The notes below the pieces were generated by a model, which was not told the DNA's origin, made no database searches, and saw only the letters and a program-made list of their open reading frames with translations. Positions 1-64,000 of a DNA stretch of 64,000 nt are shown here, in pieces (the stretch's first letter is position 1; the number at the start of each line of letters is the position of its first letter). Position numbers and translations under genes: made by a program. Source of the DNA: Nonomuraea sp. NBC_00507 (GTDB lineage: Bacteria > Actinomycetota > Actinomycetes > Streptosporangiales > Streptosporangiaceae); NCBI RefSeq assembly GCF_036013525.1, contig NZ_CP107853.1, positions 1,426,001 through 1,490,000 of the forward strand, in the 5' to 3' direction.

Positions 1-373
1 CGGCGCGGCCGGCGGCGGAGCCGACGTCGTCGAGGTGGAACTTGAGCAGCCGGGGCTCCTGGTACGCGGCGGCGAGCCGGACGGTCAGCGCGTCGAGCGG
101 GTCGTCGCCGGTCGGCGGCGTTTGGGTGACATCCCAGTAGGTCACCGCGTCGCGGGTCGGTTCTGTTTCGGCGGGGGTCACGAGGGTGATCAGGACGTCT
201 TGAGCGTCGATGATCAGGTGGCACACCAGGTCCCGCACGAGCCAGCCGGTACAGCCGGACGACTGTGCGAAGTCCTCGTCCGAGAGTTCGGCGACCGCCG
301 TACGCAACGCCGTCCAAGAGCGTGAGAAGAGATCCACATCGGCAAGGTAGCGCGGTGCCGCGATGACGGACAA
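1..373 (-). CDS. Maleylpyruvate isomerase N-terminal (DinB-like, mycothiol-dependent type) protein, 3' end cut by window edge
   Basis: The reverse strand reads open from about 373 to base 1. It gives a soluble protein beginning roughly LSVIAAPRYLADVDLFSRSW, followed by the pattern SGCTGWLVRDLVCHLIIDAQD. In this family a W-x-V-x-D-L-x-x-H-L motif lies near the start of a four-helix DinB/MPI bundle, and members use or bind mycothiol through a metal. The TTG at 373 was chosen; GTG codons at 379 and 406 are in frame and possible. The C-terminus lies outside the window, so the exact subfamily cannot be given. The ORF on the opposite strand over the same bases is a shadow. Confidence 0.6.
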   Translation of the reverse strand, partial: MSVIAAPRYLADVDLFSRSWTALRTAVAELSDEDFAQSSGCTGWLVRDLVCHLIIDAQDVLITLVTPAETEPTRDAVTYWDVTQTPPTGDDPLDALTVRLAAAYQEPRLLKFHLDDVGSAAGRA

Positions 374-438
374 CCGCACTTGGACGGTCGGCCCGATGAT
401 CGTCACCCTGCCCTGGCTACCCGCCCACACGATCACGC

Positions 439-1189
439 TCACCACCGCCGGATGCTCAACTGTTCCCGCGGGCCGGTGGCACCGCGTGACGGGTCAGCCG
501 CTGCGCCGACGTCCACGCCTTCGAACAAGGGCGCAGCCTGCGTGGCGGTGTCCAAGGCCCAGCGCCCGGTGCTGATCAGCCCCAGGACCAGGATGCCGAC
601 GCCGAGTCCGAGCACGAGCCACCACACGCCGCGCTCCGCGCTGGTGAACGCCGTCCCGCCGCTGCCCATGGCCGGTCCCACAATCGTTCCGGAGATCGCG
701 ACGCCGAGGGCGGTGCCGGTCTGCCGGCCTGTGGAGGCGAACGAGGCGGCCACCCCGGCCATCGAAGCGGGCATTTCGGAGACCGCCGAGTTGATGATCG
801 GTGGGTTGTCGGTCCCCAGGGCGATGCCGAACAGCAGATCGGTCGCGAGTACGGCCGGCAGCGCGGTGGCCGGTCCGAGCCAGATCGACGCGCCGCAGCC
901 CAGTGCCAGCGCGGCCCCGGAGACCACCAGCGGCAGTCGAGGGCCGCGCCCGCCGACCACCCGGCCGGTGAGCGGGGGAGAGGACCACGATCAGCACCCC
1001 GACCGGGAGCAGAGTACAGCCCGGCCTCCAGGGCCGACATGCCGCGCAGGTCCTGGAGGTACGGGGCGGTCACGAACAGGAAGTCGCCGAACCCGTGCAA
1101 GGCAAAGAGAGCCATCGCAATCGCCGAACTGAACGGCACGCTCCGAAACAGGCGCAGCTCCAGCAGCGGGTCGACACGGCGCGGTGCGG
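439..1189 (-). pseudogene. MFS drug-efflux transporter (DHA2 type), C-terminal half, frameshifted
   Basis: Translation of the minus strand gives membrane segments typical of the second half of an EmrB/QacA-type 14-helix transporter. The order is RRVDPLLELRLFRSVPF and FLFVTAPYLQDLRGMSALEAGL in one frame, then IVVLSPAHRPGG in a second, then GGRGPRLPLVVSGAALALG through GRWALDTATQAAP in a third. Two frameshifts near 1000-1030 and 965-975 break the gene. The N-terminal half is absent and is replaced at about 1190 by an IS3 transposase scrap. It is therefore a dead remnant. Confidence 0.75.
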
Positions 1190-1325
1190 CCTGACCAATC
1201 GTCAACTGCTCATCCAAGACGGACTTGACGACCTCGCCCTTGAACTCCTCTGAATATCTCTTGCCCGCGGGCCCCTTCTTTCCAGACCACTTGGCACCGT
1301 GTCCAAAAGTTTGAGTGCACCTCAG
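1190..1325 (-). pseudogene. IS3-family transposase OrfA, N-terminal fragment
   Basis: The minus strand encodes GKRYSEEFKGEVVKSVLDEQ followed by LTIGQA. This is the start of the helix-turn-helix OrfA of IS3-family elements. It then runs directly into MFS transporter sequence at about 1190. Only about 40 codons remain, and no orfB or terminal repeat is seen nearby. The junction suggests that an imprecise deletion or one-ended event removed both the rest of the element and the N-terminus of the transporter. Confidence 0.65.
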
Positions 1326-1440
1326 ATGCCGCCGTTCGGCGTTCTCAGTCTCCCGCGTCGGCTGCTCGCTTGCGGTTGAGCTCACCCGCAGATTATCCCA
1401 CGGACTGATCACGCTCCAGCGTCGTGGAGAGGCGTGAACT

Positions 1441-1600
1441 GCCAAAGGAGACAGCAGGAAGACAGTCCAGCGACAGCCGCGGAGATTACTCTATTCGTCG
1501 TCGTACTTCCTGCTCCAGAAAGTTAGACTCCCGCGAGATTCGCTAAGTATGTGGTGCCACTGATGCTCATTGCTGCGGCCGTTCAGGCGACAGCAATGTG
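1441..1600 (+). repeat. Copy 1 of a diverged promoter/leader repeat (other copies at 11057 and, inverted, 50697)
   Basis: This stretch aligns over about 150 bp with 11057-11215 (+) and 50697-50535 (-). It carries the triple GACAG operator, a TACTCT box, a common block ending in TTCCTGCT-CAGAAAG, and a segment encoding a signal-peptide-like stretch. In the 50 kb copy that stretch is the real N-terminus of a secreted protein. Here it reads RFAKYVVPLMLIAAAVQATA, with no start codon and an in-frame TAG just before it, so that part is a relic. The copy drives the six-cysteine peptide operon. Confidence 0.7.
1450..1492 (+). promoter_or_regulatory. Triple GACAG operator with -10 box, peptide operon promoter (site 1 of 5)
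   Basis: GACAG occurs at 1450, 1461 and 1472, exactly 11 bp apart. A TACTCT box at 1487-1492 follows after 10 bp. Repeats 2 and 3 cover the place of a -35 element. SARP activators are known to bind directly repeated heptamers with 11-bp periodicity ending about 8 bp from the -10. The first peptide ATG is 175 bp downstream, so a long 5' leader is implied. Binding by a SARP is inferred from the geometry. Confidence 0.6.
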
Positions 1601-1666
1601 GCATTAACTTCTTCCCGATTCTCTCCTGAATTGCCCCGACGATATGCGAAAAGGAGTATCGCATTC

Positions 1667-1855
1667 ATGATCAAGAACCTCGGTGATCGACTGCTCGCCG
1701 TGATGGTGCCGCGAACCGAGGCGAGCGCCGACCAGTTCACCCAGTGGTGCGGCTGTTGGCAGACCCATCATTACTACCGCACCTGCTGGTGGGAGGGTCC
1801 GGTGGGTGGGAGCTACAGCTGCGGCGCATGCTATGACAGCGGGATTTTCTGCTGA
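1667..1855 (+). CDS. Six-cysteine exported peptide precursor 1 (62 aa)
   Basis: ATG 1667 is preceded by AAAAGGAG at 1649-1656 with 10-nt spacing, which decides the start. The leader, residues 1-21, is MIKNLGDRLLAVMVPRTEASA: basic N-terminus, short hydrophobic stretch, and an A-S-A that fits signal-peptidase cleavage. The predicted core of 41 residues is rich in Trp and Tyr and has cysteines at 28, 30, 40, 52, 55 and 62, in the pattern C-x-C-x9-C-x11-C-x2-C-x6-C, ending at the last Cys. It is the first of three tandem paralogues and precedes redox, export and peptidase genes. I infer a secreted three-disulfide peptide (toxin, bacteriocin or signal). I do not recognise a named family. Confidence 0.75.
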   Translation: MIKNLGDRLLAVMVPRTEASADQFTQWCGCWQTHHYYRTCWWEGPVGGSYSCGACYDSGIFC

Positions 1856-1887
1856 GCGGGTGATGGCGGCCGCGTGACCCTCGGGTG

Positions 1888-1906
1888 GCCCGCTGTCACC
1901 GCGGGC
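1888..1906 (+). promoter_or_regulatory. Intercistronic hairpin after peptide 1
   Basis: GCCCGC, a 7-nt loop TGTCACC and GCGGGC form a stem downstream of the stop. The same hairpin follows all four peptide genes with the loop nearly constant. There is no T-run, so it looks more like an mRNA-stabilising or partial-termination element than a strong terminator. Confidence 0.5.
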
Positions 1907-1981
1907 GTCCGTTTCCTTCCCAGAATTGCTCCGACATCCTTCCCGGAATTGTCCGACGGAATGCGAAAGGACTTCGCGCTC

Positions 1982-2170
1982 ATGATCAAAAAGCTTAGCG
2001 ACCGGCTGCTCGCCGTGCTGGTGGCGGCCACCGAGGCTAGTGCCAGCGAGTTCACCCAGTGGTGCGGCTGTTGGGAGTATCGGCAGTTTTACCGCACCTG
2101 CCGGTGGGACGGCCCTGTGGGAGGGTCGTACACCTGTGGCCCCTGCTACGACAGCCTGATTCTGTGCTGA
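1982..2170 (+). CDS. Six-cysteine exported peptide precursor 2 (62 aa)
   Basis: ATG 1982 has AAAGGA at 1966-1971, the same start context as its neighbours. The leader reads MIKKLSDRLLAVLVAATEASA and keeps the A-S-A site, but has AA in place of the PR found in the other copies. The core has cysteines at 28, 30, 40, 52, 55 and 62, in the pattern C-x-C-x9-C-x11-C-x2-C-x6-C. It shares TQWCGC, FYRTC, GPVGGSY and CGPC blocks with peptides 1 and 3. The TGG-rich aromatic core is conserved while short loops vary (EYRQ against QTHH and ERWH). That is the pattern expected of a diversifying exported peptide family. Function is unknown. Confidence 0.75.
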   Translation: MIKKLSDRLLAVLVAATEASASEFTQWCGCWEYRQFYRTCRWDGPVGGSYTCGPCYDSLILC

Positions 2171-2199
2171 GCGGGTGATGGCAGCCGCCTGACGCTCGG

Positions 2200-2226
2200 G
2201 GTGGCCCGCTGTGACCGCGGGCCACC
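2200..2226 (+). promoter_or_regulatory. Intercistronic hairpin after peptide 2
   Basis: A perfect 10-bp stem GGTGGCCCGC / GCGGGCCACC encloses loop TGTGACC and is followed by a short GCTTTT. It is the strongest of the four copies. Placed between peptide genes, it could raise peptide transcript stability relative to the downstream machinery. Confidence 0.5.
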
Positions 2227-2396
2227 GCTTTTCGTCGGAGTCGGGTCGGGCTTGCTGCCCAGCTGGCCCGTCGCTGGCCACCGCCGGGCTGTCGCCGGGC
2301 TGTCGCGACAGCCCGGCACACGACAGCCGGGTGACAGTGGGTGTCTATAGCATTTCCCGGAGTTGCCCAACGGCATGCGAAAGGAGTTTCGCGCTC

Positions 2397-2582
2397 ATGA
2401 TCAAAAATCTTAGCGACCGGCTGCTCGCCGTGCTGGTGCCGCGCACCGAGGCGAGCGCCGACGAGTTCACCCAGTGGTGCGGCTGTATTGAGCGTTGGCA
2501 TTACTACCGCAACTGCAGGTGGAATGGTCCGGTCGGAGGGACGTACCACTGCGGGCTTTGCGTCCAAAGCATTCCCTGCTGA
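2397..2582 (+). CDS. Six-cysteine exported peptide precursor 3 (61 aa)
   Basis: ATG 2397 lies 10 nt after AAAGGAG (about 2380-2386). The leader reads MIKNLSDRLLAVLV then PRTEASA, with the conserved A-S-A. Core cysteines are at 28, 30, 40, 52, 55 and 61, the last loop being one residue shorter than in the paralogues. The core carries HYYRNC and GPVGGTYHCGLC and ends in PC. About 165 nt and a hairpin separate it from the thioredoxin-like gene. Role and limits are as for peptide 1: a secreted disulfide peptide is inferred and the activity is not known. Confidence 0.75.
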   Translation: MIKNLSDRLLAVLVPRTEASADEFTQWCGCIERWHYYRNCRWNGPVGGTYHCGLCVQSIPC

Positions 2583-2612
2583 GCGGGTGATGGCAGCCGG
2601 GTGAGTTTCGGA

Positions 2613-2637
2613 GTGGCCCGCTGTGACCGCGGGCCAC
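2613..2637 (+). promoter_or_regulatory. Hairpin after peptide 3
   Basis: A 9-bp stem GTGGCCCGC / GCGGGCCAC with loop TGTGACC lies between the last peptide and the export/redox genes. If it causes partial termination it would set a high peptide-to-machinery ratio. Confidence 0.5.
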
Positions 2638-2747
2638 CGCCGTTTCGTCGGGGTCGGGCCCGCCACGCGCGTTCGTGGAGCCCGGTGGGCTCGGTAGGTT
2701 CGTCCCGGTCGAGATATGCCGGGAGATGTCAGGAGATGGAGGCCGGC

Positions 2748-3305
2748 ATGGTCTACATGGTCGTTGGTGTGGTGTTCGTCGGGGTGCTCTGCGTGCTGAA
2801 CCTGCTGCTGACGTACGGCGTCATCCGGCGGCTGCGCGAGCACGCCGCCCTGCTGTCCCGCGCCGGTACGGCGGGCGCGACGCCGGGCGGCGCGGGCGGG
2901 CCGGACAAGGTCGTCGGCACGGTCGCCGGCGAGTTCAAGGCGGTGACCACCGAAGGCGCCGTCATCACCCGGGACCGGTTCGACGGCGCGGCCGGCGCCT
3001 ACCTGGTTGGGTTCTTCCTGGAGAGCTGCGCGCCCTGCAAGGAGGAGCTGCCGAAGTTCCTCGATCGGGCCGCCGGTTTCCCGGGCGGGCGCGACCACGT
3101 CTACGCGATCACCCGCGGTGTGACCGATGAGGCCGTGGCCGCCCTGTGGGCGGTCGCCCACGTGGTGACCGGCGAGGCCGGCGATGAGATCGGCACGGCG
3201 TTCGCGGTCACCGGCTATCCGTCCTTTTTCCTGGTCGGGGAAGGCGGCCTGGTACATGCCGGCGCCTTCAAAGTTGAGGCGCTGCCCGCCGCCTCGCCGG
3301 TGTGA
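2748..3305 (+). CDS. Membrane-anchored TlpA/MauD-like thiol-disulfide oxidoreductase (185 aa)
   Basis: One N-terminal membrane helix (residues about 1-25, VYMVVGVVFVGVLCVLNLLL) is followed by a linker and an extracytoplasmic thioredoxin fold. The active site is C94-A-P-C97 in FFLESCAPCKEELPKF, and the cis-proline region is TGYPSFFLV with Pro158. GGAGG at 2738-2742 favours ATG 2748; ATG 2736 is also in frame. MauD proteins of this architecture act with MauE to form or shuffle disulfides in the small subunit of methylamine dehydrogenase. Here the likely client is the six-cysteine peptides encoded just upstream. It is followed after 24 nt by the ABC exporter. Confidence 0.8.
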   Translation: MVYMVVGVVFVGVLCVLNLLLTYGVIRRLREHAALLSRAGTAGATPGGAGGPDKVVGTVAGEFKAVTTEGAVITRDRFDGAAGAYLVGFFLESCAPCKEELPKFLDRAAGFPGGRDHVYAITRGVTDEAVAALWAVAHVVTGEAGDEIGTAFAVTGYPSFFLVGEGGLVHAGAFKVEALPAASPV

Positions 3306-3329
3306 CGTATCGAAAGGATGCACAAGCCG

Positions 3330-5180
3330 ATGCATGAGTCGGCCCGCGGCGTGTCCGTGTCGGATGTCCGGGCAGCGTTGGGCCTCGCCTGGCGTGCCGC
3401 GCCTGGCACGCTGGTCCTGGGCGGGGTGTGCGCGCTGGCCGCCGGCACGCTGCCGGTGGTGGCGGCGTGGCTCACGAAGGCGGTCGTCGACCGGCTCGCG
3501 GTTCCTGCCGCCGGCTCGGGCGGCCTGGCGATGGTCGCGGCCGGGTTGGTGGCGGCCACACTGCTGGTGGCGCTGGTACCCCGGCTTGCGCAGTACCTGC
3601 GGGCGGAGTCGGACCGGGCGGTGGCGCTGCTCGCTCAAGAGCGTCTGTTCACGGCCGTGGACGGTTTCCACGGCTTGGGCCGATTCGAGGATCCGGGTTT
3701 CCTCGACCGGCTGCGGCTGGCCCAGCAGTCCGGCGGGCGCGCCCCTGGCCAGGTCGTCCACAGCCTCTTCGAGCTGGCCGCCGGGATCATCACGGTCTGC
3801 GGCCTGCTGGGATCGCTGCTGCTGCTCAGTCCGGTGATGGCGATCGTGGTCACGGGCGCGGCGGTTCCCGTGCTCATGGCCGAACTGAGCCTGTCGCGAC
3901 ACAACATGGCGATGTTGTGGGGAATCAGCACGGTCGAACGACGCGAGTTCTTCTACGCGAGCCTGCTGTCGACCGTGCAGGCGGCCAAGGAGATCCGGCT
4001 GTTCGGCACGGGCGGGTTCCTGCGCCGGCGGATGCTGGACGAGCGCCGCGCGGCAGACGCTGACCGCAGCCGCATGGCGCGGCACGAACTACGGGTCCAC
4101 GGCGGCCTGGCTCTTCTGTCGGCAGGAGTCGGCGGAGCGGGCCTGGCATGGGCGATCGTCCTGGCCGCAGGCGGTGGGCTCACCATCGGAGATGTGACCA
4201 TGTTCGTCGCCGCGGTGGCTGGTGTGCAGGCCGCAGTGGCGAAGGTGACGTCGGCGACCGCGCTCGCGCACCAGCAAATGCTCATGTTCAGCCACTACCT
4301 CGCGGTCCTGCGCGCCGAGCCCGACCTACCCGCCCCGGCCGTCCCGCAGGCGCTGCCGGAGTTGCGGCGCGGCATCGAGCTCCGCGACGTGTGGTTCCGC
4401 TACTCCGACGACCATCCGTGGTCGCTGGCCGGCGTCGATCTGTTCATCCCGCACGGCCGCGCCACCGCCCTGGTGGGCCGCAACGGCGCGGGCAAGAGCA
4501 CTCTGGTGAAACTGCTGTGCAGGTTCTACGACCCGGGCAGGGGGCGCATCCTGTGGGACGGCGTCGACATCCGGCACGTGCCGGTCGAGGACCTGCGGGC
4601 CAGGATCGGAGCTGTTTTCCAGGACTTCGTGTGCTACGACATGAGCGCCGCCGAGAACATCGGCCTGGGCGACGTGACGGCGATCGGCGACCAGGCGCGG
4701 ATCGAGAAGGCGGCCGTTGCCGCCGGGGTCCACGACGTGCTGGCCCAGCTGCCGCACGGCTATCGGACCCCGCTCACCCGAATGTTCTCCGGTGATGCCG
4801 ATGACCATGACCCGGAGACCGGAGTGGTGCTCTCAGGCGGGCAGTGGCAGCGCGTGAGCCTGGCCCGCTCGCTGCTGCGCGACCGGCCCGACCTGCTCAT
4901 CCTGGACGAACCCAGCTCCGGGCTCGACGCGGTGGCCGAGCACGAGATCCATACCGCGCTGCGGATGCAGCGGGCCGGCCGTACGTCTCTGCTCGTGTCC
5001 CACCGGCTCGGCGCGGTCCGCGAGGCGGACCAGATCGTCGTGCTGTCCGGCGGGCGGGTCGCCGAACACGGGACCCACGACGAGCTGATCATCCGCGATG
5101 GGGAGTACGCCACCCTGTTCCGGCTCCAGGCGGCCGGATACGCCGCGACCCCGACGCTGACCGGCGAGCCGGCGCCATGA
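3330..5180 (+). CDS. ABC exporter, fused membrane and ATPase domains (616 aa)
   Basis: The N-terminal half, residues about 20-310, is a six-helix exporter domain. The C-terminal half has all nucleotide-binding motifs: Walker A GRNGAGKST (383-391), Q-loop in VFQDF, signature LSGGQ (501), Walker B LLILDEP (522-528) and H-loop His558. It lacks an N-terminal C39 peptidase domain, and the peptides lack a double-Gly site, so leader removal must be done by another enzyme. GAAAGGA at 3312-3318 suits ATG 3330; ATG 3318 is too close to it. The stop overlaps the next start as ATGA. The likely role is export of the six-cysteine peptides; an immunity role is possible. Confidence 0.85.
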   Translation: MHESARGVSVSDVRAALGLAWRAAPGTLVLGGVCALAAGTLPVVAAWLTKAVVDRLAVPAAGSGGLAMVAAGLVAATLLVALVPRLAQYLRAESDRAVALLAQERLFTAVDGFHGLGRFEDPGFLDRLRLAQQSGGRAPGQVVHSLFELAAGIITVCGLLGSLLLLSPVMAIVVTGAAVPVLMAELSLSRHNMAMLWGISTVERREFFYASLLSTVQAAKEIRLFGTGGFLRRRMLDERRAADADRSRMARHELRVHGGLALLSAGVGGAGLAWAIVLAAGGGLTIGDVTMFVAAVAGVQAAVAKVTSATALAHQQMLMFSHYLAVLRAEPDLPAPAVPQALPELRRGIELRDVWFRYSDDHPWSLAGVDLFIPHGRATALVGRNGAGKSTLVKLLCRFYDPGRGRILWDGVDIRHVPVEDLRARIGAVFQDFVCYDMSAAENIGLGDVTAIGDQARIEKAAVAAGVHDVLAQLPHGYRTPLTRMFSGDADDHDPETGVVLSGGQWQRVSLARSLLRDRPDLLILDEPSSGLDAVAEHEIHTALRMQRAGRTSLLVSHRLGAVREADQIVVLSGGRVAEHGTHDELIIRDGEYATLFRLQAAGYAATPTLTGEPAP

Positions 5181-5710
5181 GCCACATCGAGATCTTCGCC
5201 CGGTGCCTGATCGGCCTGGTGTTCTGTGCCTCGGCGATCGGCAAGCTCCGGGGCGCGGAGGCGTTCCTGGCATTCGAGCGGTCGGTACGCGACTTGAGGC
5301 TGCTGCCGCTCGCGACGATACGCCCGACAGCACGGGCGGTCGTGGGCGCCGAGCTGACCGTCCCCGTACTGGTGACGGTGCCGTATACGGCCCAGGCTGG
5401 GCTGGCCACCACACTCCTGCTGCTGACCGGGTTCACCGTCGTCGTCGTGCTGATGCTCCGCCGAGGCACACCCGCGTCCTGCGCGTGCTTCGGCGCCTCG
5501 GGCGCTCCGTACGGCAGGCGGCACGTCGTGCGAAACCTCGTTCTCCTGACCGTGGCGGCGGCCGGGATCGTCACCCCTGAGTCCGCCCTCCACCCCGCCG
5601 GGCTGGCCATCGCTATCGTGGCCGCTATCTTGGCCAGCGCCGTCGTCGTCACGCTCGACGAGCTGGCGGACTTGTTCGCCAGTACGGCGGAGCAGGGCCG
5701 GAACCAATGA
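5177..5710 (+). CDS. MauE-like (MauE/DoxX family) redox membrane protein (177 aa)
   Basis: A small polytopic membrane protein with about four helices. It opens with IFARCLIGLVFCASAIGKLRG, the usual MauE/DoxX start, and carries a cysteine pair C102-A-C104 in ASCACFGASG between helices, the expected place for the MauE redox pair. In methylamine utilisation clusters MauE works with the thioredoxin-like MauD in disulfide formation; both partners are present here without any methylamine dehydrogenase gene. Its start overlaps the exporter stop (ATGA) and its stop overlaps the peptidase start (ATGA), so the three are translationally coupled. Confidence 0.8.
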   Translation: MSHIEIFARCLIGLVFCASAIGKLRGAEAFLAFERSVRDLRLLPLATIRPTARAVVGAELTVPVLVTVPYTAQAGLATTLLLLTGFTVVVVLMLRRGTPASCACFGASGAPYGRRHVVRNLVLLTVAAAGIVTPESALHPAGLAIAIVAAILASAVVVTLDELADLFASTAEQGRNQ

Positions 5711-6189
5711 TCATCGCGATCTGCGGGCTGCTCGCGATGACGGTGACGGCCGTGGCCCTGATCCGCCGCTACCTGACGATCGTCACGGTGCGCGGGGAGA
5801 GCATGACGCCCACGTACCGGCCCGGCGACCGGCTGCTTGCCCGGCGATGGGGTCTGCACCGCCTACGGCGCGGGGACGTCGTCGTGCTCGACGGCGCGCG
5901 CATCGCGGGCCCCCGTACGCCGGTCCCCGGCGACCTGGTGCTGAACGACAGGATCCTCAAACGCGTCACCGCGTTGCCCGGCGACCCCGTGCCGTACAGC
6001 CGCATCGACGACCGCGTCGCCGATCAGCAGACCGTCCGCGTACTACCGCGGCACATCGTCGTCCTCGGTGACAACCCCATGCTGAGCGCGGATTCACGCG
6101 TCTTCGGCCCCGTCGACCAGGACCACGTCCGCGCCGTGGTCATCCGCCCACTGGCCACCAACCTCCAGCCCTCGCCGGACCGCCGCTGA
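5707..6189 (+). CDS. S26-family (type I) signal peptidase (160 aa)
   Basis: One N-terminal membrane anchor (residues about 2-20) is followed by box B GESMTPTYRPGD with nucleophile Ser32, box D RILKRVTALPGD with general-base Lys85, and box E GDNPMLSADSRVFGPV. At 160 residues it is short for a housekeeping leader peptidase and fits a dedicated accessory enzyme. All peptide precursors carry an A-S-A site after residue 21, the expected cut for such an enzyme. It is the last gene of the coupled exporter-mauE-peptidase set, followed by about 180 bp without a gene. I infer that it removes the peptide leaders outside the membrane. Confidence 0.85.
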   Translation: MIIAICGLLAMTVTAVALIRRYLTIVTVRGESMTPTYRPGDRLLARRWGLHRLRRGDVVVLDGARIAGPRTPVPGDLVLNDRILKRVTALPGDPVPYSRIDDRVADQQTVRVLPRHIVVLGDNPMLSADSRVFGPVDQDHVRAVVIRPLATNLQPSPDRR

Positions 6190-6371
6190 CCACGCGGAGT
6201 TTGTCAGGTGTCCCACAGATACGGGAGTCGCGTGATGCTGAGCTGAGGGCCAATTTGAGATGGGTGCGGCTCTCCCTCAGTGAGTGCCTGAGCTGGGCTT
6301 CTGTAGACATGACTGTTTGATCGGGGAACCGCCTTTTACTGTGAGTGCAGGCCCGTGAGGCGGTGGTGACG

Positions 6372-6944
6372 ATGAGCTCGTTGCTCGAGGAACTGGCACG
6401 GCGCGAAGCCGCGGCCCGCCGGCGGATCGAGGAGATCCGCGAGCAGATCGCCGCGCTCACCTCACAGATGCAGGACGAGCAGGACCGCTTGTCACGGCTG
6501 ACGATCACACGGGAGACCGTCGAGGAAGTCCTGGGCGAAGCGGCCCAGCTGCTCGATGAGCCCAATGGACAGGGCGAGACCGCCGACGCGGCCGGCACCG
6601 CGCCGCCGGCACAGCCGCCGGTTCTGGGTGTGGTGACGGTGCCGCACTGGCAACCCGGCATGAATACGGCGGTGCTGCCGCGCGCGTACCGGGACGCGGT
6701 GGAGATCATGGCCGATGCCGGGCGGGCGATACGGGCCGGGCAGATCGCGGTGGCGATGGGACTGCCGGATGAGGCCGCCAAGCGGGAAGGGCTGCGCTCC
6801 AAGCTGAAGCGGCTGGTGGAACGCGGCTGGGCGAAGGAAGAAGGGCCGGGACTGCTCACGGTGACCGAGCCGGTGGCCCGCGAGATGGCCGGGCAGGATG
6901 GCGCAGGGTCACGGGACGCAATCGCGTCGTTACCGGGCGGGTGA
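6372..6944 (+). CDS. Coiled-coil plus winged-helix-like protein upstream of ISKra4 transposase (190 aa)
   Basis: Residues about 3-55 are a charged coiled coil (LLEELARREAAARRRIEEI and onward). A proline and alanine linker follows, then a helical DNA-binding-like segment (RAYRDAVEIMADAGRAIRAG, SKLKRLVERGWAKEEGPGLL). Such proteins commonly precede ISKra4-type transposases in actinomycetes. A diverged trace of the same C-terminal end lies beside the ISKra4 remnant at 28.6-28.9 kb, which supports it as part of the mobile unit. ATG 6372 was chosen because the coiled coil begins there; 6345 is an in-frame alternative. A regulatory or accessory role in transposition is inferred only. Confidence 0.6.
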   Translation: MSSLLEELARREAAARRRIEEIREQIAALTSQMQDEQDRLSRLTITRETVEEVLGEAAQLLDEPNGQGETADAAGTAPPAQPPVLGVVTVPHWQPGMNTAVLPRAYRDAVEIMADAGRAIRAGQIAVAMGLPDEAAKREGLRSKLKRLVERGWAKEEGPGLLTVTEPVAREMAGQDGAGSRDAIASLPGG

Positions 6945-7014
6945 TTGCGGCGGGGCTCTCCCGCCGTCAGGTTCGAAGGTGCCACCCAAACGACCCCGAC
7001 GAAGGAAGAGCCCT

Positions 7015-8569
7015 ATGCAGGCACCGTACGACACCGAGGCCACCGCTGACGTCTTTGCGAAGGCGAGGAACACCTTCAACTGGCTCATCGGACACCTCAG
7101 CGACGCGCAGACCGGGACGCTTGCCCATGACCGGCTGGAGGAGACCATCACCGAGCAGGGCCGGGAGCTGCAGCGCCTGCTGCTGCAGGCCCACCTTGAC
7201 CTGCGCGCGCTGCGCGCGCTGCGCGAGCTGGAGCAGGTACACCACGCCCGCCACCCCGACGGTGGCGCCGCGGGCGTGATCGGCGCGGACGGGGTGATCC
7301 GGCGGCGGGTGGAGCTCGGGCACCACCGCCTGCTCGCCACGGTGACCGGGACGGTGACGCTCACCCGGTGCGCGTGGCGGGCCCCGGGGGGTGCGCAACG
7401 TGTATCCGGCGGACGCGGCGTTGTCGCTGCCGGCGGTGCGGCACTCGGCCGGGCTGGCCAAGCTCGCGGTCATCGAGACGGTGCGCGGCTCGTTCGACGT
7501 CGCCCTGGCGGCGATCACCACACGGTGCGGTCAGGTGATCGGCAAACGGCAGATCGAGCAGCTGGTCGCCCAGGCCGCGGCCGATGTCGACGCCTTCTAC
7601 ACCGCGCAGACGGTGCTGCCGTGCACGGCGTCCACGGTGCTGGCGATCAGCGTGGACGGCAAGGGCATCGCGATGCGCCCCGAAGCGCTGCGGCCCGCGA
7701 CCGCCAAGGCCGCCGCCCGCGCCCGGGCCACGTTCCGCACCCGGCTGGCGGCCGGGGAGAAACCGGCGCGCAAACGGATGGCGACGCTAGGGGTGGTCTA
7801 CGACGCCGAACCCGCACCCCGGCGGCCGCACGATGTGATCGCCGTCCCGGGCGGGCGATCCGGCCGGCGCCTGCCACGGGCCCGGCCGAACGCGACGCGC
7901 AAGTGGCTGTGCGGCTCGGTCGTCACCGGCCCCGGCCCTGTGATCGCCAAGGTGTTCGATCATGCCGAGGCTCGTGATCCCGCGCATGCCCGTCCCTGGG
8001 TCGTGCTGGTCGACGGGGCCCGCCACCAGCTCGACCTGATCATCGCCGAAGCCGCCCGGCGCCGCATCCGCGTCCACATCGTGATCGATTTCGTGCACGT
8101 GCTGGAGAAGTTATGGGCTGCTGCGTGGAGTTTGCACCCGCCCGCGGCGCCGGCCGCGGAGGACTGGGTCGCCGGGCATGCCCTGGCCCTGCTGGCCGGG
8201 CACACCGGCCAGGTCATCACCACGCTGAGGGCGCAGGCCGCCACAGCCGGCGCGCAGTACCGTGACGGCATCGACGCGTGCATCCGCTATCTGTCCAACA
8301 ACGCCGGGCATCTGCGGTATGACCAGGCGCTGGAGGCGGGATGGCCGATCGCGACCGGGGTGGTCGAGGGCGCGTGCCGTCATCTGATCGCCGACAGATT
8401 CGACCTGGCCGGGGCACGCTGGGGCCTGGCCGGAGCCGAGGCGGTGCTGAAGCTCCGCGCGCTGGTCGCCAACGGTCATCTGGAGGAGTACTGGGCTTTC
8501 CATCTCGCCCGACAACACGAACGCGTCCACCAGACCGGCTACCAGGACGGATACACCCTTACGGCTTGA
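7015..8569 (+). pseudogene. ISKra4-family transposase, interrupted by a single-base frameshift
   Basis: The N-terminal part (from MQAPYDTEATADVF at 7015) and the C-terminal part (from VRNVYPADAALSLP at 7391 to 8569) together make a transposase of about 515 residues. A run of six G at about 7385-7390 shifts frame; with five G it would read straight through. DDE-type blocks are visible: LAISVDGKGIAM, VVLVDGARHQLD and the late GVVEGACRHLIADR. The shift may be inactivating, a sequencing slip, or programmed, as in some ISs. A fragment of a related copy lies at 28.6-28.9 kb. Confidence 0.8.
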
Positions 8570-9251
8570 TCGCTTCACCCGCGTTCTGCAGCTAATCGCC
8601 GATCCAGGGCACGTTCGGACGCTAAACTGCACGTCAGAAGGTCGCAGGCTGGCGAAAATCGCGAAAAGCCCTAGTGACACGACTTCCCGAAAATGGGGTA
8701 TCCACCTGCGGCGATGTTGCTATGGTCTGGTGACATGCCTGGCCGAGGCGGCTATGCCGAAGGAACAGGGCGTCTTGGCTCTGCAACGTGTCGCAGATCA
8801 TGAGCACACTCAACGAGCGAGTTGGCCCACCGCGTCTTAGCTGCACTCGTCCCTGAGCGCAGCTTCGGCTCAGAACATGATCCTCGAACTCGCCTCGCCT
8901 TGGTTCCCTGACCAGGCATGATGCCGAGCCCTAGTGACACGCCGTATCAGCGTGATCGACGGCGTCCTCGCAGCTCAAGCCCCAGATCCGTGTGCTTTTC
9001 CTCTCACACACCTGCGGAACGCGGGCTTCAGTCACTCAGGAGGAGCCGCACCCAATTCGCACTGTCCCCGGTGGGGGTGCGTGGCGGCGTCGCAGTCGTA
9101 GGAGCCAACCCGGACAATTACGAGAGATCGAAGAGGGCGGACCTGCATTACGTGGCGAAACGATCCACGCCGTAAAATAACGACCTCGCCGCCATGCTCG
9201 ATGAAACCCCGAACCTTCAACCCTTCTCTGGAGCTGTATTGCACTCGCCGC
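8570..9251. other. Gene-poor spacer with a 15-bp direct repeat
   Basis: No convincing gene is seen on either strand. AGCCCTAGTGACACG occurs at 8667-8681 and again at 8927-8941, which could be the ends of a vanished insertion or its target duplication. The 9.0-9.25 kb part precedes the secreted-protein promoter. Confidence 0.4.
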
Positions 9252-9294
9252 GACAGGTCTGCGACAGTTCCGCGAAAGCGAGGTCGTGTAATTT
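9252..9294 (+). promoter_or_regulatory. Triple GACAG-type operator with -10 box (site 2 of 5)
   Basis: GACAG at 9252 and 9263 and GAAAG at 9274 are spaced 11 bp. After 10 bp comes TAATTT at 9289-9294, 60 bp upstream of the TTG start of the secreted protein. Outside the motif the sequence is not alignable with the other sites, so the match reflects conserved grammar and not recent duplication. Confidence 0.6.
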
Positions 9295-9353
9295 AAGGTC
9301 ATCGTCAGCTGACGATCAGGACTCGGACAAGAGATTCGCCTGAAGGAGGAGAC

Positions 9354-9983
9354 TTGACGAATCCGAAAGGCAGGTTCGTCCTGCTGGTCATGTTCCTGGT
9401 AGCTTCGGTCATGAGCGTCGCGCCTGCGAGCGCCAGTGGCGGGACGGTGGGCCGCCACACTACTGAGCGGACGGCCAGCAGGGCGGATGACCCCGTGGGT
9501 ACGGCAGGTATCGGTCAGCGCGTCGAAATACAGCATCAGTATGCGCACCGGAGCCTGTTCCAGTGTCCGGCGGACATCTGTAATCTCGGCGACGCCTACC
9601 GCGGACACAGTCTGTCCGTCATCTGCCAGGAGAGCGTGTACGTTCTCGTCTTCAACCACTGGAACAAACACGTGGGATTCATTCAGCCTAAATGGTTGAC
9701 ATCCCATGCTCCGCCGCCTAGGTGCTCGGATGCCGGCCGCGTTGCCCAGGTCCGCGAAGGCTTCTTCGAACCTCAGGCGGTCTACCAATGTCCGGCCGAT
9801 ATCTGTAATTCCGGACATATCCCACACGAAAGGATGTATGTCAGGCATATCTGTAGATATGGCACTTCAACATACCACTTGCTTTACGTTCCGGAGAACG
9901 GTTACGTTGGCTTCTATCCGGGCTTCGTCCGATTCCCCGATGAGGTATCTCCCACCCTCAAGGACTGCGACGAATTCCCCTAA
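9354..9983 (+). CDS. Secreted protein with two internal repeats (209 aa), function unknown
   Basis: TTG 9354 follows AAGGAGGA (9343-9350), a strong ribosome site. Residues 1-27 form a Sec signal peptide: basic start, FVLLVMFLVASVMSV core, ASA cleavage site. The mature part has two homologous units of about 55-60 residues, each opening with [FY]QCPADICN and containing paired cysteines and a closing VGF[IY] block. This suggests two SH3-like or other small beta domains. Base composition is less GC-rich than the neighbours. The promoter carries the operator shared with the six-cysteine peptide operon, so co-regulation is likely. No family is recognised. Confidence 0.75.
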   Translation: MTNPKGRFVLLVMFLVASVMSVAPASASGGTVGRHTTERTASRADDPVGTAGIGQRVEIQHQYAHRSLFQCPADICNLGDAYRGHSLSVICQESVYVLVFNHWNKHVGFIQPKWLTSHAPPPRCSDAGRVAQVREGFFEPQAVYQCPADICNSGHIPHERMYVRHICRYGTSTYHLLYVPENGYVGFYPGFVRFPDEVSPTLKDCDEFP

Positions 9984-10014
9984 ACGGAGGCTTATTCAAA
10001 CTCGACTTTGGCCG

Positions 10015-10435
10015 TTATCCCGTCGCGTAAGTCCAGGTCAGCTCGTCGTAGCTGATTTTCACGGGGTCGGCCACCCCTGCGGAGGAGTCGGCCGTACTCC
10101 TGGCAGCCGACCGGTGCCCCAGCACGACCATCTCGGTCGCGAGGTACTGACCGGTCGCGTGAGCCGTACAGGACGTGTTCTCCTGTACGGCTCGCTCCTC
10201 TTTCCCGTACGGCTCGCGCAGCCGCCTGTCCGGAACGACCCGCCGGCGCGCGGTCTCGTCCATCACCTGCCACGACAGCGGCGCACACTTCTTGTCGGGA
10301 AGGCCATGACAGCACCGGGTCCCGCTCGCGCCACTCCCAGCATTCCCGGCCGTTGTCGCGGTTCGATTGCGGGGCCCTGACCAGCAGTCGGGCAACGTAG
10401 TGAACCAGTGCGCAGCAGTGGCCTCGCCCTCGAAA
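10015..10435 (-). pseudogene. Possible remnant of a small protein gene
   Basis: The minus strand can be read as CCHGLPDKKCAPLSWQVMD, REPYGKEERAVQENTSCTAH and SYDELTWTYATG*. This has protein-like composition, with an apparent frame change upstream (WSGPRNRDNGRECWEW in another frame). No start, ribosome site or known family could be assigned. It may be a decayed gene or chance; treat it as weak. Confidence 0.25.
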
Positions 10436-10474
10436 GGCGAGGCCACTCTTGCTATGCGGAGCCACACCCAAAGA

Positions 10475-10849
10475 TCAATATGCCACGTACGCGCTCCAGT
10501 TCCAGTCGGGAGACTCTCTAACGCCCCAATATTGAAGGCCTCCACCAACGACCGGCTGGAGCCATTGCCTGCGGCCATTCACGACTATGCCCATCATGTA
10601 AGTTGTTGTGCATCGATTTCGTACTGTGTACCAGACAGCACCGTACGAGTCCGGGCCGACTGGTCCTGCCGATCTGACGGCGCAACCTCCAGGATCCATG
10701 GAAGTGGTTCCGGTCGCGTGAGCAGCAGTGGGTGCGAGGAGCAGGCTTGCCACCGCGGTAAGTACAGCGAAGGTAAGTTTCAGGGGGAGCGCAGCTTGAG
10801 CGCGTTTCCTGTCCATGATGGCGATCATCCTAGAAGTGCGTCGTAACAT
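10475..10849 (-). CDS. Small secreted protein (124 aa), function unknown
   Basis: ATG 10849 lies 11 nt after GAAAGG and gives MLRRTSRMIAIMDRK, then a long signal sequence with hydrophobic core LTFAVLTAVASLLLAP and TAAHA-TG cleavage. The mature part of about 80 residues has two cysteines, is rich in Gly, Trp and Tyr, and ends WNWSAYVAY. Size and style resemble the other small secreted proteins at 9.4 and 50.5 kb, but no triple-GACAG operator was found upstream of it. It is transcribed divergently from the 11 kb peptide copy. Confidence 0.6.
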   Translation of the reverse strand: MLRRTSRMIAIMDRKRAQAALPLKLTFAVLTAVASLLLAPTAAHATGTTSMDPGGCAVRSAGPVGPDSYGAVWYTVRNRCTTTYMMGIVVNGRRQWLQPVVGGGLQYWGVRESPDWNWSAYVAY

Positions 10850-11056
10850 GTTGTGTTGATCCTTTCGAGGTCTCACCTGACGAGGTCGAGTAGGGGGCGT
10901 AGTTGCCTAGCGGACCTGTTATAAGCACCGTGTCCTGCGAAGAACAAATAGACCGCACACCACTGTCAAACACCGGGAGTTCTCCTCAACGCTCCGCATA
11001 TATGGGGTAATTGGTGGCCGTCATTCTCTCTGTCGAGTATGATTACCTTCACTGTC

Positions 11057-11215
11057 AAAGGAGACAGCTGGAAGACAGGGCAGCGACAGCTGTGGACGTT
11101 ACTCTATTCATCGTCGTACTTCCTGCTTCAGAAAGGAGGGTTCCCGCAAGATTCGCCGACTGCGTAGTGGCATGGATGCTCGCTGCTACGGCGGTTTAGG
11201 CGACAGCAATTTCGA
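11057..11215 (+). repeat. Copy 2 of the promoter/leader repeat
   Basis: It aligns with 1441-1600 and with the inverse of 50535-50697. The signal-peptide-like stretch reads ARFADCVVAWMLAATAV and then stops. It has no start codon at the position where the 50 kb copy has TTG, so it is a non-coding relic between the promoter and the peptide gene. Confidence 0.7.
11063..11105 (+). promoter_or_regulatory. Triple GACAG operator with -10 box (site 3 of 5)
   Basis: GACAG at 11063, 11074 and 11085 is spaced exactly 11 bp, with TACTCT at 11100-11105 after 10 bp. A CTGTC, the inverse pentamer, sits one further 11-bp step upstream at 11052. It drives the orphan six-cysteine peptide. Confidence 0.65.
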
Positions 11216-11251
11216 AATTACCGCGACGGAAGGCGAAGGGGCTTTGCGCTC

Positions 11252-11443
11252 ATGATCAAGAATCTTAGCGACCGACTGCTCGCCGTGCTGGTACCGCGCA
11301 CCGAGGCTAGTGCCTGGGAGTTCACCAAGTACTGCCTCTGTTTGAATGGCTGGCATTACTACAAGACCTGCTCGTGGCTCGACCCGGCGGGAACGGAATA
11401 CAGCTGCGGCGGCTGCTGGAACAGCCAGGTTCGGTGCTCGTGA
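11252..11443 (+). CDS. Six-cysteine exported peptide precursor 4, orphan copy (63 aa)
   Basis: The leader MIKNLSDRLLAVLV plus PRTEASA is identical to that of peptide 3. The core has cysteines at 28, 30, 40, 52, 55 and 62, the same spacing as copies 1 and 2, then one extra Ser. The core is clearly diverged (KYCLCLNG, WLDPAGTEY, CGGCWNSQVRCS). It stands 5 kb from the export, redox and peptidase genes and must use them in trans if active. The start is fixed by alignment with the paralogues; the upstream GAAGGCGAAGGG is a weaker ribosome site than in copies 1-3. Conserved leader with variable core argues that the leader is read by shared machinery. Confidence 0.75.
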   Translation: MIKNLSDRLLAVLVPRTEASAWEFTKYCLCLNGWHYYKTCSWLDPAGTEYSCGGCWNSQVRCS

Positions 11444-11467
11444 TGGCAGCCGGGTGAGTTTGGGGGT

Positions 11468-11488
11468 GGCTCGCTGTGACCGCGGGCC
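11468..11488 (+). promoter_or_regulatory. Hairpin after peptide 4
   Basis: GGCTCGC / GCGGGCC with loop TGTGACC and one G-U pair matches the hairpins after peptides 1-3. The peptide gene was therefore duplicated together with its 3' structure. Confidence 0.45.
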
Positions 11489-11603
11489 CGACCGTGCGGT
11501 CGAGGCTGCACCGGGCCAAGAAGAAGGCACGGGCCGCACTAGGCAGTGTTTTGAAAGTGATCAATGGAAGCCTGATGCAGGCTGGTAGGGTTCCGCGTCG
11601 GGT

Positions 11604-12056
11604 CTACACGCCGTCTTTCTGCAGCAGGCGATGAAGTTCGAGGCGGAGGTCGTCCAGGTCGCTGTGCAGGGAGTCGACCCTGTGGAACAGGGCGGTCTGA
11701 GCGTGGTTGAGATGTTCGTTGATCTGCTGGCGAAGGCCGGCGACCTCGTCGCTGAGAGCTGCTAGGTCTTGGGTGATCTCGGCCCGGCTGTCGACGACCT
11801 CAGCCCGGGTACCGATGATCTCGGTGATCGCCACGGCCAGGGCGATCGCGAAGAGTCTGGGGTCGATTCCGCGGGCGCTGTCGGCACCGGGAGCGGTGTC
11901 GGCTTCGGCTGCTTGCATTCGGAGCCTCAAGTTGAGGATCTCCGCCTCTACACGTTCGGGACTGTACGGTTTTCGGCTCTGTCTCTCTTTCGGTGGTGAC
12001 GGAACGTTAGGCCAAGAGGATGCGGTGGCGGATTCTCTGAACTTTGATTTGATCAT
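11604..12056 (-). CDS. TnpC-like coiled-coil accessory protein of a Tn554-type element (150 aa)
   Basis: A charged N-terminus (SYSPERVEAEIL-type helix) is followed by long heptad-like helices, residues about 75-148 (AEVVDSRAEITQDLAALSDE, then VAGLRQQINEHLNHAQ and LHSDLDDLRLELHRLL). It is the third gene downstream of two large tyrosine recombinases on the same strand. In Tn554 this place is taken by TnpC, a small coiled-coil protein that affects transposition orientation. The assignment rests on position and character, not on a sequence match I can verify. Confidence 0.5.
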   Translation of the reverse strand: MIKSKFRESATASSWPNVPSPPKERQSRKPYSPERVEAEILNLRLRMQAAEADTAPGADSARGIDPRLFAIALAVAITEIIGTRAEVVDSRAEITQDLAALSDEVAGLRQQINEHLNHAQTALFHRVDSLHSDLDDLRLELHRLLQKDGV

Positions 12057-12243
12057 GGTCTGCGGAAACTAATTCGCGACTTCAAGGACTCGCATGTGAG
12101 GATCGAAGTGTCCCGTCAACAGGCGTCGCTGGGGCGCCCGAGGCTCGGAAGGGCCGAACCGGTGGGAGTAAGAGGCGGCTCACGGGGCGGCCGTATGCGT
12201 GACACGCGATCGGTGTCCTGAGTAGACCCCATCGGAACCCGGC

Positions 12244-14676
12244 TCACCCCTCTCGATGGACGCTTGGGAAGCCGAGGTCGACGGTGGTGCCGGAACGGCG
12301 GTCGATCTGGGCAAGTTTGTCCTCTGCTCCGGCGAGGCTAACCTTCAGACCTTCGACCTCTCCGAGCCAGCCTTCGCGTTCGGCTTCGGCGATGCGGGCG
12401 ATCAGGTTGTCGCGGATCTCGGCGATGCGGGGCCGATGGTCGGTCGAAGGCCAGTGCAGGGGGCACCGCAGACAACTGTGCTCGTGAATACATGGGGTGC
12501 CGAACGCGCGCCCGCAGGTCCCGGTCGCCACCTTTCTCAACTCGAAGTGGCCGAGGAACTCTTGCCATTCTTCGTCGGTAGGGACCCGGTATTCCTCGCT
12601 AGGACGCAGCGCCCGGCGTCGGGCGAGGAAGGCCAGGTGGGCCTGGATGGCTTCATCTGGATAGACGGCCTTATAGCCGAGAGTGACGTTGATATCTTGG
12701 TGCCCGGCTATGACCTGGGCGATGTGGGGCGGTAGCCCGCTGAGAATGGCATCGGTCAAAAACAACCTCCGAAAGTCATGGGGTGTGTAATGCAGCGGCT
12801 CGCCGGTCGCGGAGTCGATGAGACCGGTATCGGAGAGCGCAGTGTTGAGCAGGTGCCGGACGGTGCTGGGGTTCATGGCCTGGAGTTCGCCGCGCAGCAG
12901 CCGCTGGAACAGGAACGGTGCGGGTGTCCGCCACGCGCATTCACGGACGTCGTAGGAGGCGACGAGCGGGATGCTGCCGGTGGCGGCGCGGAGCCTGCAG
13001 ATGATGGCGCTGAGGACATCCGCCAGCTCCGGAGAAACAAGGAGCAGTCTTTCGGTATCGGTCTTGGACGGGGCGATCTGCAGCAGCGGCACGACTTCAC
13101 CGGTGGTGGGCAGCTTGTATTGGACCAGGCTGTGATGGGTCAGCTCGAGGAGCTCCTCGACGCGGACGCCGGTCGCTCGCAGGACCTCCACGATCGCGAA
13201 GCTCCAGAAGGCGCGGTCCTCCTCAAGGGTCAGGTCGCGACGTTTGCCGGTGGCGGGGTCGTCGGCCCAGATCTTGCCGGAGCAGGCCCGGCTGGAGGTG
13301 GTGGCGCGGAACAGGGTCTGTCCGGCGGCGGTGAAGCTGTCGCCGGGAGCGGTCTGGCGGGCGGCGGCCAGCAGCGCCGCTGTGTCCATGCGCCGCTGGT
13401 CGACAGTGCGAACCAGGATCGGCAGCACGGGAAGTCGTTCGCGGGTGCGGGCATCCATCCGCGACTTGCGGTGCCGTTTGGCCTTGCGACGGTCGACCTC
13501 TTCGCTTCCGACGGGGCAGGGGGCCACCCACCGGCCCCAGCGGCCCGGGTCCTCGATCGCCCACTGGGCCAGGTCGAGATAGAAGGCCCGGACCGGCGTC
13601 AGGCATTCGCGGAAGCTGATCCGCGGCACCGACGCCTCGGTCTTGCTGCCGTCGGGAGCGGTGACGGTCTTGGTTCTGGTGCGCAGCCGCTGCTTCCATG
13701 CATCGGCGACCTCGGCGGCCAGGTGGAGGCTGTCGATGCCGGGATGGTGCTCCTCCAGGTCGGCCCAGAACCGTTTGCCCAGGAACATTGAGAGCGACAC
13801 CAGGCTGGTGTAGTCCAGCGTGGGCTGGCGTTCGCGCAGGTAGTCCACCAGCAGGTCGCGGATCGGGCGGCAGACCAGCCCGTATCGGTCGATCAGTTCA
13901 TCGGGGGTGCGGGGCCGCGCGGTCCGCAGCGCACGGAGGCTGGCCGGCGCCTGATCGTCGAAGGCTCCCAGCGTCCGCAGCATCCGGTAGAACGCCGCAG
14001 TGTCGCCGACCGGCTTGGCATAGACCTCATTCTCGATGTCCAGCAAGTCCAGGACGTCCCCAGTGGTGATTTCGGTGAGGACGCCGCCCTTGGCCGCCAG
14101 GATCAACGCCGCGCGGTGGATGGTCCGCTGCGTGGCCAGCGGACTCACCTGCGGATCACCGTCGGCAAGGGCTCGCAGCCGGGCGAACCCGCTGCTGTCG
14201 CGGCACTGGGCCAGGACGCTGGTCAGGGCTCCCGGGCGGGGACGGCAGGTGAGCAGCCAAGGCAGGGACGGCCGGATGAGATCGCCGCCGATCGCGACGA
14301 ACACCGCCGCCGACAACTCTCCGGACCTCCACTGGGGCTGGCCTCGCTCGCGTAGCCACGCGTCGGGGAGCTGCCGCCATGAACCGGCGGCGGCTTCCGC
14401 GCCGCTGGTCCGCCACCGTTCCTGCCAGGTGTCTCCCGGCTGATCTTCCAGCCAGTCCAGCAGTGACGCCAACCCGCGGTTGCGGCAGTACTGGCTGTTG
14501 GGCTTGTCGAGGGTGAACGGCGCTCGGGTTAGCCGCGCGAACACCTCCGCGCGTTCCTGCCGGGTGGCCACCCAATCCGCCCCGGTTCTTCGCGCCGACA
14601 CCAGCGGCGATGCCGCCGCAGGTGGGAGGGCGACGTCGGGACTCCCGGCTTCGTCGAGGACCACGATCGGCGTCAT
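12244..14676 (-). CDS. Large tyrosine recombinase, TnpB-like (810 aa)
   Basis: The catalytic domain is in the C-terminal half. Arg is in RATGVRVEELLELTHH, the H-x-x-R box is HYTPHDFRRLFLTDA, then AGHQDINVTLGYKAVYP supplies the second His and the Tyr nucleophile. After it comes a cysteine-rich tail (GTCGRAFGTPCIHEHSCLRC) and a coiled coil. Length and domain order fit the second recombinase of Tn554-type transposons. Its start overlaps the stop of the upstream recombinase by 4 nt, so the two are coupled. Confidence 0.75.
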   Translation of the reverse strand: MTPIVVLDEAGSPDVALPPAAASPLVSARRTGADWVATRQERAEVFARLTRAPFTLDKPNSQYCRNRGLASLLDWLEDQPGDTWQERWRTSGAEAAAGSWRQLPDAWLRERGQPQWRSGELSAAVFVAIGGDLIRPSLPWLLTCRPRPGALTSVLAQCRDSSGFARLRALADGDPQVSPLATQRTIHRAALILAAKGGVLTEITTGDVLDLLDIENEVYAKPVGDTAAFYRMLRTLGAFDDQAPASLRALRTARPRTPDELIDRYGLVCRPIRDLLVDYLRERQPTLDYTSLVSLSMFLGKRFWADLEEHHPGIDSLHLAAEVADAWKQRLRTRTKTVTAPDGSKTEASVPRISFRECLTPVRAFYLDLAQWAIEDPGRWGRWVAPCPVGSEEVDRRKAKRHRKSRMDARTRERLPVLPILVRTVDQRRMDTAALLAAARQTAPGDSFTAAGQTLFRATTSSRACSGKIWADDPATGKRRDLTLEEDRAFWSFAIVEVLRATGVRVEELLELTHHSLVQYKLPTTGEVVPLLQIAPSKTDTERLLLVSPELADVLSAIICRLRAATGSIPLVASYDVRECAWRTPAPFLFQRLLRGELQAMNPSTVRHLLNTALSDTGLIDSATGEPLHYTPHDFRRLFLTDAILSGLPPHIAQVIAGHQDINVTLGYKAVYPDEAIQAHLAFLARRRALRPSEEYRVPTDEEWQEFLGHFELRKVATGTCGRAFGTPCIHEHSCLRCPLHWPSTDHRPRIAEIRDNLIARIAEAEREGWLGEVEGLKVSLAGAEDKLAQIDRRSGTTVDLGFPSVHREG

Positions 14677-15896
14677 GAGGTCCTGGTCCCGAACAACACG
14701 TCGAGCGTCTCGGGCCGGTAGCCTGCCGCTGGTGTCGGCGTGACCCGCTGAGCTGCTTGCCGGACCTGTTCGGCATGGTGAGCCAGGACCCGGCGGATCA
14801 CCTCTTCCTTGCGCGGCGTCAAGTAAATCTGAGTGGTTGTGAGCAGGGCGTGCCCAAGGACTGACTGGACATCGGTGAGCGGCAGGTCAGGGTCCTCGGC
14901 CATCCGATAGGCCGCCGTGTGACGCAGGGCATGCAAGGTCGCCGTACTTCCGGCCGCTTCACCGGCCCGCTCGAACATGCGGTGCGCCGCGTGATAGGTC
15001 AACGGCCGCAAGGGTCTGCGCAGGGTCCACCACAACGGCTGACGTCGTCCCTTGGGGAGCAGTTCGTCCATCTCCACCTGGTAGAGCCGCAGCCAGACGA
15101 ACGCGTCACTGGACGCCGGAAGCTCCTGGACCGCCCCGCTGCCCTTACGCGTCACCGTGATGAGCTGCCGGCCGGGATCGACGCCGCCCTGCGTCGCCGA
15201 CAACAGCTCCGAGGCCCGCGCCCCAGTCGAGACATAGAAGGCGACCAGCGCCCGATCCCGATGCGAGGGAAGGCGGGCGAAGATCTCGTTGAACTCCGCG
15301 TCCGGGATATTGCGAGGGATCCTGGTCGGCACCTTCGGCCGATACAGCCCCGTCCGCTCGTTGCGGTGCGGTTCCATCGGATTGTGGTGCGCATGCGCTC
15401 GCCCGGCCCGCCGCGACCGGTCTAGCGGGAACGGGTTGATGATCGGCCCGGTGCCCGCGTCGAGGTGGAAGTCGTAGAAGCGGCGAAGCACCGTCTCGCT
15501 GTGAGCCCGGACCGACGGAGCATACGCCTCGCCTACCGTACCGGCGGGCGCTTCGTCTGGCCTGCGCCAGTGCGGCCGCGCCGGTTTGCCCGCCACCAGC
15601 ATCCACCGGCAGAAATCACGAGCCTCCGCCCGGGTCGCCCTGTCCCAGGGCGACCCAATCGCCCAAAGGAACCGCATCCACCTCAACAAATCCATCCCAT
15701 AGGACCTGAGCGTCGCCTCGCTGCGATCTGCCGCCTGCAGGTCGCGCAAGAACACCGCGACCGGCTGCACCGCTGCCCCCGCAGGATCGATCAGCCGGAA
15801 CGGCTCCCACGGATCGCCCGTCTCCTCCAGGGCACCCACGATCGGGACCAGCAACTCGGCCAGATCCCGCTGCGACTCGTCTTCGAGCATGAGCAC
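14673..15896 (-). CDS. Tyrosine recombinase, TnpA-like (407 aa)
   Basis: An N-terminal SAM-like core-binding region (LRSYGMDLLRWMRFLWAIG) is followed by a catalytic domain. Arg is in STGARASELLSA, the H-x-x-R box is LHALRHTAAYRM, and LGHALLTTTQIYLTPRKEEV supplies the later His and the Tyr. It is the first gene of the trio TnpA-TnpB-TnpC with ATGA coupling to the second. The element ends were not identified; Tn554-type elements make no target duplication. Confidence 0.75.
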   Translation of the reverse strand: MLMLEDESQRDLAELLVPIVGALEETGDPWEPFRLIDPAGAAVQPVAVFLRDLQAADRSEATLRSYGMDLLRWMRFLWAIGSPWDRATRAEARDFCRWMLVAGKPARPHWRRPDEAPAGTVGEAYAPSVRAHSETVLRRFYDFHLDAGTGPIINPFPLDRSRRAGRAHAHHNPMEPHRNERTGLYRPKVPTRIPRNIPDAEFNEIFARLPSHRDRALVAFYVSTGARASELLSATQGGVDPGRQLITVTRKGSGAVQELPASSDAFVWLRLYQVEMDELLPKGRRQPLWWTLRRPLRPLTYHAAHRMFERAGEAAGSTATLHALRHTAAYRMAEDPDLPLTDVQSVLGHALLTTTQIYLTPRKEEVIRRVLAHHAEQVRQAAQRVTPTPAAGYRPETLDVLFGTRTS

Positions 15897-15897
15897 G

Positions 15898-16271
15898 GAC
15901 CGTAACTGACCCCTTGCTCTCCTGTCCTGTGAACTGGGAAAACTCCTCCGGCAGTTCAGTCAACGGGTAGTCCTCCAGGCTCCAGGGCGCGGGCAGGCTG
16001 GCGAAGCGCAGGTTGTTGTCGGCCCTGCGTGCCGCGCTGGCACTGGCCTGCAGGCCCAGCAGCCGCTCCAGTGCCCTTCATAGACGCGGCAGAGCTCACC
16101 GAGCGTGCCAACGGCCGCTCCGGTGGCGTGATGGCTGTGCCGCAGGTAGCCGTGGCTGGTCAGCACCTGGAAGACCTCGAGGATGAGGCCCCAGGTGAAA
16201 CGCTTGTCCAGCACGTCGGGCTCGGTGACGTCGGGCTCGGTGACGTCGGGCTCGGTGACGTCGTTGTCCAT
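15898..16271 (-). pseudogene. Small element-associated protein with VTEPD repeats, frameshifted
   Basis: The gene starts MDNDVTEPDVTEPDVTEPDV, where three identical 15-bp units are stacked (16213-16257), then KRFTWGLILEVFQVLTSHGY and GELCRVYEGHWSG. At about 16060 the frame breaks: the neighbouring frame continues LLGLQASASAARRADNNLRF, SLPAPWSLEDYPLTELPEEF and so on to about 15900. The continuation is protein-like, so the stop in the first frame looks secondary. It lies between the Tn554-like recombinase and istA. It is not an IstB ATPase: no Walker motifs and too short. Confidence 0.5.
16213..16261. repeat. Three tandem 15-bp units
   Basis: ACGTCGGGCTCGGTG is repeated three times without change inside the start of the small ORF, encoding VTEPD units. 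It is a likely slippage site with copy number variable between strains. Confidence 0.7.
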
Positions 16272-16328
16272 CGCAGTAGTCCCCTCTCAAGACGGCGTGG
16301 TGGTTCAGGGGGATCGGACCGGCGGGCG

Positions 16329-17699
16329 TCAGGACCGGGCGTCCGGGGCCGGTGAACGAGGGGTCAACGGACGTGCGGCGGCGGCGTAGGCGGCGAAGTC
16401 GGCCACCGGTGCCGCAGCGGCGCCGGTGCCGCGCAGCCGGTCGGCTTCGGCGCGGGCGGCGGGCGAGAGTGGCCGGCGGGTCTTGTGCGGGCAGGGCCCG
16501 CCCCCACCCAGCCGGGCGCGGGCGGCCAGGACCTTGGCCTCCAGCGCGGCGACGTGCCCGGCCGCTTCGATCACCACGCCGGCGTGATCGACGGCCCGGG
16601 CGTGCGCGGCCAGCACCGCTCCGCCCGCCGTAACCACCTCCAGCACGCCGGTGCCCAGCCGGTGCCGCACCAGCATCACCTCGCCCGCGTGCCCCGGCGG
16701 CACGGAGTAGAAGTTGCCGCGGAAACTCACCAGCGCCTGCGGCGAGACGACCCGCCCGACCTCCAGCACCGCCGGGAACGCCTGCGCCGGCAGCGGCCTC
16801 AGCGGCTCACGGCGGGCCAGCTCGGCCACGCTCACCTTGCCGCCATCGATCTTCCGGATCCGGATGTCACCCCTGCGGCGGCACCACTCATCCAGCGTGC
16901 CCTGCGCCCGGCCGGGCGACAGATCCTCGCCCACGGTGCGCCACCAGCGCTGCGCCGCGACATGGTTGGCCTTCTCCACGCTGCCCTTGCGCCAGCCCCG
17001 CCGCGACGGACAGACCCGCACGATCACCCCGTAATGCTTGGCCACCGCCGCAAACGACGCCGACACCTCGCCACTGCCGGGATCACACACAGTGGCCATC
17101 CGATCAAAGCGCCACTCCGCGCTGACACCGCCCAGCCGCTCACCCACCCCGCGCAACGCCTCGATCAGATGCGGCTGATCTTCGGACTCGGTCAGCACAC
17201 CCCGCCAGATGCCCGAGTACGGCAGCGTGCCGACCAGCAGATGCGCCCCCTTGTCCCAGCCCCATCGGGCCGGCGGATCGGGCAGCTCCAGCCAGTCCCA
17301 CTGAGTCTCCACGCCGGGCGGGTGATCGATCCGGACATACTCGACCGGGCCACCCGCGTGCGCGCACCGCTCACAGACCGGCCGCAACCCCCGGGCCCGC
17401 AACGCCCGGGTGAAGGTCGAATAGCCACCGCCATATCCCAGGCCGACCAGTTCGTCGAACAACGTGGTGCCCCACACGTGCGGATCCCCGGTATCGGCGT
17501 CCAGCCGCAGCCGGCAGTACTCGGCGTACGGCTCGAACGGATCAGCTCCGCTTCGCCGCCGCTGTCCCGGCACCCGCTCGCCGTTCAGATACGCCCGGAT
17601 CGTCGGCCTGCTGCGGCCCAGATGCCGCGCGATCGCCGAGATCGACCAGCCACGTTTACGCAAAGCCTGCGCTTCCACGTCTTCCCCCTGTGTGAGCAT
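16329..17699 (-). CDS. istA: IS21-family transposase IstA (about 456 aa)
   Basis: ATG 17699 gives MLTQGEDVEAQALRKRGWSI with a helix-turn-helix (SAIARHLGRSRPTIRAYLNG). A DDE integrase core follows: THE first Asp in VETQWDWLELP, the second in RWRFD-type EWRFDRMATVCD, and the Glu in WRKGSVEKANHVAAQRWW. The C-terminal Mu-type beta-barrel (VSFRGNFYSVPPGHAGEVML) is typical of IstA. The partner ATPase IstB, normally directly downstream, is absent, so the element cannot move on its own. Confidence 0.8.
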   Translation of the reverse strand: MLTQGEDVEAQALRKRGWSISAIARHLGRSRPTIRAYLNGERVPGQRRRSGADPFEPYAEYCRLRLDADTGDPHVWGTTLFDELVGLGYGGGYSTFTRALRARGLRPVCERCAHAGGPVEYVRIDHPPGVETQWDWLELPDPPARWGWDKGAHLLVGTLPYSGIWRGVLTESEDQPHLIEALRGVGERLGGVSAEWRFDRMATVCDPGSGEVSASFAAVAKHYGVIVRVCPSRRGWRKGSVEKANHVAAQRWWRTVGEDLSPGRAQGTLDEWCRRRGDIRIRKIDGGKVSVAELARREPLRPLPAQAFPAVLEVGRVVSPQALVSFRGNFYSVPPGHAGEVMLVRHRLGTGVLEVVTAGGAVLAAHARAVDHAGVVIEAAGHVAALEAKVLAARARLGGGGPCPHKTRRPLSPAARAEADRLRGTGAAAAPVADFAAYAAAARPLTPRSPAPDARS

Positions 17700-17810
17700 C
17701 GAATACGGCTCCCCCGACTCGCTTCGAAACGTGATCATCCGAAGCGTCGAGGGAGCCCACCGAGACAAGAACGATCTCTCCCGGCGAGTCGCTCACCTGG
17801 CAAATTTCAG

Positions 17811-19672
17811 GGCTCTGGCGATCTTTATGTGGTGCCGTCACGGATCGTGAGCACTAATGGGCGCAGAGGATGATCTTCCTGAGAAGGTCGAAGTTGGCTC
17901 GACCGTAGCGGCTCCTCTTGAGCGCCTTGACTCTCGTCACATTGCCCTCCACCGCGCCTGAGCTGTGCGGCAGGGTGAGACCGTTGACGACGGCGTCCAG
18001 GTCGCGGCGGATGCCGTGGGTGAAGGAGTGCAGGGCGGGCAGGTCGTCGGCGTCGACGGCCGCTATCCACACCTGCAGGTTCTCGGCCGTGCCGCTCAGC
18101 GTGGTCATCAGCTGAGCGAAGGCAGCGACATGGCTAGCGGTGGCATCCAGGCGGGGACTGCGAGCGCGCAGGTCGGTGAGTCTAGCCTGCTCGTCAGAGG
18201 TGAGCCGGTCGGGGCGGCTGGTGATCCACCGGGCGACCTCGCGGATGGTCGGGGCCGAGGACGGGGCGTGGGCTGCGGTGGCTGAGGACCGCAGCGGGTG
18301 CAGATAGCGGCGGACGGTCTGTGGGCTGCCCTGGTACCCCTGAGCCTGGATCTCGCGAGTGAGGCGGGCAGCGTCGGTGCAGCCGTCGTTGAACCGCTGG
18401 ACCAGATAGGGCAGATAGGGAGTGAGCAGGTCGGATCGTCCGGTCGCTTTGGTCAGCAGATCCTCCACCGACGCGGCGCGGGCGAACCTGCGGACGGTGG
18501 GCCGGGACAGCCGCAGCGCGCGGGCGATCGCCGAGATCGTCCAGTCCTTGGCGGCGAGTTCCTGCACCGCGGTGTAGCGTTCACGAGTCCGGACGATGAG
18601 CCGGCATTCCTCGTCCGATGGCTGATCCGGCATCGGCTCTGGCGGGAGCGCGTGGTCGAGCTGTTGGTCGCCGGATTGTTCGTGGGCGGGTTCAGCGGCA
18701 TCGGCGTCGGGTTCACGCAGGTCGGCGCGGCATGCGATGACGGTCTTCTCGACCGCGTCGCAGAGGTTCTGCCAGAGATGGAAGCGATCAGCAATGTGAA
18801 TCGCCTCGGGTGCCCCGGCTCTGGCCCCTGCCGCATAGGGTCCGGCCCGGTCTCTGCAGATCACCTGCACGCCTGGATGGTCGCGTAACCACTGCTCCAG
18901 GGCGTCGGCGGTCCGGTCGTCCAGCACGTCGATGGGCTGGTGGGTGTCCATGTCGATCAGCACGGTGGCGTAGGAGCGCCCGCGCTTCTTGGAGAAATCG
19001 TCAACCCCGAGCACGGTGACCTGGCCGATCTCGGGATCGGGCAGGGCACGGACCAGACCGATCAGCGTGTCCCGGCAGACGCGTACGCCGAGTCGCTCCA
19101 GTAGTCGGGAGGCGGCGCGCCCGGCCAGTGCCAGCGCCATCAACTCCAGCAGCCGGCGCAGCAGTTTCGTCCGGCGGGCGTAGCGCCGGGTGAGACTGGG
19201 CACCGGTTCGGCGAACGTCCGGACCGGGCACGCCGGATTCTGGCAGGTCAGGCGGCGGACCGTGAGCGCGATCAGGACCGGGCGGCCCGCAGCGGGCAGA
19301 TCATGCAGCAGCCGGCGGTAGCGGCCATGCACTCGCGAGGAGGATGTGTCGCACGCCCGGCAAGCCGCCGGCCCGCCCTTGGTATGCGCCGTGACCAGCA
19401 CGTAGTCCCCGTGATCGGTCACCTCCTCGATGACCAGTTCGGCCAGATGGGGGAAGAACATCCGCAGGCAGCAGGCATCGCCCGCCACCGCATGCTGCGC
19501 ACAGGGCACAATGAACCTCGCGGCCGCTCAAATGATGATCACGTTCTTGGTCGAACAAGATCCTCACGGGGCGGCCGCGCCTACGCGCGGCCAGTTACAC
19601 GATTGCGATCAGCCCCTGAATCGACGTCCCGGCCACCGTCTGTAACGGCACCACATAAAGATCGCCAGAGCC
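17811..19672. mobile_element. ISL3-family insertion sequence with 28-bp terminal inverted repeats
   Basis: GGCTCTGGCGATCTTTATGT and the following eight bases at 17811-17838 recur inverted at 19645-19672. The element holds one transposase. The two flanks (AATTTCAG and AGACCCCC) do not match, so the expected 8-bp duplication is missing. The left neighbour is the IS21 end and the right one the interrupted second ISL3 gene, so rearrangement after insertion is likely. Confidence 0.75.
17854..19461 (-). CDS. ISL3-family transposase (about 535 aa)
   Basis: The start MFFPHLAELVIEEVTDHGDY at 19461 matches the usual ISL3 N-terminus; a GTG at 19509 is an in-frame alternative. A zinc ribbon (PAACRACDTSSSRVHG, then CQNPACPVRTF) is followed by a helix-turn-helix region and a DDE domain. 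First Asp: VLGVDDFSKKRGRSYATVLI. Second: VICRDRAGPYAAGA. A DRFHLWQNL block follows, and the late Glu is in SSGAVEGNVTRVKALKRSRYG. The gene is intact and lies inside matching terminal repeats, so this copy could be active. Confidence 0.85.
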   Translation of the reverse strand: MFFPHLAELVIEEVTDHGDYVLVTAHTKGGPAACRACDTSSSRVHGRYRRLLHDLPAAGRPVLIALTVRRLTCQNPACPVRTFAEPVPSLTRRYARRTKLLRRLLELMALALAGRAASRLLERLGVRVCRDTLIGLVRALPDPEIGQVTVLGVDDFSKKRGRSYATVLIDMDTHQPIDVLDDRTADALEQWLRDHPGVQVICRDRAGPYAAGARAGAPEAIHIADRFHLWQNLCDAVEKTVIACRADLREPDADAAEPAHEQSGDQQLDHALPPEPMPDQPSDEECRLIVRTRERYTAVQELAAKDWTISAIARALRLSRPTVRRFARAASVEDLLTKATGRSDLLTPYLPYLVQRFNDGCTDAARLTREIQAQGYQGSPQTVRRYLHPLRSSATAAHAPSSAPTIREVARWITSRPDRLTSDEQARLTDLRARSPRLDATASHVAAFAQLMTTLSGTAENLQVWIAAVDADDLPALHSFTHGIRRDLDAVVNGLTLPHSSGAVEGNVTRVKALKRSRYGRANFDLLRKIILCAH

Positions 19673-20879
19673 AGACCCCCAAAGCGCCATCAAGGTTGCC
19701 GGGTTGGGTGAGCAGGAGCCGGGCCAGGCGGCGTGGGGAGATAGGCAGGCGGTCGGCTTCGACCCGGCCTTGAGTGATGTAGCGGTAGAGAAGGTTGAAG
19801 CTGCCCGGGTAGCCGAGGGCTTTGATCTCGTTGAACAGGTGCAGGACGGGAACGGCAGGGTCATCGGCACGGCGGTGCCGAAGGTGGTCACGGTAGGGAT
19901 CGACGAGGGTGGGCCGGTACTGCGGGGCGCGTTGCAGGCGTTCGGGTTCGGGCACACGCGCGTAGCGTTTGACTGTATTGAGGGCCAGGTTCAGCCGGCG
20001 GGCGCACTCCAGCAGGCCGACGCCCTTGTCGAGTAGGTCGTGGATCTGGTGCCAGCGCTCGCGGGTGGTCTGCGCGCGCTTGCCGTCCTGCAGGGGCGGT
20101 CCGGCCTTGGCCCAGCAGGCGCTGTGCCCGGCGACTTCCTTCGAAACGGCCTCACCGAAGTTGTGCCACAGGTGCCAGCGGTCACCAACTTGGATGGCGT
20201 CCGGCAGGGCGCGGCGGATCGCTTCGGCGTAGGCGCCCGAGCCGTCCCGGCACACGACCTGCACTCCGGGGTGGGTGCGCAGCCAGGCTTCCAGGACGTC
20301 GGCGGTGCGGCCGGGCAGGACGTCGATGCGCTCGCGGGTCTCGGCATCGATCAGCACGGTGGCGTAACGGTGGCGCCGACGCAGGGCGAAGTCGTCCACT
20401 CCCAGCACCCGGGGTACTCGCGGCTGGGGCAGGGGCAGACGTAGCAGGAGGCGCAGGGCGGTATGCCGGGACAGGCGCACGGCCAGCGCGGACAAGACCC
20501 GTGTGCCGGCGCGTCCGGCCAGTTCGCGGACTACCGCGCCGATCTAGGGGGCCAGGCGGGGCGTGCGCCGCTGATAGCGCTCCAGAACGCCGGGCAGCTG
20601 TTCACGAAACGTTTGGCGGCAGCCGCGCGTCGGGCAGACCAGGCGACGGATCCGCACCACCACCAGCACACGGCGTGCATTGACCGGGCTATCAGTCAGA
20701 CTGCGCTCGTGGTAGCTGTGCACGCGAGCTGTCCCGGCTCCGCAGGCCGGGCAGGCGACCGAGCCGTTCGGGGTTCGCGCTCGTACCCGGATTTGCTCGC
20801 CCTCGTCCGCTATGTCTTCCACCACCAGCGGCGATAACCCTGAGAACACCGTATGCACAAGCTCGTTGACATTGATCAC
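19673..20879 (-). pseudogene. Second ISL3-family transposase, nonsense mutation and 3' truncation
   Basis: It starts MINVNELVHTVFSGLSPLVV at 20879 and reads a zinc ribbon and RRLVCPTRGCRQTFREQLPG. It then meets an in-frame TAG at about 20545, after which IGAVVRELAGRAG continues in the same frame through the DDE blocks VLGVDDFALRRRHRYATVLI and VVCRDGSGAYAEAIRRALP. It ends abruptly after RRLARLLLTQPGNL, where the first ISL3 element (17811-19672) abuts. It is close kin to the third ISL3 copy at 52.1-53.6 kb. Confidence 0.75.
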
Positions 20880-20984
20880 AACTCAGCGTGACGTTACGGC
20901 ACCTTCCGTCACCACCGATAGAGAGACAGAGCCGAAAGAGAGACAGAGCCGTTTTCTGGACAGGCCCCTATATAGGTGCACTGT

Positions 20985-21408
20985 AGAAAGCTGCTTTGAG
21001 CACACCTTCCGCCTGCTCAAACAGACCCTCGGCTGGACCTGTCCCAAGATCCGCGATCCGCGGGCGGCTGATCGTTGGACCTGGCTGATCCTGGCCGTCT
21101 ACACCCAACTCCGGCTGGCCCGTCCCTTGGCCGCCGACCTACGCCGTCCTTGGGAGGAGCCTGCATCCCCGCAGCGTCTGTCGCCCGCTCGCGTTCGTCG
21201 AGGGTTTCGGCACCTGCGCGCCAAGACGCTCAGTCCGGCCCAGGCACCGAAACCTTCCCGGCCAGGCCCGGGACGGCCACCAGGGCGCCGCAACAACCAA
21301 CCCGCCCCACGCCACGACGTCTACACTGCCACCGGCCTGACCACCACGAAGACCCCGGCCCGGAAACCGACGACGAAGAAATCCGCGAACCCACGTCCTC
21401 GACGCACA
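20985..21408 (+). pseudogene. C-terminal fragment of a DDE transposase, ended by a group II intron
   Basis: The plus strand reads ESCFEHTFRLLKQTLGWTCP, KIRDPRAADRWTWLILAVYT and RRGFRHLRAKTLSPA, then a basic low-complexity tail to about 21408. The E-x-x-F-R-x-x-K-Q-x-L-GW block is the last catalytic segment of IS4/IS5-like actinomycete transposases. The N-terminal two thirds are missing. The reading frame runs into the 3' end of a group II intron lying on the opposite strand. Confidence 0.6.
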
Positions 21409-21450
21409 GGGTCGGGTGGCCCAGGGGAATCCCACCCCTGGGCTCCCACA

Positions 21451-21484
21451 GAACCGTGCGTAACAGTCGCCCGTTACACGGCGC
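21451..21484 (-). ncRNA. Group II intron domain V (intron 1)
   Basis: The 34-nt minus-strand element reads GCGCCGTGTAACGGG, a loop GACTG region and GTTACGCACGGTTC, a canonical domain V fold. The usual GAGCC start is GCGCC, so the catalytic triad would be CGC. That is found in some IIC introns, but the related copies at 48.6 and 50.8 kb have AGC. Confidence 0.65.
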
Positions 21485-21487
21485 TTC

Positions 21488-22749
21488 TCATCCTTTCCAG
21501 AGGAAGTTGCTCTCCCAAGCCCAGTGCTTGAACAGGCCGGGGTCTCGATCGAGGATCCCGGTCCACCAGGCTTTGAACCGTTTGAGGGAGCGCAGCCGCT
21601 TGTATTTCTTCCGGGCCCAGCGCGCCAGGTAGGTGTTGACGTGCCGGAGGAGGGGATACAGCTGCGACCGGTAGAACCGGCCGTAGTAGGTGATCCAGCC
21701 CGTCACGATGGGGTTGATCCATCCGGCGAGCTCAGCGAGATCGGACCTGCCGCGCATGTGGATCCGCCAGGAGCGGAGCCGTTGACCCATCGCCTTGAGT
21801 GCCGCCGCGCTGACCGCGGGCAGAAAGGACGTGAACGCCTTCCCATCCGGATAGACGGCCTTGCGGGGGCGGAAGGTGTAGCCGAGGAAGGTGAACGAGA
21901 TGTGCTCAAACGAGCCTCGTCGCCTCGAATCCCGGCAATACACGATCTTGGTTTTGTCGGGATGCAGCCGCAGCCCGACCTGTTCCATTCTCTCGGCGAG
22001 TGCGGCCAGCACCTGACGTGCCTGCCGCTCGGTCACGCAATGCACCACTGCGTCGTCGGCGTAGCGCTCGAACTCCACTGTCGGGAACTCGCGTGCCAGC
22101 CAGGTGTCGAACGCGTAGTGCATGAACAGGTTGGCCAGGACGGGCGAAACCGCTGAACCCTGTGGGGTTCCCCGGTGCCGCTCGACCAGGGTTCCGTCGG
22201 CCTGCTGGATGGGAGCGGCCAGCCACCGCTTCACATACAGCAGGACCCAGCGCTGCTCGGTGGTGATGTTGGCCTGCACCGCCTTGACCATCAGGTCCCA
22301 CGGCACGCTGTCGAAGAACTTCTCGACGTCGAGGTCGATGATCCAGTCCTTCTTCCAGCACCGCTGGCGGCACGTGGCCACCGCGTCCAGCGCGGAGCGT
22401 CGGGGCCGATACCCGTAGGAGTCGTCGTGAAAGATCGACTCGGTCCGGGGTTCCAGCGCCAGCGCTGCCACTGTCTGGGCGATCCTGTCGGCCACGGTCG
22501 GTACTCCTAGAACGCGAGTGCCTCCCCCGGCCTTCGGGATTTCCACCGCCATCACCGCGGGAGGAAAGTAGGTGCCCGACGACATCCGATTCCAGATCTT
22601 GTAGAGGTTGTTCCTCAGATCGGCCTCGAAATCCTCGATGGACTGCCTATCCACTCCGGCGGCGCCCTTGTTGGCCTTGACGCTCTCGTATGCCTCCCAC
22701 ACACCAGCCGCTTCGAAATATCGAACGGCTTGTCCTTCGGTTCCGACAT
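21488..22749 (-). pseudogene. ltrA: Group II intron reverse transcriptase/maturase, N-terminal frameshift
   Basis: From ATG 22749 the protein opens MSEPKDKPFDISK-RLV, then a 2-bp excess in GTGTGTGG (about 22698-22704) moves the WEAYESVKANKGAAGVDRQS continuation into another frame. The rest is intact: RT blocks IPKAGGGTRVLGVPTVADRI and RHRGTPQGSAVSPVLAN, the catalytic YADD (22050-22061), then domain X around SWRIHMRGRSDLAELAGWIN. No HNH endonuclease follows. An internal start could still give a shortened RT, but the conserved N-terminus is broken. Confidence 0.75.
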
Positions 22750-23382
22750 GCCCACCCGCTTCCTCCCAGACCAACGTCCGGTTGTTCGCGCGAACAGATC
22801 GACAGATGAGCCGGCCCCTTCGCTCCACCCCCATTACCGGGGCTTCGTCACTACTACGAGCCGGTCCGCCGGCGGACGCCGCGACGGTACTCAACGCCTC
22901 ACGGTTTCTGCCGCCCGGCGCGCTCCCTCTCGCCCCCCCAGCACCATTGGCACCGGGACGGCGCTGTCGGCATCCGCCTTCCCACGTTCCATGCAGAAGC
23001 CGCAGACCGGACTCGCGCCGCCTCTACGCCGGACACCACCTGGCCAATAGGCGGGCACCCGCCAGGCTCATCCCGGGCCCTTTTAACCACCCCGGTTTTG
23101 ATGTCGTCTACTTGTTTCGACGCGTCTTCGACGGTTCGCTCGCGCTCGCCTTCCCGGTCCCCACCTGACGCATCACGTGCGCCTTTTCCTCAACGCTCAC
23201 CACGACGGTCTTCAGCCAACGCAGCTTGAGGCGGTTTGACGTCTCCCCCCGCAGGGCGACGCCGAAGGGCCAGACCTTCATCTCCTGCACAGCACCGCAT
23301 CCAGCAAGGTCACCTACACAACAACCTCGCCTTCTGCGCTCATGGCGCACTTAAAGATCAAGCTAGGAGACGAGGAGCTGTG

Positions 23383-24312
23383 ATGAGCACGATCAAGGAC
23401 CTTAGGCGTGACACTCCGCCGATGACAGCGCAGGTGGAGACCGCCGCCCGGGCGCGGCTGCTGGCGGCGGCGCGCGGTCCCGAGCCCCACCGCGGGCCGC
23501 GACTTGTCAGGCGGCTCGGTTGGCGGGTTGCGATCGCGGGCGCGCTGGCCGTGGCGGTCGGTACCGGCGTGGTAGTGGCACGCGATCAGCCGCGCGTGGT
23601 CCCGGCGGCGAACGTGCAGGAACTGGGCGAGCGGGCTGCGCAGGCCGCCTACGACGACCGCGGGCAGGTGCCGAACCCGGGCCAGTGGCTGTACATCAGG
23701 GAGCGCCAGGCGCCGCAGTCCAAAGATGGCAGCTACGGCGTGGACGTCTCCCGGCGCGTCGTCTGGGAGCAGTGGACCAGCGTGGACGGCAAGCAGGTAG
23801 CCGCCCTGATCAACGGAAAGTTGCTCGTGCAGGGCAACCACCCGGGGCTCGGCGCCGCCGAGCTGGCCCAGCAGCCGATCACCCCGGAGGGAGTGCTCAC
23901 GAAAATCCGCCAAAAGCTAGAGGATAAACACATTGCCTGGGGGGGATCAGAGCCGCCCCACACCATGGACGAGCAGCTCTTCCAGGCCGTGTACCAGCTA
24001 ATGGGAACCCAGGCGTTGCCGCCGGAGGTGCGGGCAGCGCTGTTTCGCGGCCTGGCCACAATCCCCGGCGTGAGCTTCACCGAGGACGTCGCGGACGCCG
24101 ACGGCAGGCAGGGGGTCGCGTTCAGCTACACCGGTAAGTGGGCCCGCTACGACCTCATCCTCGACCCCGTCGACTTCCACTTTCTCGGCACGTACGGCGT
24201 CCAGACCACGGAGTACAACGACCCCTCGTCGTCCGTCATCAAAGCGGGCACGCCCCTCACACTGACGGCCTGGTTGGATGCCAAGGTGGTGGACGGCCCC
24301 GGCCAGAAATGA
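23383..24312 (+). CDS. CU044_5270-type membrane-anchored protein (309 aa)
   Basis: A cytoplasmic N-terminus of about 45 residues (RDTPPMTAQVETAARARLLA) precedes one membrane helix (WRVAIAGALAVAVGTGVVVA) and an extracytoplasmic domain with PNPGQWLYIRERQ and YDLILDPVDFHFLGTYGV. In actinomycetes this family sits directly behind an ECF sigma-factor gene and is thought to act as its anti-sigma partner or regulator. Here the sigma gene is missing: only a possible tail LKIKLGDEEL* ends 2 nt before the start. ATG 23383 has GACGAGGAG upstream. It is probably an orphan. Confidence 0.7.
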   Translation: MSTIKDLRRDTPPMTAQVETAARARLLAAARGPEPHRGPRLVRRLGWRVAIAGALAVAVGTGVVVARDQPRVVPAANVQELGERAAQAAYDDRGQVPNPGQWLYIRERQAPQSKDGSYGVDVSRRVVWEQWTSVDGKQVAALINGKLLVQGNHPGLGAAELAQQPITPEGVLTKIRQKLEDKHIAWGGSEPPHTMDEQLFQAVYQLMGTQALPPEVRAALFRGLATIPGVSFTEDVADADGRQGVAFSYTGKWARYDLILDPVDFHFLGTYGVQTTEYNDPSSSVIKAGTPLTLTAWLDAKVVDGPGQK

Positions 24313-24460
24313 GCCTTCCCGGGGCGTGGCGGTAGCACCGCGGCGAGAGCGGCTTCGGCTGATGGTGCATCGCGGGGATGGGCTTCGAGGCCCGCCGGCG
24401 GCGCAGCTTGGTCAGCGCTGTGGACGACGGCAGATTCCAACCCGCGGCCCGAAGCCGATC

Positions 24461-24664
24461 TCACCGCCCGGAAACCATCCGGGCGATCACGCTCTCATAG
24501 CTTGACCCACTGAACAGGCATAGCGCCAACACGAAATAGACGCCCAACCGCGACGGCAAAGCCCGGAACCTCCGCTGAGCCCACCCGGTCTCCTCCAGCA
24601 CCTCATCGACCAGACTCGGGGGGATCTGCCGGGTCAACACCCCACTGAGGATCTCTGACGGCAA
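24461..24664 (-). pseudogene. IS4-family transposase, N-terminal fragment
   Basis: MPSEILSGVLTRQIPPSLVD, EVLEETGWAQRRFRALPSRL and VLALCLFSGSSYESVIARM form the recognised N-terminal domain of actinomycete IS4-type transposases. The DDE domain is absent, and the fragment runs into unrelated sequence at about 24470. Confidence 0.65.
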
Positions 24665-24812
24665 TGGCTCTCAGCGCGATGCTGGGAGTCGTTGCCGTGT
24701 CAATAAAGCGATACCGCAGCTCAGTGGCACGTCGTCGGCGCCGAGCTCGCTGTCGGCGAGGCCGCCGCGGTGTAGTGCTCCGCCGCAGGTCAACGTCACG
24801 GCGCATCCGGCG

Positions 24813-25410
24813 TCAGGATGTCTGCTGCAGGGCCCGGTAGATGGTGCCGCGGCCCACCCCCAGAACCTTGGCGATCTCGGCCACGGTGGTGTCCTGCGCC
24901 GCGTAGCGTGAGCGCGCCAGCGCGATCTGCTCTGGCGACAGCTTGGCGGGTCTGCCGCCGAGGCGGCCTCGGGTGCGTGCGGCGGCCCGGCCCACCGCCG
25001 CTCGTTCGGCGATCAACCCCCGCTCGAACTCCGCCAGCGCCGCGAAAATATGGAAGACCAGCCGGCCAGTGCTGGTACTGGTGTCGATCCCTTCGTGCAG
25101 GGAGGCGAAAGCGACCCCGCGCCCGGCCAGCGTGTTGACGATCTCCACCAGATGCCGCAGGGACCGGCCCAGCCGGTCCAGCCGCCACACCACCAGCGTG
25201 TCCCCGGCCCGCAGGTACTCCAGGCACCGCGTCAGCTCGGGCCGCTCGGTCAGCTTCCCCGACGCGGGTGTCGGCGAAGACTTACTCGCAGCCCGCCGCG
25301 TTCAGCGCGTCGGTCTGCCCGTCCAGGTTCTGCGACGCGCTGGAGATCCGGGCGTAACCGACCCATTGGCCGGCGAGAGGATGCACAGGGAGGCTCACAG
25401 TCTCGATCAT
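24813..25410 (-). pseudogene. Serine recombinase (resolvase family), nonsense codon plus frameshift
   Basis: From ATG 25410 the protein reads MIETVSLPVHPLAGQ, then VGYARISSASQNLDGQTDAL with the catalytic Ser context, then AAGCE followed by TAA where Lys is expected. VFADTRVG follows and a G-run shift leads to KLTERPELTRCLEYLRAGDT. The remaining 126 codons are intact: VWRLDRLGRSLRHLVEIVNT, the helix E region LVFHIFAALAEFERGLIAER and a C-terminal helix-turn-helix (TVAEIAKVLGVGRGTIYRAL). DNA binding may survive but catalysis does not. Confidence 0.75.
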
Positions 25411-25688
25411 GTACCGAAACCCGGCTCAGTGACGGCTGTTTTGCGACATTGATTCCGGTCGGGGTTTCGGACGCTTTCCGAGAGTTCGACGACCACTCTC
25501 ACAGCCGATTTTCGATCTTGTCCGTTACTGAGGACTTCCGGACACGAAGATCACCATCACCAGGCGTCACCCACCAGCCGGTCCACCCCGAAACCATGAT
25601 CACACGCGAGCTGCCCCGGAACGGAAACGTACGCTAACGACTCCATGCAGGCCCCGTCCGGCACCTGTCCCGGCCTGCGGGAAGGCGC

Positions 25689-26321
25689 TTACCGTAGGAA
25701 ACGGTTCCGTTGCAGGTCCACCCCCGGTACGACAAGGCCGTCGATCACCTGGCGAACCTTCTCCTCCACGTTCTCGTCGCCGAGCCTGAAGGCGATGTTG
25801 GCCGCACAGAGAACCGCGTCGATCTGGAACGCGGCGAGATCGGCGTCTACCTCGGTGATCTCCCCGGCGTCGGCCGCGTGCCGCAGCTCGGCGGCGATGA
25901 GGCTCAGCCACCCCTCCTGCCGCTCGAACAGCGCGTCGTGGACCGGCCCAGGCCTGTTGTCGAAGTCGGCGAGATTGGCCACCCAGAAGCACCCGCCAGG
26001 AAACAGAGGGGCCCCGGCGTAGGCGATCCAGTTGTCGACCAGCGCGCGCAGCCGGGCCACGCCGTGCGGCACGCCTTGGGCCGGCCGTACGACCGCGTCG
26101 ACGAACGCCTCCCTGGCCGCCTCGACAGCGGCCAGTTGCAAGCTCTCCTTGGTGACGAACAGCGTCTGCACGCCGCTCTTGCTGAGCCCGAGCTCGGCTG
26201 CCAGACGGCCGAAGCTGAGCCCGTTGAGCCCTTCCAGTGAGGCCACGTCCACCGCGTGGCGGGCGATCATCCGCCTGGTCCGCGCGCCGCGCACGAGGCG
26301 CTGATCCGTCCGTTCGCTCAT
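25689..26321 (-). CDS. TetR-family repressor (210 aa)
   Basis: An N-terminal TetR helix-turn-helix is present (TRRMIARHAVDVASLEGLNG, then SFGRLAAELGLSKSGVQTLF with the typical KSGV and F of the recognition helix end). An all-helical ligand-binding domain follows, containing PLFPGGCFWVAN. ATG 26321 is 9 nt after GGAAGG; the ATGs at 26327 and 26330 are too near it. It is divergent from the SGNH hydrolase and MFS pump, with a perfect 18-bp palindrome between. It most likely represses both sides and is released by the pump substrate. Confidence 0.85.
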   Translation of the reverse strand: MSERTDQRLVRGARTRRMIARHAVDVASLEGLNGLSFGRLAAELGLSKSGVQTLFVTKESLQLAAVEAAREAFVDAVVRPAQGVPHGVARLRALVDNWIAYAGAPLFPGGCFWVANLADFDNRPGPVHDALFERQEGWLSLIAAELRHAADAGEITEVDADLAAFQIDAVLCAANIAFRLGDENVEEKVRQVIDGLVVPGVDLQRNRFLR

Positions 26322-26356
26322 CGACATCATCCTTCCATACAAAGGGTTGCACAAAG

Positions 26357-26374
26357 CGTACGGTCGACCGTACG
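26357..26374. promoter_or_regulatory. TetR-type operator, perfect 18-bp palindrome
   Basis: CGTACGGTCGACCGTACG is a perfect inverted repeat in the divergent gap, 36 bp from the repressor start and 9 bp before ATG 26383 of the hydrolase. A repressor there would block both promoters. Confidence 0.75.
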
Positions 26375-26382
26375 TTTACTTT

Positions 26383-27051
26383 ATGCCCACATACCCCGCA
26401 GAGGAAACCGACCCCTACTGCCTGTCAGCCGCGGACGCGGCTCGTCTGCTGGCCGGCGCGCCCTGGCGCCGCTTCGCCTCCATCGGCGACAGCCTCGCCG
26501 CCGGGATCGGAGACCCCAGCCCCGGCTACGCCGACCTGGGATGGACCGACCGGCTCGCCGCTGTCCTTCACAAGGTTCACCCCGACCTGGCCTACCTGAA
26601 CGCCGCGAAGATCGGCGCGACCACTGTCAGGACTTTGGAACTGCAGGTAGGCCCGCTCCTCGAGTTCACCCCCGACCTGGTCCACATCTCCTGCGGTGCC
26701 AACGACATCTGGCGGCCTGCACCGGACTTCTTCCGGATCGCCCATACCATGCGCCAGATCTTCGAACTCGCCGCCGGGACCGGCGCGCAGCTAACGACGT
26801 TCACCCTTGGCAGGGCCTTCGTGGTGCCCGGCTACCCCGAATGGCACAAGCGGGTGCGCGCCGTCAACGACATAACCCGCGCGCTGGCGACCGAATACGA
26901 CGCCGTACTCGCCGACATGTGGGATCACCCGGTCAACTCCCGGCCGGGCCTGCTAAGCGCCGACCGCGTTCACTTCTCCACTTCTGGTCAGGCCGTGATG
27001 GCGGCCGAGCTGGTCAAGGGACTCGCCGCGCGAATGCACGTGACGGCATGA
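26383..27051 (+). CDS. SGNH/GDSL hydrolase (222 aa)
   Basis: Block I is FASIGDSLAAGIGDPSPGY with nucleophile Ser. Block III is ISCGANDIW with the Gly-x-Asn oxyanion residues. Block V is LSADRVHFSTSGQ with D-x-x-H, placing the catalytic Asp and His. No signal peptide is present, so the enzyme is cytoplasmic. Start: ATG 26383 or TTG 26347; with ATG there is no room for a ribosome site after the palindrome, so a leaderless mRNA is possible. It overlaps the MFS gene by ATGA. It may deacylate or de-esterify the compound that the pump exports. Confidence 0.8.
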   Translation: MPTYPAEETDPYCLSAADAARLLAGAPWRRFASIGDSLAAGIGDPSPGYADLGWTDRLAAVLHKVHPDLAYLNAAKIGATTVRTLELQVGPLLEFTPDLVHISCGANDIWRPAPDFFRIAHTMRQIFELAAGTGAQLTTFTLGRAFVVPGYPEWHKRVRAVNDITRALATEYDAVLADMWDHPVNSRPGLLSADRVHFSTSGQAVMAAELVKGLAARMHVTA

Positions 27052-28475
27052 AGGGGACCCTCACCGCACCGGCCCGCATCCAGTGGCGCCCGGTCTCGAT
27101 CGTGATGGTCGCATCATTCATGGCGATCCTCGACTCGTTCATCGTGGTCGTCGCCGGACCGGCGATCCAGGCCGATCTTGGCACCTCGAGCGGGGAGCTG
27201 CAGTGGATCCTGGCCGGCTACCAGCTCACCTACGCGGTGATCCTCGTCACTGGCGGTCGCCTTGGCGACATGTACGGTCGCAAACGGATCTTCATCGTCG
27301 GCATGGCGCTCTTCATGTTCTCCTCCTATGCCTGCGCCCTGGCTGCAACGGCCGTCGTGCTCATCGTTGCCCGGCTCGCCCAGGGAGTCGGTGCCGCGCT
27401 CATGGTCCCGCAGGTCTTCGCCATCATCACGCTGCTGGTCCCCAGTAAGCAGCTGCCCCGCGCCTTCGGCGTGCTCGGCATGGTGATGGGCCTGGCCACC
27501 ATCGGCGGGCAGCTCATCGGCGGCCTGCTCATCGGCGCCGACCTGTTCGGCTCCGGCTGGCGGCCGGTCTTCTGGATCAACATTCCGATCGGCCTCGCCG
27601 CGATCCTGCTTGCGGGCCGTTGGATCCCCGAGTCGCGCGCCGCGGACGCCCGCAGACTCGACCTCACCGGCGTCGCCGTCCTCAGCGGCGCGCTCTTCCT
27701 GCTCGTCTTCCCCCTCATCCAGGGTCATGAGTACGGCTGGCCGTGGTGGACCTGGACCGCTCTCGCCACCGCCATCGCGGCGTTCGTTGTGTTCGGCTAC
27801 GTCGAGCGCGCCATCGGCGCCCGCGGCGGTGATCCTCTCCTGCGACCGTCGCTACTTTCCACCCGATCCTTTTCCGTCGGCCTCGTCCTCGTGCTCGCCG
27901 TCTACGTTGTCATAACCTCGTACTACCTCGTCCTGTCCGTCGCCCTGCAGGAAGGATTGGGCATGTCGGCGCTGGGGGCCGGTCTCGTCTACACGCCGGC
28001 CGCGGCGACGTTTTTCACCTTCAGCCTGATCGCCAGCAGGCTCGTCCCCCAGTACGGGCGGCGTGTCCTGGAGTTTGGCGCCATCATCCTCGCGATCGGC
28101 TACGCCTCCACCGCCCTCGTCCTTCTGTCAGGCCTTCCGTTCGCCCCCGGGGTAATCATCCCCACGCTGATGCTCCAGAGCGTCGGCGGCGGCCTCCTCA
28201 TCACCCCGTCCCTCAACGCGGTCCTGTCGCGCATCAACCCCGACGACGCCGGCATAGCCTCCGGCGCCCTCTCGACGGCCCAGCAGGTCGGCGGTGCTCT
28301 TGGGGTGGCCATCATCGGCGTCGTGTTCTACGGCTCGCTCCACCCGTCGGCCGACGGCAGAGTCGTAGCGGCGGCCCACGGCCTGGCCATGTCCTCAATC
28401 TTCACCATGGTGACGGCGCTGGTGGCAGCCGTGCTCGTCTTACTGCTCCCCACCCTCCGCAGCCAATCTTCCTGA
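27048..28475 (+). CDS. MFS drug-efflux transporter, DHA2 (14-helix, EmrB/QacA-like) type (475 aa)
   Basis: The first helix carries MVASFMAILDSFIVVVAGPA, the usual D-x-x-IVNVALP-like motif. GGRLGDMYGRKRIFIVG is MFS motif A, and RLAQGVGAALMVPQVFAIIT and a motif C-like GPxxGG region (GGQLIGGLLIGADLFG) follow. About 14 membrane segments fill the chain. It is translationally coupled to the SGNH hydrolase and controlled, by inference, by the TetR gene across the operator. Export of a hydrophobic drug or metabolite is likely; the substrate is unknown. Confidence 0.85.
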   Translation: MKGTLTAPARIQWRPVSIVMVASFMAILDSFIVVVAGPAIQADLGTSSGELQWILAGYQLTYAVILVTGGRLGDMYGRKRIFIVGMALFMFSSYACALAATAVVLIVARLAQGVGAALMVPQVFAIITLLVPSKQLPRAFGVLGMVMGLATIGGQLIGGLLIGADLFGSGWRPVFWINIPIGLAAILLAGRWIPESRAADARRLDLTGVAVLSGALFLLVFPLIQGHEYGWPWWTWTALATAIAAFVVFGYVERAIGARGGDPLLRPSLLSTRSFSVGLVLVLAVYVVITSYYLVLSVALQEGLGMSALGAGLVYTPAAATFFTFSLIASRLVPQYGRRVLEFGAIILAIGYASTALVLLSGLPFAPGVIIPTLMLQSVGGGLLITPSLNAVLSRINPDDAGIASGALSTAQQVGGALGVAIIGVVFYGSLHPSADGRVVAAAHGLAMSSIFTMVTALVAAVLVLLLPTLRSQSS

Positions 28476-28589
28476 CGGTAGCGGCCGGGTCCACAGGTCT
28501 GTGATTTGACGAGCTTCCAGGTCGTATCTCTTGTCTTGGGATGAACGCTGGCCGTGGCCGTACGAGCTGGGGGCGGCCATGCGCCGTAT

Positions 28590-28900
28590 TAATGGGTGCA
28601 CGATTTTGATCGAGGGCGCGGTCTGGGGGTCGGCGAGCTGTCCGAGGAGACAGTTGAAGGTGTCGATCGCCGCTGCAAAGACGTCAGCGGCCGCGTCTGC
28701 ACAGTACGGTTCCACCGCAGGGCTCTTCTCGTGGGCGGTTTCGACTGGTTGGCACCTTCGAACCTCCCTGGTAGGAAAGCCCCGCCACAATCACTGCGGC
28801 GGTGAGGACCGATGCCATCACCGGAAACAGCTGGCCCCCTCTTCGATGCGCGGCCGGTCACCTGCGCGGCTACCTGCTCGGTCACCCTGAACAACCCGAG
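28590..28900 (-). pseudogene. Remnant of a second ISKra4-type element
   Basis: The minus strand reads VTEQVAAQVTGRAS and then, in other frames, a gap similar to 6945-7015 and the transposase start (SPAVEPYCADAAADVFAAAI, DTFNCLLGQLADPQTA). The order matches the junction between the coiled-coil protein and transposase at 6.9-7.1 kb. Everything downstream is lost. Confidence 0.55.
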
Positions 28901-29189
28901 AGGCCTACCAGCATCTGGCGGCGGCCCACGATCGGCGTATCACGGTGGCCATCGGATCGTCCGTCACCTTCGGCCCCGTCTCCTCACCTGCTGAATCTCC
29001 TCCATTTGGACGCGGCGGCATCACCTCGGACGCCCGCCCGGCCGCCGGTGAGGCTGATGCAACGAAGCGGGTAATGCTTGGCCAGATCGACCTTGAGCCG
29101 CGCAAGAGAACGGAACCCAAAAGTGGAGTTCCCGAGGGAGCCTTGGCGTAGCCCGGCGGTCCGCGCACAATGCTCCGACCCGTGGCCCC
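28901..29189. other. Spacer without recognisable gene
   Basis: Only short, conflicting ORFs are present. No promoter, repeat or domain match is visible. It separates two decayed elements. Confidence 0.4.
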
Positions 29190-29800
29190 TATGGCTTGCG
29201 TACGACCCCGCACCACTGGTCAACCTCGACCGGCATGCTGCGGTCCCACTCTAGCTCGGGGCGCCACCGCGAGCACGAGACCCACCCCGGTTCCACCGCC
29301 TCAAGGTCAGCGAAGAAACTCCGCGATCCGCTCGGGGCCCCGCCGCTTCAGCTTCGGCTGCGCGTCAATATTCCACGCGCGCACCGCCTCGGCGGTGGCC
29401 TCGCCGTTGACCGCCGAGGCGGTGTTGGCCACCACCTCGTAGCTCCCAGACGGCACCGCGGCCAGCAGCTATTCGATGATCCCTGCAGCTCATCGTCGTC
29501 GCCGATGAAATGCATGATGCCCAGCAGCATGATCACCACCGGCTGGGAGAAGTCCAGCGTCTTGGCCGCCTCCCGCAGGATGATGTCCGGGTCATGCAAG
29601 TCTGCGTCGATGTAGTCGGTGGCGCCCTGCTCGGAATTGGTCAGCCGGGCTCGCGCGTGCCAGCACCAGCGGATCATTGTCGACGTACACGATCCGCGAC
29701 GGGTGTAGCTCCACCGCACCCATCGGCTTCCCCTCCGTGCACGAGACGCTGGGGACCTGCATCGCTTGCTTGGCGTCAGCCGCTTGACGATCTGCAGGTA
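29190..29800 (-). pseudogene. PF04672-type (DUF574) SAM-dependent methyltransferase, multiply frameshifted
   Basis: Pieces of the family are readable in three frames: an RIVYVDNDPLVL-like segment, ARLTNSEQGATDYIDADLHD, then LDFSQPVVIMLLGIMHFIGD, then EVVANTASAVNGEATAEAVR and WNIDAQPKLKRRGPERIAEF, and a tail GWVSCSRWRPELEW. At least three frameshifts and a stop break it, and the N-terminal region is incomplete. An intact paralogue lies at 55.7-56.5 kb. Confidence 0.65.
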
Positions 29801-30077
29801 CGCTCCTGAAGTCTCGCCCGGCCGCCCTGCCGTCGAACCGCCATCAGCGCGCACCAGGTTGGAACCGGACAGCTGATACCGCAGCTCAGGGCCTGTTTGG
29901 CGGCTACTGCCACGTTGATAAACATTGCTCAAGGTAAAGGGAGTGCAGGTGGACTGCTGGACCGGCTTGACTCCATGCTCGCCTTCGCCTGGGCCTCATC
30001 GCCGGCAATCCGGCAGGAGTGCGTCCGGCGTCGTCAGCCTACATGTGCTCGTCATCGCGTAGGATCCGCCACACATG

Positions 30078-31307
30078 TCAGGTCAAGCGGACGCGAAGTT
30101 GTTCAGGACCGCGGAGGACAAAGTTCTGCCGAAAGCGCGGATGCTCCGTGACGAGTGCGAGCTTCGGGGCTCGGCGCAGGAGCGTCCCGATGGCCAACTG
30201 GGCTTCCAGCCGGGCCAGTGGTGCGCCGAGGCAGAAGTGGATACCGGCGGCGAAGCTGAGATGAGGATTGTTGCGCCGCGCGACATCCATCCGATCGGCG
30301 TTGGCGAAGACTTCGGGATCACGATTGGCCGCGCCGATGAACACCAGCATACGATCGCCGGCCGCAATCAACTTTCCGCCGACCTCGACATCTTCAAGGG
30401 CGGCGCGGGGCACCAATTGCACCGGCGCGTCATAACGCAGCAGTTCCTCGATCACCGCTGGCATGCTCTGGGGATTGTCACGCACATGGGCGAGTTGGTC
30501 GGGATGGCGTAGCAACGTCAGGATGCCGTTGCCGATGAGGTTGACGGTGGTTTCGTAACCGGCGTTGAGCAGCAGTACGGAGGTGCCGACCAATTCCGCA
30601 TCAGTAAGGACATCAGCATCGGCATTGTCGGAGCTGTTGGCTGCCGCAAGGCTGCTGAGCAGATCGCCGCGAGGATGTCGCCGACGTTCCTCCGCCAGGT
30701 CGAGGAAGTAGCTGGATGCCGCGCGGCCCGCCGCGCCGAGTTCCTGCCTCGATGGACGCGATCCAACGTCCAGTCCCCGTACCAGAACGTCAGCCCACGC
30801 CTGGAACGAGTCCCGATCACGTGCTGGAATCCCGAGCAATTCACAAATGATGGTGACGGGCAGGGGACGTGCCAGCGCCGAGACGAGATCCGCCTCCGTG
30901 TTGCCCAGCACACCATCCAGCAATTCGTCCACGAGCACTTGGATGCTCGGGCGTAGGCGCTCTACCCATGTAGGGGTGAAGACCTTGCTCACCAACGCGC
31001 GGATATGGGTGTGCTCGGGGGGATTGAGCCCGATGAAGGAGACCAACGGACGGCCATCGGGACCGATGATCCGGTCAGCTCCGTAATCGCGCGGGTCATT
31101 GTGACCGATTCTTCGGTCGCGGAGCACGAACGCCACGTCGCGATGGCGGCTGATCAGCCACATCCCGCTTCGGCTGTCCGCTATGGGGCCCATGCGGCGC
31201 ATCTGGGCATAGACGGGATAGGGGTCGGCCCGGAAGGCGGGGTCGACGGGGTCGAACAGCGGGTGCGTGGGGTTGCCTCCTGCGATGCGGTCAGGCGGGT
31301 CGGCCAT
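30078..31307 (-). CDS. Cytochrome P450 (409 aa)
   Basis: A soluble bacterial P450 with all landmarks: I-helix oxygen-binding region LLNAGYETTVNLIGNG, with Tyr-Glu-Thr in the A-G-x-x-T motif; K-helix EELLR; and heme loop FAAGIHFCLGAPLARLEAQL with Cys359 as axial ligand. ATG 31307 (MADPPDRIAGG) follows GGAGAG; the in-frame extension upstream is unlike the family. It lies downstream of, and in the same direction as, the MFS gene and the SARP regulator. A small secondary-metabolism set is suggested. Substrate unknown; ferredoxin partner not in the window. Confidence 0.85.
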   Translation of the reverse strand: MADPPDRIAGGNPTHPLFDPVDPAFRADPYPVYAQMRRMGPIADSRSGMWLISRHRDVAFVLRDRRIGHNDPRDYGADRIIGPDGRPLVSFIGLNPPEHTHIRALVSKVFTPTWVERLRPSIQVLVDELLDGVLGNTEADLVSALARPLPVTIICELLGIPARDRDSFQAWADVLVRGLDVGSRPSRQELGAAGRAASSYFLDLAEERRRHPRGDLLSSLAAANSSDNADADVLTDAELVGTSVLLLNAGYETTVNLIGNGILTLLRHPDQLAHVRDNPQSMPAVIEELLRYDAPVQLVPRAALEDVEVGGKLIAAGDRMLVFIGAANRDPEVFANADRMDVARRNNPHLSFAAGIHFCLGAPLARLEAQLAIGTLLRRAPKLALVTEHPRFRQNFVLRGPEQLRVRLT

Positions 31308-31445
31308 GGTTGGAGCTCTCCTCTCGGACTGCACAGTGTTGCTGATCACTTTCGTGAGTAGCTGGCACCGTTTCTCGGTACGTCGCCTGCAAAGCACTAC
31401 CAGAGCAATTAGGCCGATGGCCTTTCCATGCAGCTTCAGGCAATG

Positions 31446-31483
31446 GCAGCAGGGGCCCACATGTCGGAGTGAGCCCCTGCTGC
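31446..31483 (-). terminator. Strong hairpin between MFS gene and P450
   Basis: An 11-bp perfect stem, GCAGCAGGGGC (31446-31456) with GCCCCTGCTGC (31473-31483), lies downstream of the MFS stop and upstream of the P450 start. There is no long T-run, as is common for actinomycete terminators. It suggests the P450 has its own promoter. Confidence 0.55.
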
Positions 31484-31601
31484 TCATATGAGCCTCTATG
31501 ATCGTTCTTACTGCTCCTTCGTCCGCATGGTGGCTTCCCTCCTTTCCCCTCCGCGTTGGGTCGACCGAGGCCTCTATGGCGCGTCACCTGGTGCGTCCTT
31601 G

Positions 31602-32882
31602 TCAGTGCGGCTGTTCGCGGGTGGCGGAGGAAACCATCCCCTCCGTCGGGCCTGGAAGCGTTGCCGTCCGGCGCAGGGCTGCCGCCCACGCCCACGCCGG
31701 GTAGGCGCCGCACACGATCCCGACCAGCCCGGCGAGTGAGACGGTCATGACCGGTCCGATCCACGCTGCCGTCACACCACCCGCCAGGATGCCCAGCCCC
31801 TGCACCGTGATGAGCCCGGAGGACAGCACCCCCATCCCCTGAGCGCGAGAATGATCGGGAAGGATCTGTACGAACAGCGCGCCCACCTGCATCTGATAAC
31901 CCATCGAAAAGGCACCCGACAGCCCGAACAACACCGCCGAGACAGCTAGGTCAGGCCGGAGCACGCAAACCATTAACGGTACGCCGGTCAGCAGCGCCAG
32001 CACGCCTACCGCCCGGCTGCGCGCCGCCTCCGGGACGTACCGGCCGACGATGAAGGCGCCGATCACGCTGCCGACCGGATCCGCCGCCATGATCACACCG
32101 ACCGCCACCGCGGAGCCGTCATTCAACGCGTCCGCGTACGGCGCGGCCAGCCCCTCCGGCATGATGTAAAAGCCGGCCAGCCAGCTCAGCGCGATCAGTG
32201 ACCGCAGCCGCGGATCTCGCCACACCCCCGCCAGGCCGAACCCGCCCGCAAGCATCCGCCGTGGCCCCCGATCAGCGGCCGCGGCCTGCCGGTGCTGCAC
32301 GCCGAACCGCACCAGCAGGGCTGACATCGCGAACGTCGCGGCGTCAAGGACCAGCCCGGTGGAGGGCGTGAGCCCTTGGGCCAGCAGGCCGCCGCCGAGG
32401 AAGCCGGCAATCTGGGCCGACTGGATGGTGATCTGCCGGATAGACAGTCCCAGCACGTACTGCTCGCCCTTGAGTACATCGGCCAGCAGAGCCAGCTGCG
32501 CCGCCTTGAACGGCCCGCTGAGCGCCGTCATGGCCGCAAGCAGCACACCCAGCACTGGCAGCGGCGCACCCGGCAACGCCATCAACCCGACCAGCGCCGC
32601 ACGCAGCAGGTCAATCACGAAGATCACCTGACGGCGGGGATAGCGGTCACCGATCCAGCTCAACGTGAGCCCACCAACCAGAGAGGGAAGATAGGTGAGC
32701 GCGTACGTCAGCCCTGTCAGCGCCGCCGAGTCGGTTCGCTGGTAGACCAGCACCGCGATCGCGACCCGGGCGACCTGGTCACCAAGCTGGGAAAACAGCT
32801 CCGCCAGCCACAGAGCCCGGAACTCTCCCACCGCCAGCACATCGGCGAAGGTCACCCTCTCCCCTGAAGGACCCGCCCTCAT
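31602..32882 (-). CDS. MFS transporter, EntS/MdfA-like 12-helix type (426 aa)
   Basis: After MRAGPSGERVTFADVLAVGE comes FRALWLAELFSQLGDQVARV and a first-helix motif typical of the enterobactin-exporter-like MFS group. GLTLSWIGDRYPRRQVIFVI is motif A. About 12 membrane segments are visible, with a central loop at QHRQAAAADRGPRRML. ATG 32882 was chosen because the sequence before it is low-complexity and unlike the family. It likely exports a metabolite, perhaps the product oxidised by the neighbouring P450. Confidence 0.8.
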   Translation of the reverse strand: MRAGPSGERVTFADVLAVGEFRALWLAELFSQLGDQVARVAIAVLVYQRTDSAALTGLTYALTYLPSLVGGLTLSWIGDRYPRRQVIFVIDLLRAALVGLMALPGAPLPVLGVLLAAMTALSGPFKAAQLALLADVLKGEQYVLGLSIRQITIQSAQIAGFLGGGLLAQGLTPSTGLVLDAATFAMSALLVRFGVQHRQAAAADRGPRRMLAGGFGLAGVWRDPRLRSLIALSWLAGFYIMPEGLAAPYADALNDGSAVAVGVIMAADPVGSVIGAFIVGRYVPEAARSRAVGVLALLTGVPLMVCVLRPDLAVSAVLFGLSGAFSMGYQMQVGALFVQILPDHSRAQGMGVLSSGLITVQGLGILAGGVTAAWIGPVMTVSLAGLVGIVCGAYPAWAWAAALRRTATLPGPTEGMVSSATREQPH

Positions 32883-33486
32883 CCCATATCCCGATCTCGC
32901 CGTACGAGCCGAGCTGCCGCGGCGTCGACCAGCCGAGACACGGCAACTACCCACGCACACGCCACCACCACGACCCCCCTGCACTGCAGCGATCACTCGA
33001 AGCACCGCAATCAGTCTGCATGTTGGCCCTGTCTTCTCCTTGTCGTTTTCCTGTCGTCCCCACCGGCAGCCGCAAGGGGGTTGTGCTGGAAAATGTCAAC
33101 AGCCCAGCCTGTGCGGGCGTGCAGGAAATGGATCTGCGTGTCGCCGGCCAGCTTCATGGGGTCGCTCAGGAGGAGTTTCTGCCACGAGCATGGGCCACCC
33201 GGTTGCCAGTGATGGGACCACCCGGCGTGCCGGCGTCTGGGCGGTTGATCACTTTCGGGGTGGAATGGCGTTTCGGGAGGTTTCGGCCTGGAACCGCCGT
33301 GGCCTCGGTTCTCGAAATGGCCTGCCGAAGTCTCGCCAACGCTGGAACGGCACACCGCCGGTGTCGCGTAGCGCTCCGCCTGGTCGGTACCGTTATACGA
33401 CGGCCGCGGTTGCGCCGGCCCTGGCTGTCCGCGCGCGGCGGAAGCGCGCATGAGGCAGCGCCCACGGCTTGCCGGTGGCAGTCGCA
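32883..33486. other. 600-bp gap with no supported gene
   Basis: ORFs on both strands are long but mutually overlapping and have no recognisable domains. The gap would hold the promoter of the MFS gene (minus) and the end of the SARP transcript. Confidence 0.4.
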
Positions 33487-36432
33487 TCACAGATTCAGCG
33501 CGATGACTTCCGGAGGGTGCGGGCCGGGCCGGGACTGGATCTCGTTGAACTCGTCGGTCGTGATGAGCCGGAGGTTGTGCAGGATGGCGGCGGCTCTGCG
33601 CCAGCAGTCCTTCGCCTCGTCTTGTTTGTCCAGGTCGTGCAAGGCGCGGCCGAGGCCCCACAGGTGCTCAGCCTGCCAATAGGTACCGGTGTGCCCTTCG
33701 GCCTCGTCGACGGTGAGTACTTGCTCGAAGCAATCGACTGATCGTTGCGGGTCACCTGCCTGCCGGTGGGATTCGGCGAGCTTCCCCAGCGGATCCACTC
33801 TGGCCTCCAGCTCTCCGATCTCCTCCAGAATCTTCGCCGAACGCGTGTGCGCCGTGATGGCATCCTCATACCTGCCGACGCTCTGGTAAACCAGCCCCAG
33901 GTTGGTCAGGGCGGCGGCTTCGTTGAACCGGTTCCCCAACTGCCGATTGAACTCCAGCAACTGGAAGTGGTACTCGATGGCCTGCCCGAAGTCGCCGAGC
34001 TGACGGTGGGCGACCGCGAGGCCGGACAGCGGTCCCGCCCGGCGGTTGAGAGCGCCGATCCGGTCATAGGCCTCCACGGCTTGGCCGAGATCCGTGATTC
34101 CCTCAGCCAAGCGGCCCACCCGTACTTTGGTCCATCCCAAGTCGGTATGGGAGATCCCCCGATGCAGCGGATCGCCGGAGCGGTGGGCCGCCTCGGCCGC
34201 TCTCTCCGCGAGCGCCAGTTCGTCCCGCCAGCGGCCACGGCGATCCAGCGGGGTGTCCAGGGCGGCCGCAAGCGCGATCGCGAGAGCCGGGCCGTCGTCC
34301 GGCAAACGGGCCGCTTGAGCGACAGCAGCGATCAAGTTCCGGATCTCGAAGTTGATCCAGGTCGTGACCTCGTTGCCGCTGGTGAGGACTTCTCCGGGAT
34401 GGGTCAGCGACTGAGGGTCAAGCTCGGTGCGCCAGCCGGCCGAAGGGATGAGGTTGGTAGCGGTTCGAGCGGTGGCCAGATAGCAGTGAAGGACTCGCCG
34501 TACGGCCTGGTCCCGGGCCTGTTCGCTCTCCTCTTGGTGCGCTCGTTCACGAGCGAACAGCCGCAGCAGGTCGTGCATGCTGTAGCGGTTGCCGACGTTC
34601 GTGTTGATCAGGTGTACGTCGACCAGACGGTCGAGGAATTGCTGAGCCACCTCGGTGGGGATACCGCCGGCGGCAGCGGCCGCGCTGAGGCCGATGTCGG
34701 GCCCCTCCAGTAGGCCGAGCAACCGGAATATGCGGGCGGCGCCGACGCCATCGGGACCGTCCAGCAGATCTTGATAGCTGACATAAAAGGTGGCGCGCAC
34801 TGCCCGATCGTCGATCTGCAGCTCGGCCAGTCGGTGGTGTTCGAGGGCAAGCCGGTCGGCGAAATTCTGAATGGGCCATTCGGGCCGCGCGACAAGGCGG
34901 GCGGCGGCGATGCGAATCGCCAGGGGAAGTCCTTCACACAGCTCGATCACCCGTGTGGCAGCACGGCTTTCCGCCCGCTCACGATCATTGCCAATCAAAC
35001 TGCCCAGCAGCGTCCTCGCTTCTGACTCTGAAAGGACGTCGAGCTGTTCGTGACTGGCACCGTCAAGTGAGGTCAGCATCCTGCGGCTGGTGATCAGCAC
35101 GGCGCTGGACCCACTACCGGGGAGCAACGGACGAACTTGAGCGACGTCGCGGGCGTTGTCCAGCACGATGATCATCCGCTTGCCGCCTATCAATGAGCGA
35201 AATCGTACGGCGGCCTCGTCCGGCTCTGAAGGTATGGCTGAGTCGGCGACTCCAAGAGAACGCAGGAAGCGGGCGAGTGCTTCGTGCGGGTCGAGCGGCT
35301 TGGCATCGGGCGTGGCGCCGTGCAGGTTGATATACAGCTGTCCGTCCGGGAAATGTTCGGAAACGCGGTGGGCGATGTGAGTGGCCAGCGCGGACTTGCC
35401 GACGCCCCCCACTCCGCTGATCGTGACCACTGGGGCCTGCCCGAGGGAGGTCAACGTTCGCCTCAGACGCTCCACCTCGGGTACGCGTCCGGTGAAGGTG
35501 GGAATGTCGGCCGGCAACTCGGCCGGGTGAGGCAGCCAAGCCGGCTCGGCTGGAGACGCGTCCGCTGTCGAGATCTTGGCTTCCGGACTGGTCACGCTGA
35601 GCGGCCCGGGGGAGGGGGGAGTGTGCTCCGGCAGGATCAGGGCGGGGTCTGCAAGGAGGATGGACTGGTGCAGGTGGCGCAGTTCGTCTCCCGGATCGAC
35701 GCCCAGTTCCTCTCGTAGCAGGCTGTCTATGGTGTGATACGCCTGCAGCGCCTCGGCCTGGCGGCCGCACCGGTACAACGCGAGCATCAGCTGGCCCCAC
35801 AGGCGTTCGCGCAACGGGTGAGTCGTGGTCGCGGTCTTCAATTCCCCGACCAGCTGTTCGTGCTTGCCGGACAGAAGGCAGAGCTCGAGCCAGCGTTCCA
35901 GCGCCTGCATCCGTTCTTCGCCCAGAGGGTCGGCGTAGGCACGACGCAGCGACTCCGACGGAACGTCGGCCAGGGCAGGTCCATGCCACAGGGCCAGCGC
36001 TTGGTGGAGCAGGCCGATCTCGGTGCCTACCCCCGTCGTCTGTCCTGCGCGGCGGACGAGATCGCGGAACTCGATGACGTCGAGATCGGTGTCGCGGACC
36101 TCGACAAGGTATCCGTGGTCCCGGGTGTGGATCAGCCGCTCACCGCTGTGGTCGTCGCTGAGCACCTGCCGCAGCCGGGCGATGTGCGTGCAGAGAGCCG
36201 CCCGCGCGTCCTTCGGCGTGTCGCCCTGCCACATGTGCTCGATCAGCTGTTCAACGGAGACGTACTGGTTGGCGTGCAACAGGAGGGTCGCCAGCGCGAT
36301 GCGTTGCTTGGTCGCTGGTACGGCGACAGGCCGCCCTGCTCTGACAATCTCCAACGAGCCCAAGATCCCGAACCAGGTTCCGGAGCCTTCCCCGGTCCTT
36401 GGATTCTCCTGGTGGAGCAAGCGTTCTCCCAT
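33487..36432 (-). CDS. AfsR/SARP-family transcriptional activator with NB-ARC and TPR domains (981 aa)
   Basis: Residues about 20-112 form an OmpR-type winged helix (FGILGSLEIVRAGRPVAVPA, ending HGYLVEV). Residues about 118-260 are the BTAD bacterial activator domain. Residues about 310-560 are an NB-ARC ATPase with Walker A GVGGVGKS (340-347), Walker B RMIIVLDNARD and VLITSRR. The rest carries tetratricopeptide repeats (SHTDLGWTKVRVGRLAEG, AALTNLGLVYQSVGRYEDAI). SARPs bind 11-bp-periodic direct repeats over the -35 region and activate secondary metabolism. Five such sites exist in the window, none immediately beside this gene; that it is the cognate activator is inference. Confidence 0.85.
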   Translation of the reverse strand: MGERLLHQENPRTGEGSGTWFGILGSLEIVRAGRPVAVPATKQRIALATLLLHANQYVSVEQLIEHMWQGDTPKDARAALCTHIARLRQVLSDDHSGERLIHTRDHGYLVEVRDTDLDVIEFRDLVRRAGQTTGVGTEIGLLHQALALWHGPALADVPSESLRRAYADPLGEERMQALERWLELCLLSGKHEQLVGELKTATTTHPLRERLWGQLMLALYRCGRQAEALQAYHTIDSLLREELGVDPGDELRHLHQSILLADPALILPEHTPPSPGPLSVTSPEAKISTADASPAEPAWLPHPAELPADIPTFTGRVPEVERLRRTLTSLGQAPVVTISGVGGVGKSALATHIAHRVSEHFPDGQLYINLHGATPDAKPLDPHEALARFLRSLGVADSAIPSEPDEAAVRFRSLIGGKRMIIVLDNARDVAQVRPLLPGSGSSAVLITSRRMLTSLDGASHEQLDVLSESEARTLLGSLIGNDRERAESRAATRVIELCEGLPLAIRIAAARLVARPEWPIQNFADRLALEHHRLAELQIDDRAVRATFYVSYQDLLDGPDGVGAARIFRLLGLLEGPDIGLSAAAAAGGIPTEVAQQFLDRLVDVHLINTNVGNRYSMHDLLRLFARERAHQEESEQARDQAVRRVLHCYLATARTATNLIPSAGWRTELDPQSLTHPGEVLTSGNEVTTWINFEIRNLIAAVAQAARLPDDGPALAIALAAALDTPLDRRGRWRDELALAERAAEAAHRSGDPLHRGISHTDLGWTKVRVGRLAEGITDLGQAVEAYDRIGALNRRAGPLSGLAVAHRQLGDFGQAIEYHFQLLEFNRQLGNRFNEAAALTNLGLVYQSVGRYEDAITAHTRSAKILEEIGELEARVDPLGKLAESHRQAGDPQRSVDCFEQVLTVDEAEGHTGTYWQAEHLWGLGRALHDLDKQDEAKDCWRRAAAILHNLRLITTDEFNEIQSRPGPHPPEVIALNL

Positions 36433-36708
36433 GGTCGTGGTGCCTGCCGTTCAGCGGATGCGGATGAATCGGACGGCACCAACGAAGCCTCTGGGCGAGC
36501 CGAAAAGCTTTTCCCTTGTTGCGATGCTGGACATCCCGCCTCCTGTCGAGAGGTGCTTTTCGAAGTGGTGGCGGCTCCGGTTCGCTGACCCCCGCCCCCG
36601 GGCGTCGAACCGTGATGGCAGGAGGAGCATAAACTGGCAGAGGGAGGCTGTGTCAACCGTTGTTTGAGATGGTTGATGGTCCGCCCAAACATCAGTTGGG
36701 AGGTGTGC

Positions 36709-37125
36709 ATGTCCGACGAACATCCGCGGACTTTGGCTGACAAGCTCAACCACCTGTTCGCGACGATTCACCCCGCTGGGCGAGGCCCGTACTCGAACAC
36801 TGAGGTCGCAGCTGGAATCAGCGCGAAAGCCGAGTCGATCACCGACGCTTACATCGGGCTGCTGCGCAGTGGCAAACGCGCCAACCCCACCTACCATCAT
36901 CTCAAGGGTCTGGCCGAGTTCTTCGGGGTCAGCGTCAACTACTTCTTTGACGACGAGATCGCCGCCAAGATCGATGCCGAACTCGAGTTGGTTGTCGCGA
37001 TGCGCGACAACGACGTGCTCCAGATCGCCCTGCGCAGCAAGGACCTGACTCCGAAGAACCGCGGCGCGATCCTCACTATCATCGATCAGATCCGGCAGAT
37101 GCAGGGCCTGCCCCCGGCGACGTAG
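36709..37125 (+). CDS. XRE-family helix-turn-helix regulator (138 aa)
   Basis: ATG 36709 follows GGGAGG with good spacing. The N-terminal domain is lambda-repressor-like (TLADKLNHLFATIHPAGRGP, then STEVAAGIS-type helix and ITDAYIGLLRSGKRANPTYH), ending in LAEFFGVSVNYFFDDE, the usual XRE close. A C-terminal helix region follows. It lies 2 nt before the ImmA/IrrE-like gene, and the two form the familiar regulator-peptidase pair in which the protease may cleave the repressor. Confidence 0.85.
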   Translation: MSDEHPRTLADKLNHLFATIHPAGRGPYSNTEVAAGISAKAESITDAYIGLLRSGKRANPTYHHLKGLAEFFGVSVNYFFDDEIAAKIDAELELVVAMRDNDVLQIALRSKDLTPKNRGAILTIIDQIRQMQGLPPAT

Positions 37126-37127
37126 CA

Positions 37128-37616
37128 GTGAGTAGGAGCCTGCGCGGGATCTGCACGGCCAAGCTGCGACAGCTTGACCTTCCCTCCCCGCTGACCGTTC
37201 CCCGCCTGTGCGCCCACTTGGAGGCAGTCCGGCAGCGGCCGATCACGCTCATGCCACTGTGCGGCCTCCCGCCCGGGGGCCCGTGCGGCATCTGGGTCGC
37301 CACCTCGGCCACCGACTTCATCCTGTACCGCGACAGCACCTCACCGGTGCATCAGTCGCACATCATCCTGCACGAACTCGCCCACCTCATCTTCGAGCAC
37401 TCGCACGGCCTGGACGGCGACTACCGCCGCCTGCTGCTGCCCAACCTCGGCGAGACCGCCATCCAGCGGATCCTGGGCCGCTCCGCCTACGCCACCCCCG
37501 AGGAACGGGAAGCCGAGACACTGGCGTCCCTGCTCGCCCAGCGGATCAGCCACCCGCCCGACGACACGACAGCCGAGTCGGCAGACGAGCAGATCTTGCG
37601 GACACTGCTCGAATGA
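37128..37616 (+). CDS. ImmA/IrrE-like metallo-endopeptidase (162 aa)
   Basis: GTG 37128 directly follows the XRE stop. Zinc motif H82-E-L-A-H86 lies in IILHELAHLIFEHSHG, and a downstream Glu in EEREAETLASLLAQR completes a gluzincin-like site. ImmA of ICEBs1 and IrrE of Deinococcus cleave repressors to release a response. Coupling to the XRE gene suggests the same logic for this operon, with the membrane protein gene 21 nt downstream as a target. Confidence 0.8.
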   Translation: MSRSLRGICTAKLRQLDLPSPLTVPRLCAHLEAVRQRPITLMPLCGLPPGGPCGIWVATSATDFILYRDSTSPVHQSHIILHELAHLIFEHSHGLDGDYRRLLLPNLGETAIQRILGRSAYATPEEREAETLASLLAQRISHPPDDTTAESADEQILRTLLE

Positions 37617-37637
37617 CCGGCCAGGAACGGGGATTCC

Positions 37638-38810
37638 GTGGTCCTGCGCCTGATGCACATCAGCATCGCCACGCTCTTCTGGCTGGTCCTGATCGTGAAG
37701 ACGGCCGATCTCCTCCGGCAGCCGCACAACTGGGGCTTGCGTCACCTGGTTATGCTCTGCCTCGGTCTGAGCATTGCGCTGACCGTCGGGATACCGCCGA
37801 TCTATGCCACCATCGATTGGCTGACCCATGTTCCCAATCTGGCCAAGCTACTCCAGCACCTGGCCACGATCAGCGCATGCGGTGCTGGCAGCGTCATGAT
37901 GATCCGCCTTGACCGCGACGCCCCTCGTCCGGGCGCACGAGTCAGGCGGCGCATCGCCTTGGCCGGTGCCGTCGCGACCGCGATGACGGTGCTGTTCTTC
38001 CTGGCACCCGTTGACGAGTCCGAGCCGATCCGGTTCGCCGACCGGTATTCGACGGCCGCATTCATTCCGCAGTACATGCTGTTGTTCATCGCCATGATCG
38101 CCGTCGTGTGCGCAGACGTTGCGATTTCGACGTGGCGGTACGGGCGACGGCGGCGCGGCGCCAATGTCCCCCTGCGCATGAGCGTCGGACTGATGTTCGC
38201 CGCCGCGATCTTCGGTATCGCCTATTGCCTCTTCAAGGCCGCCTATATCGTCATCCGACTTCTCGGTGAGTCTCCGCTGAAAGGGGAAAACGCCCTTTCC
38301 ACGCCGTTGGCGCTTGCGGCGGTGATTCTCGGAGCCACAAGTCTGGCCCTGCCCAAGGTGGGTGCCTCCATCGACGCGATCCTCCATCGGCTCGACCGCC
38401 TGCGCGCCTATCGGCGATTGCATCCCTTGTGGTCGGACCTCTATGCGGCCATGCCCGAGATAGTCCTGAACCCTCCACGCGGGCGCGACCTGATGGCCAT
38501 CCTCGACATCGACTACCGGCTCTATCGCCGGGTGATCGAAATCAGCGACGGCATGCTCGCCCTGGGCATCGTCGGCCTCCCGCGTCACGCGCACCCTGAC
38601 CCTCGTCGGGCCGCGGCCGTGGCCGAGACCCTGGCCACCGGACTCCAGCGAATGGAGAAACCGGCGGCTGCGAGCGCTGTCACCACACAGGCGCCCGCCC
38701 AACAGGACCGCTCACTCGACGACGAGATCAAGTGGCTCATCCTGGTAGCCGACGCCTACGAGTGGCAGACGAGCCACCCTTCCAAGAGCGCAAGTGAATG
38801 GCACAGGTGA
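37638..38810 (+). CDS. MAB_1171c/DUF6545-type membrane protein (390 aa)
   Basis: About seven membrane helices occupy residues 1-250 (SIATLFWLVLIVK, LVMLCLGLSIALTVG, MLLFIAMIAVVCADVAIS, FGIAYCLFKAAYIVIRLL). A cytoplasmic domain follows with LRAYRRLHPLWSDLYAAMPE and a histidine-poor helical region through ISDGMLALGI. The family is called a putative transporter but its function is unproven. It often stands behind XRE and ImmA/IrrE genes in actinomycetes, as here. A decayed second copy lies at 57.1-58.1 kb. Confidence 0.75.
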   Translation: MVLRLMHISIATLFWLVLIVKTADLLRQPHNWGLRHLVMLCLGLSIALTVGIPPIYATIDWLTHVPNLAKLLQHLATISACGAGSVMMIRLDRDAPRPGARVRRRIALAGAVATAMTVLFFLAPVDESEPIRFADRYSTAAFIPQYMLLFIAMIAVVCADVAISTWRYGRRRRGANVPLRMSVGLMFAAAIFGIAYCLFKAAYIVIRLLGESPLKGENALSTPLALAAVILGATSLALPKVGASIDAILHRLDRLRAYRRLHPLWSDLYAAMPEIVLNPPRGRDLMAILDIDYRLYRRVIEISDGMLALGIVGLPRHAHPDPRRAAAVAETLATGLQRMEKPAAASAVTTQAPAQQDRSLDDEIKWLILVADAYEWQTSHPSKSASEWHR

Positions 38811-38964
38811 TGCGCATGCTCGGCATCGGCGGACGGCAGGGAGGGCCGCGCGGGAAGATGCGCACCACTGCGCCCAAGCCATCGCACCAGAAGGTGCCCG
38901 GCCTGCCCCAGTGAATCGCCCCGATGGTTCGGTGGAGACTTGATCTCTTGAGAGGATCGAGTCC

Positions 38965-39291
38965 ATGCCAGGTAAGTCTCCCTACCCCGCCGAGCTGCGT
39001 CGACGAGCGGTTCGCATGGTCGCCGAGGTGCGGCCGGATTACCCGACCGAATGGGCCACGATCAACGCGGTCGCGACTAAGCTCGGCATCGGCACCGCGG
39101 AGACACTGCGCACCTGGGTCCGCCAGGCCCAGATCGATGAGGGCAGCCGGCCCGGCCGCACCTCAGATGAGTCGGCCGAGCTGAAGCGGCTGCGCCGGGA
39201 GAACGCCGAACTGCGCCGCGCCAACGAGATTCTGAAGGCCGCGTCGGCTTTCTTCGCGGCCGAGCTCGACCGGCCACACACGCACTCGTGA
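38965..39291 (+). CDS. IS3-family transposase OrfA (108 aa)
   Basis: A helix-turn-helix (YPAELRRRAVRMVAEVRPDY, then LGIGTAETLRTWVRQAQID) is followed by a leucine-zipper coiled coil (ELKRLRRENAELRRANEILK). The stop overlaps the orfB start by 4 nt, where -1 frameshifting would normally make the OrfAB transposase. Confidence 0.85.
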   Translation: MPGKSPYPAELRRRAVRMVAEVRPDYPTEWATINAVATKLGIGTAETLRTWVRQAQIDEGSRPGRTSDESAELKRLRRENAELRRANEILKAASAFFAAELDRPHTHS

Positions 39292-40203
39292 GCTTCATCG
39301 ACCAGCACGCCGACGTGTTCGGTGTCGAGCCGATCTGCCGTGTCCTGACCGAGCACGGCTGCCCCATCTCCTCCAGCACCTACTACGCCGCCAAGAACCG
39401 TCCGCTCTCGGCCCGGGCCCTGCGCGACGCCGAACTGGATGAGCACATCACTCGCATCCACGCCGACAACTACGGCGTCTACGGCGCCCGCAAGATCTGG
39501 CAGCAACTCCAGCGCGAAGGGCATCCAGTCGCCCGCTGCACCGTCGAGCGGCGCATGCGTGCCCTCGGCCTGCAGGGCGTCCGGCGCGGTAGGAAGGTCC
39601 GCACCACCGTGGCCGACCCCGGCCATGAGCGGGCGGCAGACCGGCTGCAGCGCGACTTCACCGCAAGCCGGCCGAACGCCGCCTGGGTCGCCGACTTCAC
39701 CCACGTGGCCGCCTGGTGCGGAGTGGTCTACGTATCAGTTACGTGGTCGACGTCTACTCACGGGCGATCGTCGGCTGGGCCGCCTCGCTGTCCAGCAGAC
39801 CAGCCTGGCTCTGGACGCGCTGGACATGGCCCTGTGGCGACGCCAGCGCACCGGCCGGCCCGTTGAAGCCGGGCTGATCCACCACAGACGCCGGTAGTCA
39901 ATACACGTCTTTCCGGTTCACCACGCATCTGCTGGCTGCCGGGATCGACGCCTCCATCGGCACCGTCGGCGATTCGACAACGCCTTGATGGAATCGCAGA
40001 TCGGCCTCTACAAGACCGAGCTGATCAAGCCCCGTGGCCCTTGGCGCAGCCTGGCCGACGTCGAGCTGGCCACCGCCGAATGGGTCGATTGGTTCAATGC
40101 CACCCGCCTGCACTCAGCGATCGGGCACCTGCCACCAGAGGAGTACGAAGCTCTCTACTACGCTCAATACCAGCCCAGCGAACCCGTCGGAATCAACCGT
40201 TGA
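39288..40203 (+). pseudogene. IS3-family transposase OrfB, frameshifted
   Basis: It begins VSFIDQHADVFGVEPICRVL and keeps the first catalytic Asp (NAAWVADFTHVAAW). It loses frame at about 39735, continues YVVDVYSRAIVGWAA in a second frame, meets a stop at about 39875, and resumes TDAGSQYTSFRFTTHLLAAG (second Asp). It shifts again before FDNALMESQIGLYKTELIK (Glu) and ends NR* at 40203. With three lesions, the copy cannot make its own transposase. Confidence 0.8.
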
Positions 40204-40400
40204 GGTCTCCATCAAAGTCGGGGCGGTTCACAGAGTGACTTCACCACGCCCACGCCCGGCCGACGCTACATTGGCTGACGCGCCGCCGAGGCGCTCAACT
40301 GAGAGCGACAGGTTCAAGTGAGGCACGCGACAGAACGCGATGAAATCGTGGTTCTCGAAGGTCGCAGTTGAGCTATGCGAGGAGGAACTTTGTGGAGGTA

Positions 40401-40883
40401 ATGCGGATCGCCACGCTGATGGGTGCGACCATATCCATGGGCCTCGTGGCAGGGGTGTTCGGCCTCTACGCGCACACGATCATGCCGGGCCTTGCGCGGA
40501 CGGACGATCGGACTTTCGTCGGTGCGTTCCAGTCCATCGACAGGGCGATCATCAACCCCTGGTTCCTGGGAGGTGGATTCTTCGGTGCCCTGGTGCTCAC
40601 CATTCTCGCCGCGGTCGCGCACATCGGACGTGATGGCCTGCCCTGGGTCGCCACCGCGCTCGCCCTGTATGCGATCACTTTTGTGATCACGATCGCGATC
40701 AATGTGCCGCTCAATGACGCGATCAAGGCGGCGGGGGACCCCGACCGTATCGACCTGACCGCGGTCCGCGAGAGGTTCGACGAGGTGCGGTGGGCGAGTT
40801 GGAACATCGTCCGTGTGATTACTTCCACGACCGCGTTCGGATTGTTGGCCTGGGCCCTCACGCTGCCTGGACGGCCGAGCTAG
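40401..40883 (+). CDS. DUF1772-type membrane protein (160 aa)
   Basis: Four membrane helices (TLMGATISMGLVAGVFGLYA, FLGGGFFGALVLTILAAVAH, WVATALALYAITFVITIAIN, ITSTTAFGLLAWAL) and the family marks FGLYAHTIMPGL and NVPLND. ATG 40401 follows GGAGG. In the second, decayed copy of this module the homologue directly follows DUF6545, so this gene was probably part of the XRE-ImmA-DUF6545 operon until the IS3 insertion. Confidence 0.8.
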   Translation: MRIATLMGATISMGLVAGVFGLYAHTIMPGLARTDDRTFVGAFQSIDRAIINPWFLGGGFFGALVLTILAAVAHIGRDGLPWVATALALYAITFVITIAINVPLNDAIKAAGDPDRIDLTAVRERFDEVRWASWNIVRVITSTTAFGLLAWALTLPGRPS

Positions 40884-40939
40884 CGGTAGTCCGTTAGATC
40901 AAAGATGTGGGCGCGGGTAGAAGCTTTGTGCGGGGCTTC

Positions 40940-41322
40940 CGTCTGAAGGGAGCTGGGGTGATGACCAAGGCCAAGCCGTGTCCGCCTGCGCCGGGCGGTC
41001 GTCCTCAGGTCCGTTCACCAGGTCGGTGTCCAACTTGTCCCTCGGTTCGGGCGTCTCGGTCATCTCCTCTTCGCAGGCTCACCAGACCCGCGTCAGCACC
41101 CTTTCAGGTCAGGGCATCAGCCCCTATCCGACCAGTTATGCGGCACCCGCCGGCGGAGGGGCCGGCATTGGGGTGTCGCCCACCGGCATTCGCTTCTCGG
41201 GTTTTCCTGCGCCTGCTGGGGAGTTACGCCTTCCTCACGGTCGGCCTACCAGCCCGCGTCAGGTGGTCTGGACCCCATCGGGGTTGTCGCGTTCCGCATG
41301 CGAGAGATACGACCGGGGAGGG
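40940..41322 (-). ncRNA. Outer group II intron, part 2 (truncated)
   Basis: This segment aligns with 46935-46640 of the inner intron (for example AACCCCGATGGGGTCCAGAC against AACCCCGTTGAGGTCCAGAC). It continues exactly where outer part 1 (47665-47305) stops. It includes the start of the outer maturase, ATG 41063 reading MTETPEPRDKLDTDLVNGPE, homologous to the inner maturase start. It then degenerates at about 40950. The catalytic half of the outer intron is lost. Confidence 0.65.
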
Positions 41323-41363
41323 GTCGGGTAGCGGGAGCGCATTGCTGCGCCCCCGCCCCCTCA

Positions 41364-41399
41364 GAACCGGACAAGCCCGCTTTCCGGGCATCTCGGCTC
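41364..41399 (-). ncRNA. Group II intron domain V (inner intron)
   Basis: The minus strand reads GAGCCGAGATGCCCGGAAAG then CGGGCTTGTCCGGTTC. AGC triad, GAAA tetraloop and closing GGTTC are all canonical. Confidence 0.75.
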
Positions 41400-41415
41400 A
41401 AGCAAGCCCAAAGGC

Positions 41416-42321
41416 TCACAGGCAGGCAGAAGTGCCGTTCCGCTGCACGCGCTTGCTGTTAACTCGTCGCGCGCAGTGGGTGTGTATGAGTCGGAGTGCG
41501 ACGGTCTCGTCCGACGCGCCGACGCCCGTATCGATGGTGATCGCCTGGCGGCGGATCGCCGTGCGGGTGACCTTGACCCATTGCTCCCATTCGGAGGCGG
41601 TTTGTGGCTCGTGGTCAGCGTCCAGCAGCAACCCTCGGCAGAGTGGACAACGGCTGTGCTGCGCCTGGAGCAGGCGTAGTCGTGCGGTGTCCAGCGGCGG
41701 CTTGCGGCGGCGACGCCGTTCAGCCCAGTACTCGGTTAAGGCCGGATCGTCTGGCGATGCCGAGCCTTTGACCACCTGGTGTCGGACGATCGGTGTCCAG
41801 GCGAACTTGTGGAGGTAGGCGCCGCTGTCGCGGTCACCGAACACCCATCGGTCGTTCCTGGACTTTCTGAACGCGCCGAAGTGCCGGTCGACGACCCAGC
41901 GACTCGACTTGTTCGGGTGGCTTCGCTTCGCCCAACTGAAGGCGAGCTTCCACATGTGGGTGTCCAAGCGGACATAGGTCTTCTTGGACACCACCGTCCG
42001 GTAGTACGCAGCCCAGCCCCGGATGATCGGGTTCAGCCTGCGGATCACCGCCTGAGCGTTGGCCCCTCGCAGGGCCCTCATCTCAGCGGTGAGTCGTGCC
42101 CGGAACCGTTGCACGGCCGCCTTGCTCGGTTTGATCAGCAGCTTTCCATTGCGATATCGGCGGACATGGAACCCCAGAAAGTCGAAGCCGTCTTCGAGGA
42201 AGACGATGCGCGTCTTGTTCTCGTTGATCCTCAACCCTCTGGGTGCCAGCCATGCGGCCAGCCGCTGTTTGACCTGCTCGGCCTGCTCGCGACTGCCGCA
42301 CATCGCGACAAGATCGTCTGC
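41416..42321 (-). pseudogene. Inner intron maturase, C-terminal half (RT end, domain X, HNH)
   Basis: From the RIT junction the minus strand opens A-D-D-L-V-A-M-C-G-S, the second half of the YADD motif. It continues with GLRINENKTRIVFLEDGFDF, domain X (LNPIIRGWAAYYRTVVSK) and a zinc/HNH region (SRCPLCRGLL, then THCARRVNSKR). It is the 3' part of one gene whose 5' part is at 45757-46660; the element lies between codons of the catalytic motif. Confidence 0.8.
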
Positions 42322-42467
42322 TTATGCCGAGTGGCGGGTTATGCCGAATGGGGTGGCGAAGTGCTGGCCGGCAGGGGTGCTGAGGAACAGCTGGGCGGCA
42401 TAAACGGTGTGATCGTTTGAGCCTTCGGTCTGGAGGTTGCGTATCCCTCTTCAGACAGGAGGGCGTC

Positions 42468-43706
42468 ATGGGCGACCGAAATCTGGCTCGCGGTGCGGTG
42501 TCCGGGCCGTTGGGTGCGTATGAGACCGAGCTGCGTACGGAACTGGCGGGGACGGGGTACGCGGCGAAGTCGGTGGCCGACATCGTGCTGATGATGGCGC
42601 GGTTGAGCAGGTGGATGGAGACGCACGGCGTGGAGGTGGCCGAGCTGCGACCTGCGGTGGTGGAGGAGTTCCTGCGCTGCCGGCGGGAGGTGACTCGGGT
42701 CGAGGGGGCGGCGCGGCGGGGGCTGGGGCCGTTGCTGCGTTTCCTGCGAGGTCGTGAGCTGATTCCTGGGGAGGAAGTCCTTGATGGCTCACCGGTGGAA
42801 GAGCTGCTGGCCGCCTACCGGGATTATCTGGTCGGCGAGCGGGGCCTGGCCGCGGAAACGGTGCGGTGCTATGTCCTGCAAGGACGCAAGTTCCTAGCTG
42901 AGCTGAGAGAGCCGCTCGACGTCGCGCTGGCGCGGTTGGACGCGGGCGCGGTCGTGGCGTTCGTGATGGAGCATACGCGCGGGGCGGCGAGTGTCTGGTC
43001 GGCCAAGACTCTGGTGACCGCGACTCGCTCGTTGCTGCGGTTCCTGCACGTTCAGGGCTGGATTGCGGTTCCGTTGGCAGCGGCCGTTCCTGCCGTTGCG
43101 GGATGGCGGCTGGCCGCGGTGCCACGGGGGTTGGAACAGGACCAGATCGAGGCGGTGCTGGCCGGCCCGAAGGTCTCGTCCGCAGCGGGGCTCCGGGATC
43201 GGGCGGTGCTGCTGGTGCTGGCCCGGCTTGGATTGCGTGGTGCCGAGGTTGCCGCGCTCGGTTTGGCCGATGTCGACTGGCGTGCTGGAGAGATCATCGT
43301 GCGGGGCAAGGGAGGCTGCCTGGAGCGGGTTCCGTTGCCGTTCGAGGTCGGTGAAGCGCTGGCCGCCTACCTCACCATTGCCAGGCCGTCGTGCTCCTGC
43401 GCGTCGTTGTTCGTCACGGCTCGTCCGCCCTACCACGGGTTGAATGGATCCGCGGTTCGCGCGATCATGGGCCGGGCCTGCGGGAGGGCGGGCCTGCCGC
43501 GGCTGGGCGCTCATCGGCTGCGTCATTCACTGGCCACCCAGGTGCTGCGGGCCGGTGCGCCGCTGAGTGAGGTGGGGCAGTTACTGCGGCATCGCAACCA
43601 GCTGTCCACCACGGTCTATGCCAAGGTCGACCATGCCGTGCTGCGCTCGCTGGCCCGGCAGTGGCCGCTGCCCGCGCCGGCGGCGGCTGATGGGAGTGCC
43701 TCGTGA
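42468..43706 (+). CDS. ritA: RIT tyrosine recombinase A (412 aa)
   Basis: ATG 42468 follows CAGGAGGG. A core-binding domain (LLAAYRDYLVGERGLAAETV) precedes a catalytic domain with Arg in ARLGLRGAEVAALGLADVDW, a Lys beta-hairpin GKGGCLERVPLP, and the H-x-x-R box LGAHRLRHSLATQVLRAG. Then LLRHRNQLSTTVYAKVD follows, with Tyr nucleophile. An extra N-terminal domain (YAAKSVADIVLMMARLSRWM) is typical of the first RIT protein. Its stop overlaps the next start (GTGA). Confidence 0.85.
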   Translation: MGDRNLARGAVSGPLGAYETELRTELAGTGYAAKSVADIVLMMARLSRWMETHGVEVAELRPAVVEEFLRCRREVTRVEGAARRGLGPLLRFLRGRELIPGEEVLDGSPVEELLAAYRDYLVGERGLAAETVRCYVLQGRKFLAELREPLDVALARLDAGAVVAFVMEHTRGAASVWSAKTLVTATRSLLRFLHVQGWIAVPLAAAVPAVAGWRLAAVPRGLEQDQIEAVLAGPKVSSAAGLRDRAVLLVLARLGLRGAEVAALGLADVDWRAGEIIVRGKGGCLERVPLPFEVGEALAAYLTIARPSCSCASLFVTARPPYHGLNGSAVRAIMGRACGRAGLPRLGAHRLRHSLATQVLRAGAPLSEVGQLLRHRNQLSTTVYAKVDHAVLRSLARQWPLPAPAAADGSAS

Positions 43707-44647
43707 CCACGCTGCGGCGGCAGGCCGAGGAGTACTTGGCCATGCGCCGGGCGCTGGGATTCAAGCTCACCACCTGGGGACAGCGGCTGATGAGCTTCAT
43801 CGGCTACCTGGAGTCCACCGGCGCCGGGCACATCACCATCGAAGCAGCCCTGACCTGGGCGACCTCGACCCCAGCCAGCACCGACCCGGTCTACTGGGCC
43901 CGCAGGCTGGACGTGGTACGGATCTTCGCCCGGCACCTCAAAACACTGGATGCGGCCACCGAGATTCCACCCCTTGACGCCCTGCCGCATCGCTATCGGC
44001 GGATCACTCCCTACCTCTACTCACCCGCTGAGATCGTCTCGTTGATGGGCGCGGCCGGAGCACTGAAGCCCCAGCTACGGGGCCAGACGTGGCAGACCGT
44101 GCTGGGATTGCTGGCGGTGACCGGGATGCGGGTCAGCGAGGCATGCCGTCTCGATCGCCAAGACGTCGACCTGGACAAGGGCGTGCTCGCCGTCCGGGAC
44201 TCCAAGTTCGGCAAATCACGCGATGTCCCGGTGCACCCCTCCACGACGGCGGCACTGCGCCGCTATGACCGCCTCCGTGATCGTCTGTGGCCCGCCCCTG
44301 CCTGCCCGGCCTTCTTCATCTCCACCCGGGGCACTCGCCTGGACGCCTCCAACATGCCCGCCGACTTCGCGAAACTGCTGCACCCCGCAGGCATCGCCCC
44401 GATCCCGGGACGGCGCCGCCAGCGCATCCACGACCTGCGCCACACCTTCACGGTCGCCACCCTGCTGCAGTGGTATGAGGACGGCGCCGACGTCCAGGCC
44501 CGGCTACCGCTGCTGGCCACCTACCTCGGCCATGTCGATCCCAAATCGTCGTACTGGTACTTCAGCGGATCTCCCGAACTGCTGGCCCTGGCGGCAGACC
44601 GTCTGGAACGCGCCTTCACCCCGGACACCCACGGAGGTGGGACGTGA
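43703..44647 (+). CDS. ritB: RIT tyrosine recombinase B (314 aa)
   Basis: GTG 43703 overlaps ritA. Catalytic blocks: AVTGMRVSEACRLDRQDVDL with Arg, SKFGKSRDVPVHPS for the beta-hairpin Lys, RIHDLRHTFTVATLLQWYED for H-x-x-R, and LLATYLGHVDPKSSYWYFSG with His and Tyr. Between ritA and ritC, with 4-nt overlaps at both ends, it makes the three-gene block a single translational unit. Confidence 0.85.
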   Translation: MTTLRRQAEEYLAMRRALGFKLTTWGQRLMSFIGYLESTGAGHITIEAALTWATSTPASTDPVYWARRLDVVRIFARHLKTLDAATEIPPLDALPHRYRRITPYLYSPAEIVSLMGAAGALKPQLRGQTWQTVLGLLAVTGMRVSEACRLDRQDVDLDKGVLAVRDSKFGKSRDVPVHPSTTAALRRYDRLRDRLWPAPACPAFFISTRGTRLDASNMPADFAKLLHPAGIAPIPGRRRQRIHDLRHTFTVATLLQWYEDGADVQARLPLLATYLGHVDPKSSYWYFSGSPELLALAADRLERAFTPDTHGGGT

Positions 44648-45636
44648 CCGGTGATCTGGCGCCTCTGCTCCAAGGGTTCTTCACCGACAAGCTCATGCTC
44701 CAACGCCAGGCCAGCGACCACACCATCGCCGCCTACCGCGACACCTTCAAGCTGCTGCTGGCCTTCCTGACCGAGCGCACCGGACGATCCCCGTCCGCGC
44801 TGAGCATCACCGATCTGGACGCCCCCGCCATCGGCGCGTTCCTGACCCACCTGGAAACCCGCCGGGGCAACACGGTCACGACCCGCAACAGCCGGCTGGC
44901 CGCCCTGCACTCCTTCTTCCGGCACGCCGAACTCCACGCCCCTCAGCACGCCGCCATCATCCAACGAGTGCTGGCCATCCCGCCCAAACGCTTCGACCGC
45001 GCGATCGTCACCTACCTGACCATGCCCGAAGCTGAAGCCCTGGTGAACGCACCCGACCTGACCACCTGGCACGGACGGCGCGACCACGCCCTGCTCCTGG
45101 TCGCGATCCACACCGGGCTGCGCGTCAGCGAACTGACCGGCCTCACCCTCGCCGATGTCCACCTCGGTGCCGGACCTCACCTGCGCTGTCACGGCAAGGG
45201 CCGCAAGGACCGCTGCACCCCACTCACCGGCCCCACCGCCAAGGTCCTGCGGTCCTGGACCAAGGAACGCCAAGGCCAGCCCGACGATCCTCTCTTCCCC
45301 ACACGCCGCGGAACCCGGCTCAGCCGCGACGCCGTCGAACAACTCGTCACCAAACACACCCGCACAGCCACCAGCCGATGCCCCTCACTGGCCGGCAAAC
45401 ACGTCACACCACACACCCTGCGCCACTCCACCGCGATGGCACTGCTCCGCGCGGGCGTCGACACGTCGATCATCGCGCTCTGGCTCGGCCACGCCTCACC
45501 GGAAACCACACAGATCTATCTCCACGCCGACATGGAGATCAAAGAACGCGCCCTCGCTCGCACCACCCCACCCGGCGGCACTCCCGGCCGCTACACCGCC
45601 CCCGACAGCCTGATCGCATTCCTCGACACTCTCTGA
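44644..45636 (+). CDS. ritC: RIT tyrosine recombinase C (330 aa)
   Basis: GTG 44644 overlaps ritB. N-terminal core-binding helices (LQRQASDHTIAAYRDTFKLL) are followed by IHTGLRVSELTGLTLADVHL (Arg), HGKGRKDRCTPL (Lys), HTLRHSTAMALLRAGVDTSI (H-x-x-R) and LGHASPETTQIYLHADMEIK (His and Tyr). A fragment of a second ritC, about as similar as two elements of one family, lies at 48641-49191. Confidence 0.85.
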   Translation: MTGDLAPLLQGFFTDKLMLQRQASDHTIAAYRDTFKLLLAFLTERTGRSPSALSITDLDAPAIGAFLTHLETRRGNTVTTRNSRLAALHSFFRHAELHAPQHAAIIQRVLAIPPKRFDRAIVTYLTMPEAEALVNAPDLTTWHGRRDHALLLVAIHTGLRVSELTGLTLADVHLGAGPHLRCHGKGRKDRCTPLTGPTAKVLRSWTKERQGQPDDPLFPTRRGTRLSRDAVEQLVTKHTRTATSRCPSLAGKHVTPHTLRHSTAMALLRAGVDTSIIALWLGHASPETTQIYLHADMEIKERALARTTPPGGTPGRYTAPDSLIAFLDTL

Positions 45637-45756
45637 CCCACCCGGATTATGCCGCCCAGCTGGTCCTCGGCACCCCTGCCGGCCAGCCCTTCGCCACCGC
45701 ATTCGGCATAACCCGCCACTCGGCATAAGCCGACTTATGCCGACGTCGGCATAAGT

Positions 45757-46660
45757 CCGCGTATCTCACCAGCACGGGACTGCCCGGCATCACCCGGTCG
45801 GCGTTGACGCCGAACGTTCGATAGCGGACCCCGGCGGCCTTTTCCATACCATGCAAAGCGATATTCAGTAGGACGGGACTGATCACACCACCCTGGGGCG
45901 AGCCCTCCTCTGTTGGAGTGAACCAGCCTTTCTCGATTACGCCGGACTTCAACCATTTCGCGATGAGTTCCCTGGCTGGGAACGTGCCGAGCTGATCGAG
46001 GATATCGCGATGGTCGATGCGGTCGAACGCCGCCGCCAAATCTGCGTCGAGTATCCATCGCCGTTGCGGGTTTTTCCCGCTTACGGTGTTGAAGATGGCT
46101 TCGACCGCATCATGGCAGCCACGGCCCGGGCGAAAGCCATAAGACTTCGGCTCGAACCGCGCCTCCCACTCGGGCTCCAGCGCGTTGACTGTAATGGCTT
46201 GAAGCATCCGGTCAGCGATCACCGGAATTCCAAGTGGTCTCTGTTTTCCGCCTGGCTTTGGTATATACACACGGCGAACGGGTTTGGGTGTCCACGATCG
46301 CGACCGGAGTTGTGCCCAGTTGGCCCACCCGGGTTTGTCCTGAGACAACAGCACGGTCTTGCCATCGATACCCGCCGTTTTCCGTCCGGCGTTCAACTCC
46401 GTCACCCGCCGCACGCTCAGCAATGCGTTGGCGCGGGAGCGGAGCATGAGCTTCTGCAGGTTGCGGACCTTCTTCAGGTCCCCCGCCTGTGATGCCGCAA
46501 AGATTCTCTGTCGAAGCCGTCGTACGTCCTCCTCGACTTGCCGCCAATCCACGGCATCCCAGTCCAGAGGCTCGCCCTCGGGTCCGTTCACCACAGCGTC
46601 AGTCACGGCCGCAGCCGTCTGCGTCATGGCGTCCAACTTGTCCCTCGGTTCCGATGCCAT
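45757..46660 (-). pseudogene. Inner intron maturase, N-terminal half (RT domains up to YAD)
   Basis: ATG 46660 opens MASEPRDKLDAMTQ. RT blocks follow: KTAGIDGKTVLLSQ, KPGGKQRPLGIPVIADRMLQ, SYGFRPGRGCHDAVEAIF, WILDADLAAAFDRIDH with the first catalytic Asp, and EEGSPQGGVISPVLLNIALH. It ends PVLVRYAD at the RIT junction. The missing second Asp and the thumb lie 3.4 kb away in 41416-42321, so no active RT can be made. Confidence 0.8.
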
Positions 46661-47304
46661 CGATCATCAAGTCTTCGCAGGCTCACCCGACGCGCGTCAG
46701 CACCCTTTCGGGCCGGGCCATCAAGACCCGTATCCGAGCGGTTATACGACACCCTCGCAGGGAGGCTGCGGCACTCGATGTCGTTTTCCCGTTGCCTTTC
46801 GACATCCCGGCATTCGCTTCTCGCGTCATCCTGTTCCCGCTGAGGAGTTGAAGCTCTCCTTGCAGTCGGCCTACCAGACATGTGCTGTCTGGACCTCAAC
46901 GGGGTTACCACGTTTCGCAGGAGTGAGACACGATCGGGGTGGGCTTCTCCTCTATCCCGGGGTGACGGTGTCCTCCCGGCCGACAGGGCATAATCGGCCG
47001 GCGCCTGCCGCTTCCCAGCGGCCAACCCTTCACCCTCGCCGCTACATTCCATCGCAGAGGGAGGTATTGACGAGACATCAACGGAGATTCACGCGATTAG
47101 CCCGTCCGATCTTTCCCTGACCCGTAACTCCCGGATGGAGCGGGAATCCTTTGGCTTTCCCCTGGGCTTCACACCCCGCCGTTACCAGCGACGCATGCCA
47201 AGGCGGGAACAAGTCTCACGGACACTGACCAGGGACTACACCTTCGATATCAACCGAACCTCCATTTGGTAAGTCCACTCACAACCTGCGACCTCGTGTC
47301 GCAC

Positions 47305-47665
47305 CGTCCTCTGAACCCCGGGGACGGTGGTGCGCTCCCGACCGGCCAGATTCCTCTGGTCGGCACCTGCCGCCTTGCAGCGGCCGGTCCCTATCTCCCG
47401 CTCCTGCGATCCATCCGCGAAAGTGCTAATGACGACGCGTCATCGAGGCTTCACTTGCGTTCACCCGTCCGGTCTTCCCCAGCCTGTGACCCCGGGATGG
47501 AACGAGGGTCCTTGGGCATTTCCCCGGGCTTCGCACCTCGCGGTCACTCACAACGCACGCCAGGGCGGGGACGGTCCATTGCGCACTGGACCGGGCATTA
47601 TGCCGTCGACATCACGCGACCTCCTTCGGCATATTCCACCCTTCGCATGCGACCTCGTGTCGCAC
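47305..47665 (-). ncRNA. Outer group II intron, part 1 (5' end)
   Basis: It starts GTGCGACACGAGGTCGC at 47665 and is about 65-70% alike, by eye, to the first 360 nt of the inner intron (47304-46935). It stops at 47305, where the inner intron begins with the same GTGCGACACGAGGTCGC, and resumes at 41322. It is inserted in an IS630-type transposase gene. Confidence 0.7.
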
Positions 47666-47811
47666 GACCTGGTTGATCCACGAAGAGCCGATTGGAGTGA
47701 AGTGCATGTGGAAGCGGGGATGGCGAGCCACGCCTTGATCGCCGGTGTCTTATGGGTGCCGTAGTTGTTGCAGATCAGGTGGACGTCCAGTTTCGGTCGT
47801 AAACACCTCAT
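47666..47811 (-). pseudogene. IS630-family transposase fragment, interrupted by the outer intron
   Basis: The minus strand reads LDVHLICNNYGTHKTPAIKA, a one-base frame change, then HMHFTPIGSSWINQV up to the intron 5' end. NNYGTHK is the second-Asp block of IS630/Tc1 transposases (usually DNY), and SSWLNQVE-x-x-F is the last catalytic block. The intron cut between Val and the expected Glu. Confidence 0.65.
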
Positions 47812-47824
47812 CGAAGATGAGTGG

Positions 47825-48035
47825 TGAACTTGCGGTCCCGGTCTCTGATCAGGAATCGGCAGTTACCGATCCGGTCGCCCAGGTCGAGTATCGGGTTGCG
47901 GGCTTGCTGGGCGACCAGCTTGATTGCCTCAGCCGCCGCGCTGTCCCCAGCGACCGGTCGTAGCTGATCACGCTTCTCGCGTACCATGCCCGTCAGTGTG
48001 TGGGCATCGGCCTGGCAACTCCAGTTCGGCAAGTT
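47825..48035 (-). pseudogene. Integrase-core (rve) transposase fragment
   Basis: QARNPILDLGDRIGNCRFLI-RDRDRKFTT is the second-Asp region (RDRDAKFT) of a common actinomycete rve-type transposase. The preceding stretch (REKRDQLRPVAGDSAAAEAI) is an unusual lead-in. No catalytic Glu or complete domain remains. Confidence 0.45.
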
Positions 48036-48218
48036 CCTTCGTTTCTCGGCGGAGGTAGTTGATCTCGGACGCCTGGAACCAAAAGAAGCCCAGGACTTCC
48101 AGATAGTTGGCGGTTAAACGTCCACGATGGGAACCCCAGATCCACGCAATACCCGCCAGGGACTTGCGGCCAGATCCCGCTGAATGTCACGGTCGGACCC
48201 TTCAGCGTCGGGCACACT

Positions 48219-48464
48219 GTGAACACATGCGAGAAGCTCGTCCCCTCGCCTGGGCCTCGAGAAGAGGACTTTAAGGTGAGATGGGTAGGAGACTCCTACT
48301 GGGACACAGACGTTCGCGAAACCGCCAGCCTTTTATCAATAAGCGACCAGGCGCCGCCGGGGTCCGCCCATGGCTTTCCCAGCTATTATATTGTGCACGT
48401 CGCCGGATATAAATACTCGCAGTGCAATCCTCCGCCGCAGATCATCGACATGTGCAACTTCTAA
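48219..48464 (+). CDS. Possible small protein or gene fragment (81 aa)
   Basis: The ORF runs MNTCEKLVPSPGPREE then KVRWVGDSYWDTDVRE and ends PPPQIIDMCNF. There is no clear ribosome site or signal peptide. Base composition is distinctly AT-richer than the surroundings, like the secreted proteins at 9.4 and 50.5 kb. It may be the 3' part of another small secreted protein. Weak call. Confidence 0.3.
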   Translation: MNTCEKLVPSPGPREEDFKVRWVGDSYWDTDVRETASLLSISDQAPPGSAHGFPSYYIVHVAGYKYSQCNPPPQIIDMCNF

Positions 48465-48508
48465 CACAGGCCATGACGCGCCACCGAATCATGTGGGCTC
48501 TTCGGAGT

Positions 48509-48640
48509 TGGTCGGGTAGCCCGGAGGAATCTCACCTCCGGGCTCCCACAGATCCGTGCGTAACAGTCTCCCGTTACACGGCTCTTGTCGTTCTGGTCAT
48601 CTGACGGCCGGTTTTGCCCAGGCCCAGTGTGCGAAGTACC
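48509..48640 (-). repeat. 132-bp copy of a group II intron 3' end (identical to 50727-50858)
   Basis: The copy contains domain VI, domain V (48551-48584: GAGCCGTGTAACGGG then GACTGTTACGCACGGATC) and the last 13 codons of a maturase (YFAHWAWAKPAVR*). It matches 50727-50858 base for base in the same orientation. It joins directly to ritC sequence at 48641. Confidence 0.75.
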
Positions 48641-49191
48641 ACGCCCTGCTCCTGCTCGCCGTCCAGACCGGCCTGCGGGTATCGGAGCTCACCACACTCA
48701 CCTGCCAGGACGCGCACTTGGACACCGGCCCGCACGTTCGCTGCCACGGCAAGGGACGCAAAGACAGGGCGACCCCGCTGACCAGCCAGGTTGTCAGGGT
48801 GCTGAAAACCTGGGTGCCCGAGCTCGGCTCCGCCCCCGGCGGCCCGCTGTTCCCCACCAGGGCCGGAGGGCGGCTTTCCCGTGACGCCGTCAAGCGACTC
48901 GTCGCAAAACACGCGGCCACGGCAGAAGCCGCCTGCCCGTCGATCAAGGAGAAGAACGTCACCCCGCACACGCTCAGGCACACCGCCGCCATGTCACTCC
49001 TGCACGCCGGAGTCGATACCTCGGTCATCGCCCTCTGGCTCGGCCACGAGGGCGTCGAGACCACCCAGGTCTATCTCCATGCCGACATGAGTATCAAGGA
49101 ACAGGCCCTCGCCCGCGTCCAGCAACCGAGCACCAGCCCCGGACGTTACCGCCCGCCCGACACCCTGCTCGGGTTCCTCGACACCCTCTAG
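48641..49191 (+). pseudogene. Truncated second ritC (tyrosine recombinase, C-terminal half)
   Basis: From the intron junction it reads YHALLLLAVQTGLRVSELTT, HGKGRKDRATPL, HTLRHTAAMSLLHAGVDTSV, LGHEGVETTQVYLHADMSIK and ends GFLDTL*, parallel to intact ritC. All catalytic residues from the Arg onward are present, but the core-binding domain and the other two recombinases are gone. Confidence 0.8.
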
Positions 49192-49213
49192 CCACCGCCA
49201 GGAACAACCGGGT

Positions 49214-49294
49214 TATGCCGATCCAGGAACGGCGAACTTCCTGCTGACCAGGGAATTCGACAGCCAGGTCGGCATAATCCGGGCCTCGGCATAA
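49214..49294 (+). mobile_element. Right end of a second RIT element
   Basis: TTATGCCGATCC ... GGTCGGCATAATCCGGGCCTCGGCATAA has the same TTATGCC/GGCATAA layout and 81-bp length as the intact RIT end. It follows the ritC fragment and meets GCAGACGACC, the A-D-D codons of a different intron maturase. Confidence 0.75.
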
Positions 49295-50182
49295 GCAGAC
49301 GACCACCTGCTGGGCTTCATCGGACCGAAGGCCGAAGTCGAGGACATCAAAGATCAGTTGGCGACATTTCTGCGTGACGAACTCAACCTGGAACTGTCAC
49401 CGAGCAAGACCCTGATCACACACGCCCGGACCCGGGCAGCGCGATACCTCGGCTATGAGATCATCACCCAGGACAACAACACCCGTCTCACCAACGGCCG
49501 ACGATCGGTCAACGGAATAATCGCACTGCGGGTGCCTCTCGATGTGATCAAGGCCAAATGCGGCCCCTACCTGCGCCACGGCAAACCCTGGCACATCAGC
49601 GCCATGCAAAATCTCGACGACTACGACATCGTCAAGAGCTACGGCGCGCAATACCGGGGCATCGTCCAGTACTACCTGCTCGCCATCGACGCCTGGCGGC
49701 TACACCGGCTCAACTGGGTCGCCCAGACGTCGATGCTGAAAACGCTGGCGGCAAAGCATCAATCCTCGGTGTCGAAGATGGCGGCGAAACACAGAGCCAA
49801 AATCCAGACACCGCACGGGATACGCACCTGCTTTGAAGCCCGCGTCGAACGCGATGGCAAGCAGCCTCTGGTCGCCCGGTTCGGCGGGATACCCCTCGCA
49901 CGGAACAAGGACGCCAAGCTCGACGACCGCGTCCTGACCCCGCGTCCTCTTCCTCGCAAGGAGCTGGTCACCCGGCTCCTGAAACGGAGATGTGAGCTCT
50001 GCGGCGATCCCGCCAAGGTGCTCGTCCACCAAGTGCGCAACCTCGCTCAGCTCGAAGGACTCGGATCAGACCAGCCCGCGTGGGCGGCCCTCATGACCAG
50101 GATGCGGCGCAAAACCCTGGTGGTCTGCCACCCCTGTCACGAGGCCATCCACTACCGGCACCCCGCCGCGAACGTGGCGTAG
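49295..50182 (+). pseudogene. Second group II intron maturase, C-terminal half from YADD onward
   Basis: In frame from the RIT junction: ADDHLLGFIGPKAEVEDIKD, then LNLELSPSKTLITHARTRAA, domain X (SYGAQYRGIVQYYLLAIDAW) and an HNH domain (RRCELCGDPAKVLVHQVRN with VVCHPCHEAIHYR). It belongs to another maturase subfamily than the inner-twintron RT, yet it is cut at the same codons by a RIT end. The 5' half is not in the window. Confidence 0.8.
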
Positions 50183-50191
50183 ATCGCTGGA

Positions 50192-50225
50192 GAGCCACGT
50201 ACTGGGAAACCAGTCCGCGTGGTTC
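50192..50225 (+). ncRNA. Group II intron domain V (intron with HNH maturase)
   Basis: The 34-nt element GAGCCACGTACTGGGAAACC then AGTCCGCGTGGTTC lies 10 nt after the maturase stop: AGC triad, GAAA loop, GGTTC close. Domain VI follows to about 50290. Confidence 0.75.
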
Positions 50226-50304
50226 GGAGGGAGGCCGCGCCGGAAAAGGACCTGAATGCCAGGCACCTCGCCGCGCGGCCCACCCTGTTCAGGTCAGCCC
50301 GTTC

Positions 50305-50607
50305 TCAGTCGTATACCTTATACAAATAATAGTATGTTAGAACTTGAGTGGCCTGAAAGCATCGTGCGGATACATCAAGATACCATTCCACCGACTTCCT
50401 GGCGATCTCACAGGTCGCCTCCCCAAAATAGTTCCTACTACTCTCCCACCGCCACCCCATATCCAGAAGGGTGCCCGATACGGCTTGGCTGGAGGTGGAT
50501 GATTGAGACCTGATCTCGGAGCCGGAAGAAGCCGATGCCGTGTCGCCGCCGCCCAGAACGGCAGCGGCAGCGAGTGCTAGCGCCACTGCTTGATTGGCGA
50601 ATTTCAA
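50305..50607 (-). CDS. Small secreted protein (100 aa), function unknown
   Basis: TTG 50607 gives MKFANQAVALALAAAAVLGG, then DTASA-SS, a clear signal peptide with ASA cleavage after about residue 27. The mature part of about 73 residues has a Ser-rich start, two cysteines (C66, C82 approx.) and an aromatic C-terminus (LTYYYLYKVYD). The composition is AT-richer than its surroundings. The promoter region is the third copy of the repeat that drives the six-cysteine peptides, with the same operator. It is therefore a likely member of the same regulon. Confidence 0.7.
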   Translation of the reverse strand: MKFANQAVALALAAAAVLGGGDTASASSGSEIRSQSSTSSQAVSGTLLDMGWRWESSRNYFGEATCEIARKSVEWYLDVSARCFQATQVLTYYYLYKVYD

Positions 50608-50697
50608 GGGATCCTCACTTTCTAGAGCAGGAATACCACCACGAGCAGAGTAACCGTCACAGCTATCGTTTAACTGTCTTGCTGCTGTCTCCTTTCT
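50535..50697 (-). repeat. Copy 3 of the promoter/leader repeat (inverted)
   Basis: On the minus strand CAGAAAGGAGACAGCAGCAA and onward aligns with copies at 1441 and 11057 through the operator, TACTCT box, TTCCTGCT-TAGAAAG block and the signal-peptide codons (KFANQAVALALAAAAV). Here the coding part is intact, so this may be the ancestral arrangement. Confidence 0.7.
50647..50689 (-). promoter_or_regulatory. Triple GACAG-type operator with -10 box (site 4 of 5, minus strand)
   Basis: Minus-strand GACAG at 50689 and 50678 and GATAG at 50667 are in 11-bp steps, then 10 bp, then TACTCT at 50652-50647, about 40 bp before the TTG start. Confidence 0.6.
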
Positions 50698-50726
50698 GCG
50701 AAGCAGCCGTGGCCAGCGATCCCAAA

Positions 50727-52077
50727 TGGTCGGGTAGCCCGGAGGAATCTCACCTCCGGGCTCCCACAGATCCGTGCGTAACAGTCTCCCGTTACACGGC
50801 TCTTGTCGTTCTGGTCATCTGACGGCCGGTTTTGCCCAGGCCCAGTGTGCGAAGTACCGAGGTTGCCGGGTCACCGCGTCACGCATTGCCCGGGTGGCCT
50901 TCCTCCAATTGCTCAACCTCTTGTACTTGTTCATGATCCATCGCAGCAGGTAGGTGTTGATGCGATGGAGCAGGGGATACAGCGCATGGCGGTAGAAGGC
51001 TCCGTAGTAGGCCATCCAGCCCCGCACCATCGGGTTGATCATCCGGGCGAGGCCCGCCGCAGTGCCGTTGACCCGGCGGTGTAACCGCCAGGACCGCACC
51101 GTCGCGCTCATCTTCTTCAGGGCGTCCTTGCTGACCGCCGGGAGAAAGGACGTGAAGTGCTTGCCGTTCTTCCCTACTGCCGCCCGGGGTTGGAAGGTGT
51201 ATCCCAAGAAGGTGAACGACACCTGCTCGAACGAGCTGCGCCGTTTGCTGTCCTGGCAGTACACGATCTTCGTCTTGTCCGGGTGCAGCTCCAGTCCGAC
51301 CTGGTTCATCCGTTCGTGCAGGGCTGCCAGGACTCGTCTGGCCTGCCTCTCGGTCGAGCAGTGGATCACTGCGTCGTCCGCGTAGCGCTCAAACGCGACG
51401 GTCGGGGCGAACTCCCGCTCCACCCACAGATCGAACGCATAATGCATGAACAGGTGCGCCAGGACGGATGAGACCGCTGATCCTTGTGCGGTTCCGCGGT
51501 CCCGCTCCTGCAAGGTCCCGTCGGGCAGCTGCATGGGAGCGGCCAGCCACCGCTTGACATACAGCAACACCCAGCGGGCGTCGGTGTGCGCCGCCACGGT
51601 CTTGAGCACCAGGTCCCACCGGACGCTGTCGAAGAACTTCCGGATGTCCAAATCGATCACCCAGTTGTACTCCCAGCAGCGTCTGCGGCAGGTAGCCACG
51701 GCGTCCAGAGCCGAACGGCGCGGCCGGTACCCGAACGAGTCGGGATGGAAGATCGGCTCCACCCGCCGTTCCAGGTGGGCGGCCACCACCGTCTGCGCCA
51801 CCCGGTCGGCGACGGTGGGCACCCCGAGCACCCGCGTGCCTGCGGCACCGTGTGCTTTAGGGATCTCCACCGCCCTGACCGGCGGGGGGATGTAGCTCCC
51901 CGAGGACATCCGATTCCAGATCTTGTACAGGTTGTTCCGCAGATCGGCCTCAAACTCCTCGATGGACACCTTGTCCACCCCGGGCGCTCCCTGATTCCCT
52001 TTCACCTTGATCCAGGCGTCCCACACCTCCTGCTTGGAGATGTCGAACGGCTTGCCAGATGCTTTCAGCTCGTCCAT
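50727..52077 (-). ncRNA. Group II intron lacking its 5' ribozyme half
   Basis: The 3' end, domain VI and domain V (50769-50802, GAGCC ... GGATC, 34 nt) are intact behind the maturase. Upstream of the maturase start only about 45 bp separate it from ISL3 transposase codons, so domains I-III are missing. It is closely related to intron 1 at 21.4-23.2 kb. Confidence 0.65.
50815..52077 (-). CDS. ltrA: Group II intron reverse transcriptase/maturase (420 aa)
   Basis: ATG 52077 (MDELKASGKPFDIS) follows GGGAGGAG. Intact RT: NQGAPGVDKVSIEEFEADLR, IPKAHGAAGTRVLGVPTVAD, SFGYRPRRSALDAVATCRRR, WVIDLDIRKFFDSV with the first Asp, DRGTAQGSAVSSVLAHLFMH, and YADD at 51373-51384. Domain X (SWRLHRRVNGTAAGLARMIN) and a short tail ending HWAWAKPAVR follow; there is no HNH. 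The frame is also open upstream into the ISL3 transposase, so a 926-residue fusion is formally encoded. Confidence 0.8.
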   Translation of the reverse strand: MDELKASGKPFDISKQEVWDAWIKVKGNQGAPGVDKVSIEEFEADLRNNLYKIWNRMSSGSYIPPPVRAVEIPKAHGAAGTRVLGVPTVADRVAQTVVAAHLERRVEPIFHPDSFGYRPRRSALDAVATCRRRCWEYNWVIDLDIRKFFDSVRWDLVLKTVAAHTDARWVLLYVKRWLAAPMQLPDGTLQERDRGTAQGSAVSSVLAHLFMHYAFDLWVEREFAPTVAFERYADDAVIHCSTERQARRVLAALHERMNQVGLELHPDKTKIVYCQDSKRRSSFEQVSFTFLGYTFQPRAAVGKNGKHFTSFLPAVSKDALKKMSATVRSWRLHRRVNGTAAGLARMINPMVRGWMAYYGAFYRHALYPLLHRINTYLLRWIMNKYKRLSNWRKATRAMRDAVTRQPRYFAHWAWAKPAVR

Positions 52078-52121
52078 CGGGCTCCTCCCAGTGCACTGGT
52101 TGACCAAACAAACGACAGCCT

Positions 52122-53595
52122 CGATCCTCTTCGTGCGGGTGTTGACGCCTTCGGTTCGACCGTTGTGGTGCGGGAGGGTGAGTGCGGCGTTCACCGCGTC
52201 GCGATCGAGTTCGATGCCGTTGGCGAAGCCGTGCAGGTGAGGCAGATCAGCGGCTCGGAGGGTGGTGATCCAGGCGGTGAGCTTGGCGTCGTTGCCGTCG
52301 GCCGGGGTGAGGAGCTCGGCGAAGCTGCGGACATGGCGGGCGAGTTCGGCCAGTTCGGGGCAGGCGGCTGTGAGCTCCTGCACCAGCTGGGTGTCGCTAT
52401 CACGCAGCCGGTCGGGGTGGGTGAGCAGGAGACGGGCGAGGCGGCGTGGGGTGATGACGGGCCGCTCTCCTTCGGCTCGGCCTTGGGTGATGTAGCGGTA
52501 GAGCAGGTTGAGGCTGCCGGTGTAGCCGAGCTCTTTGATCTCTCGAAACAGCTGCTGGACGGCAACGGCCGGATCGGCGGCGCGCCGTTCTCGCAGGTGA
52601 TCGCGGTAAGGATCGACGAGCGTGGGCCGATAGCGCGGAGCGCGGCGCAAAGCCTCGGGCTTGTGGGTGCGGGCGTAGCGCTTGACGGTGTTGAGGGACA
52701 GGTTCAACCGACGGGCGCACTCCAAGAGACCGACGCCCTTGTCCAGCAGGTCGTGGATCTGCTGCCAACGCTCACGGGTGGTCTGTTCATGGACGCCGGC
52801 GGGCCGCGACGGGTTAACCGTGGCCCAGCAGGCGCTGTGGGACCGAACCTCAGCAAGGGTCTTGTCGCAGAAATTCGCCCACAGGTGCCACCTGTCCCCG
52901 ACCTGCACCGCATCCGGCAGAGCACGTCGAACCGCCTCACCGTAGGCGCCCGACCCGTCGCGGCAGACGATCTCGACCCCAGGGTGGGATCGCAGCCACG
53001 TCTCCAGCACATCGGCACCGCGGCCGGGCAGGACATCGATCCGCTCGCCCGTCTCGGCGTCGATCAGGATGATGGCATAACGGTGGCGGCGCTTGAGAGC
53101 AAAGTCATCGACACCCAGCACGCGCGGGATCCGTAGCGGGGGCAGCGGCAGCCGCACCAGCAGTCGCAGCGCTGTGGACCTGGAGATCGTGACGGCCAGG
53201 ACCGCCGAAAGCCGAGCACCCGCCCGGCCGGCCAATTCCTTCACCACCGCGCCCAGCTGGCCGGTGAGCCTGCTGGTTCGACGCTGGTAGCGCTCGATCA
53301 GCCCGGGCACCTGCTCACGGAACGTCTGCCGAGGGCATCCCCACTCCGGACAGACCAGACGCCGTACCTGAACCGAAACCACCACCCGCCGCCCGTCGAC
53401 CGGGACATCCGTGACCGTCCGGCTCACGTAGCCGTGCACCCGACCGGTCAGCGCCCCACACACTGGGCACGGCACCGGCTCGTCGCGAGTACGAGCCATG
53501 ACCCGAATGAGGTCGTCCTCGTCCTCTACTCCCTCGATGACCAGGGCAGACAGCCCCGCAAACACCACACCCGCAAGATCGTCGATCTTCAGCAC
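52122..53595 (-). pseudogene. Third ISL3-family transposase, C-terminus replaced by intron maturase ORF
   Basis: It starts MLKIDDLAGVVFAGLSALVI. Zinc ribbon PVPCPVCGALTGRVHGY and RRLVCPEWGCPRQTFREQVP, then the DDE blocks VLGVDDFALKRRHRYAIILI and IVCRDGSGAYGEAVRRALPD, DRWHLWANF, and the late NGRTEGVNTRTKRI with the catalytic Glu. The usual last 20-30 residues after NTRTKRI are missing; the frame continues without a stop into the RT. It is close kin to the broken copy at 19.7-20.9 kb. Confidence 0.75.
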
Positions 53596-53736
53596 GGCCC
53601 AGCCTGGCAGGGATCACTCAGTGCCACCACCGATTACGGGCCAGAGCCGAAAACCCGTACAGTCCCGGGCACGGCCGGAAATTCCGGCCGGATACGATCT
53701 GCCCCCCTGGTCATGACGTCACTTTGAAGACATGGC

Positions 53737-55230
53737 CTAGCCCTGGGGCTCTTCCGCCGGGCAGCGGGTGCCCTGTGCGGGCACGGTCAGCGAGATCAGG
53801 TAGCTGTCCATGGCAGCCGTGGTGCACTGGGTCATGCCGTAGATGCCGTGCCCCCAGCCCTCGTACGTGAGCAGCGTGGCCTTGGAGCCGAGCTGGCGGG
53901 CCACGTTGGCCGACCACTCGTACGGCGTGTCGGGGTCGTGCATGGAGGTGCCCACCAGCAGCGGAGCGCTACCCGTGTACCGCAGCCGGTGCTGCGGGTT
54001 GTTCACCGGGTGGCCCTGGCAGATCGGCATGTCGCCCATCGGCATCGGGTTGTACCGCATGTCCGGGGCCACCGCGTTGGAGCTGCGCATCACGTCGGCG
54101 TACTCGTTGTAGTTCCGGAGCGACAGATTGAAGTCCTCGCAGAGGATCGCGGTGGGGAGTTCGGCGGACTCACCGTTCACGGGCCCGTTGCCGGGAGGGC
54201 CCGGCATGTCATCCGGGACCGGCCCGCCGTCCAGGGCGAGGAGCACCTTGGCCTCCTGCCGCCAGGCGGGCGCCTCGTTGAGCACCACGCCCAGCCAGAG
54301 GAGGTTGTGGGCGCTCACCGGGCGGTCGGTGACGCCCGGCCAGTACAGCTGGCCGCGGTCCGCCTTCTCGAGCAGTCCCTTCCACAGTGCCCGGACGTCG
54401 CGCCCGTGCAGGACGCAGTCGGTGTCCCGGTCGCACCAGGCGACGAACTCGTCGAAGCTGTCCTGGACGGTGGCCGCCTCGGTCACCTGGAACGCCTTGA
54501 CGTTCAGGCTGTGGTCCATGTTGCTGTCCAGCACCATGGCCCTGACCCGGTTCGGGAAAAGCTCGGCGTACATCTGCTGGGCCAGCGTGCCGTAGGAGAT
54601 GCCGTACGAGGTCAGCTTGTGCTCGCCGAGCGCGGCGCGAATGGCGTCCATGTCACGCGCCACGTTGGCCGAGTCGATGTGGTCGTACAGGGGGCCGGTG
54701 AGCTTGCGGCAGTCCGCGTGCAGCTTCTTGTCGAAGGCGACCCATTTGTCGTAGTCGGCCTGGCTGGTCATGACCGGGGACGGCATCTCGTTGTACACCG
54801 AAGCCGAGCAGGTCACCGAGCCACTGCGGGCGACGCCCCGGGGGTCGTAGCTGACGATGTCGAATCGCCGCTGGACGTCCTCACTGAAGCCGGAGGAGCG
54901 AAGCATGTCGTTCACGCCGGAGTTGCCGGGTCCACCCGGGTTAATCAGCAGGGATCCGATCCGCGCGGAGGGGTCGATGGCCTTGCGCCGGGCGAGGGCC
55001 AGGTCGACGGCGGGTCCGTTCGGCTTGGACCAGTCGATCGGTACGGCCAGCGTGCCGCACTCGACGGTGGGCTCCTCCTCGCACGGCCCCCAGGTGATGC
55101 CGCGCTTGCCGACGGCATCCGTGACGTCCGCTCCGGTTACCGTCGCGTTGGCCACTCCCGCCATCGGGGCGGTTAACAGCGTCGTCATGGCCACAAGGGC
55201 AGTGGCGAACAGGGAAGTTCTTCTTGGCAC
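53737..55230 (-). CDS. Secreted alpha/beta hydrolase, tripeptidyl-aminopeptidase-like (497 aa)
   Basis: GTG 55230 (VPRRTSLFATALVAMTTLLT) follows GGAG and opens a signal peptide ending about ANA-TV. Mature blocks: WGPCEEEPTVECGTLAVPID, LLINPGGPGNSGVNDM (oxyanion), FDIVSYDPRGVARSGSVTC, LTSYGISYGTLAQQMYAELF with the G-x-S-x-G nucleophile, APLLVGTSMHDPDTPYEWSA with the acid, and LTYEGWGHGIYG with the His. This order is that of actinomycete TAP-like peptidases of the SlpD/E type. A close paralogue begins at 63040. The likely role is extracellular peptide trimming. Confidence 0.85.
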   Translation of the reverse strand: MPRRTSLFATALVAMTTLLTAPMAGVANATVTGADVTDAVGKRGITWGPCEEEPTVECGTLAVPIDWSKPNGPAVDLALARRKAIDPSARIGSLLINPGGPGNSGVNDMLRSSGFSEDVQRRFDIVSYDPRGVARSGSVTCSASVYNEMPSPVMTSQADYDKWVAFDKKLHADCRKLTGPLYDHIDSANVARDMDAIRAALGEHKLTSYGISYGTLAQQMYAELFPNRVRAMVLDSNMDHSLNVKAFQVTEAATVQDSFDEFVAWCDRDTDCVLHGRDVRALWKGLLEKADRGQLYWPGVTDRPVSAHNLLWLGVVLNEAPAWRQEAKVLLALDGGPVPDDMPGPPGNGPVNGESAELPTAILCEDFNLSLRNYNEYADVMRSSNAVAPDMRYNPMPMGDMPICQGHPVNNPQHRLRYTGSAPLLVGTSMHDPDTPYEWSANVARQLGSKATLLTYEGWGHGIYGMTQCTTAAMDSYLISLTVPAQGTRCPAEEPQG

Positions 55231-55486
55231 ATTGCTCCTATCGTTGATCGGCTGGCCGGGCTGCTCACACGGCAGACGACTGGTCCTCATCTCGCTGCAC
55301 TAACCGGCCGCGGGAGTAGGATTTAAAGCCCCGCCGAAGGGTCGTCGATCCTCCTCGAGCCGAAGAGCACCCTCCTACGCCTCAGCGGCCCGTGGCCGGG
55401 CCGTTGACGCGCCTCTCCTTGATCATGACTCCCGAATCTAACAGGCGGCGGCTCCGCCGTTGACGCCGAGGCAGGAAAGGACACCG
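55231..55486. other. Promoter-containing spacer upstream of the hydrolase
   Basis: No gene is supported. It holds the region upstream of GTG 55230 and GC-rich hairpin-like sequence (CCTCGAGCCGAAGAGC). Confidence 0.35.
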
Positions 55487-55681
55487 ATGCCCGGTGAACG
55501 CCCTCGTCATCTGGAAGTTGTCAATCGAACTACCGCTCCGGAGGTGTTGGTTCCCACAGAGCAGGGCAAGGTGTCTTCCTGCTCGCGCCGAGGGATACGC
55601 TTCCGCCGTTCATCTGTCACGCAGAGTATTATCTCAATTACTGATGTGGGCGCATCGGGAATGAGAAGATCAGTCCAGTAA
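55487..55681 (+). CDS. Possible small protein (64 aa)
   Basis: ATG 55487 is preceded by AGGAAAGGA at good spacing. The product MPGERPRHLEVVNRTTAPEV continues with a Ser- and Arg-rich tail. There is no signal peptide, domain or homologue I can name. It lies between two minus-strand genes. It could be a real small ORF or chance. Confidence 0.25.
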   Translation: MPGERPRHLEVVNRTTAPEVLVPTEQGKVSSCSRRGIRFRRSSVTQSIISITDVGASGMRRSVQ

Positions 55682-55701
55682 TCTAATTTCCCCTTAGGAT
55701 G

Positions 55702-56508
55702 CTACAGGCGCGTGCGAAAGGCGACGGCTCCTAGAATACCCGGCGCTGCCGCATCGGTAGTGAGATCCAGATCGTGGTCAGGACGCCACGATTCCACGCG
55801 AACCAAGCCGGGCTCCACCAACTCAAGCCCTCGGAAATAGTCCATGATTGCAGCCCAATCACGCATCGTAACTCCAGCATGCGCCCGAGCGTAAATCGAT
55901 CTTCCAATCTCCATCGCCTCGTCATCAAGCATGCCCCGGAAACCGTGAGAAAGGACGAACGCCCCACCGGCTGGCAGACTCTCCCGCAGTATAGAGACAA
56001 TATCTCCCGCCGCCTCGTCATCCTCGACAAAGTGCACGATGGAACACAGGATGATCGCGAAGGGCCGGTCGAAGTCAAGGTGGGCCCGGACCTCTGCCCT
56101 GCCAAGGAGGTCCCGCGGTGAGCGTAGATCACCCTCGGCCACGATTGTCTGGTCGTGGTTGGCCAGCAGAGCACGTGCATGGGTTAGGACAATGGGGTCG
56201 TTGTCGACATAGACCGTCCGCACATCTGGGGCGACTCCTAAAGCAACCTCATGAACGTTTTGTTGAGTAGGAAGCCCGGTCCCGATATCAAGGAACTGTC
56301 GGATACCGGCCTCGGTGAGGAAGCGTACCGCCCGACCTAGGAATTCGCGATTCTCCCTTGCTATCTGCCGAACGTTCGGCAACACACGAAGGATCTGCTC
56401 TGCAGCCTCCCGGTCGACTGCGAAGTTATCCTTACCCCCGAGACAGTAGTCATAGATCCGTGCCATGCTTGGCACTGTCGTATCAATGACTGGAATTGGC
56501 TCATTCAC
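55702..56508 (-). CDS. PF04672-type (DUF574) SAM-dependent methyltransferase (268 aa)
   Basis: It opens with VIDTTVPSMARIYDYCLGGKDNFAVDREAA, the mark of this actinomycete family. A Rossmann SAM site follows: FLDIGTGLPTQQNVHEVA, then VYVDNDPIVLTHARALL, with Asp after beta-2. GDLRSPRDLLG and IILCSIVHFVEDDE are also present. The C-terminal MDYFRGLELVEPGLVRVESW is typical. These proteins are numerous in streptomycete relatives and mostly uncharacterised. A decayed paralogue lies at 29.2-29.8 kb. Spelled motifs are in order and full length. Confidence 0.8.
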   Translation of the reverse strand: MNEPIPVIDTTVPSMARIYDYCLGGKDNFAVDREAAEQILRVLPNVRQIARENREFLGRAVRFLTEAGIRQFLDIGTGLPTQQNVHEVALGVAPDVRTVYVDNDPIVLTHARALLANHDQTIVAEGDLRSPRDLLGRAEVRAHLDFDRPFAIILCSIVHFVEDDEAAGDIVSILRESLPAGGAFVLSHGFRGMLDDEAMEIGRSIYARAHAGVTMRDWAAIMDYFRGLELVEPGLVRVESWRPDHDLDLTTDAAAPGILGAVAFRTRL

Positions 56509-56639
56509 CTGTCAAGCTCCTCCTTGCACACATATTGGCGCGTCTTTATCGTGATAACTCGATCGCTGCGCCAGCAAATTTTGCCAGTGTCTTGAACCTA
56601 GAAACCGCGTAACGTATCTAGACTGCGACGGCGAAGCAG

Positions 56640-57032
56640 CCGGACCACACCTACCTCCAGCCTCAACGTTCTGCACAGAATACGCACCGCCGATCTTGAA
56701 GCTGCTTCGCCGAATCTCGCGCGGACTTCGGCCACGTCGATGACGTCGGGGTCTCCCGCTGCAGCGCGGCCACGATCCAAGGCAGGACATTCCGGCCGAT
56801 GTGGGTGAGCAGGGGCCAGGAGGGTGAACAGCAGCGCGCCGAAGAAGCCGCCGCCCAGGAACCACGGGTTGATGATTGCCCGGTCGATCGCCTGGAACGC
56901 CCCGACGAAGGTGCGGTCGTCGGTCTTCCCGAGGCCCGGCATGATCGTATGGGCGTACAGGACGAACACCCCCGCGACCAGGCCCGTTGAGATCGTGGCG
57001 GTCATCAGCAGGGTAGTCCGCAAGCCGTCCAC
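56640..57032 (-). pseudogene. Second DUF1772-type gene, internally deleted
   Basis: It starts VDGLRTTLLMTATISTGLVA, GVFVLYAHTIMPGLGKTDDR and FLGGGFFGALLFTLLAPAH, nearly the same as 40401-40883. It then loses about 40 residues covering helix 3 and resumes AAGDPDVIDVAEVRARFGEA before degenerating. It lies immediately downstream of the decayed DUF6545 copy. Confidence 0.75.
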
Positions 57033-57107
57033 GGGCCCTCCTTCAGGATGCGTGTGCCATATGGTCCCATCGCCGCCTTTCGCGAACCTGTCGTGCACTT
57101 GTCGGCC

Positions 57108-58060
57108 TCACGGACGGGGAGGCTGGCGACAGTAGGCGTCGGCGACCTGGATGAGCCATGTGATCTCGTCGTCGAGTTAGCGGTCCTGCTGGGCGGGCGG
57201 CTGCGTGGTGACATCGCGTGCCGCCGCCGGTTTCACCTTTCCATGGAGGCTTGGGCCAGCGGCTCGGCTGCGGCCGCGGCCGGCCGAGGGTCGGGCTGGA
57301 CCTGACGCGGCAGGCCGGCGATGCCCAGGGCGAGCATTCCGTCGCTGATTTCGATCATCCGGCGATACAGCAGGTAGTCGATGTCGAGGATGGCCGGCAG
57401 TTCGCGTCCGAGTGGAGGGTGTAGGGCTATCTCCGGCATGGCGGCGTAGAGGTCCGTCCACAGGGGACGCAGACGCCGATAGGCGCGCAGGCGGCCGAGC
57501 CGGTGCCGGTCGCGTCGATCGCCGTGCCTGCCTTGGGCAGGGCCAGGCCGATCGCACCGAGGATCACCGATGCCAGCGGCGTGGAGACGGCGTTCTCCCC
57601 GCTCAGCGGGGTCAGACCGGAGAGCCGGAACACGATTTAGGCGGCTTTGAAGAGGCAATAGGCGAACCCGAAGACCGCGGCGGCGGAGACCAGCCGGACG
57701 CTCAGGCGCAGGCGGACATTCCCGCCGTGCCGCCGCCCGTGCCGCCAGGTCGACATCGCGATGTCGGCGCACGCGAGCGCGATCATGGCGATGAACAACA
57801 GCATGTACTGCGGAACGAACGCGGCCGTCGAATACCGGTCCGCGAACCGAATCGGCTCGGACACGTCGACGGGCGCCAGGAAGAACAGCGCCGTCATCGC
57901 GGCCGCGACGGCTCCGGCCAGGGCGGATGCGCAGCAGGGCGCGCGCCGGCAGGGGCTTGTCGTGGTCGAGGTGGACGAGCATGACGCCGGTGGCGCTGCA
58001 CGCGGTGATCGTGGCGAGGTGCTGGATCAGCTTTGCCAGGTTCGGGATGTAGGTCACCGG
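57108..58060 (-). pseudogene. Second DUF6545/MAB_1171c-type gene, frameshifted and 5'-truncated
   Basis: Readable pieces: YIPNLAKLIQHLATITACSA, then in another frame MTALFFLAPVDVSEPIRFAD and MLLFIAMIALACADIAMSTW, an in-frame stop after YCLFKAA, then IVFRLSGLTPLSGENAVSTP, a further shift, AMPEIALHPPLGRELPAILD and IEISDGMLALGIAGLPRQVQ. The tail is LDDEITWLIQVADAYCRQPP* at 57108. The N-terminal 70 residues are replaced at about 58060 by a transposase scrap. The intact paralogue is at 37.6-38.8 kb. Confidence 0.8.
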
Positions 58061-58455
58061 TCGCTGACCCGGCGCAGGGCCTTGAACGTGACGGTGAGCA
58101 GGGCGTTGGCGCGTTCACCGACTCCGCGCAGGCCTCGGAGGAGCTTGTTGTAGGCGTGCTGATCGTCGCTCAGCTTGTGCTGGCCGGCCTTCTTCTTGAT
58201 CGGGACATGGATGATGTCGGCGGCGCCTTCGTAGCCCAGGTCGGCCGGCCCGTGGTGGTTGAACCGGCCGATCCACCGCCGCACCGTGCCGGCATCGCAC
58301 TCCAGCAGGTCAGCGATCTGGGCCGGGGACAGTCCGCGCACCGACAGCAAGACCATCATCGCCCGCCTGGCCTGCCGCCACCGGCCGCGCAGCTGCGCGC
58401 GTAACTGCTCGATCGAGTCCTCAGGACCGTTGGCGAACACGCTGACCGGGCGCAT
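58054..58455 (-). pseudogene. Chimeric transposase fragment: IS630-type N-terminus joined in frame to another family's C-terminus
   Basis: The first part (SIEQLRAQLRGRWRQARRAM then LSPAQIADLLECDAGTVRRW, IGRFNHHGPADLG) is the helix-turn-helix domain of IS630-type transposases. The second part (YEGAADIIHVPIKKKAGQHK, LSDDQHAYNKLLRGLRGVGE, RANALLTVTFKALRRVS) is the end of an IS5-type DDE transposase. The join is in frame at about 58210. No catalytic core is present. Confidence 0.65.
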
Positions 58456-58503
58456 ACTGACCACGACCTCGCCGGGTGGGCGTTGTAGGCAACTTCGATC
58501 CAA

Positions 58504-58872
58504 CCCCCGGCGAGGTCCCTGTCAATGCCTATCCGCGTCTGCGATCTCACGCCTCGTTACGCGCAGGACTTCTGGAATGCCGCTTAGTTGGTAAGTATCG
58601 AAGGCTGGCAGGCGCCGATCGAGTCGGCCTCCGACTGCCCCAACGGGCCCCTCGTCAACAGCCCGTCGGCGTAGGCCACCGGCAGGACGGCGACGGCCAC
58701 GCCCTTGAGGAGGGGGTGACGGCGCGCTGCGGCCGCCGGGCTTCATCTCCTCGAGACGGTCGTCCTCGCTTTCGGGGGTGATGCAGGCCAAGCTTGTATT
58801 CATGGCCTTGTATGGGCGATGCAGAGATACCCGGACAAAGATCGACAGCCGGCCTGACCAAGCCACGTGGTC
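58504..58872. other. Spacer with no supported gene
   Basis: ORFs here are short and mutually overlapping. Nothing beyond possible IS scars is seen. Confidence 0.4.
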
Positions 58873-59859
58873 TCACGTACATGTGGAGCTGACCCGCGAC
58901 GCGCTCCAGACCACCCGCCCCGCGAACGCCACGACGATCAGGCCGACCGTGCCGAACACCAGGTCGCTGACGAGTTCGAGCGTGGGCGTTGTCCCCAGCT
59001 CCGGCCGTACCGGGAACGCGGCCCAGATGTAAGTCAGCGTCGCCCCCGCCGCCAGCGCGTACCGGTGCCGCGCGTCCCACCCCTCCTGCCGCGACCACCG
59101 GAGCAGGAGCAGCATCCCACCCACCGCGATGACACACCACACCGCCACCCCGACCCACTCATACCACTCGGCCGTAACAAGCACCGACGGCCCCCAATAG
59201 AGGCTGGTCCCGATGAGCGCCGCCGCCCCTGTGGCCAGCGGTGAGGGCGCCCGCCCCGCCACCGGCGGCCGCCGCCGCGATCGCACGGCGAAGGCCAGCG
59301 TCACCAGCCCGACGATCACCACCCCCACCCCGAGGAACTGGCCGGGCGAGGCCATGAACCGCTCCTCACTGTAGTTTCCCCAGAACACCAGCGCCGCCCC
59401 CAGCACGTAGCCCACGGTGGTCACCGCCAGACCGGTACGGCCCAGCCACGGTTCGGTCCTGCGCCGGAGCACGAAAGACTCCATCAGGGCTATGGGCACA
59501 CAGATGCTCCACACCCCGTGCAGCGCCACCACGCTCAGCGTGAGCTCCACGCTCATCCCCAGCGCCGGAAGGTAGGTCGGACCATGTAGATAATCGTGAC
59601 CCGCGTAGGAGGCGTTCCACAGCAACTGGTCCACCGGTCCCTCCTCGATCAGCGCGTAAGCCGCCGCCAGCAGGGCCATCGTGGGCCACCCGCCCCCGGC
59701 TCGGCGTGTCGTCTCCCGGATCAGCAGCGCTCCGAAGCCGTACAGGGGCGCCAAGAACAGCCCGAGCCACAGCCCGTCGAGGGCGATGTTGCCCAGCAGG
59801 TACTCGCCGACGAACGGCGCTAGCAGGAACAGTCCCAGAGCGGGAGCGACACGACGCAT
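58873..59859 (-). CDS. Polytopic membrane protein (328 aa), function unknown
   Basis: About nine membrane segments are visible (LGLFLLAPFVGEYLLGN, LWLGLFLAPLYGFGALLI, MALLAAAYALIEEGPVDQLL, LAVTTVGYVLGAALVFWGNY, VGVAVWCVIAVGGMLLLLRW). The Glu pair in YALIEEGPVDQLLWNASY within a membrane segment recalls CPBP-like intramembrane proteins, but the family is not certain. The ORF on the opposite strand is a shadow. It is downstream of an AraC regulator gene on the same strand. Confidence 0.65.
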   Translation of the reverse strand: MRRVAPALGLFLLAPFVGEYLLGNIALDGLWLGLFLAPLYGFGALLIRETTRRAGGGWPTMALLAAAYALIEEGPVDQLLWNASYAGHDYLHGPTYLPALGMSVELTLSVVALHGVWSICVPIALMESFVLRRRTEPWLGRTGLAVTTVGYVLGAALVFWGNYSEERFMASPGQFLGVGVVIVGLVTLAFAVRSRRRPPVAGRAPSPLATGAAALIGTSLYWGPSVLVTAEWYEWVGVAVWCVIAVGGMLLLLRWSRQEGWDARHRYALAAGATLTYIWAAFPVRPELGTTPTLELVSDLVFGTVGLIVVAFAGRVVWSASRVSSTCT

Positions 59860-59964
59860 AGACGAACGCTACGTGGGGCCGCGCGCCGCCCACATCGGGC
59901 AAAGGTAGCGGTGCCGGGCGGACGGGACAGAATTACAAGGCGCCGGCGGGCCAGCCATCGAGGC

Positions 59965-60801
59965 TCAACCGCCAGCCACCGCCGGCCAGGCGATATCGTC
60001 GACCACAAGCCACGGTTCGCCAGCCACGGTCGCCGGGGTCATCCCGGTGAACGCCACGACGTCCCGGTGCAGGTGGGACTGGTCGGCGTAGCCGACCTCC
60101 GCCGCGACCCTAGCTGCGCCTTCGCCCGCGGCCAGCCGGTGTGCGGCGTGGTCGAAGCGGACCAGCTTCGCCGCCAGCTTAGGCGGCAGGCCGATCTGCG
60201 AACGGAACCGTGACCACAGGCGCTTGCGGCTCCATCCGACCTCGGCCGCCAGTTCGTCGACCCGGACCAGGCCGCGGCCGGCGACGATCCGCCGCCAGCT
60301 CCAGGCTACCTCCGGGTCCACGGACGCCTTTGTCTCATGCCGCCGGGCGAGCAGCAAGTCCGTCAACGCGAAGCGTTCCTGCCAGGAGGAGGTCTCGGCC
60401 ATTCGCTCGCGGATCCGTTCCGCCTCTCGGCCCCACAGGTCGCCGAGGGGCACCACGGTGCCGACCAGGTCGACCGGGGCGACGCCCAGGATCGCGCGGG
60501 CGATCAGCGGGGACAGGCGCACCTGCACGGCCTCGAAGTTCTCGCCCCGCACCCAGAGCTCGCCGAGCCCGAACCCGAGCCCGGCGACCAGGCTTCCCCT
60601 CCGCTGTCCTCCGGCGGCGTCGTCCACGATGAGCGGCCCGGCGCCGAACTCCAGCGCCAGCGTCACGCCCGGATGCGGGACCGCGCGTTGGCCGCTGGCT
60701 GCCCCCGTGCCACGGTCACGGAACCCCGCCATGCCGACACCGGCGATCCGGCTAGGCCGCGCCGGCCGCGCGACGTCCCACACAGCCGCATCGGCGCGCA
60801 T
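59965..60801 (-). CDS. AraC-family transcriptional regulator (278 aa)
   Basis: The C-terminal third has the double helix-turn-helix of AraC proteins (RVDELAAEVGWSRKRLWSRF, then GAARVAAEVGYADQSHLHRD and the closing F-x-G-x-T-P). The N-terminal part is a cupin-like sensing domain. ATG 60801 was chosen; 60807 is an in-frame alternative. It is divergent from the alpha/beta hydrolase at 60879 with an 80-bp gap, so regulation of that gene is likely. Confidence 0.8.
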   Translation of the reverse strand: MRADAAVWDVARPARPSRIAGVGMAGFRDRGTGAASGQRAVPHPGVTLALEFGAGPLIVDDAAGGQRRGSLVAGLGFGLGELWVRGENFEAVQVRLSPLIARAILGVAPVDLVGTVVPLGDLWGREAERIRERMAETSSWQERFALTDLLLARRHETKASVDPEVAWSWRRIVAGRGLVRVDELAAEVGWSRKRLWSRFRSQIGLPPKLAAKLVRFDHAAHRLAAGEGAARVAAEVGYADQSHLHRDVVAFTGMTPATVAGEPWLVVDDIAWPAVAGG

Positions 60802-60878
60802 GCTCACATGCTAGGCGATCCGGCAGCCGGGAACATTCGTTCAAGCCACCGGCGCGCACGAACGGCGACTGTGGGCCC

Positions 60879-61877
60879 ATGACTTCTTCCTCAGCGCACA
60901 AGCAGGTGGATGAGACCAGTCCGGACGTGAGCCGCGCGGGACGCCGCCGCCGGCGCCGCCTCATCGCCTCGGCCGTCCTCCTCACCGTCGTTGGGCTGCT
61001 CGTGACGAACGCGGTCGTGGTGTCACGCCAGGACGCCGAGGCCACGGGAAACCAGATCCTGCCTCTTGACGGCGGGAGCATCCACGTCAGCCAGGACGGC
61101 CCCCGCGACGCGCCGGCACTCGTGCTGATCCACGGGCTCGCCGGGTCGAGCCGCTGGTGGGACGCGCTGGTGCCGGCGCTAGCGAAGACCTACCGGGTCA
61201 TCCAGGTCGACCTGCTCGGGCACGGCCGATCCGCGAAGCCGGCCGGCGGGGGCTATACGATCCCGGAACAGGGACGCCGGGTCGGCCAGGCGCTGGACCG
61301 GCTCGGCGTGCGGCAGGCCGTCGTGGTGGGCCATTCCACCGGCGGCTCGGTCGCCACCGCCCTCGCCGAGCAACGGGGCGACCTGGTGACCGCGCTCGCA
61401 CTCGTCAACTCCGGGCCCCGTACGGACGCGTTCATCTCGGACGGGTTCGTCGGCCAGCTCTTGTTCCTTCCCGGCATCGGGCAGCTGCTGTGGCGGTTCC
61501 GGACCGATAAGATCCTTCGGCAGGGTCTGGACACGGCCGTCAGCCGCCACGGCTACACGATCCCGCAGCAGCTCGTCGACGACGTACGCGCCACGACCTA
61601 CCACTCGCTCACCGCGACCTCCCAGGCTGCCGACGACTACCTGCGACAGGGCGCGCTCCCCGAGCGGCTGGCGGCCCTCGGCAGGCCGCTGTTGGTGATC
61701 TTCGGCGCGGAGGACCGGAGATGGCGATCCTCCGCGGCCGCCGACTACCGCGCCGTTCCGGGAGCGCGGGTCGAGCTGCTGTCCGGGGTCGGGCACTCAC
61801 CCATGCTCGAGGATCCGCCGCGGACCGCCACGTCCCTCCTAGCCTTCACCGCGATCCACGTACGGAGTGAGCCCTAG
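60879..61877 (+). CDS. Membrane-anchored or secreted alpha/beta hydrolase (332 aa)
   Basis: An Arg-rich start (AGRRRRRRLIAS) is followed by one membrane helix (AVLLTVVGLLVTNAVVV), a signal anchor or twin-Arg-like leader. The hydrolase fold has the oxyanion region LVLIHGLAGSSRWWD, nucleophile VVVGHSTGGSVA, acid in LLVIFGAEDRRW and His in LLSGVGHSPMLEDP. Extracytoplasmic action is inferred; substrate unknown. It is divergent from the AraC gene. Confidence 0.8.
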   Translation: MTSSSAHKQVDETSPDVSRAGRRRRRRLIASAVLLTVVGLLVTNAVVVSRQDAEATGNQILPLDGGSIHVSQDGPRDAPALVLIHGLAGSSRWWDALVPALAKTYRVIQVDLLGHGRSAKPAGGGYTIPEQGRRVGQALDRLGVRQAVVVGHSTGGSVATALAEQRGDLVTALALVNSGPRTDAFISDGFVGQLLFLPGIGQLLWRFRTDKILRQGLDTAVSRHGYTIPQQLVDDVRATTYHSLTATSQAADDYLRQGALPERLAALGRPLLVIFGAEDRRWRSSAAADYRAVPGARVELLSGVGHSPMLEDPPRTATSLLAFTAIHVRSEP

Positions 61878-62255
61878 GTATGGACCTCGCCGGGCGGCTC
61901 CGCCACCAGGGCGCAAGCTGGACGACCCGAGCGCCACCTCGACGACGAAGAACAACCACAACACCCGCGTGACGCCCTGGCCCAGCGCGTACGCCTGCCA
62001 CATCGCGAACAGCGTGCGCGCGGCGCCGTCCAACGGTTCCGTGCACCGGCAGGTCGTACTACGCGGAGGTAGGTGGGACGGGGCCTGTCCAGAAAACCGT
62101 ACAGTCCCTAACCCGACCCTCGGCATAACGCTCCGCCCTGGTCCAGGACCGAACCCGGGAGAAACAGCGGCTGGAAAAGATCCTCGAAGACGCTCAGATC
62201 AAACTTGGGTTTCCCCTTGTGTCGTTGAGACATCGCCTAAGAGGAGGACCGGGCG
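61878..62255. other. Spacer with scraps of mobile DNA
   Basis: A minus-strand stretch reads ARTLFAMWQAYALGQGVTRV-LWLFFVVEVAL, a possible membrane-protein fragment. The motif GGCCTGTCCAGAAAACCGTACAG at about 62082 resembles sequence near 20950 and 53640 beside ISL3 copies, so it may be an IS end. Confidence 0.35.
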
Positions 62256-62495
62256 ATGGCAGAGACATGACGAAGGTTCGATCCCGACTTCCGGGACGGC
62301 AATGTCCGGATCGTCGAGGAGACCGGCAAGCCGATCGCGCAGGTGGCCCGGGACCTGGGAATCAATCCCGGGACGCTGGCCAACTGGGTGAACATGGCCC
62401 GCAAGCGCAAGGCACAGACTCGCTGGGCTGAAGCTCAAGCATGGGGGACCAGTGGGCGGCGGCCTGTCAATGGTCAGGTGCGTACATGGCCGCGG
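62256..62495 (+). pseudogene. IS3-family OrfA remnant with early stop
   Basis: ATG 62256 gives MAET then TGA; the same frame continues RRFDPDFRDGNVRIVEETGK and PIAQVARDLGINPGTLANWV, an IS3 helix-turn-helix. No orfB follows. Confidence 0.6.
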
Positions 62496-62597
62496 ACACG
62501 GCCTTGATCCCTCTTCCTCTTTCGGTGGATGGGCCCATCATTGGGACGTCGTCGCTGCTGTCGGCCAGCCGCTATGGCAGGAGTAGTGGGTGACCGG

Positions 62598-62640
62598 GAC
62601 AGATCGCAGACAGGGCAACGACAGGAAGTCGTCGTAGGCT
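62598..62640 (+). promoter_or_regulatory. Triple GACAG operator with -10 box (site 5 of 5)
   Basis: GACAG at 62598, 62609 and 62620, then 10 bp, then TAGGCT at 62635-62640. The spacing equals that of sites 1-4 while the rest is unrelated. Downstream is a 68-codon ORF from ATG 62659 with no recognisable signal or domain, and further on the hydrolase at 63040. The driven gene is not clear. Confidence 0.55.
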
Positions 62641-63039
62641 TTCCTTGCTCGCAAGGCCATGGGTAACGAGCGAGAGAGTGTCAATTCTCTGAAGCGTGGA
62701 GACGGTTTTGTGCACAGCGGCTCTCAGCCGGGCCGACGAGGCGTTGCTCGTCTCTCGCGTGGTGAGCTGCCAATGAAATGGTCAGCTGGTGCAGGCCGCG
62801 ATGGACCTTGCGAGCTGATCCGGCTTCCGGCACATGCCAGGGGTCAGAGTCGTTCGCGGCCCTGACCCTCTACGCGCGAAACACCGCTACCCAGCACGTC
62901 CGAAAGTTGCACATCGATACGGCTGTCAGTGCGCCGTCAGAAGCCGCATGAGGTCGTGGCCACGCTTAGGACGCGTCGCCAACCAAGGCCATCAAGATCA
63001 ACTATGTCATGGACCCTGTCAGGCCATGATTGGAGCAAC
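62641..63039. other. 400-bp leader region with only a doubtful ORF
   Basis: ATG 62659 opens a 68-codon frame (MGNERESVNSLKRGDG) lacking a clear ribosome site. A CCTTG-CTCG-CAAGG hairpin lies at 62643-62656. No domain is recognised; it may simply be the 5' leader of the hydrolase transcript. Confidence 0.35.
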
Positions 63040-64000
63040 GTGCGAAGAAGGACATCATTGCTCACCGCCGCCTTCCTGGCGCTGGCGGCGATCTTACCCG
63101 TTCCAGCGGCCGGCGCGGCGACCGAGACGGAAACCGGCGCCACGACGCCCACGGGGCAGAGCATCATCACCTGGGCGCCCTGCGAGGAGGAGCCCAGCGC
63201 CGAGTGCGGCAAGCTGACCGTCCCGATCGACTGGTCCAGGCCGGAGGGCGAGACCATCGACCTAGCCATCGCCCGGCGCAAGGCCACCGACCCGGCGGCC
63301 CGTGTTGGGTCGCTGGTGATCAACCCGGGCGGCCCGGGCGGATCGGGTGTGGAGGCCGTGTACGGTGCACCCGACTCCTACACCGAGGAACTCCAGAAGC
63401 GGTTCGACATCGTCGGATTCGACCCCCGTGGCGTGGGCCGCAGCCACCCTGTGATCTGCACGGCGTCGGTGTACAACCAGATGCCGCACACCGTCATGAA
63501 GAGCCAGGTCGACTTCGAAGCCTGGGACGCCTTCACAAAAAAGCTGCACAAGGACTGCCGGGAGCGTACCGGCCCCCTGTATGACCACGTCGACTCGCGC
63601 AACGTCGCCCGCGACGTGGACGCCCTGCGCGCCGCCCTCGGCGAAGAGAAGCTCACCTACTACGGCATCTCGTACGGAACCCTGATCGGCCAGATGTACG
63701 CCGAGCAGTTCCCGAACCGTATCCGGGCCCTCGCGCTCGACAGCAACATGGACCACAGCCTCGGCGTCGCGGGCTTCCTGGCCACTGAGGCGGTCGCTGT
63801 CGAGGACGCGTTCGACGAGTTCGCGGGCTGGTGCGAGGCCGACGAGAGCTGCGTCCTGCACGGGCGTGATGTCCGCGCGATGTGGAAAGACCTGCTGGCC
63901 AAGGCGCGGCGCGGGGAGCTGTACTACCCGACCGCCCCAGACAAGCCGATGACAGAGCTGCAAGTCATCTACAACGCCGCGCTCGGCACCGAGGGGCCCG
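63040..64000 (+). CDS. Secreted alpha/beta hydrolase, tripeptidyl-aminopeptidase-like, 3' end cut by window edge
   Basis: GTG 63040 (VRRRTSLLTAAFLALAAILP) follows GGAG at short spacing; in-frame ATG 63004 is less likely by comparison with the paralogue at 53.7-55.2 kb, which also starts GTG. The signal peptide ends near AGA-AT. Blocks match the paralogue one for one: WAPCEEEPSAECGKLTVPID, LVINPGGPGGSGVEAV, FDIVGFDPRGVGRSHPV and LTYYGISYGTLIGQMYAEQF with the Ser nucleophile. Acid and His lie beyond the window. Lineage-specific duplication of a secreted peptidase is evident. Confidence 0.85.
   Translation, partial: MRRRTSLLTAAFLALAAILPVPAAGAATETETGATTPTGQSIITWAPCEEEPSAECGKLTVPIDWSRPEGETIDLAIARRKATDPAARVGSLVINPGGPGGSGVEAVYGAPDSYTEELQKRFDIVGFDPRGVGRSHPVICTASVYNQMPHTVMKSQVDFEAWDAFTKKLHKDCRERTGPLYDHVDSRNVARDVDALRAALGEEKLTYYGISYGTLIGQMYAEQFPNRIRALALDSNMDHSLGVAGFLATEAVAVEDAFDEFAGWCEADESCVLHGRDVRAMWKDLLAKARRGELYYPTAPDKPMTELQVIYNAALGTEGP

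What the first reader, a model, noticed from the sequence alone, without database searches (positions are those of the whole stretch)
1441..6189. Self-contained system for an exported three-disulfide peptide family with dedicated MauD/MauE-type oxidation
Three tandem precursors share a 21-residue leader with an A-S-A site and six cysteines in fixed spacing (C-x-C-x9-C-x11-C-x2-C-x6-C). They sit ahead of a membrane thioredoxin (CAPC), an ABC exporter without peptidase domain, a MauE-like protein (CAC pair) and a short S26 peptidase. Known: MauD and MauE are needed for disulfide formation in methylamine dehydrogenase. Inference: here the pair was recruited to fold small secreted peptides, with the S26 enzyme as leader peptidase. 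No lanthipeptide, lasso, YcaO or radical-SAM enzyme is present. I do not recognise this combination as a described RiPP or bacteriocin class.
Basis: partly seen in the sequence, partly recalled or inferred. Interest (0 to 1): 0.92.

Follow-up and report, generated by a model that had tools for sequence, protein, structure and literature searches.

The report
Exporter-oxidase system for disulfide-rich peptides
This soil actinomycete carries a compact gene set that appears to export small cysteine-rich peptides, lock them with disulfide bonds and cut off their leader; the same set recurs in many actinomycete genera with very different peptides, so it looks like a large, barely studied family of secreted peptides.

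Summary
The window holds four, not three, precursors (1667-1855, 1982-2170, 2397-2582, 11252-11443); TlpA, ABC exporter, MauE and S26 genes follow the first three (2748-6189). A TlpA-anchor motif, blind to precursors, found 73 loci in 28 named genera. Within 6 kb, 58 of 73 have precursor+TlpA+ABC+S26, 41 of these also MauE. Leader-plus-Cys ORFs occur in 66 of 73 loci and in 0 of 20 control stretches. Leaders share one pattern; cores are hypervariable (57 cysteine spacings), yet 68 of 71 have an even cysteine number, and related cores differ by 0, 2 or 4 cysteines in 163 of 165 pairs. That favours disulfides as the maturation. Best explanation: leader-guided ABC export, oxidation by TlpA/MauE, leader removal by S26; a SARP regulator gene is near in 39 of 73. 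No step is proven biochemically; the peptides' job is unknown, antagonism my first guess. Prior art: decRiPPter (2020) listed three Streptomyces mauE candidate families, one with mauD. The shared leader, machinery and spread appear undescribed in what I searched.

The parts
1438..1608 (+). upstream (probable promoter) region of precursor 1; 80% identical copy at 11051-11221 ahead of precursor 4
   Evidence: repeat D2; promoter role is inference
1667..1855 (+). precursor 1 (62 aa; 21-aa leader ending ASA, 41-aa core, 6 Cys)
1982..2170 (+). precursor 2 (62 aa, 6 Cys)
2397..2582 (+). precursor 3 (61 aa, 6 Cys; last interval one residue shorter)
2748..3305 (+). membrane-anchored TlpA-like thioredoxin, CAPC, N-terminal anchor with GVIRRLREH motif
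   Evidence: 165 bits to the family HMM
3318..5180 (+). ABC exporter, TM domain fused to ATPase, no C39 peptidase domain among its Pfam matches
5177..5710 (+). MauE-like membrane protein with CxC (CAC)
   Evidence: PF07291 90.1 bits; family alignment; AF2 model mean pLDDT 94.8, helical
5707..6189 (+). S26 signal-peptidase-type leader peptidase, N-terminal anchor, Ser (GESM) and Lys (LKRV) motifs present
   Evidence: TIGR02227 69.8 bits; sequence
11252..11443 (+). precursor 4 (63 aa, 6 Cys, spacing as in 1 and 2), separated from the operon by an ISKra4 element and other ORFs
6247..9068 (+). ISKra4-family insertion (not part of the system) between operon and precursor 4: imperfect inverted arms 6247-6286/9029-9068, transposase 7391-8569

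Best explanation
A self-contained maturation and export system for small disulfide-locked peptides. The ribosome makes a precursor of about 50-80 residues with an amphipathic leader (typically DRLLxxLVPxxxAxA) that does not look like a typical Sec signal. The leader docks the precursor on the dedicated ABC exporter. On the outer face of the membrane the anchored TlpA protein oxidises the core's cysteines and passes the electrons to MauE and so to the respiratory chain. The S26 peptidase cuts after A-x-A and releases a core of about 30-55 residues with two to five disulfides. One machine serves many cores because it reads the leader, so cores are free to diversify. Shown: gene content, conservation, leader rule, even cysteine number, paired cysteine changes, frequent SARP neighbour. 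Inferred: every biochemical step, the direction (oxidation) of the TlpA/MauE pair, and the role, which I take to be antagonism of other bacteria (about 0.45; signalling next).
For: Co-occurrence: 41 of 73 loci with all five parts, 58 of 73 without asking for MauE, within 6 kb of TlpA, gene order shuffled between loci. 16 of the 26 loci whose held stretch lacks MauE were followed; all 15 genomes behind them have a MauE of this subfamily elsewhere. Leader: HMM finds 71 precursors in 66 of 73 loci, 51 of 71 starting within 1 kb of the TlpA start, 0 in 400 kb control. A-x-A before the first Cys in 67 of 71. Cysteines: 68 of 71 even; 53 of 57 distinct spacings even; 165 homologous core pairs differ by 0, 2, 4 and 1 Cys in 98, 61, 4 and 2 cases. 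In the window's own subfamily L082, the L047 type and L096 gain two Cys together (N-terminal and just after C3), while L046 and L067 keep these two but lack both C3 and C4: pairs C3-C4 and N-X follow. The AF2 model of mature peptide 1 (mean pLDDT 93.2, strands 2-10, 13-21, 29-40) would put C19 (C3) opposite C31 (C4) in a simple hairpin (my reading of strand limits; coordinates not seen). Motifs: CxxC in 72 of 73 TlpA, CxC in 44 of 44 MauE over 90 bits, Ser and Lys motifs in 59 of 60 S26 over 90 bits, the 60th having GSM in a slightly different setting. SARP domain within 6 kb of TlpA in 39 of 73 loci, and in 1 of 20 control stretches. Window precursors: leader dN 0-0.14, core dN 0.22-0.53 over six pairs.
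Against: No mass, redox or activity data. The held stretch lacks MauE in 26, S26 in 10 and ABC in 5 of 73 loci. TlpA matches no MauD or DsbA model up to E 1, and CxxC alone does not tell oxidase from reductase. Even cysteine number also fits metal binding. 3 of 71 precursors have odd numbers. 7 of 73 loci gave no precursor over threshold; a looser look recovered one, so 6 remain, among them L059, nearest relative of the window's exporter, which also shows no S26. Positive charge is not evident in the window cores and I recognised no immunity gene (both by eye, not searched systematically). The leader HMM was trained on 33 leaders from these loci, so 66 of 73 is partly circular; the earlier hand-set pattern gives 37 of 73 against 0 in control. 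The control is one genome. Related precursors are not independent samples. PDB comparison found nothing for MauE (best E 0.54) or the peptide (best E 2.1).
Confidence: 0.75

Rival explanations
1. The TlpA/MauE pair is a reducing branch: it keeps the cysteines reduced so that another, unlinked enzyme can install thioethers or other cross-links, or so that they bind metal.
For: The best profile match of TlpA is ResA, a reductase, far below its cut-off; even cysteine numbers also fit metal sites.
Against: No modifying enzyme recurs: among ORFs of 90 aa or more shared by at least 10 of 75 loci, I read only ABC, TlpA, SARP, MauE, S26 and three antisense-looking frames (by eye, neighbours were not all scanned by profile). 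57 spacings and paired gain/loss at distant places do not look like a metal site.
Confidence: 0.1
2. Ordinary Sec-exported peptides with a redundant local signal peptidase and general oxidation; the cluster is a loose neighbourhood.
For: A-x-A and S26 are hallmarks of ordinary signal peptide cleavage; the cell envelope can oxidise cysteines without help.
Against: Leaders are only weakly hydrophobic: best 10-residue mean KD has median 1.34 and maximum 2.06 over 71 precursors, and 1.51, 2.10, 1.66 for window precursors 1-3, against 3.33 and 2.57 for two window ORFs that I judged secreted by eye. ABC is in 68 of 73 loci.
Confidence: 0.08
3. Maturation as in the best explanation, but the peptides are signals or developmental factors rather than antagonists.
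For: SARPs govern specialised metabolism in general (recalled); the window cores look near neutral and rich in aromatic residues, by eye (sequences); no immunity gene recognised.
Against: 57 spacings in 71 precursors and unlike precursors on one machine (L014, L052, L117) suggest an arms race more than a conserved receptor.
Confidence: 0.3

Closest known systems
decRiPPter mauE/mauD candidate RiPP families in Streptomyces (PMC7794033, 2020; section 7 read in full, other passages seen)
   Same: MauE homologue (one family also MauD) beside a precursor with at least 8 cysteines; the filter used also asked for transporter, peptidase and regulator. S. viridosporus T7A is named there; L061 is from S. 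viridosporus NRRL 2414, with a 10-Cys precursor, MauE, TlpA and ABC
   Different: Candidates in Streptomyces only; the text I read describes no shared leader, cysteine parity, S26 partner or wider spread. Its precursor table (S2) could not be opened, so identity with L061 is likely but not shown
TMcins (bioRxiv 2026, PMC13252029; abstract, first of five parts and the disulfide section read)
   Same: Secreted leader peptide with a dedicated oxidoreductase that matters for its disulfide; maturation at the membrane
   Different: One disulfide, DsbA-type TmcD, S2P-type peptidase TmcP, a transmembrane helix in the product; studied in Staphylococcus aureus
Methylamine dehydrogenase maturation (MauD/MauE; as told in the decRiPPter text, original paper not read)
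   Same: MauE and MauD serving a protein whose disulfides matter
   Different: Substrate is an enzyme subunit; here small leader peptides with exporter and S26. The MDH light chain was not found in the genome, but that search rang in no control genome either: inconclusive
Glycocins and class II bacteriocins with accessory thiol oxidases (recalled; glycocin papers seen in search listings only)
   Same: Exported peptides with leader and disulfides
   Different: Double-glycine leaders and C39-peptidase exporters (recalled), glycosyltransferase in glycocins; not seen here

Membership tests
RiPP in the broad sense | conserved leader, variable core, cluster-encoded maturation and export genes | tested here: met
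   (gene content; function inferred)
RiPP in the broad sense | enzyme-dependent covalent modification of the core | not testable with these tools
   disulfides inferred only from cysteine parity and paired change
decRiPPter mauE/mauD candidates | MauE (in one family also MauD) next to a Cys-rich precursor | tested here: met
   window and 41 of 73 loci with all parts; the window precursors have 6 Cys, theirs at least 8
decRiPPter mauE/mauD candidates | same precursors as in their S2 table | not tested
Lanthipeptide, lasso, sactipeptide, YcaO-type RiPPs | class-defining enzyme in the cluster | tested here: not met
   window operon and the neighbouring ORFs scanned by profile show none; the 73 other loci were only compared with each other, not scanned for these families
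Class II / double-glycine bacteriocins | GG leader and C39 peptidase domain on the exporter | tested here: not met
   A-x-A in 67 of 71 leaders; no C39 match on the window's ABC protein
Methylamine dehydrogenase maturation | MDH light chain as substrate in the genome | tested here: inconclusive
   PF02975: no match in the own genome or in 148 class genomes, but no control rang
MauE family | PF07291 match above curated cut-off | tested here: met
   90.1 bits against 27
MauD/DsbA oxidases | match to a MauD or DsbA family model | tested here: not met
   no such model among matches up to E 1; other thioredoxin-type models match below cut-off

The most novel reading that the evidence does not exclude
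A separate, actinomycete-wide class of ribosomal peptides whose only modification is a programmed set of two to five disulfides: one leader-reading machine (ABC exporter, TlpA/MauE oxidase pair, S26 leader peptidase, often a SARP) folds and releases almost any even-cysteine core, a bacterial counterpart of conotoxin or defensin diversification.
Probability: 0.5. Interest if true: 0.85.

Novelty: new variant of a known kind. Interest (0 to 1): 0.72.

Why it matters
If right, at least 28 actinomycete genera hold an unread library of rigid, disulfide-locked secreted peptides together with a portable machine that folds them. That would open a source of new scaffolds, give MauE/TlpA a testable role in oxidative folding of peptides, and supply a leader tag and exporter for making multi-disulfide peptides in bacteria. 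No Pfam or NCBIfam model matched above its cut-off in the precursors tested (22 in both libraries; ten more in NCBIfam), and in the two annotated plasmid records that I opened the precursor is a hypothetical protein.

Tried and rejected
Methylamine dehydrogenase context: PF02975 not found, but the test has no positive control, so I do not use it. Fold of MauE (AF2 mean pLDDT 94.8) against PDB: best E 0.54; vitamin K-dependent gamma-carboxylase chains recur weakly (prob up to 0.41) and I draw nothing from that. Fold of mature peptide 1 against PDB: best E 2.1. Sequence search of PDB with precursor and MauE profiles: none. 'MauE in every locus' rejected: 26 of 73 held stretches lack it. 'Sec signal peptide' rejected as the less likely reading. 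'Only in this species' rejected. Even draws: 24 of 394 class genomes (own genome included; 20 of the 24 in its family, 4 in one other) and 2 of 296 phylum genomes (own included); at most 19 and 26 first-look candidates per genome were scored, so these are lower bounds. Papers PMC13192320 and PMC8465540: passages only, nothing relevant. A tree of 66 exporters (63 of the 73 loci plus the genome's own three) was used only to see that the own three are not sisters. One precursor's weak NCBIfam match to a beta-lactamase model (E 0.0022) and weak matches taken as chance.
Full report
What is there. The + strand of the window carries precursors at 1667-1855, 1982-2170 and 2397-2582, then TlpA (2748-3305), ABC exporter (3318-5180), MauE (5177-5710) and S26 (5707-6189); ABC/MauE and MauE/S26 overlap by 4 bases. 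MauE and S26 match their curated families above cut-off; TlpA matches only below cut-off, so its naming rests on CxxC, anchor and relatives. A fourth precursor at 11252-11443 has the spacing of copies 1 and 2 and a repeated upstream region. An ISKra4 element (about 6247-9068) sits between.

Not alone in its genome. The 12.9 Mb genome holds two more systems with all parts: L013 (8-Cys precursor, S26, MauE, TlpA, ABC, and a SARP) and L014 (two unlike precursors, S26, ABC, TlpA, MauE). In a tree of 66 exporters the three are not sisters; the window's groups with Pseudonocardia L059 (99/98). I infer repeated horizontal gain. The genus is probably Nonomuraea: a precursor from an unnamed same-genus genome (L029) is letter for letter that of N. 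sediminis L071.

Spread. With window precursors 1-3 as profile, 41 of 148 genomes (own included) had a match at E up to 0.1, many of them weak. Of the 29 new loci that it gave (L016-L044, mostly about 3 kb), 22 show TlpA, MauE or S26 beside the match; 7 do not (L016, L035, L037-L039, L042, L043) (my count of its rows). A scan of the genome-contig collection for the TlpA anchor motif, blind to precursors, gave 83 stretches, 73 of which encode a relative, in 28 named genera, actinomycetes by name (four MAG records without a genus left out of the genus count). In these 73 loci, HMMs built from the family found ABC in 68, S26 in 63 and MauE in 47. Within 6 kb of TlpA, 41 of 73 have all five parts (17 named genera) and 58 of 73 have precursor, TlpA, ABC and S26 (22 named genera). 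Gene order varies. Of the 26 loci without MauE in the held stretch I followed 16; all 15 genomes behind them have a MauE of this subfamily somewhere. Even draws gave 24 of 394 class genomes and 2 of 296 phylum genomes, own genome included in both, as lower bounds. Plasmids: 8 records match TlpA; the two that I opened, linear Streptomyces plasmids, show TlpA, ABC and S26 next to a small 'hypothetical protein' with a recognisable leader and 8 and 4 core cysteines; MauE is listed in one of them, and the gene table is incomplete.

Precursors. A leader HMM found 71 precursors (at most 85 aa, at least 3 Cys, over 8 bits) in 66 of 73 loci, 51 of 71 starting within 1 kb of TlpA, and none in 20 stretches (400 kb) of the window's genome. 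L065 has one more under threshold; 6 loci have none (L059, L078, L089, L094, L098, L102). Circularity: the HMM was trained on 33 leaders of these loci. The hand-set pattern before it, made after seeing the relatives' precursors, gives 37 of 73 loci and 0 control hits. A-x-A precedes the first core Cys in 67 of 71. No Pfam or NCBIfam model fits above cut-off in those tested.

Cysteines. 68 of 71 precursors have an even number after the leader (a cruder leader cut gave 67 of 71), in 57 spacings, 53 of them even. These are not independent samples. Among 165 homologous core pairs the number differs by 0 in 98, by 2 in 61, by 4 in 4 and by 1 in 2. In the window's own subfamily, L082, the L047 type and L096 gain two Cys together, one N-terminal (N) and one just after C3 (X). 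L046 and L067 have N and X but lack both C3 and C4. The simplest reading is C3-C4 and N-X disulfides, leaving C1, C2 to pair with C5, C6. The AF2 model of mature peptide 1 (mean pLDDT 93.2, pTM 0.59, 22 sequences) has strands 2-10, 13-21 and 29-40; in a plain hairpin C19 faces C31, which are C3 and C4. I could not see coordinates, so this is a reading of strand limits only.

Machine parts across the family: CxxC in 72 of 73 TlpA (L115 is a short match), CxC in 44 of 44 MauE over 90 bits, Ser and Lys motifs in 59 of 60 S26 over 90 bits (L075 has the Ser motif in another form). In the window the leader changes less than the core: dN 0-0.14 against 0.22-0.53 over six pairs. Core dN exceeds dS for 1/4 and 2/4 (0.53 to 0.30, 0.51 to 0.27), not for the other four pairs; the counts are small.

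Regulation and role. A SARP N-terminal domain lies within 6 kb of TlpA in 39 of 73 loci, and 1 of 20 control stretches holds one (Pfam BTAD in the three proteins tested). SARPs control specialised metabolism (recalled). The window system has none adjacent; the window's only SARP-like stretch lies at about 36 kb. The role is open: fast-changing cores, unlike cores on one machine and SARP neighbours favour antagonism; no evident positive charge and no recognised immunity gene (by eye) count against it.

Literature. decRiPPter (PMC7794033; section 7 read) names 3 candidate families with mauE, one also mauD, each with a precursor of at least 8 Cys, and cites three Streptomyces, S. viridosporus T7A among them. 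L061, from S. viridosporus NRRL 2414, has a 10-Cys precursor, MauE, TlpA and ABC on a 4.4 kb contig. I take these to be the same kind. Eight searches of the held open-access library listed nothing else that I recognised as this system; I judged most listings by title and abstract start, and subscription papers are not held. TMcins show that a dedicated oxidoreductase can matter for an exported peptide's disulfide, in a different setting.

Verdict. The finding stands, larger than described. It is best called a new variant of a known kind, leader-guided exported peptides, with a disulfide-only maturation set that had been glimpsed but, as far as I could find, not characterised.

Noticed in passing
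window 6247-9068: ISKra4-family insertion element with imperfect inverted arms, transposase 7391-8569
   Followed up: partly
window 12244-15896 (-): two neighbouring tyrosine recombinase genes: Phage_integrase match at 12244-14676, XerC/D-like at 14673-15896
   Followed up: partly
window 16329-17768 (-): IS21-family transposase, a further sign of a mobile region
   Followed up: no
window 2-1445 (-): MDMPI_N protein (2-445) and an MFS transporter piece (439-960) at the left flank of the cluster
   Followed up: no
window about 36000 (-): SARP-like DNA-binding stretch (tblastn), not adjacent to the system
   Followed up: no
window 9354-9983 (+): ORF with a signal-peptide-like start and two copies of a CPADICN motif, no Pfam or NCBIfam match
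   Followed up: no
L014 4919 and 5395 (-): one machinery with two completely different cores behind similar leaders
   Followed up: partly
L116 7601: putative precursor without A-x-A and with 3 Cys, looks decayed
   Followed up: no
L149, L150: the system on linear Streptomyces plasmids typed as mobilizable
   Followed up: partly
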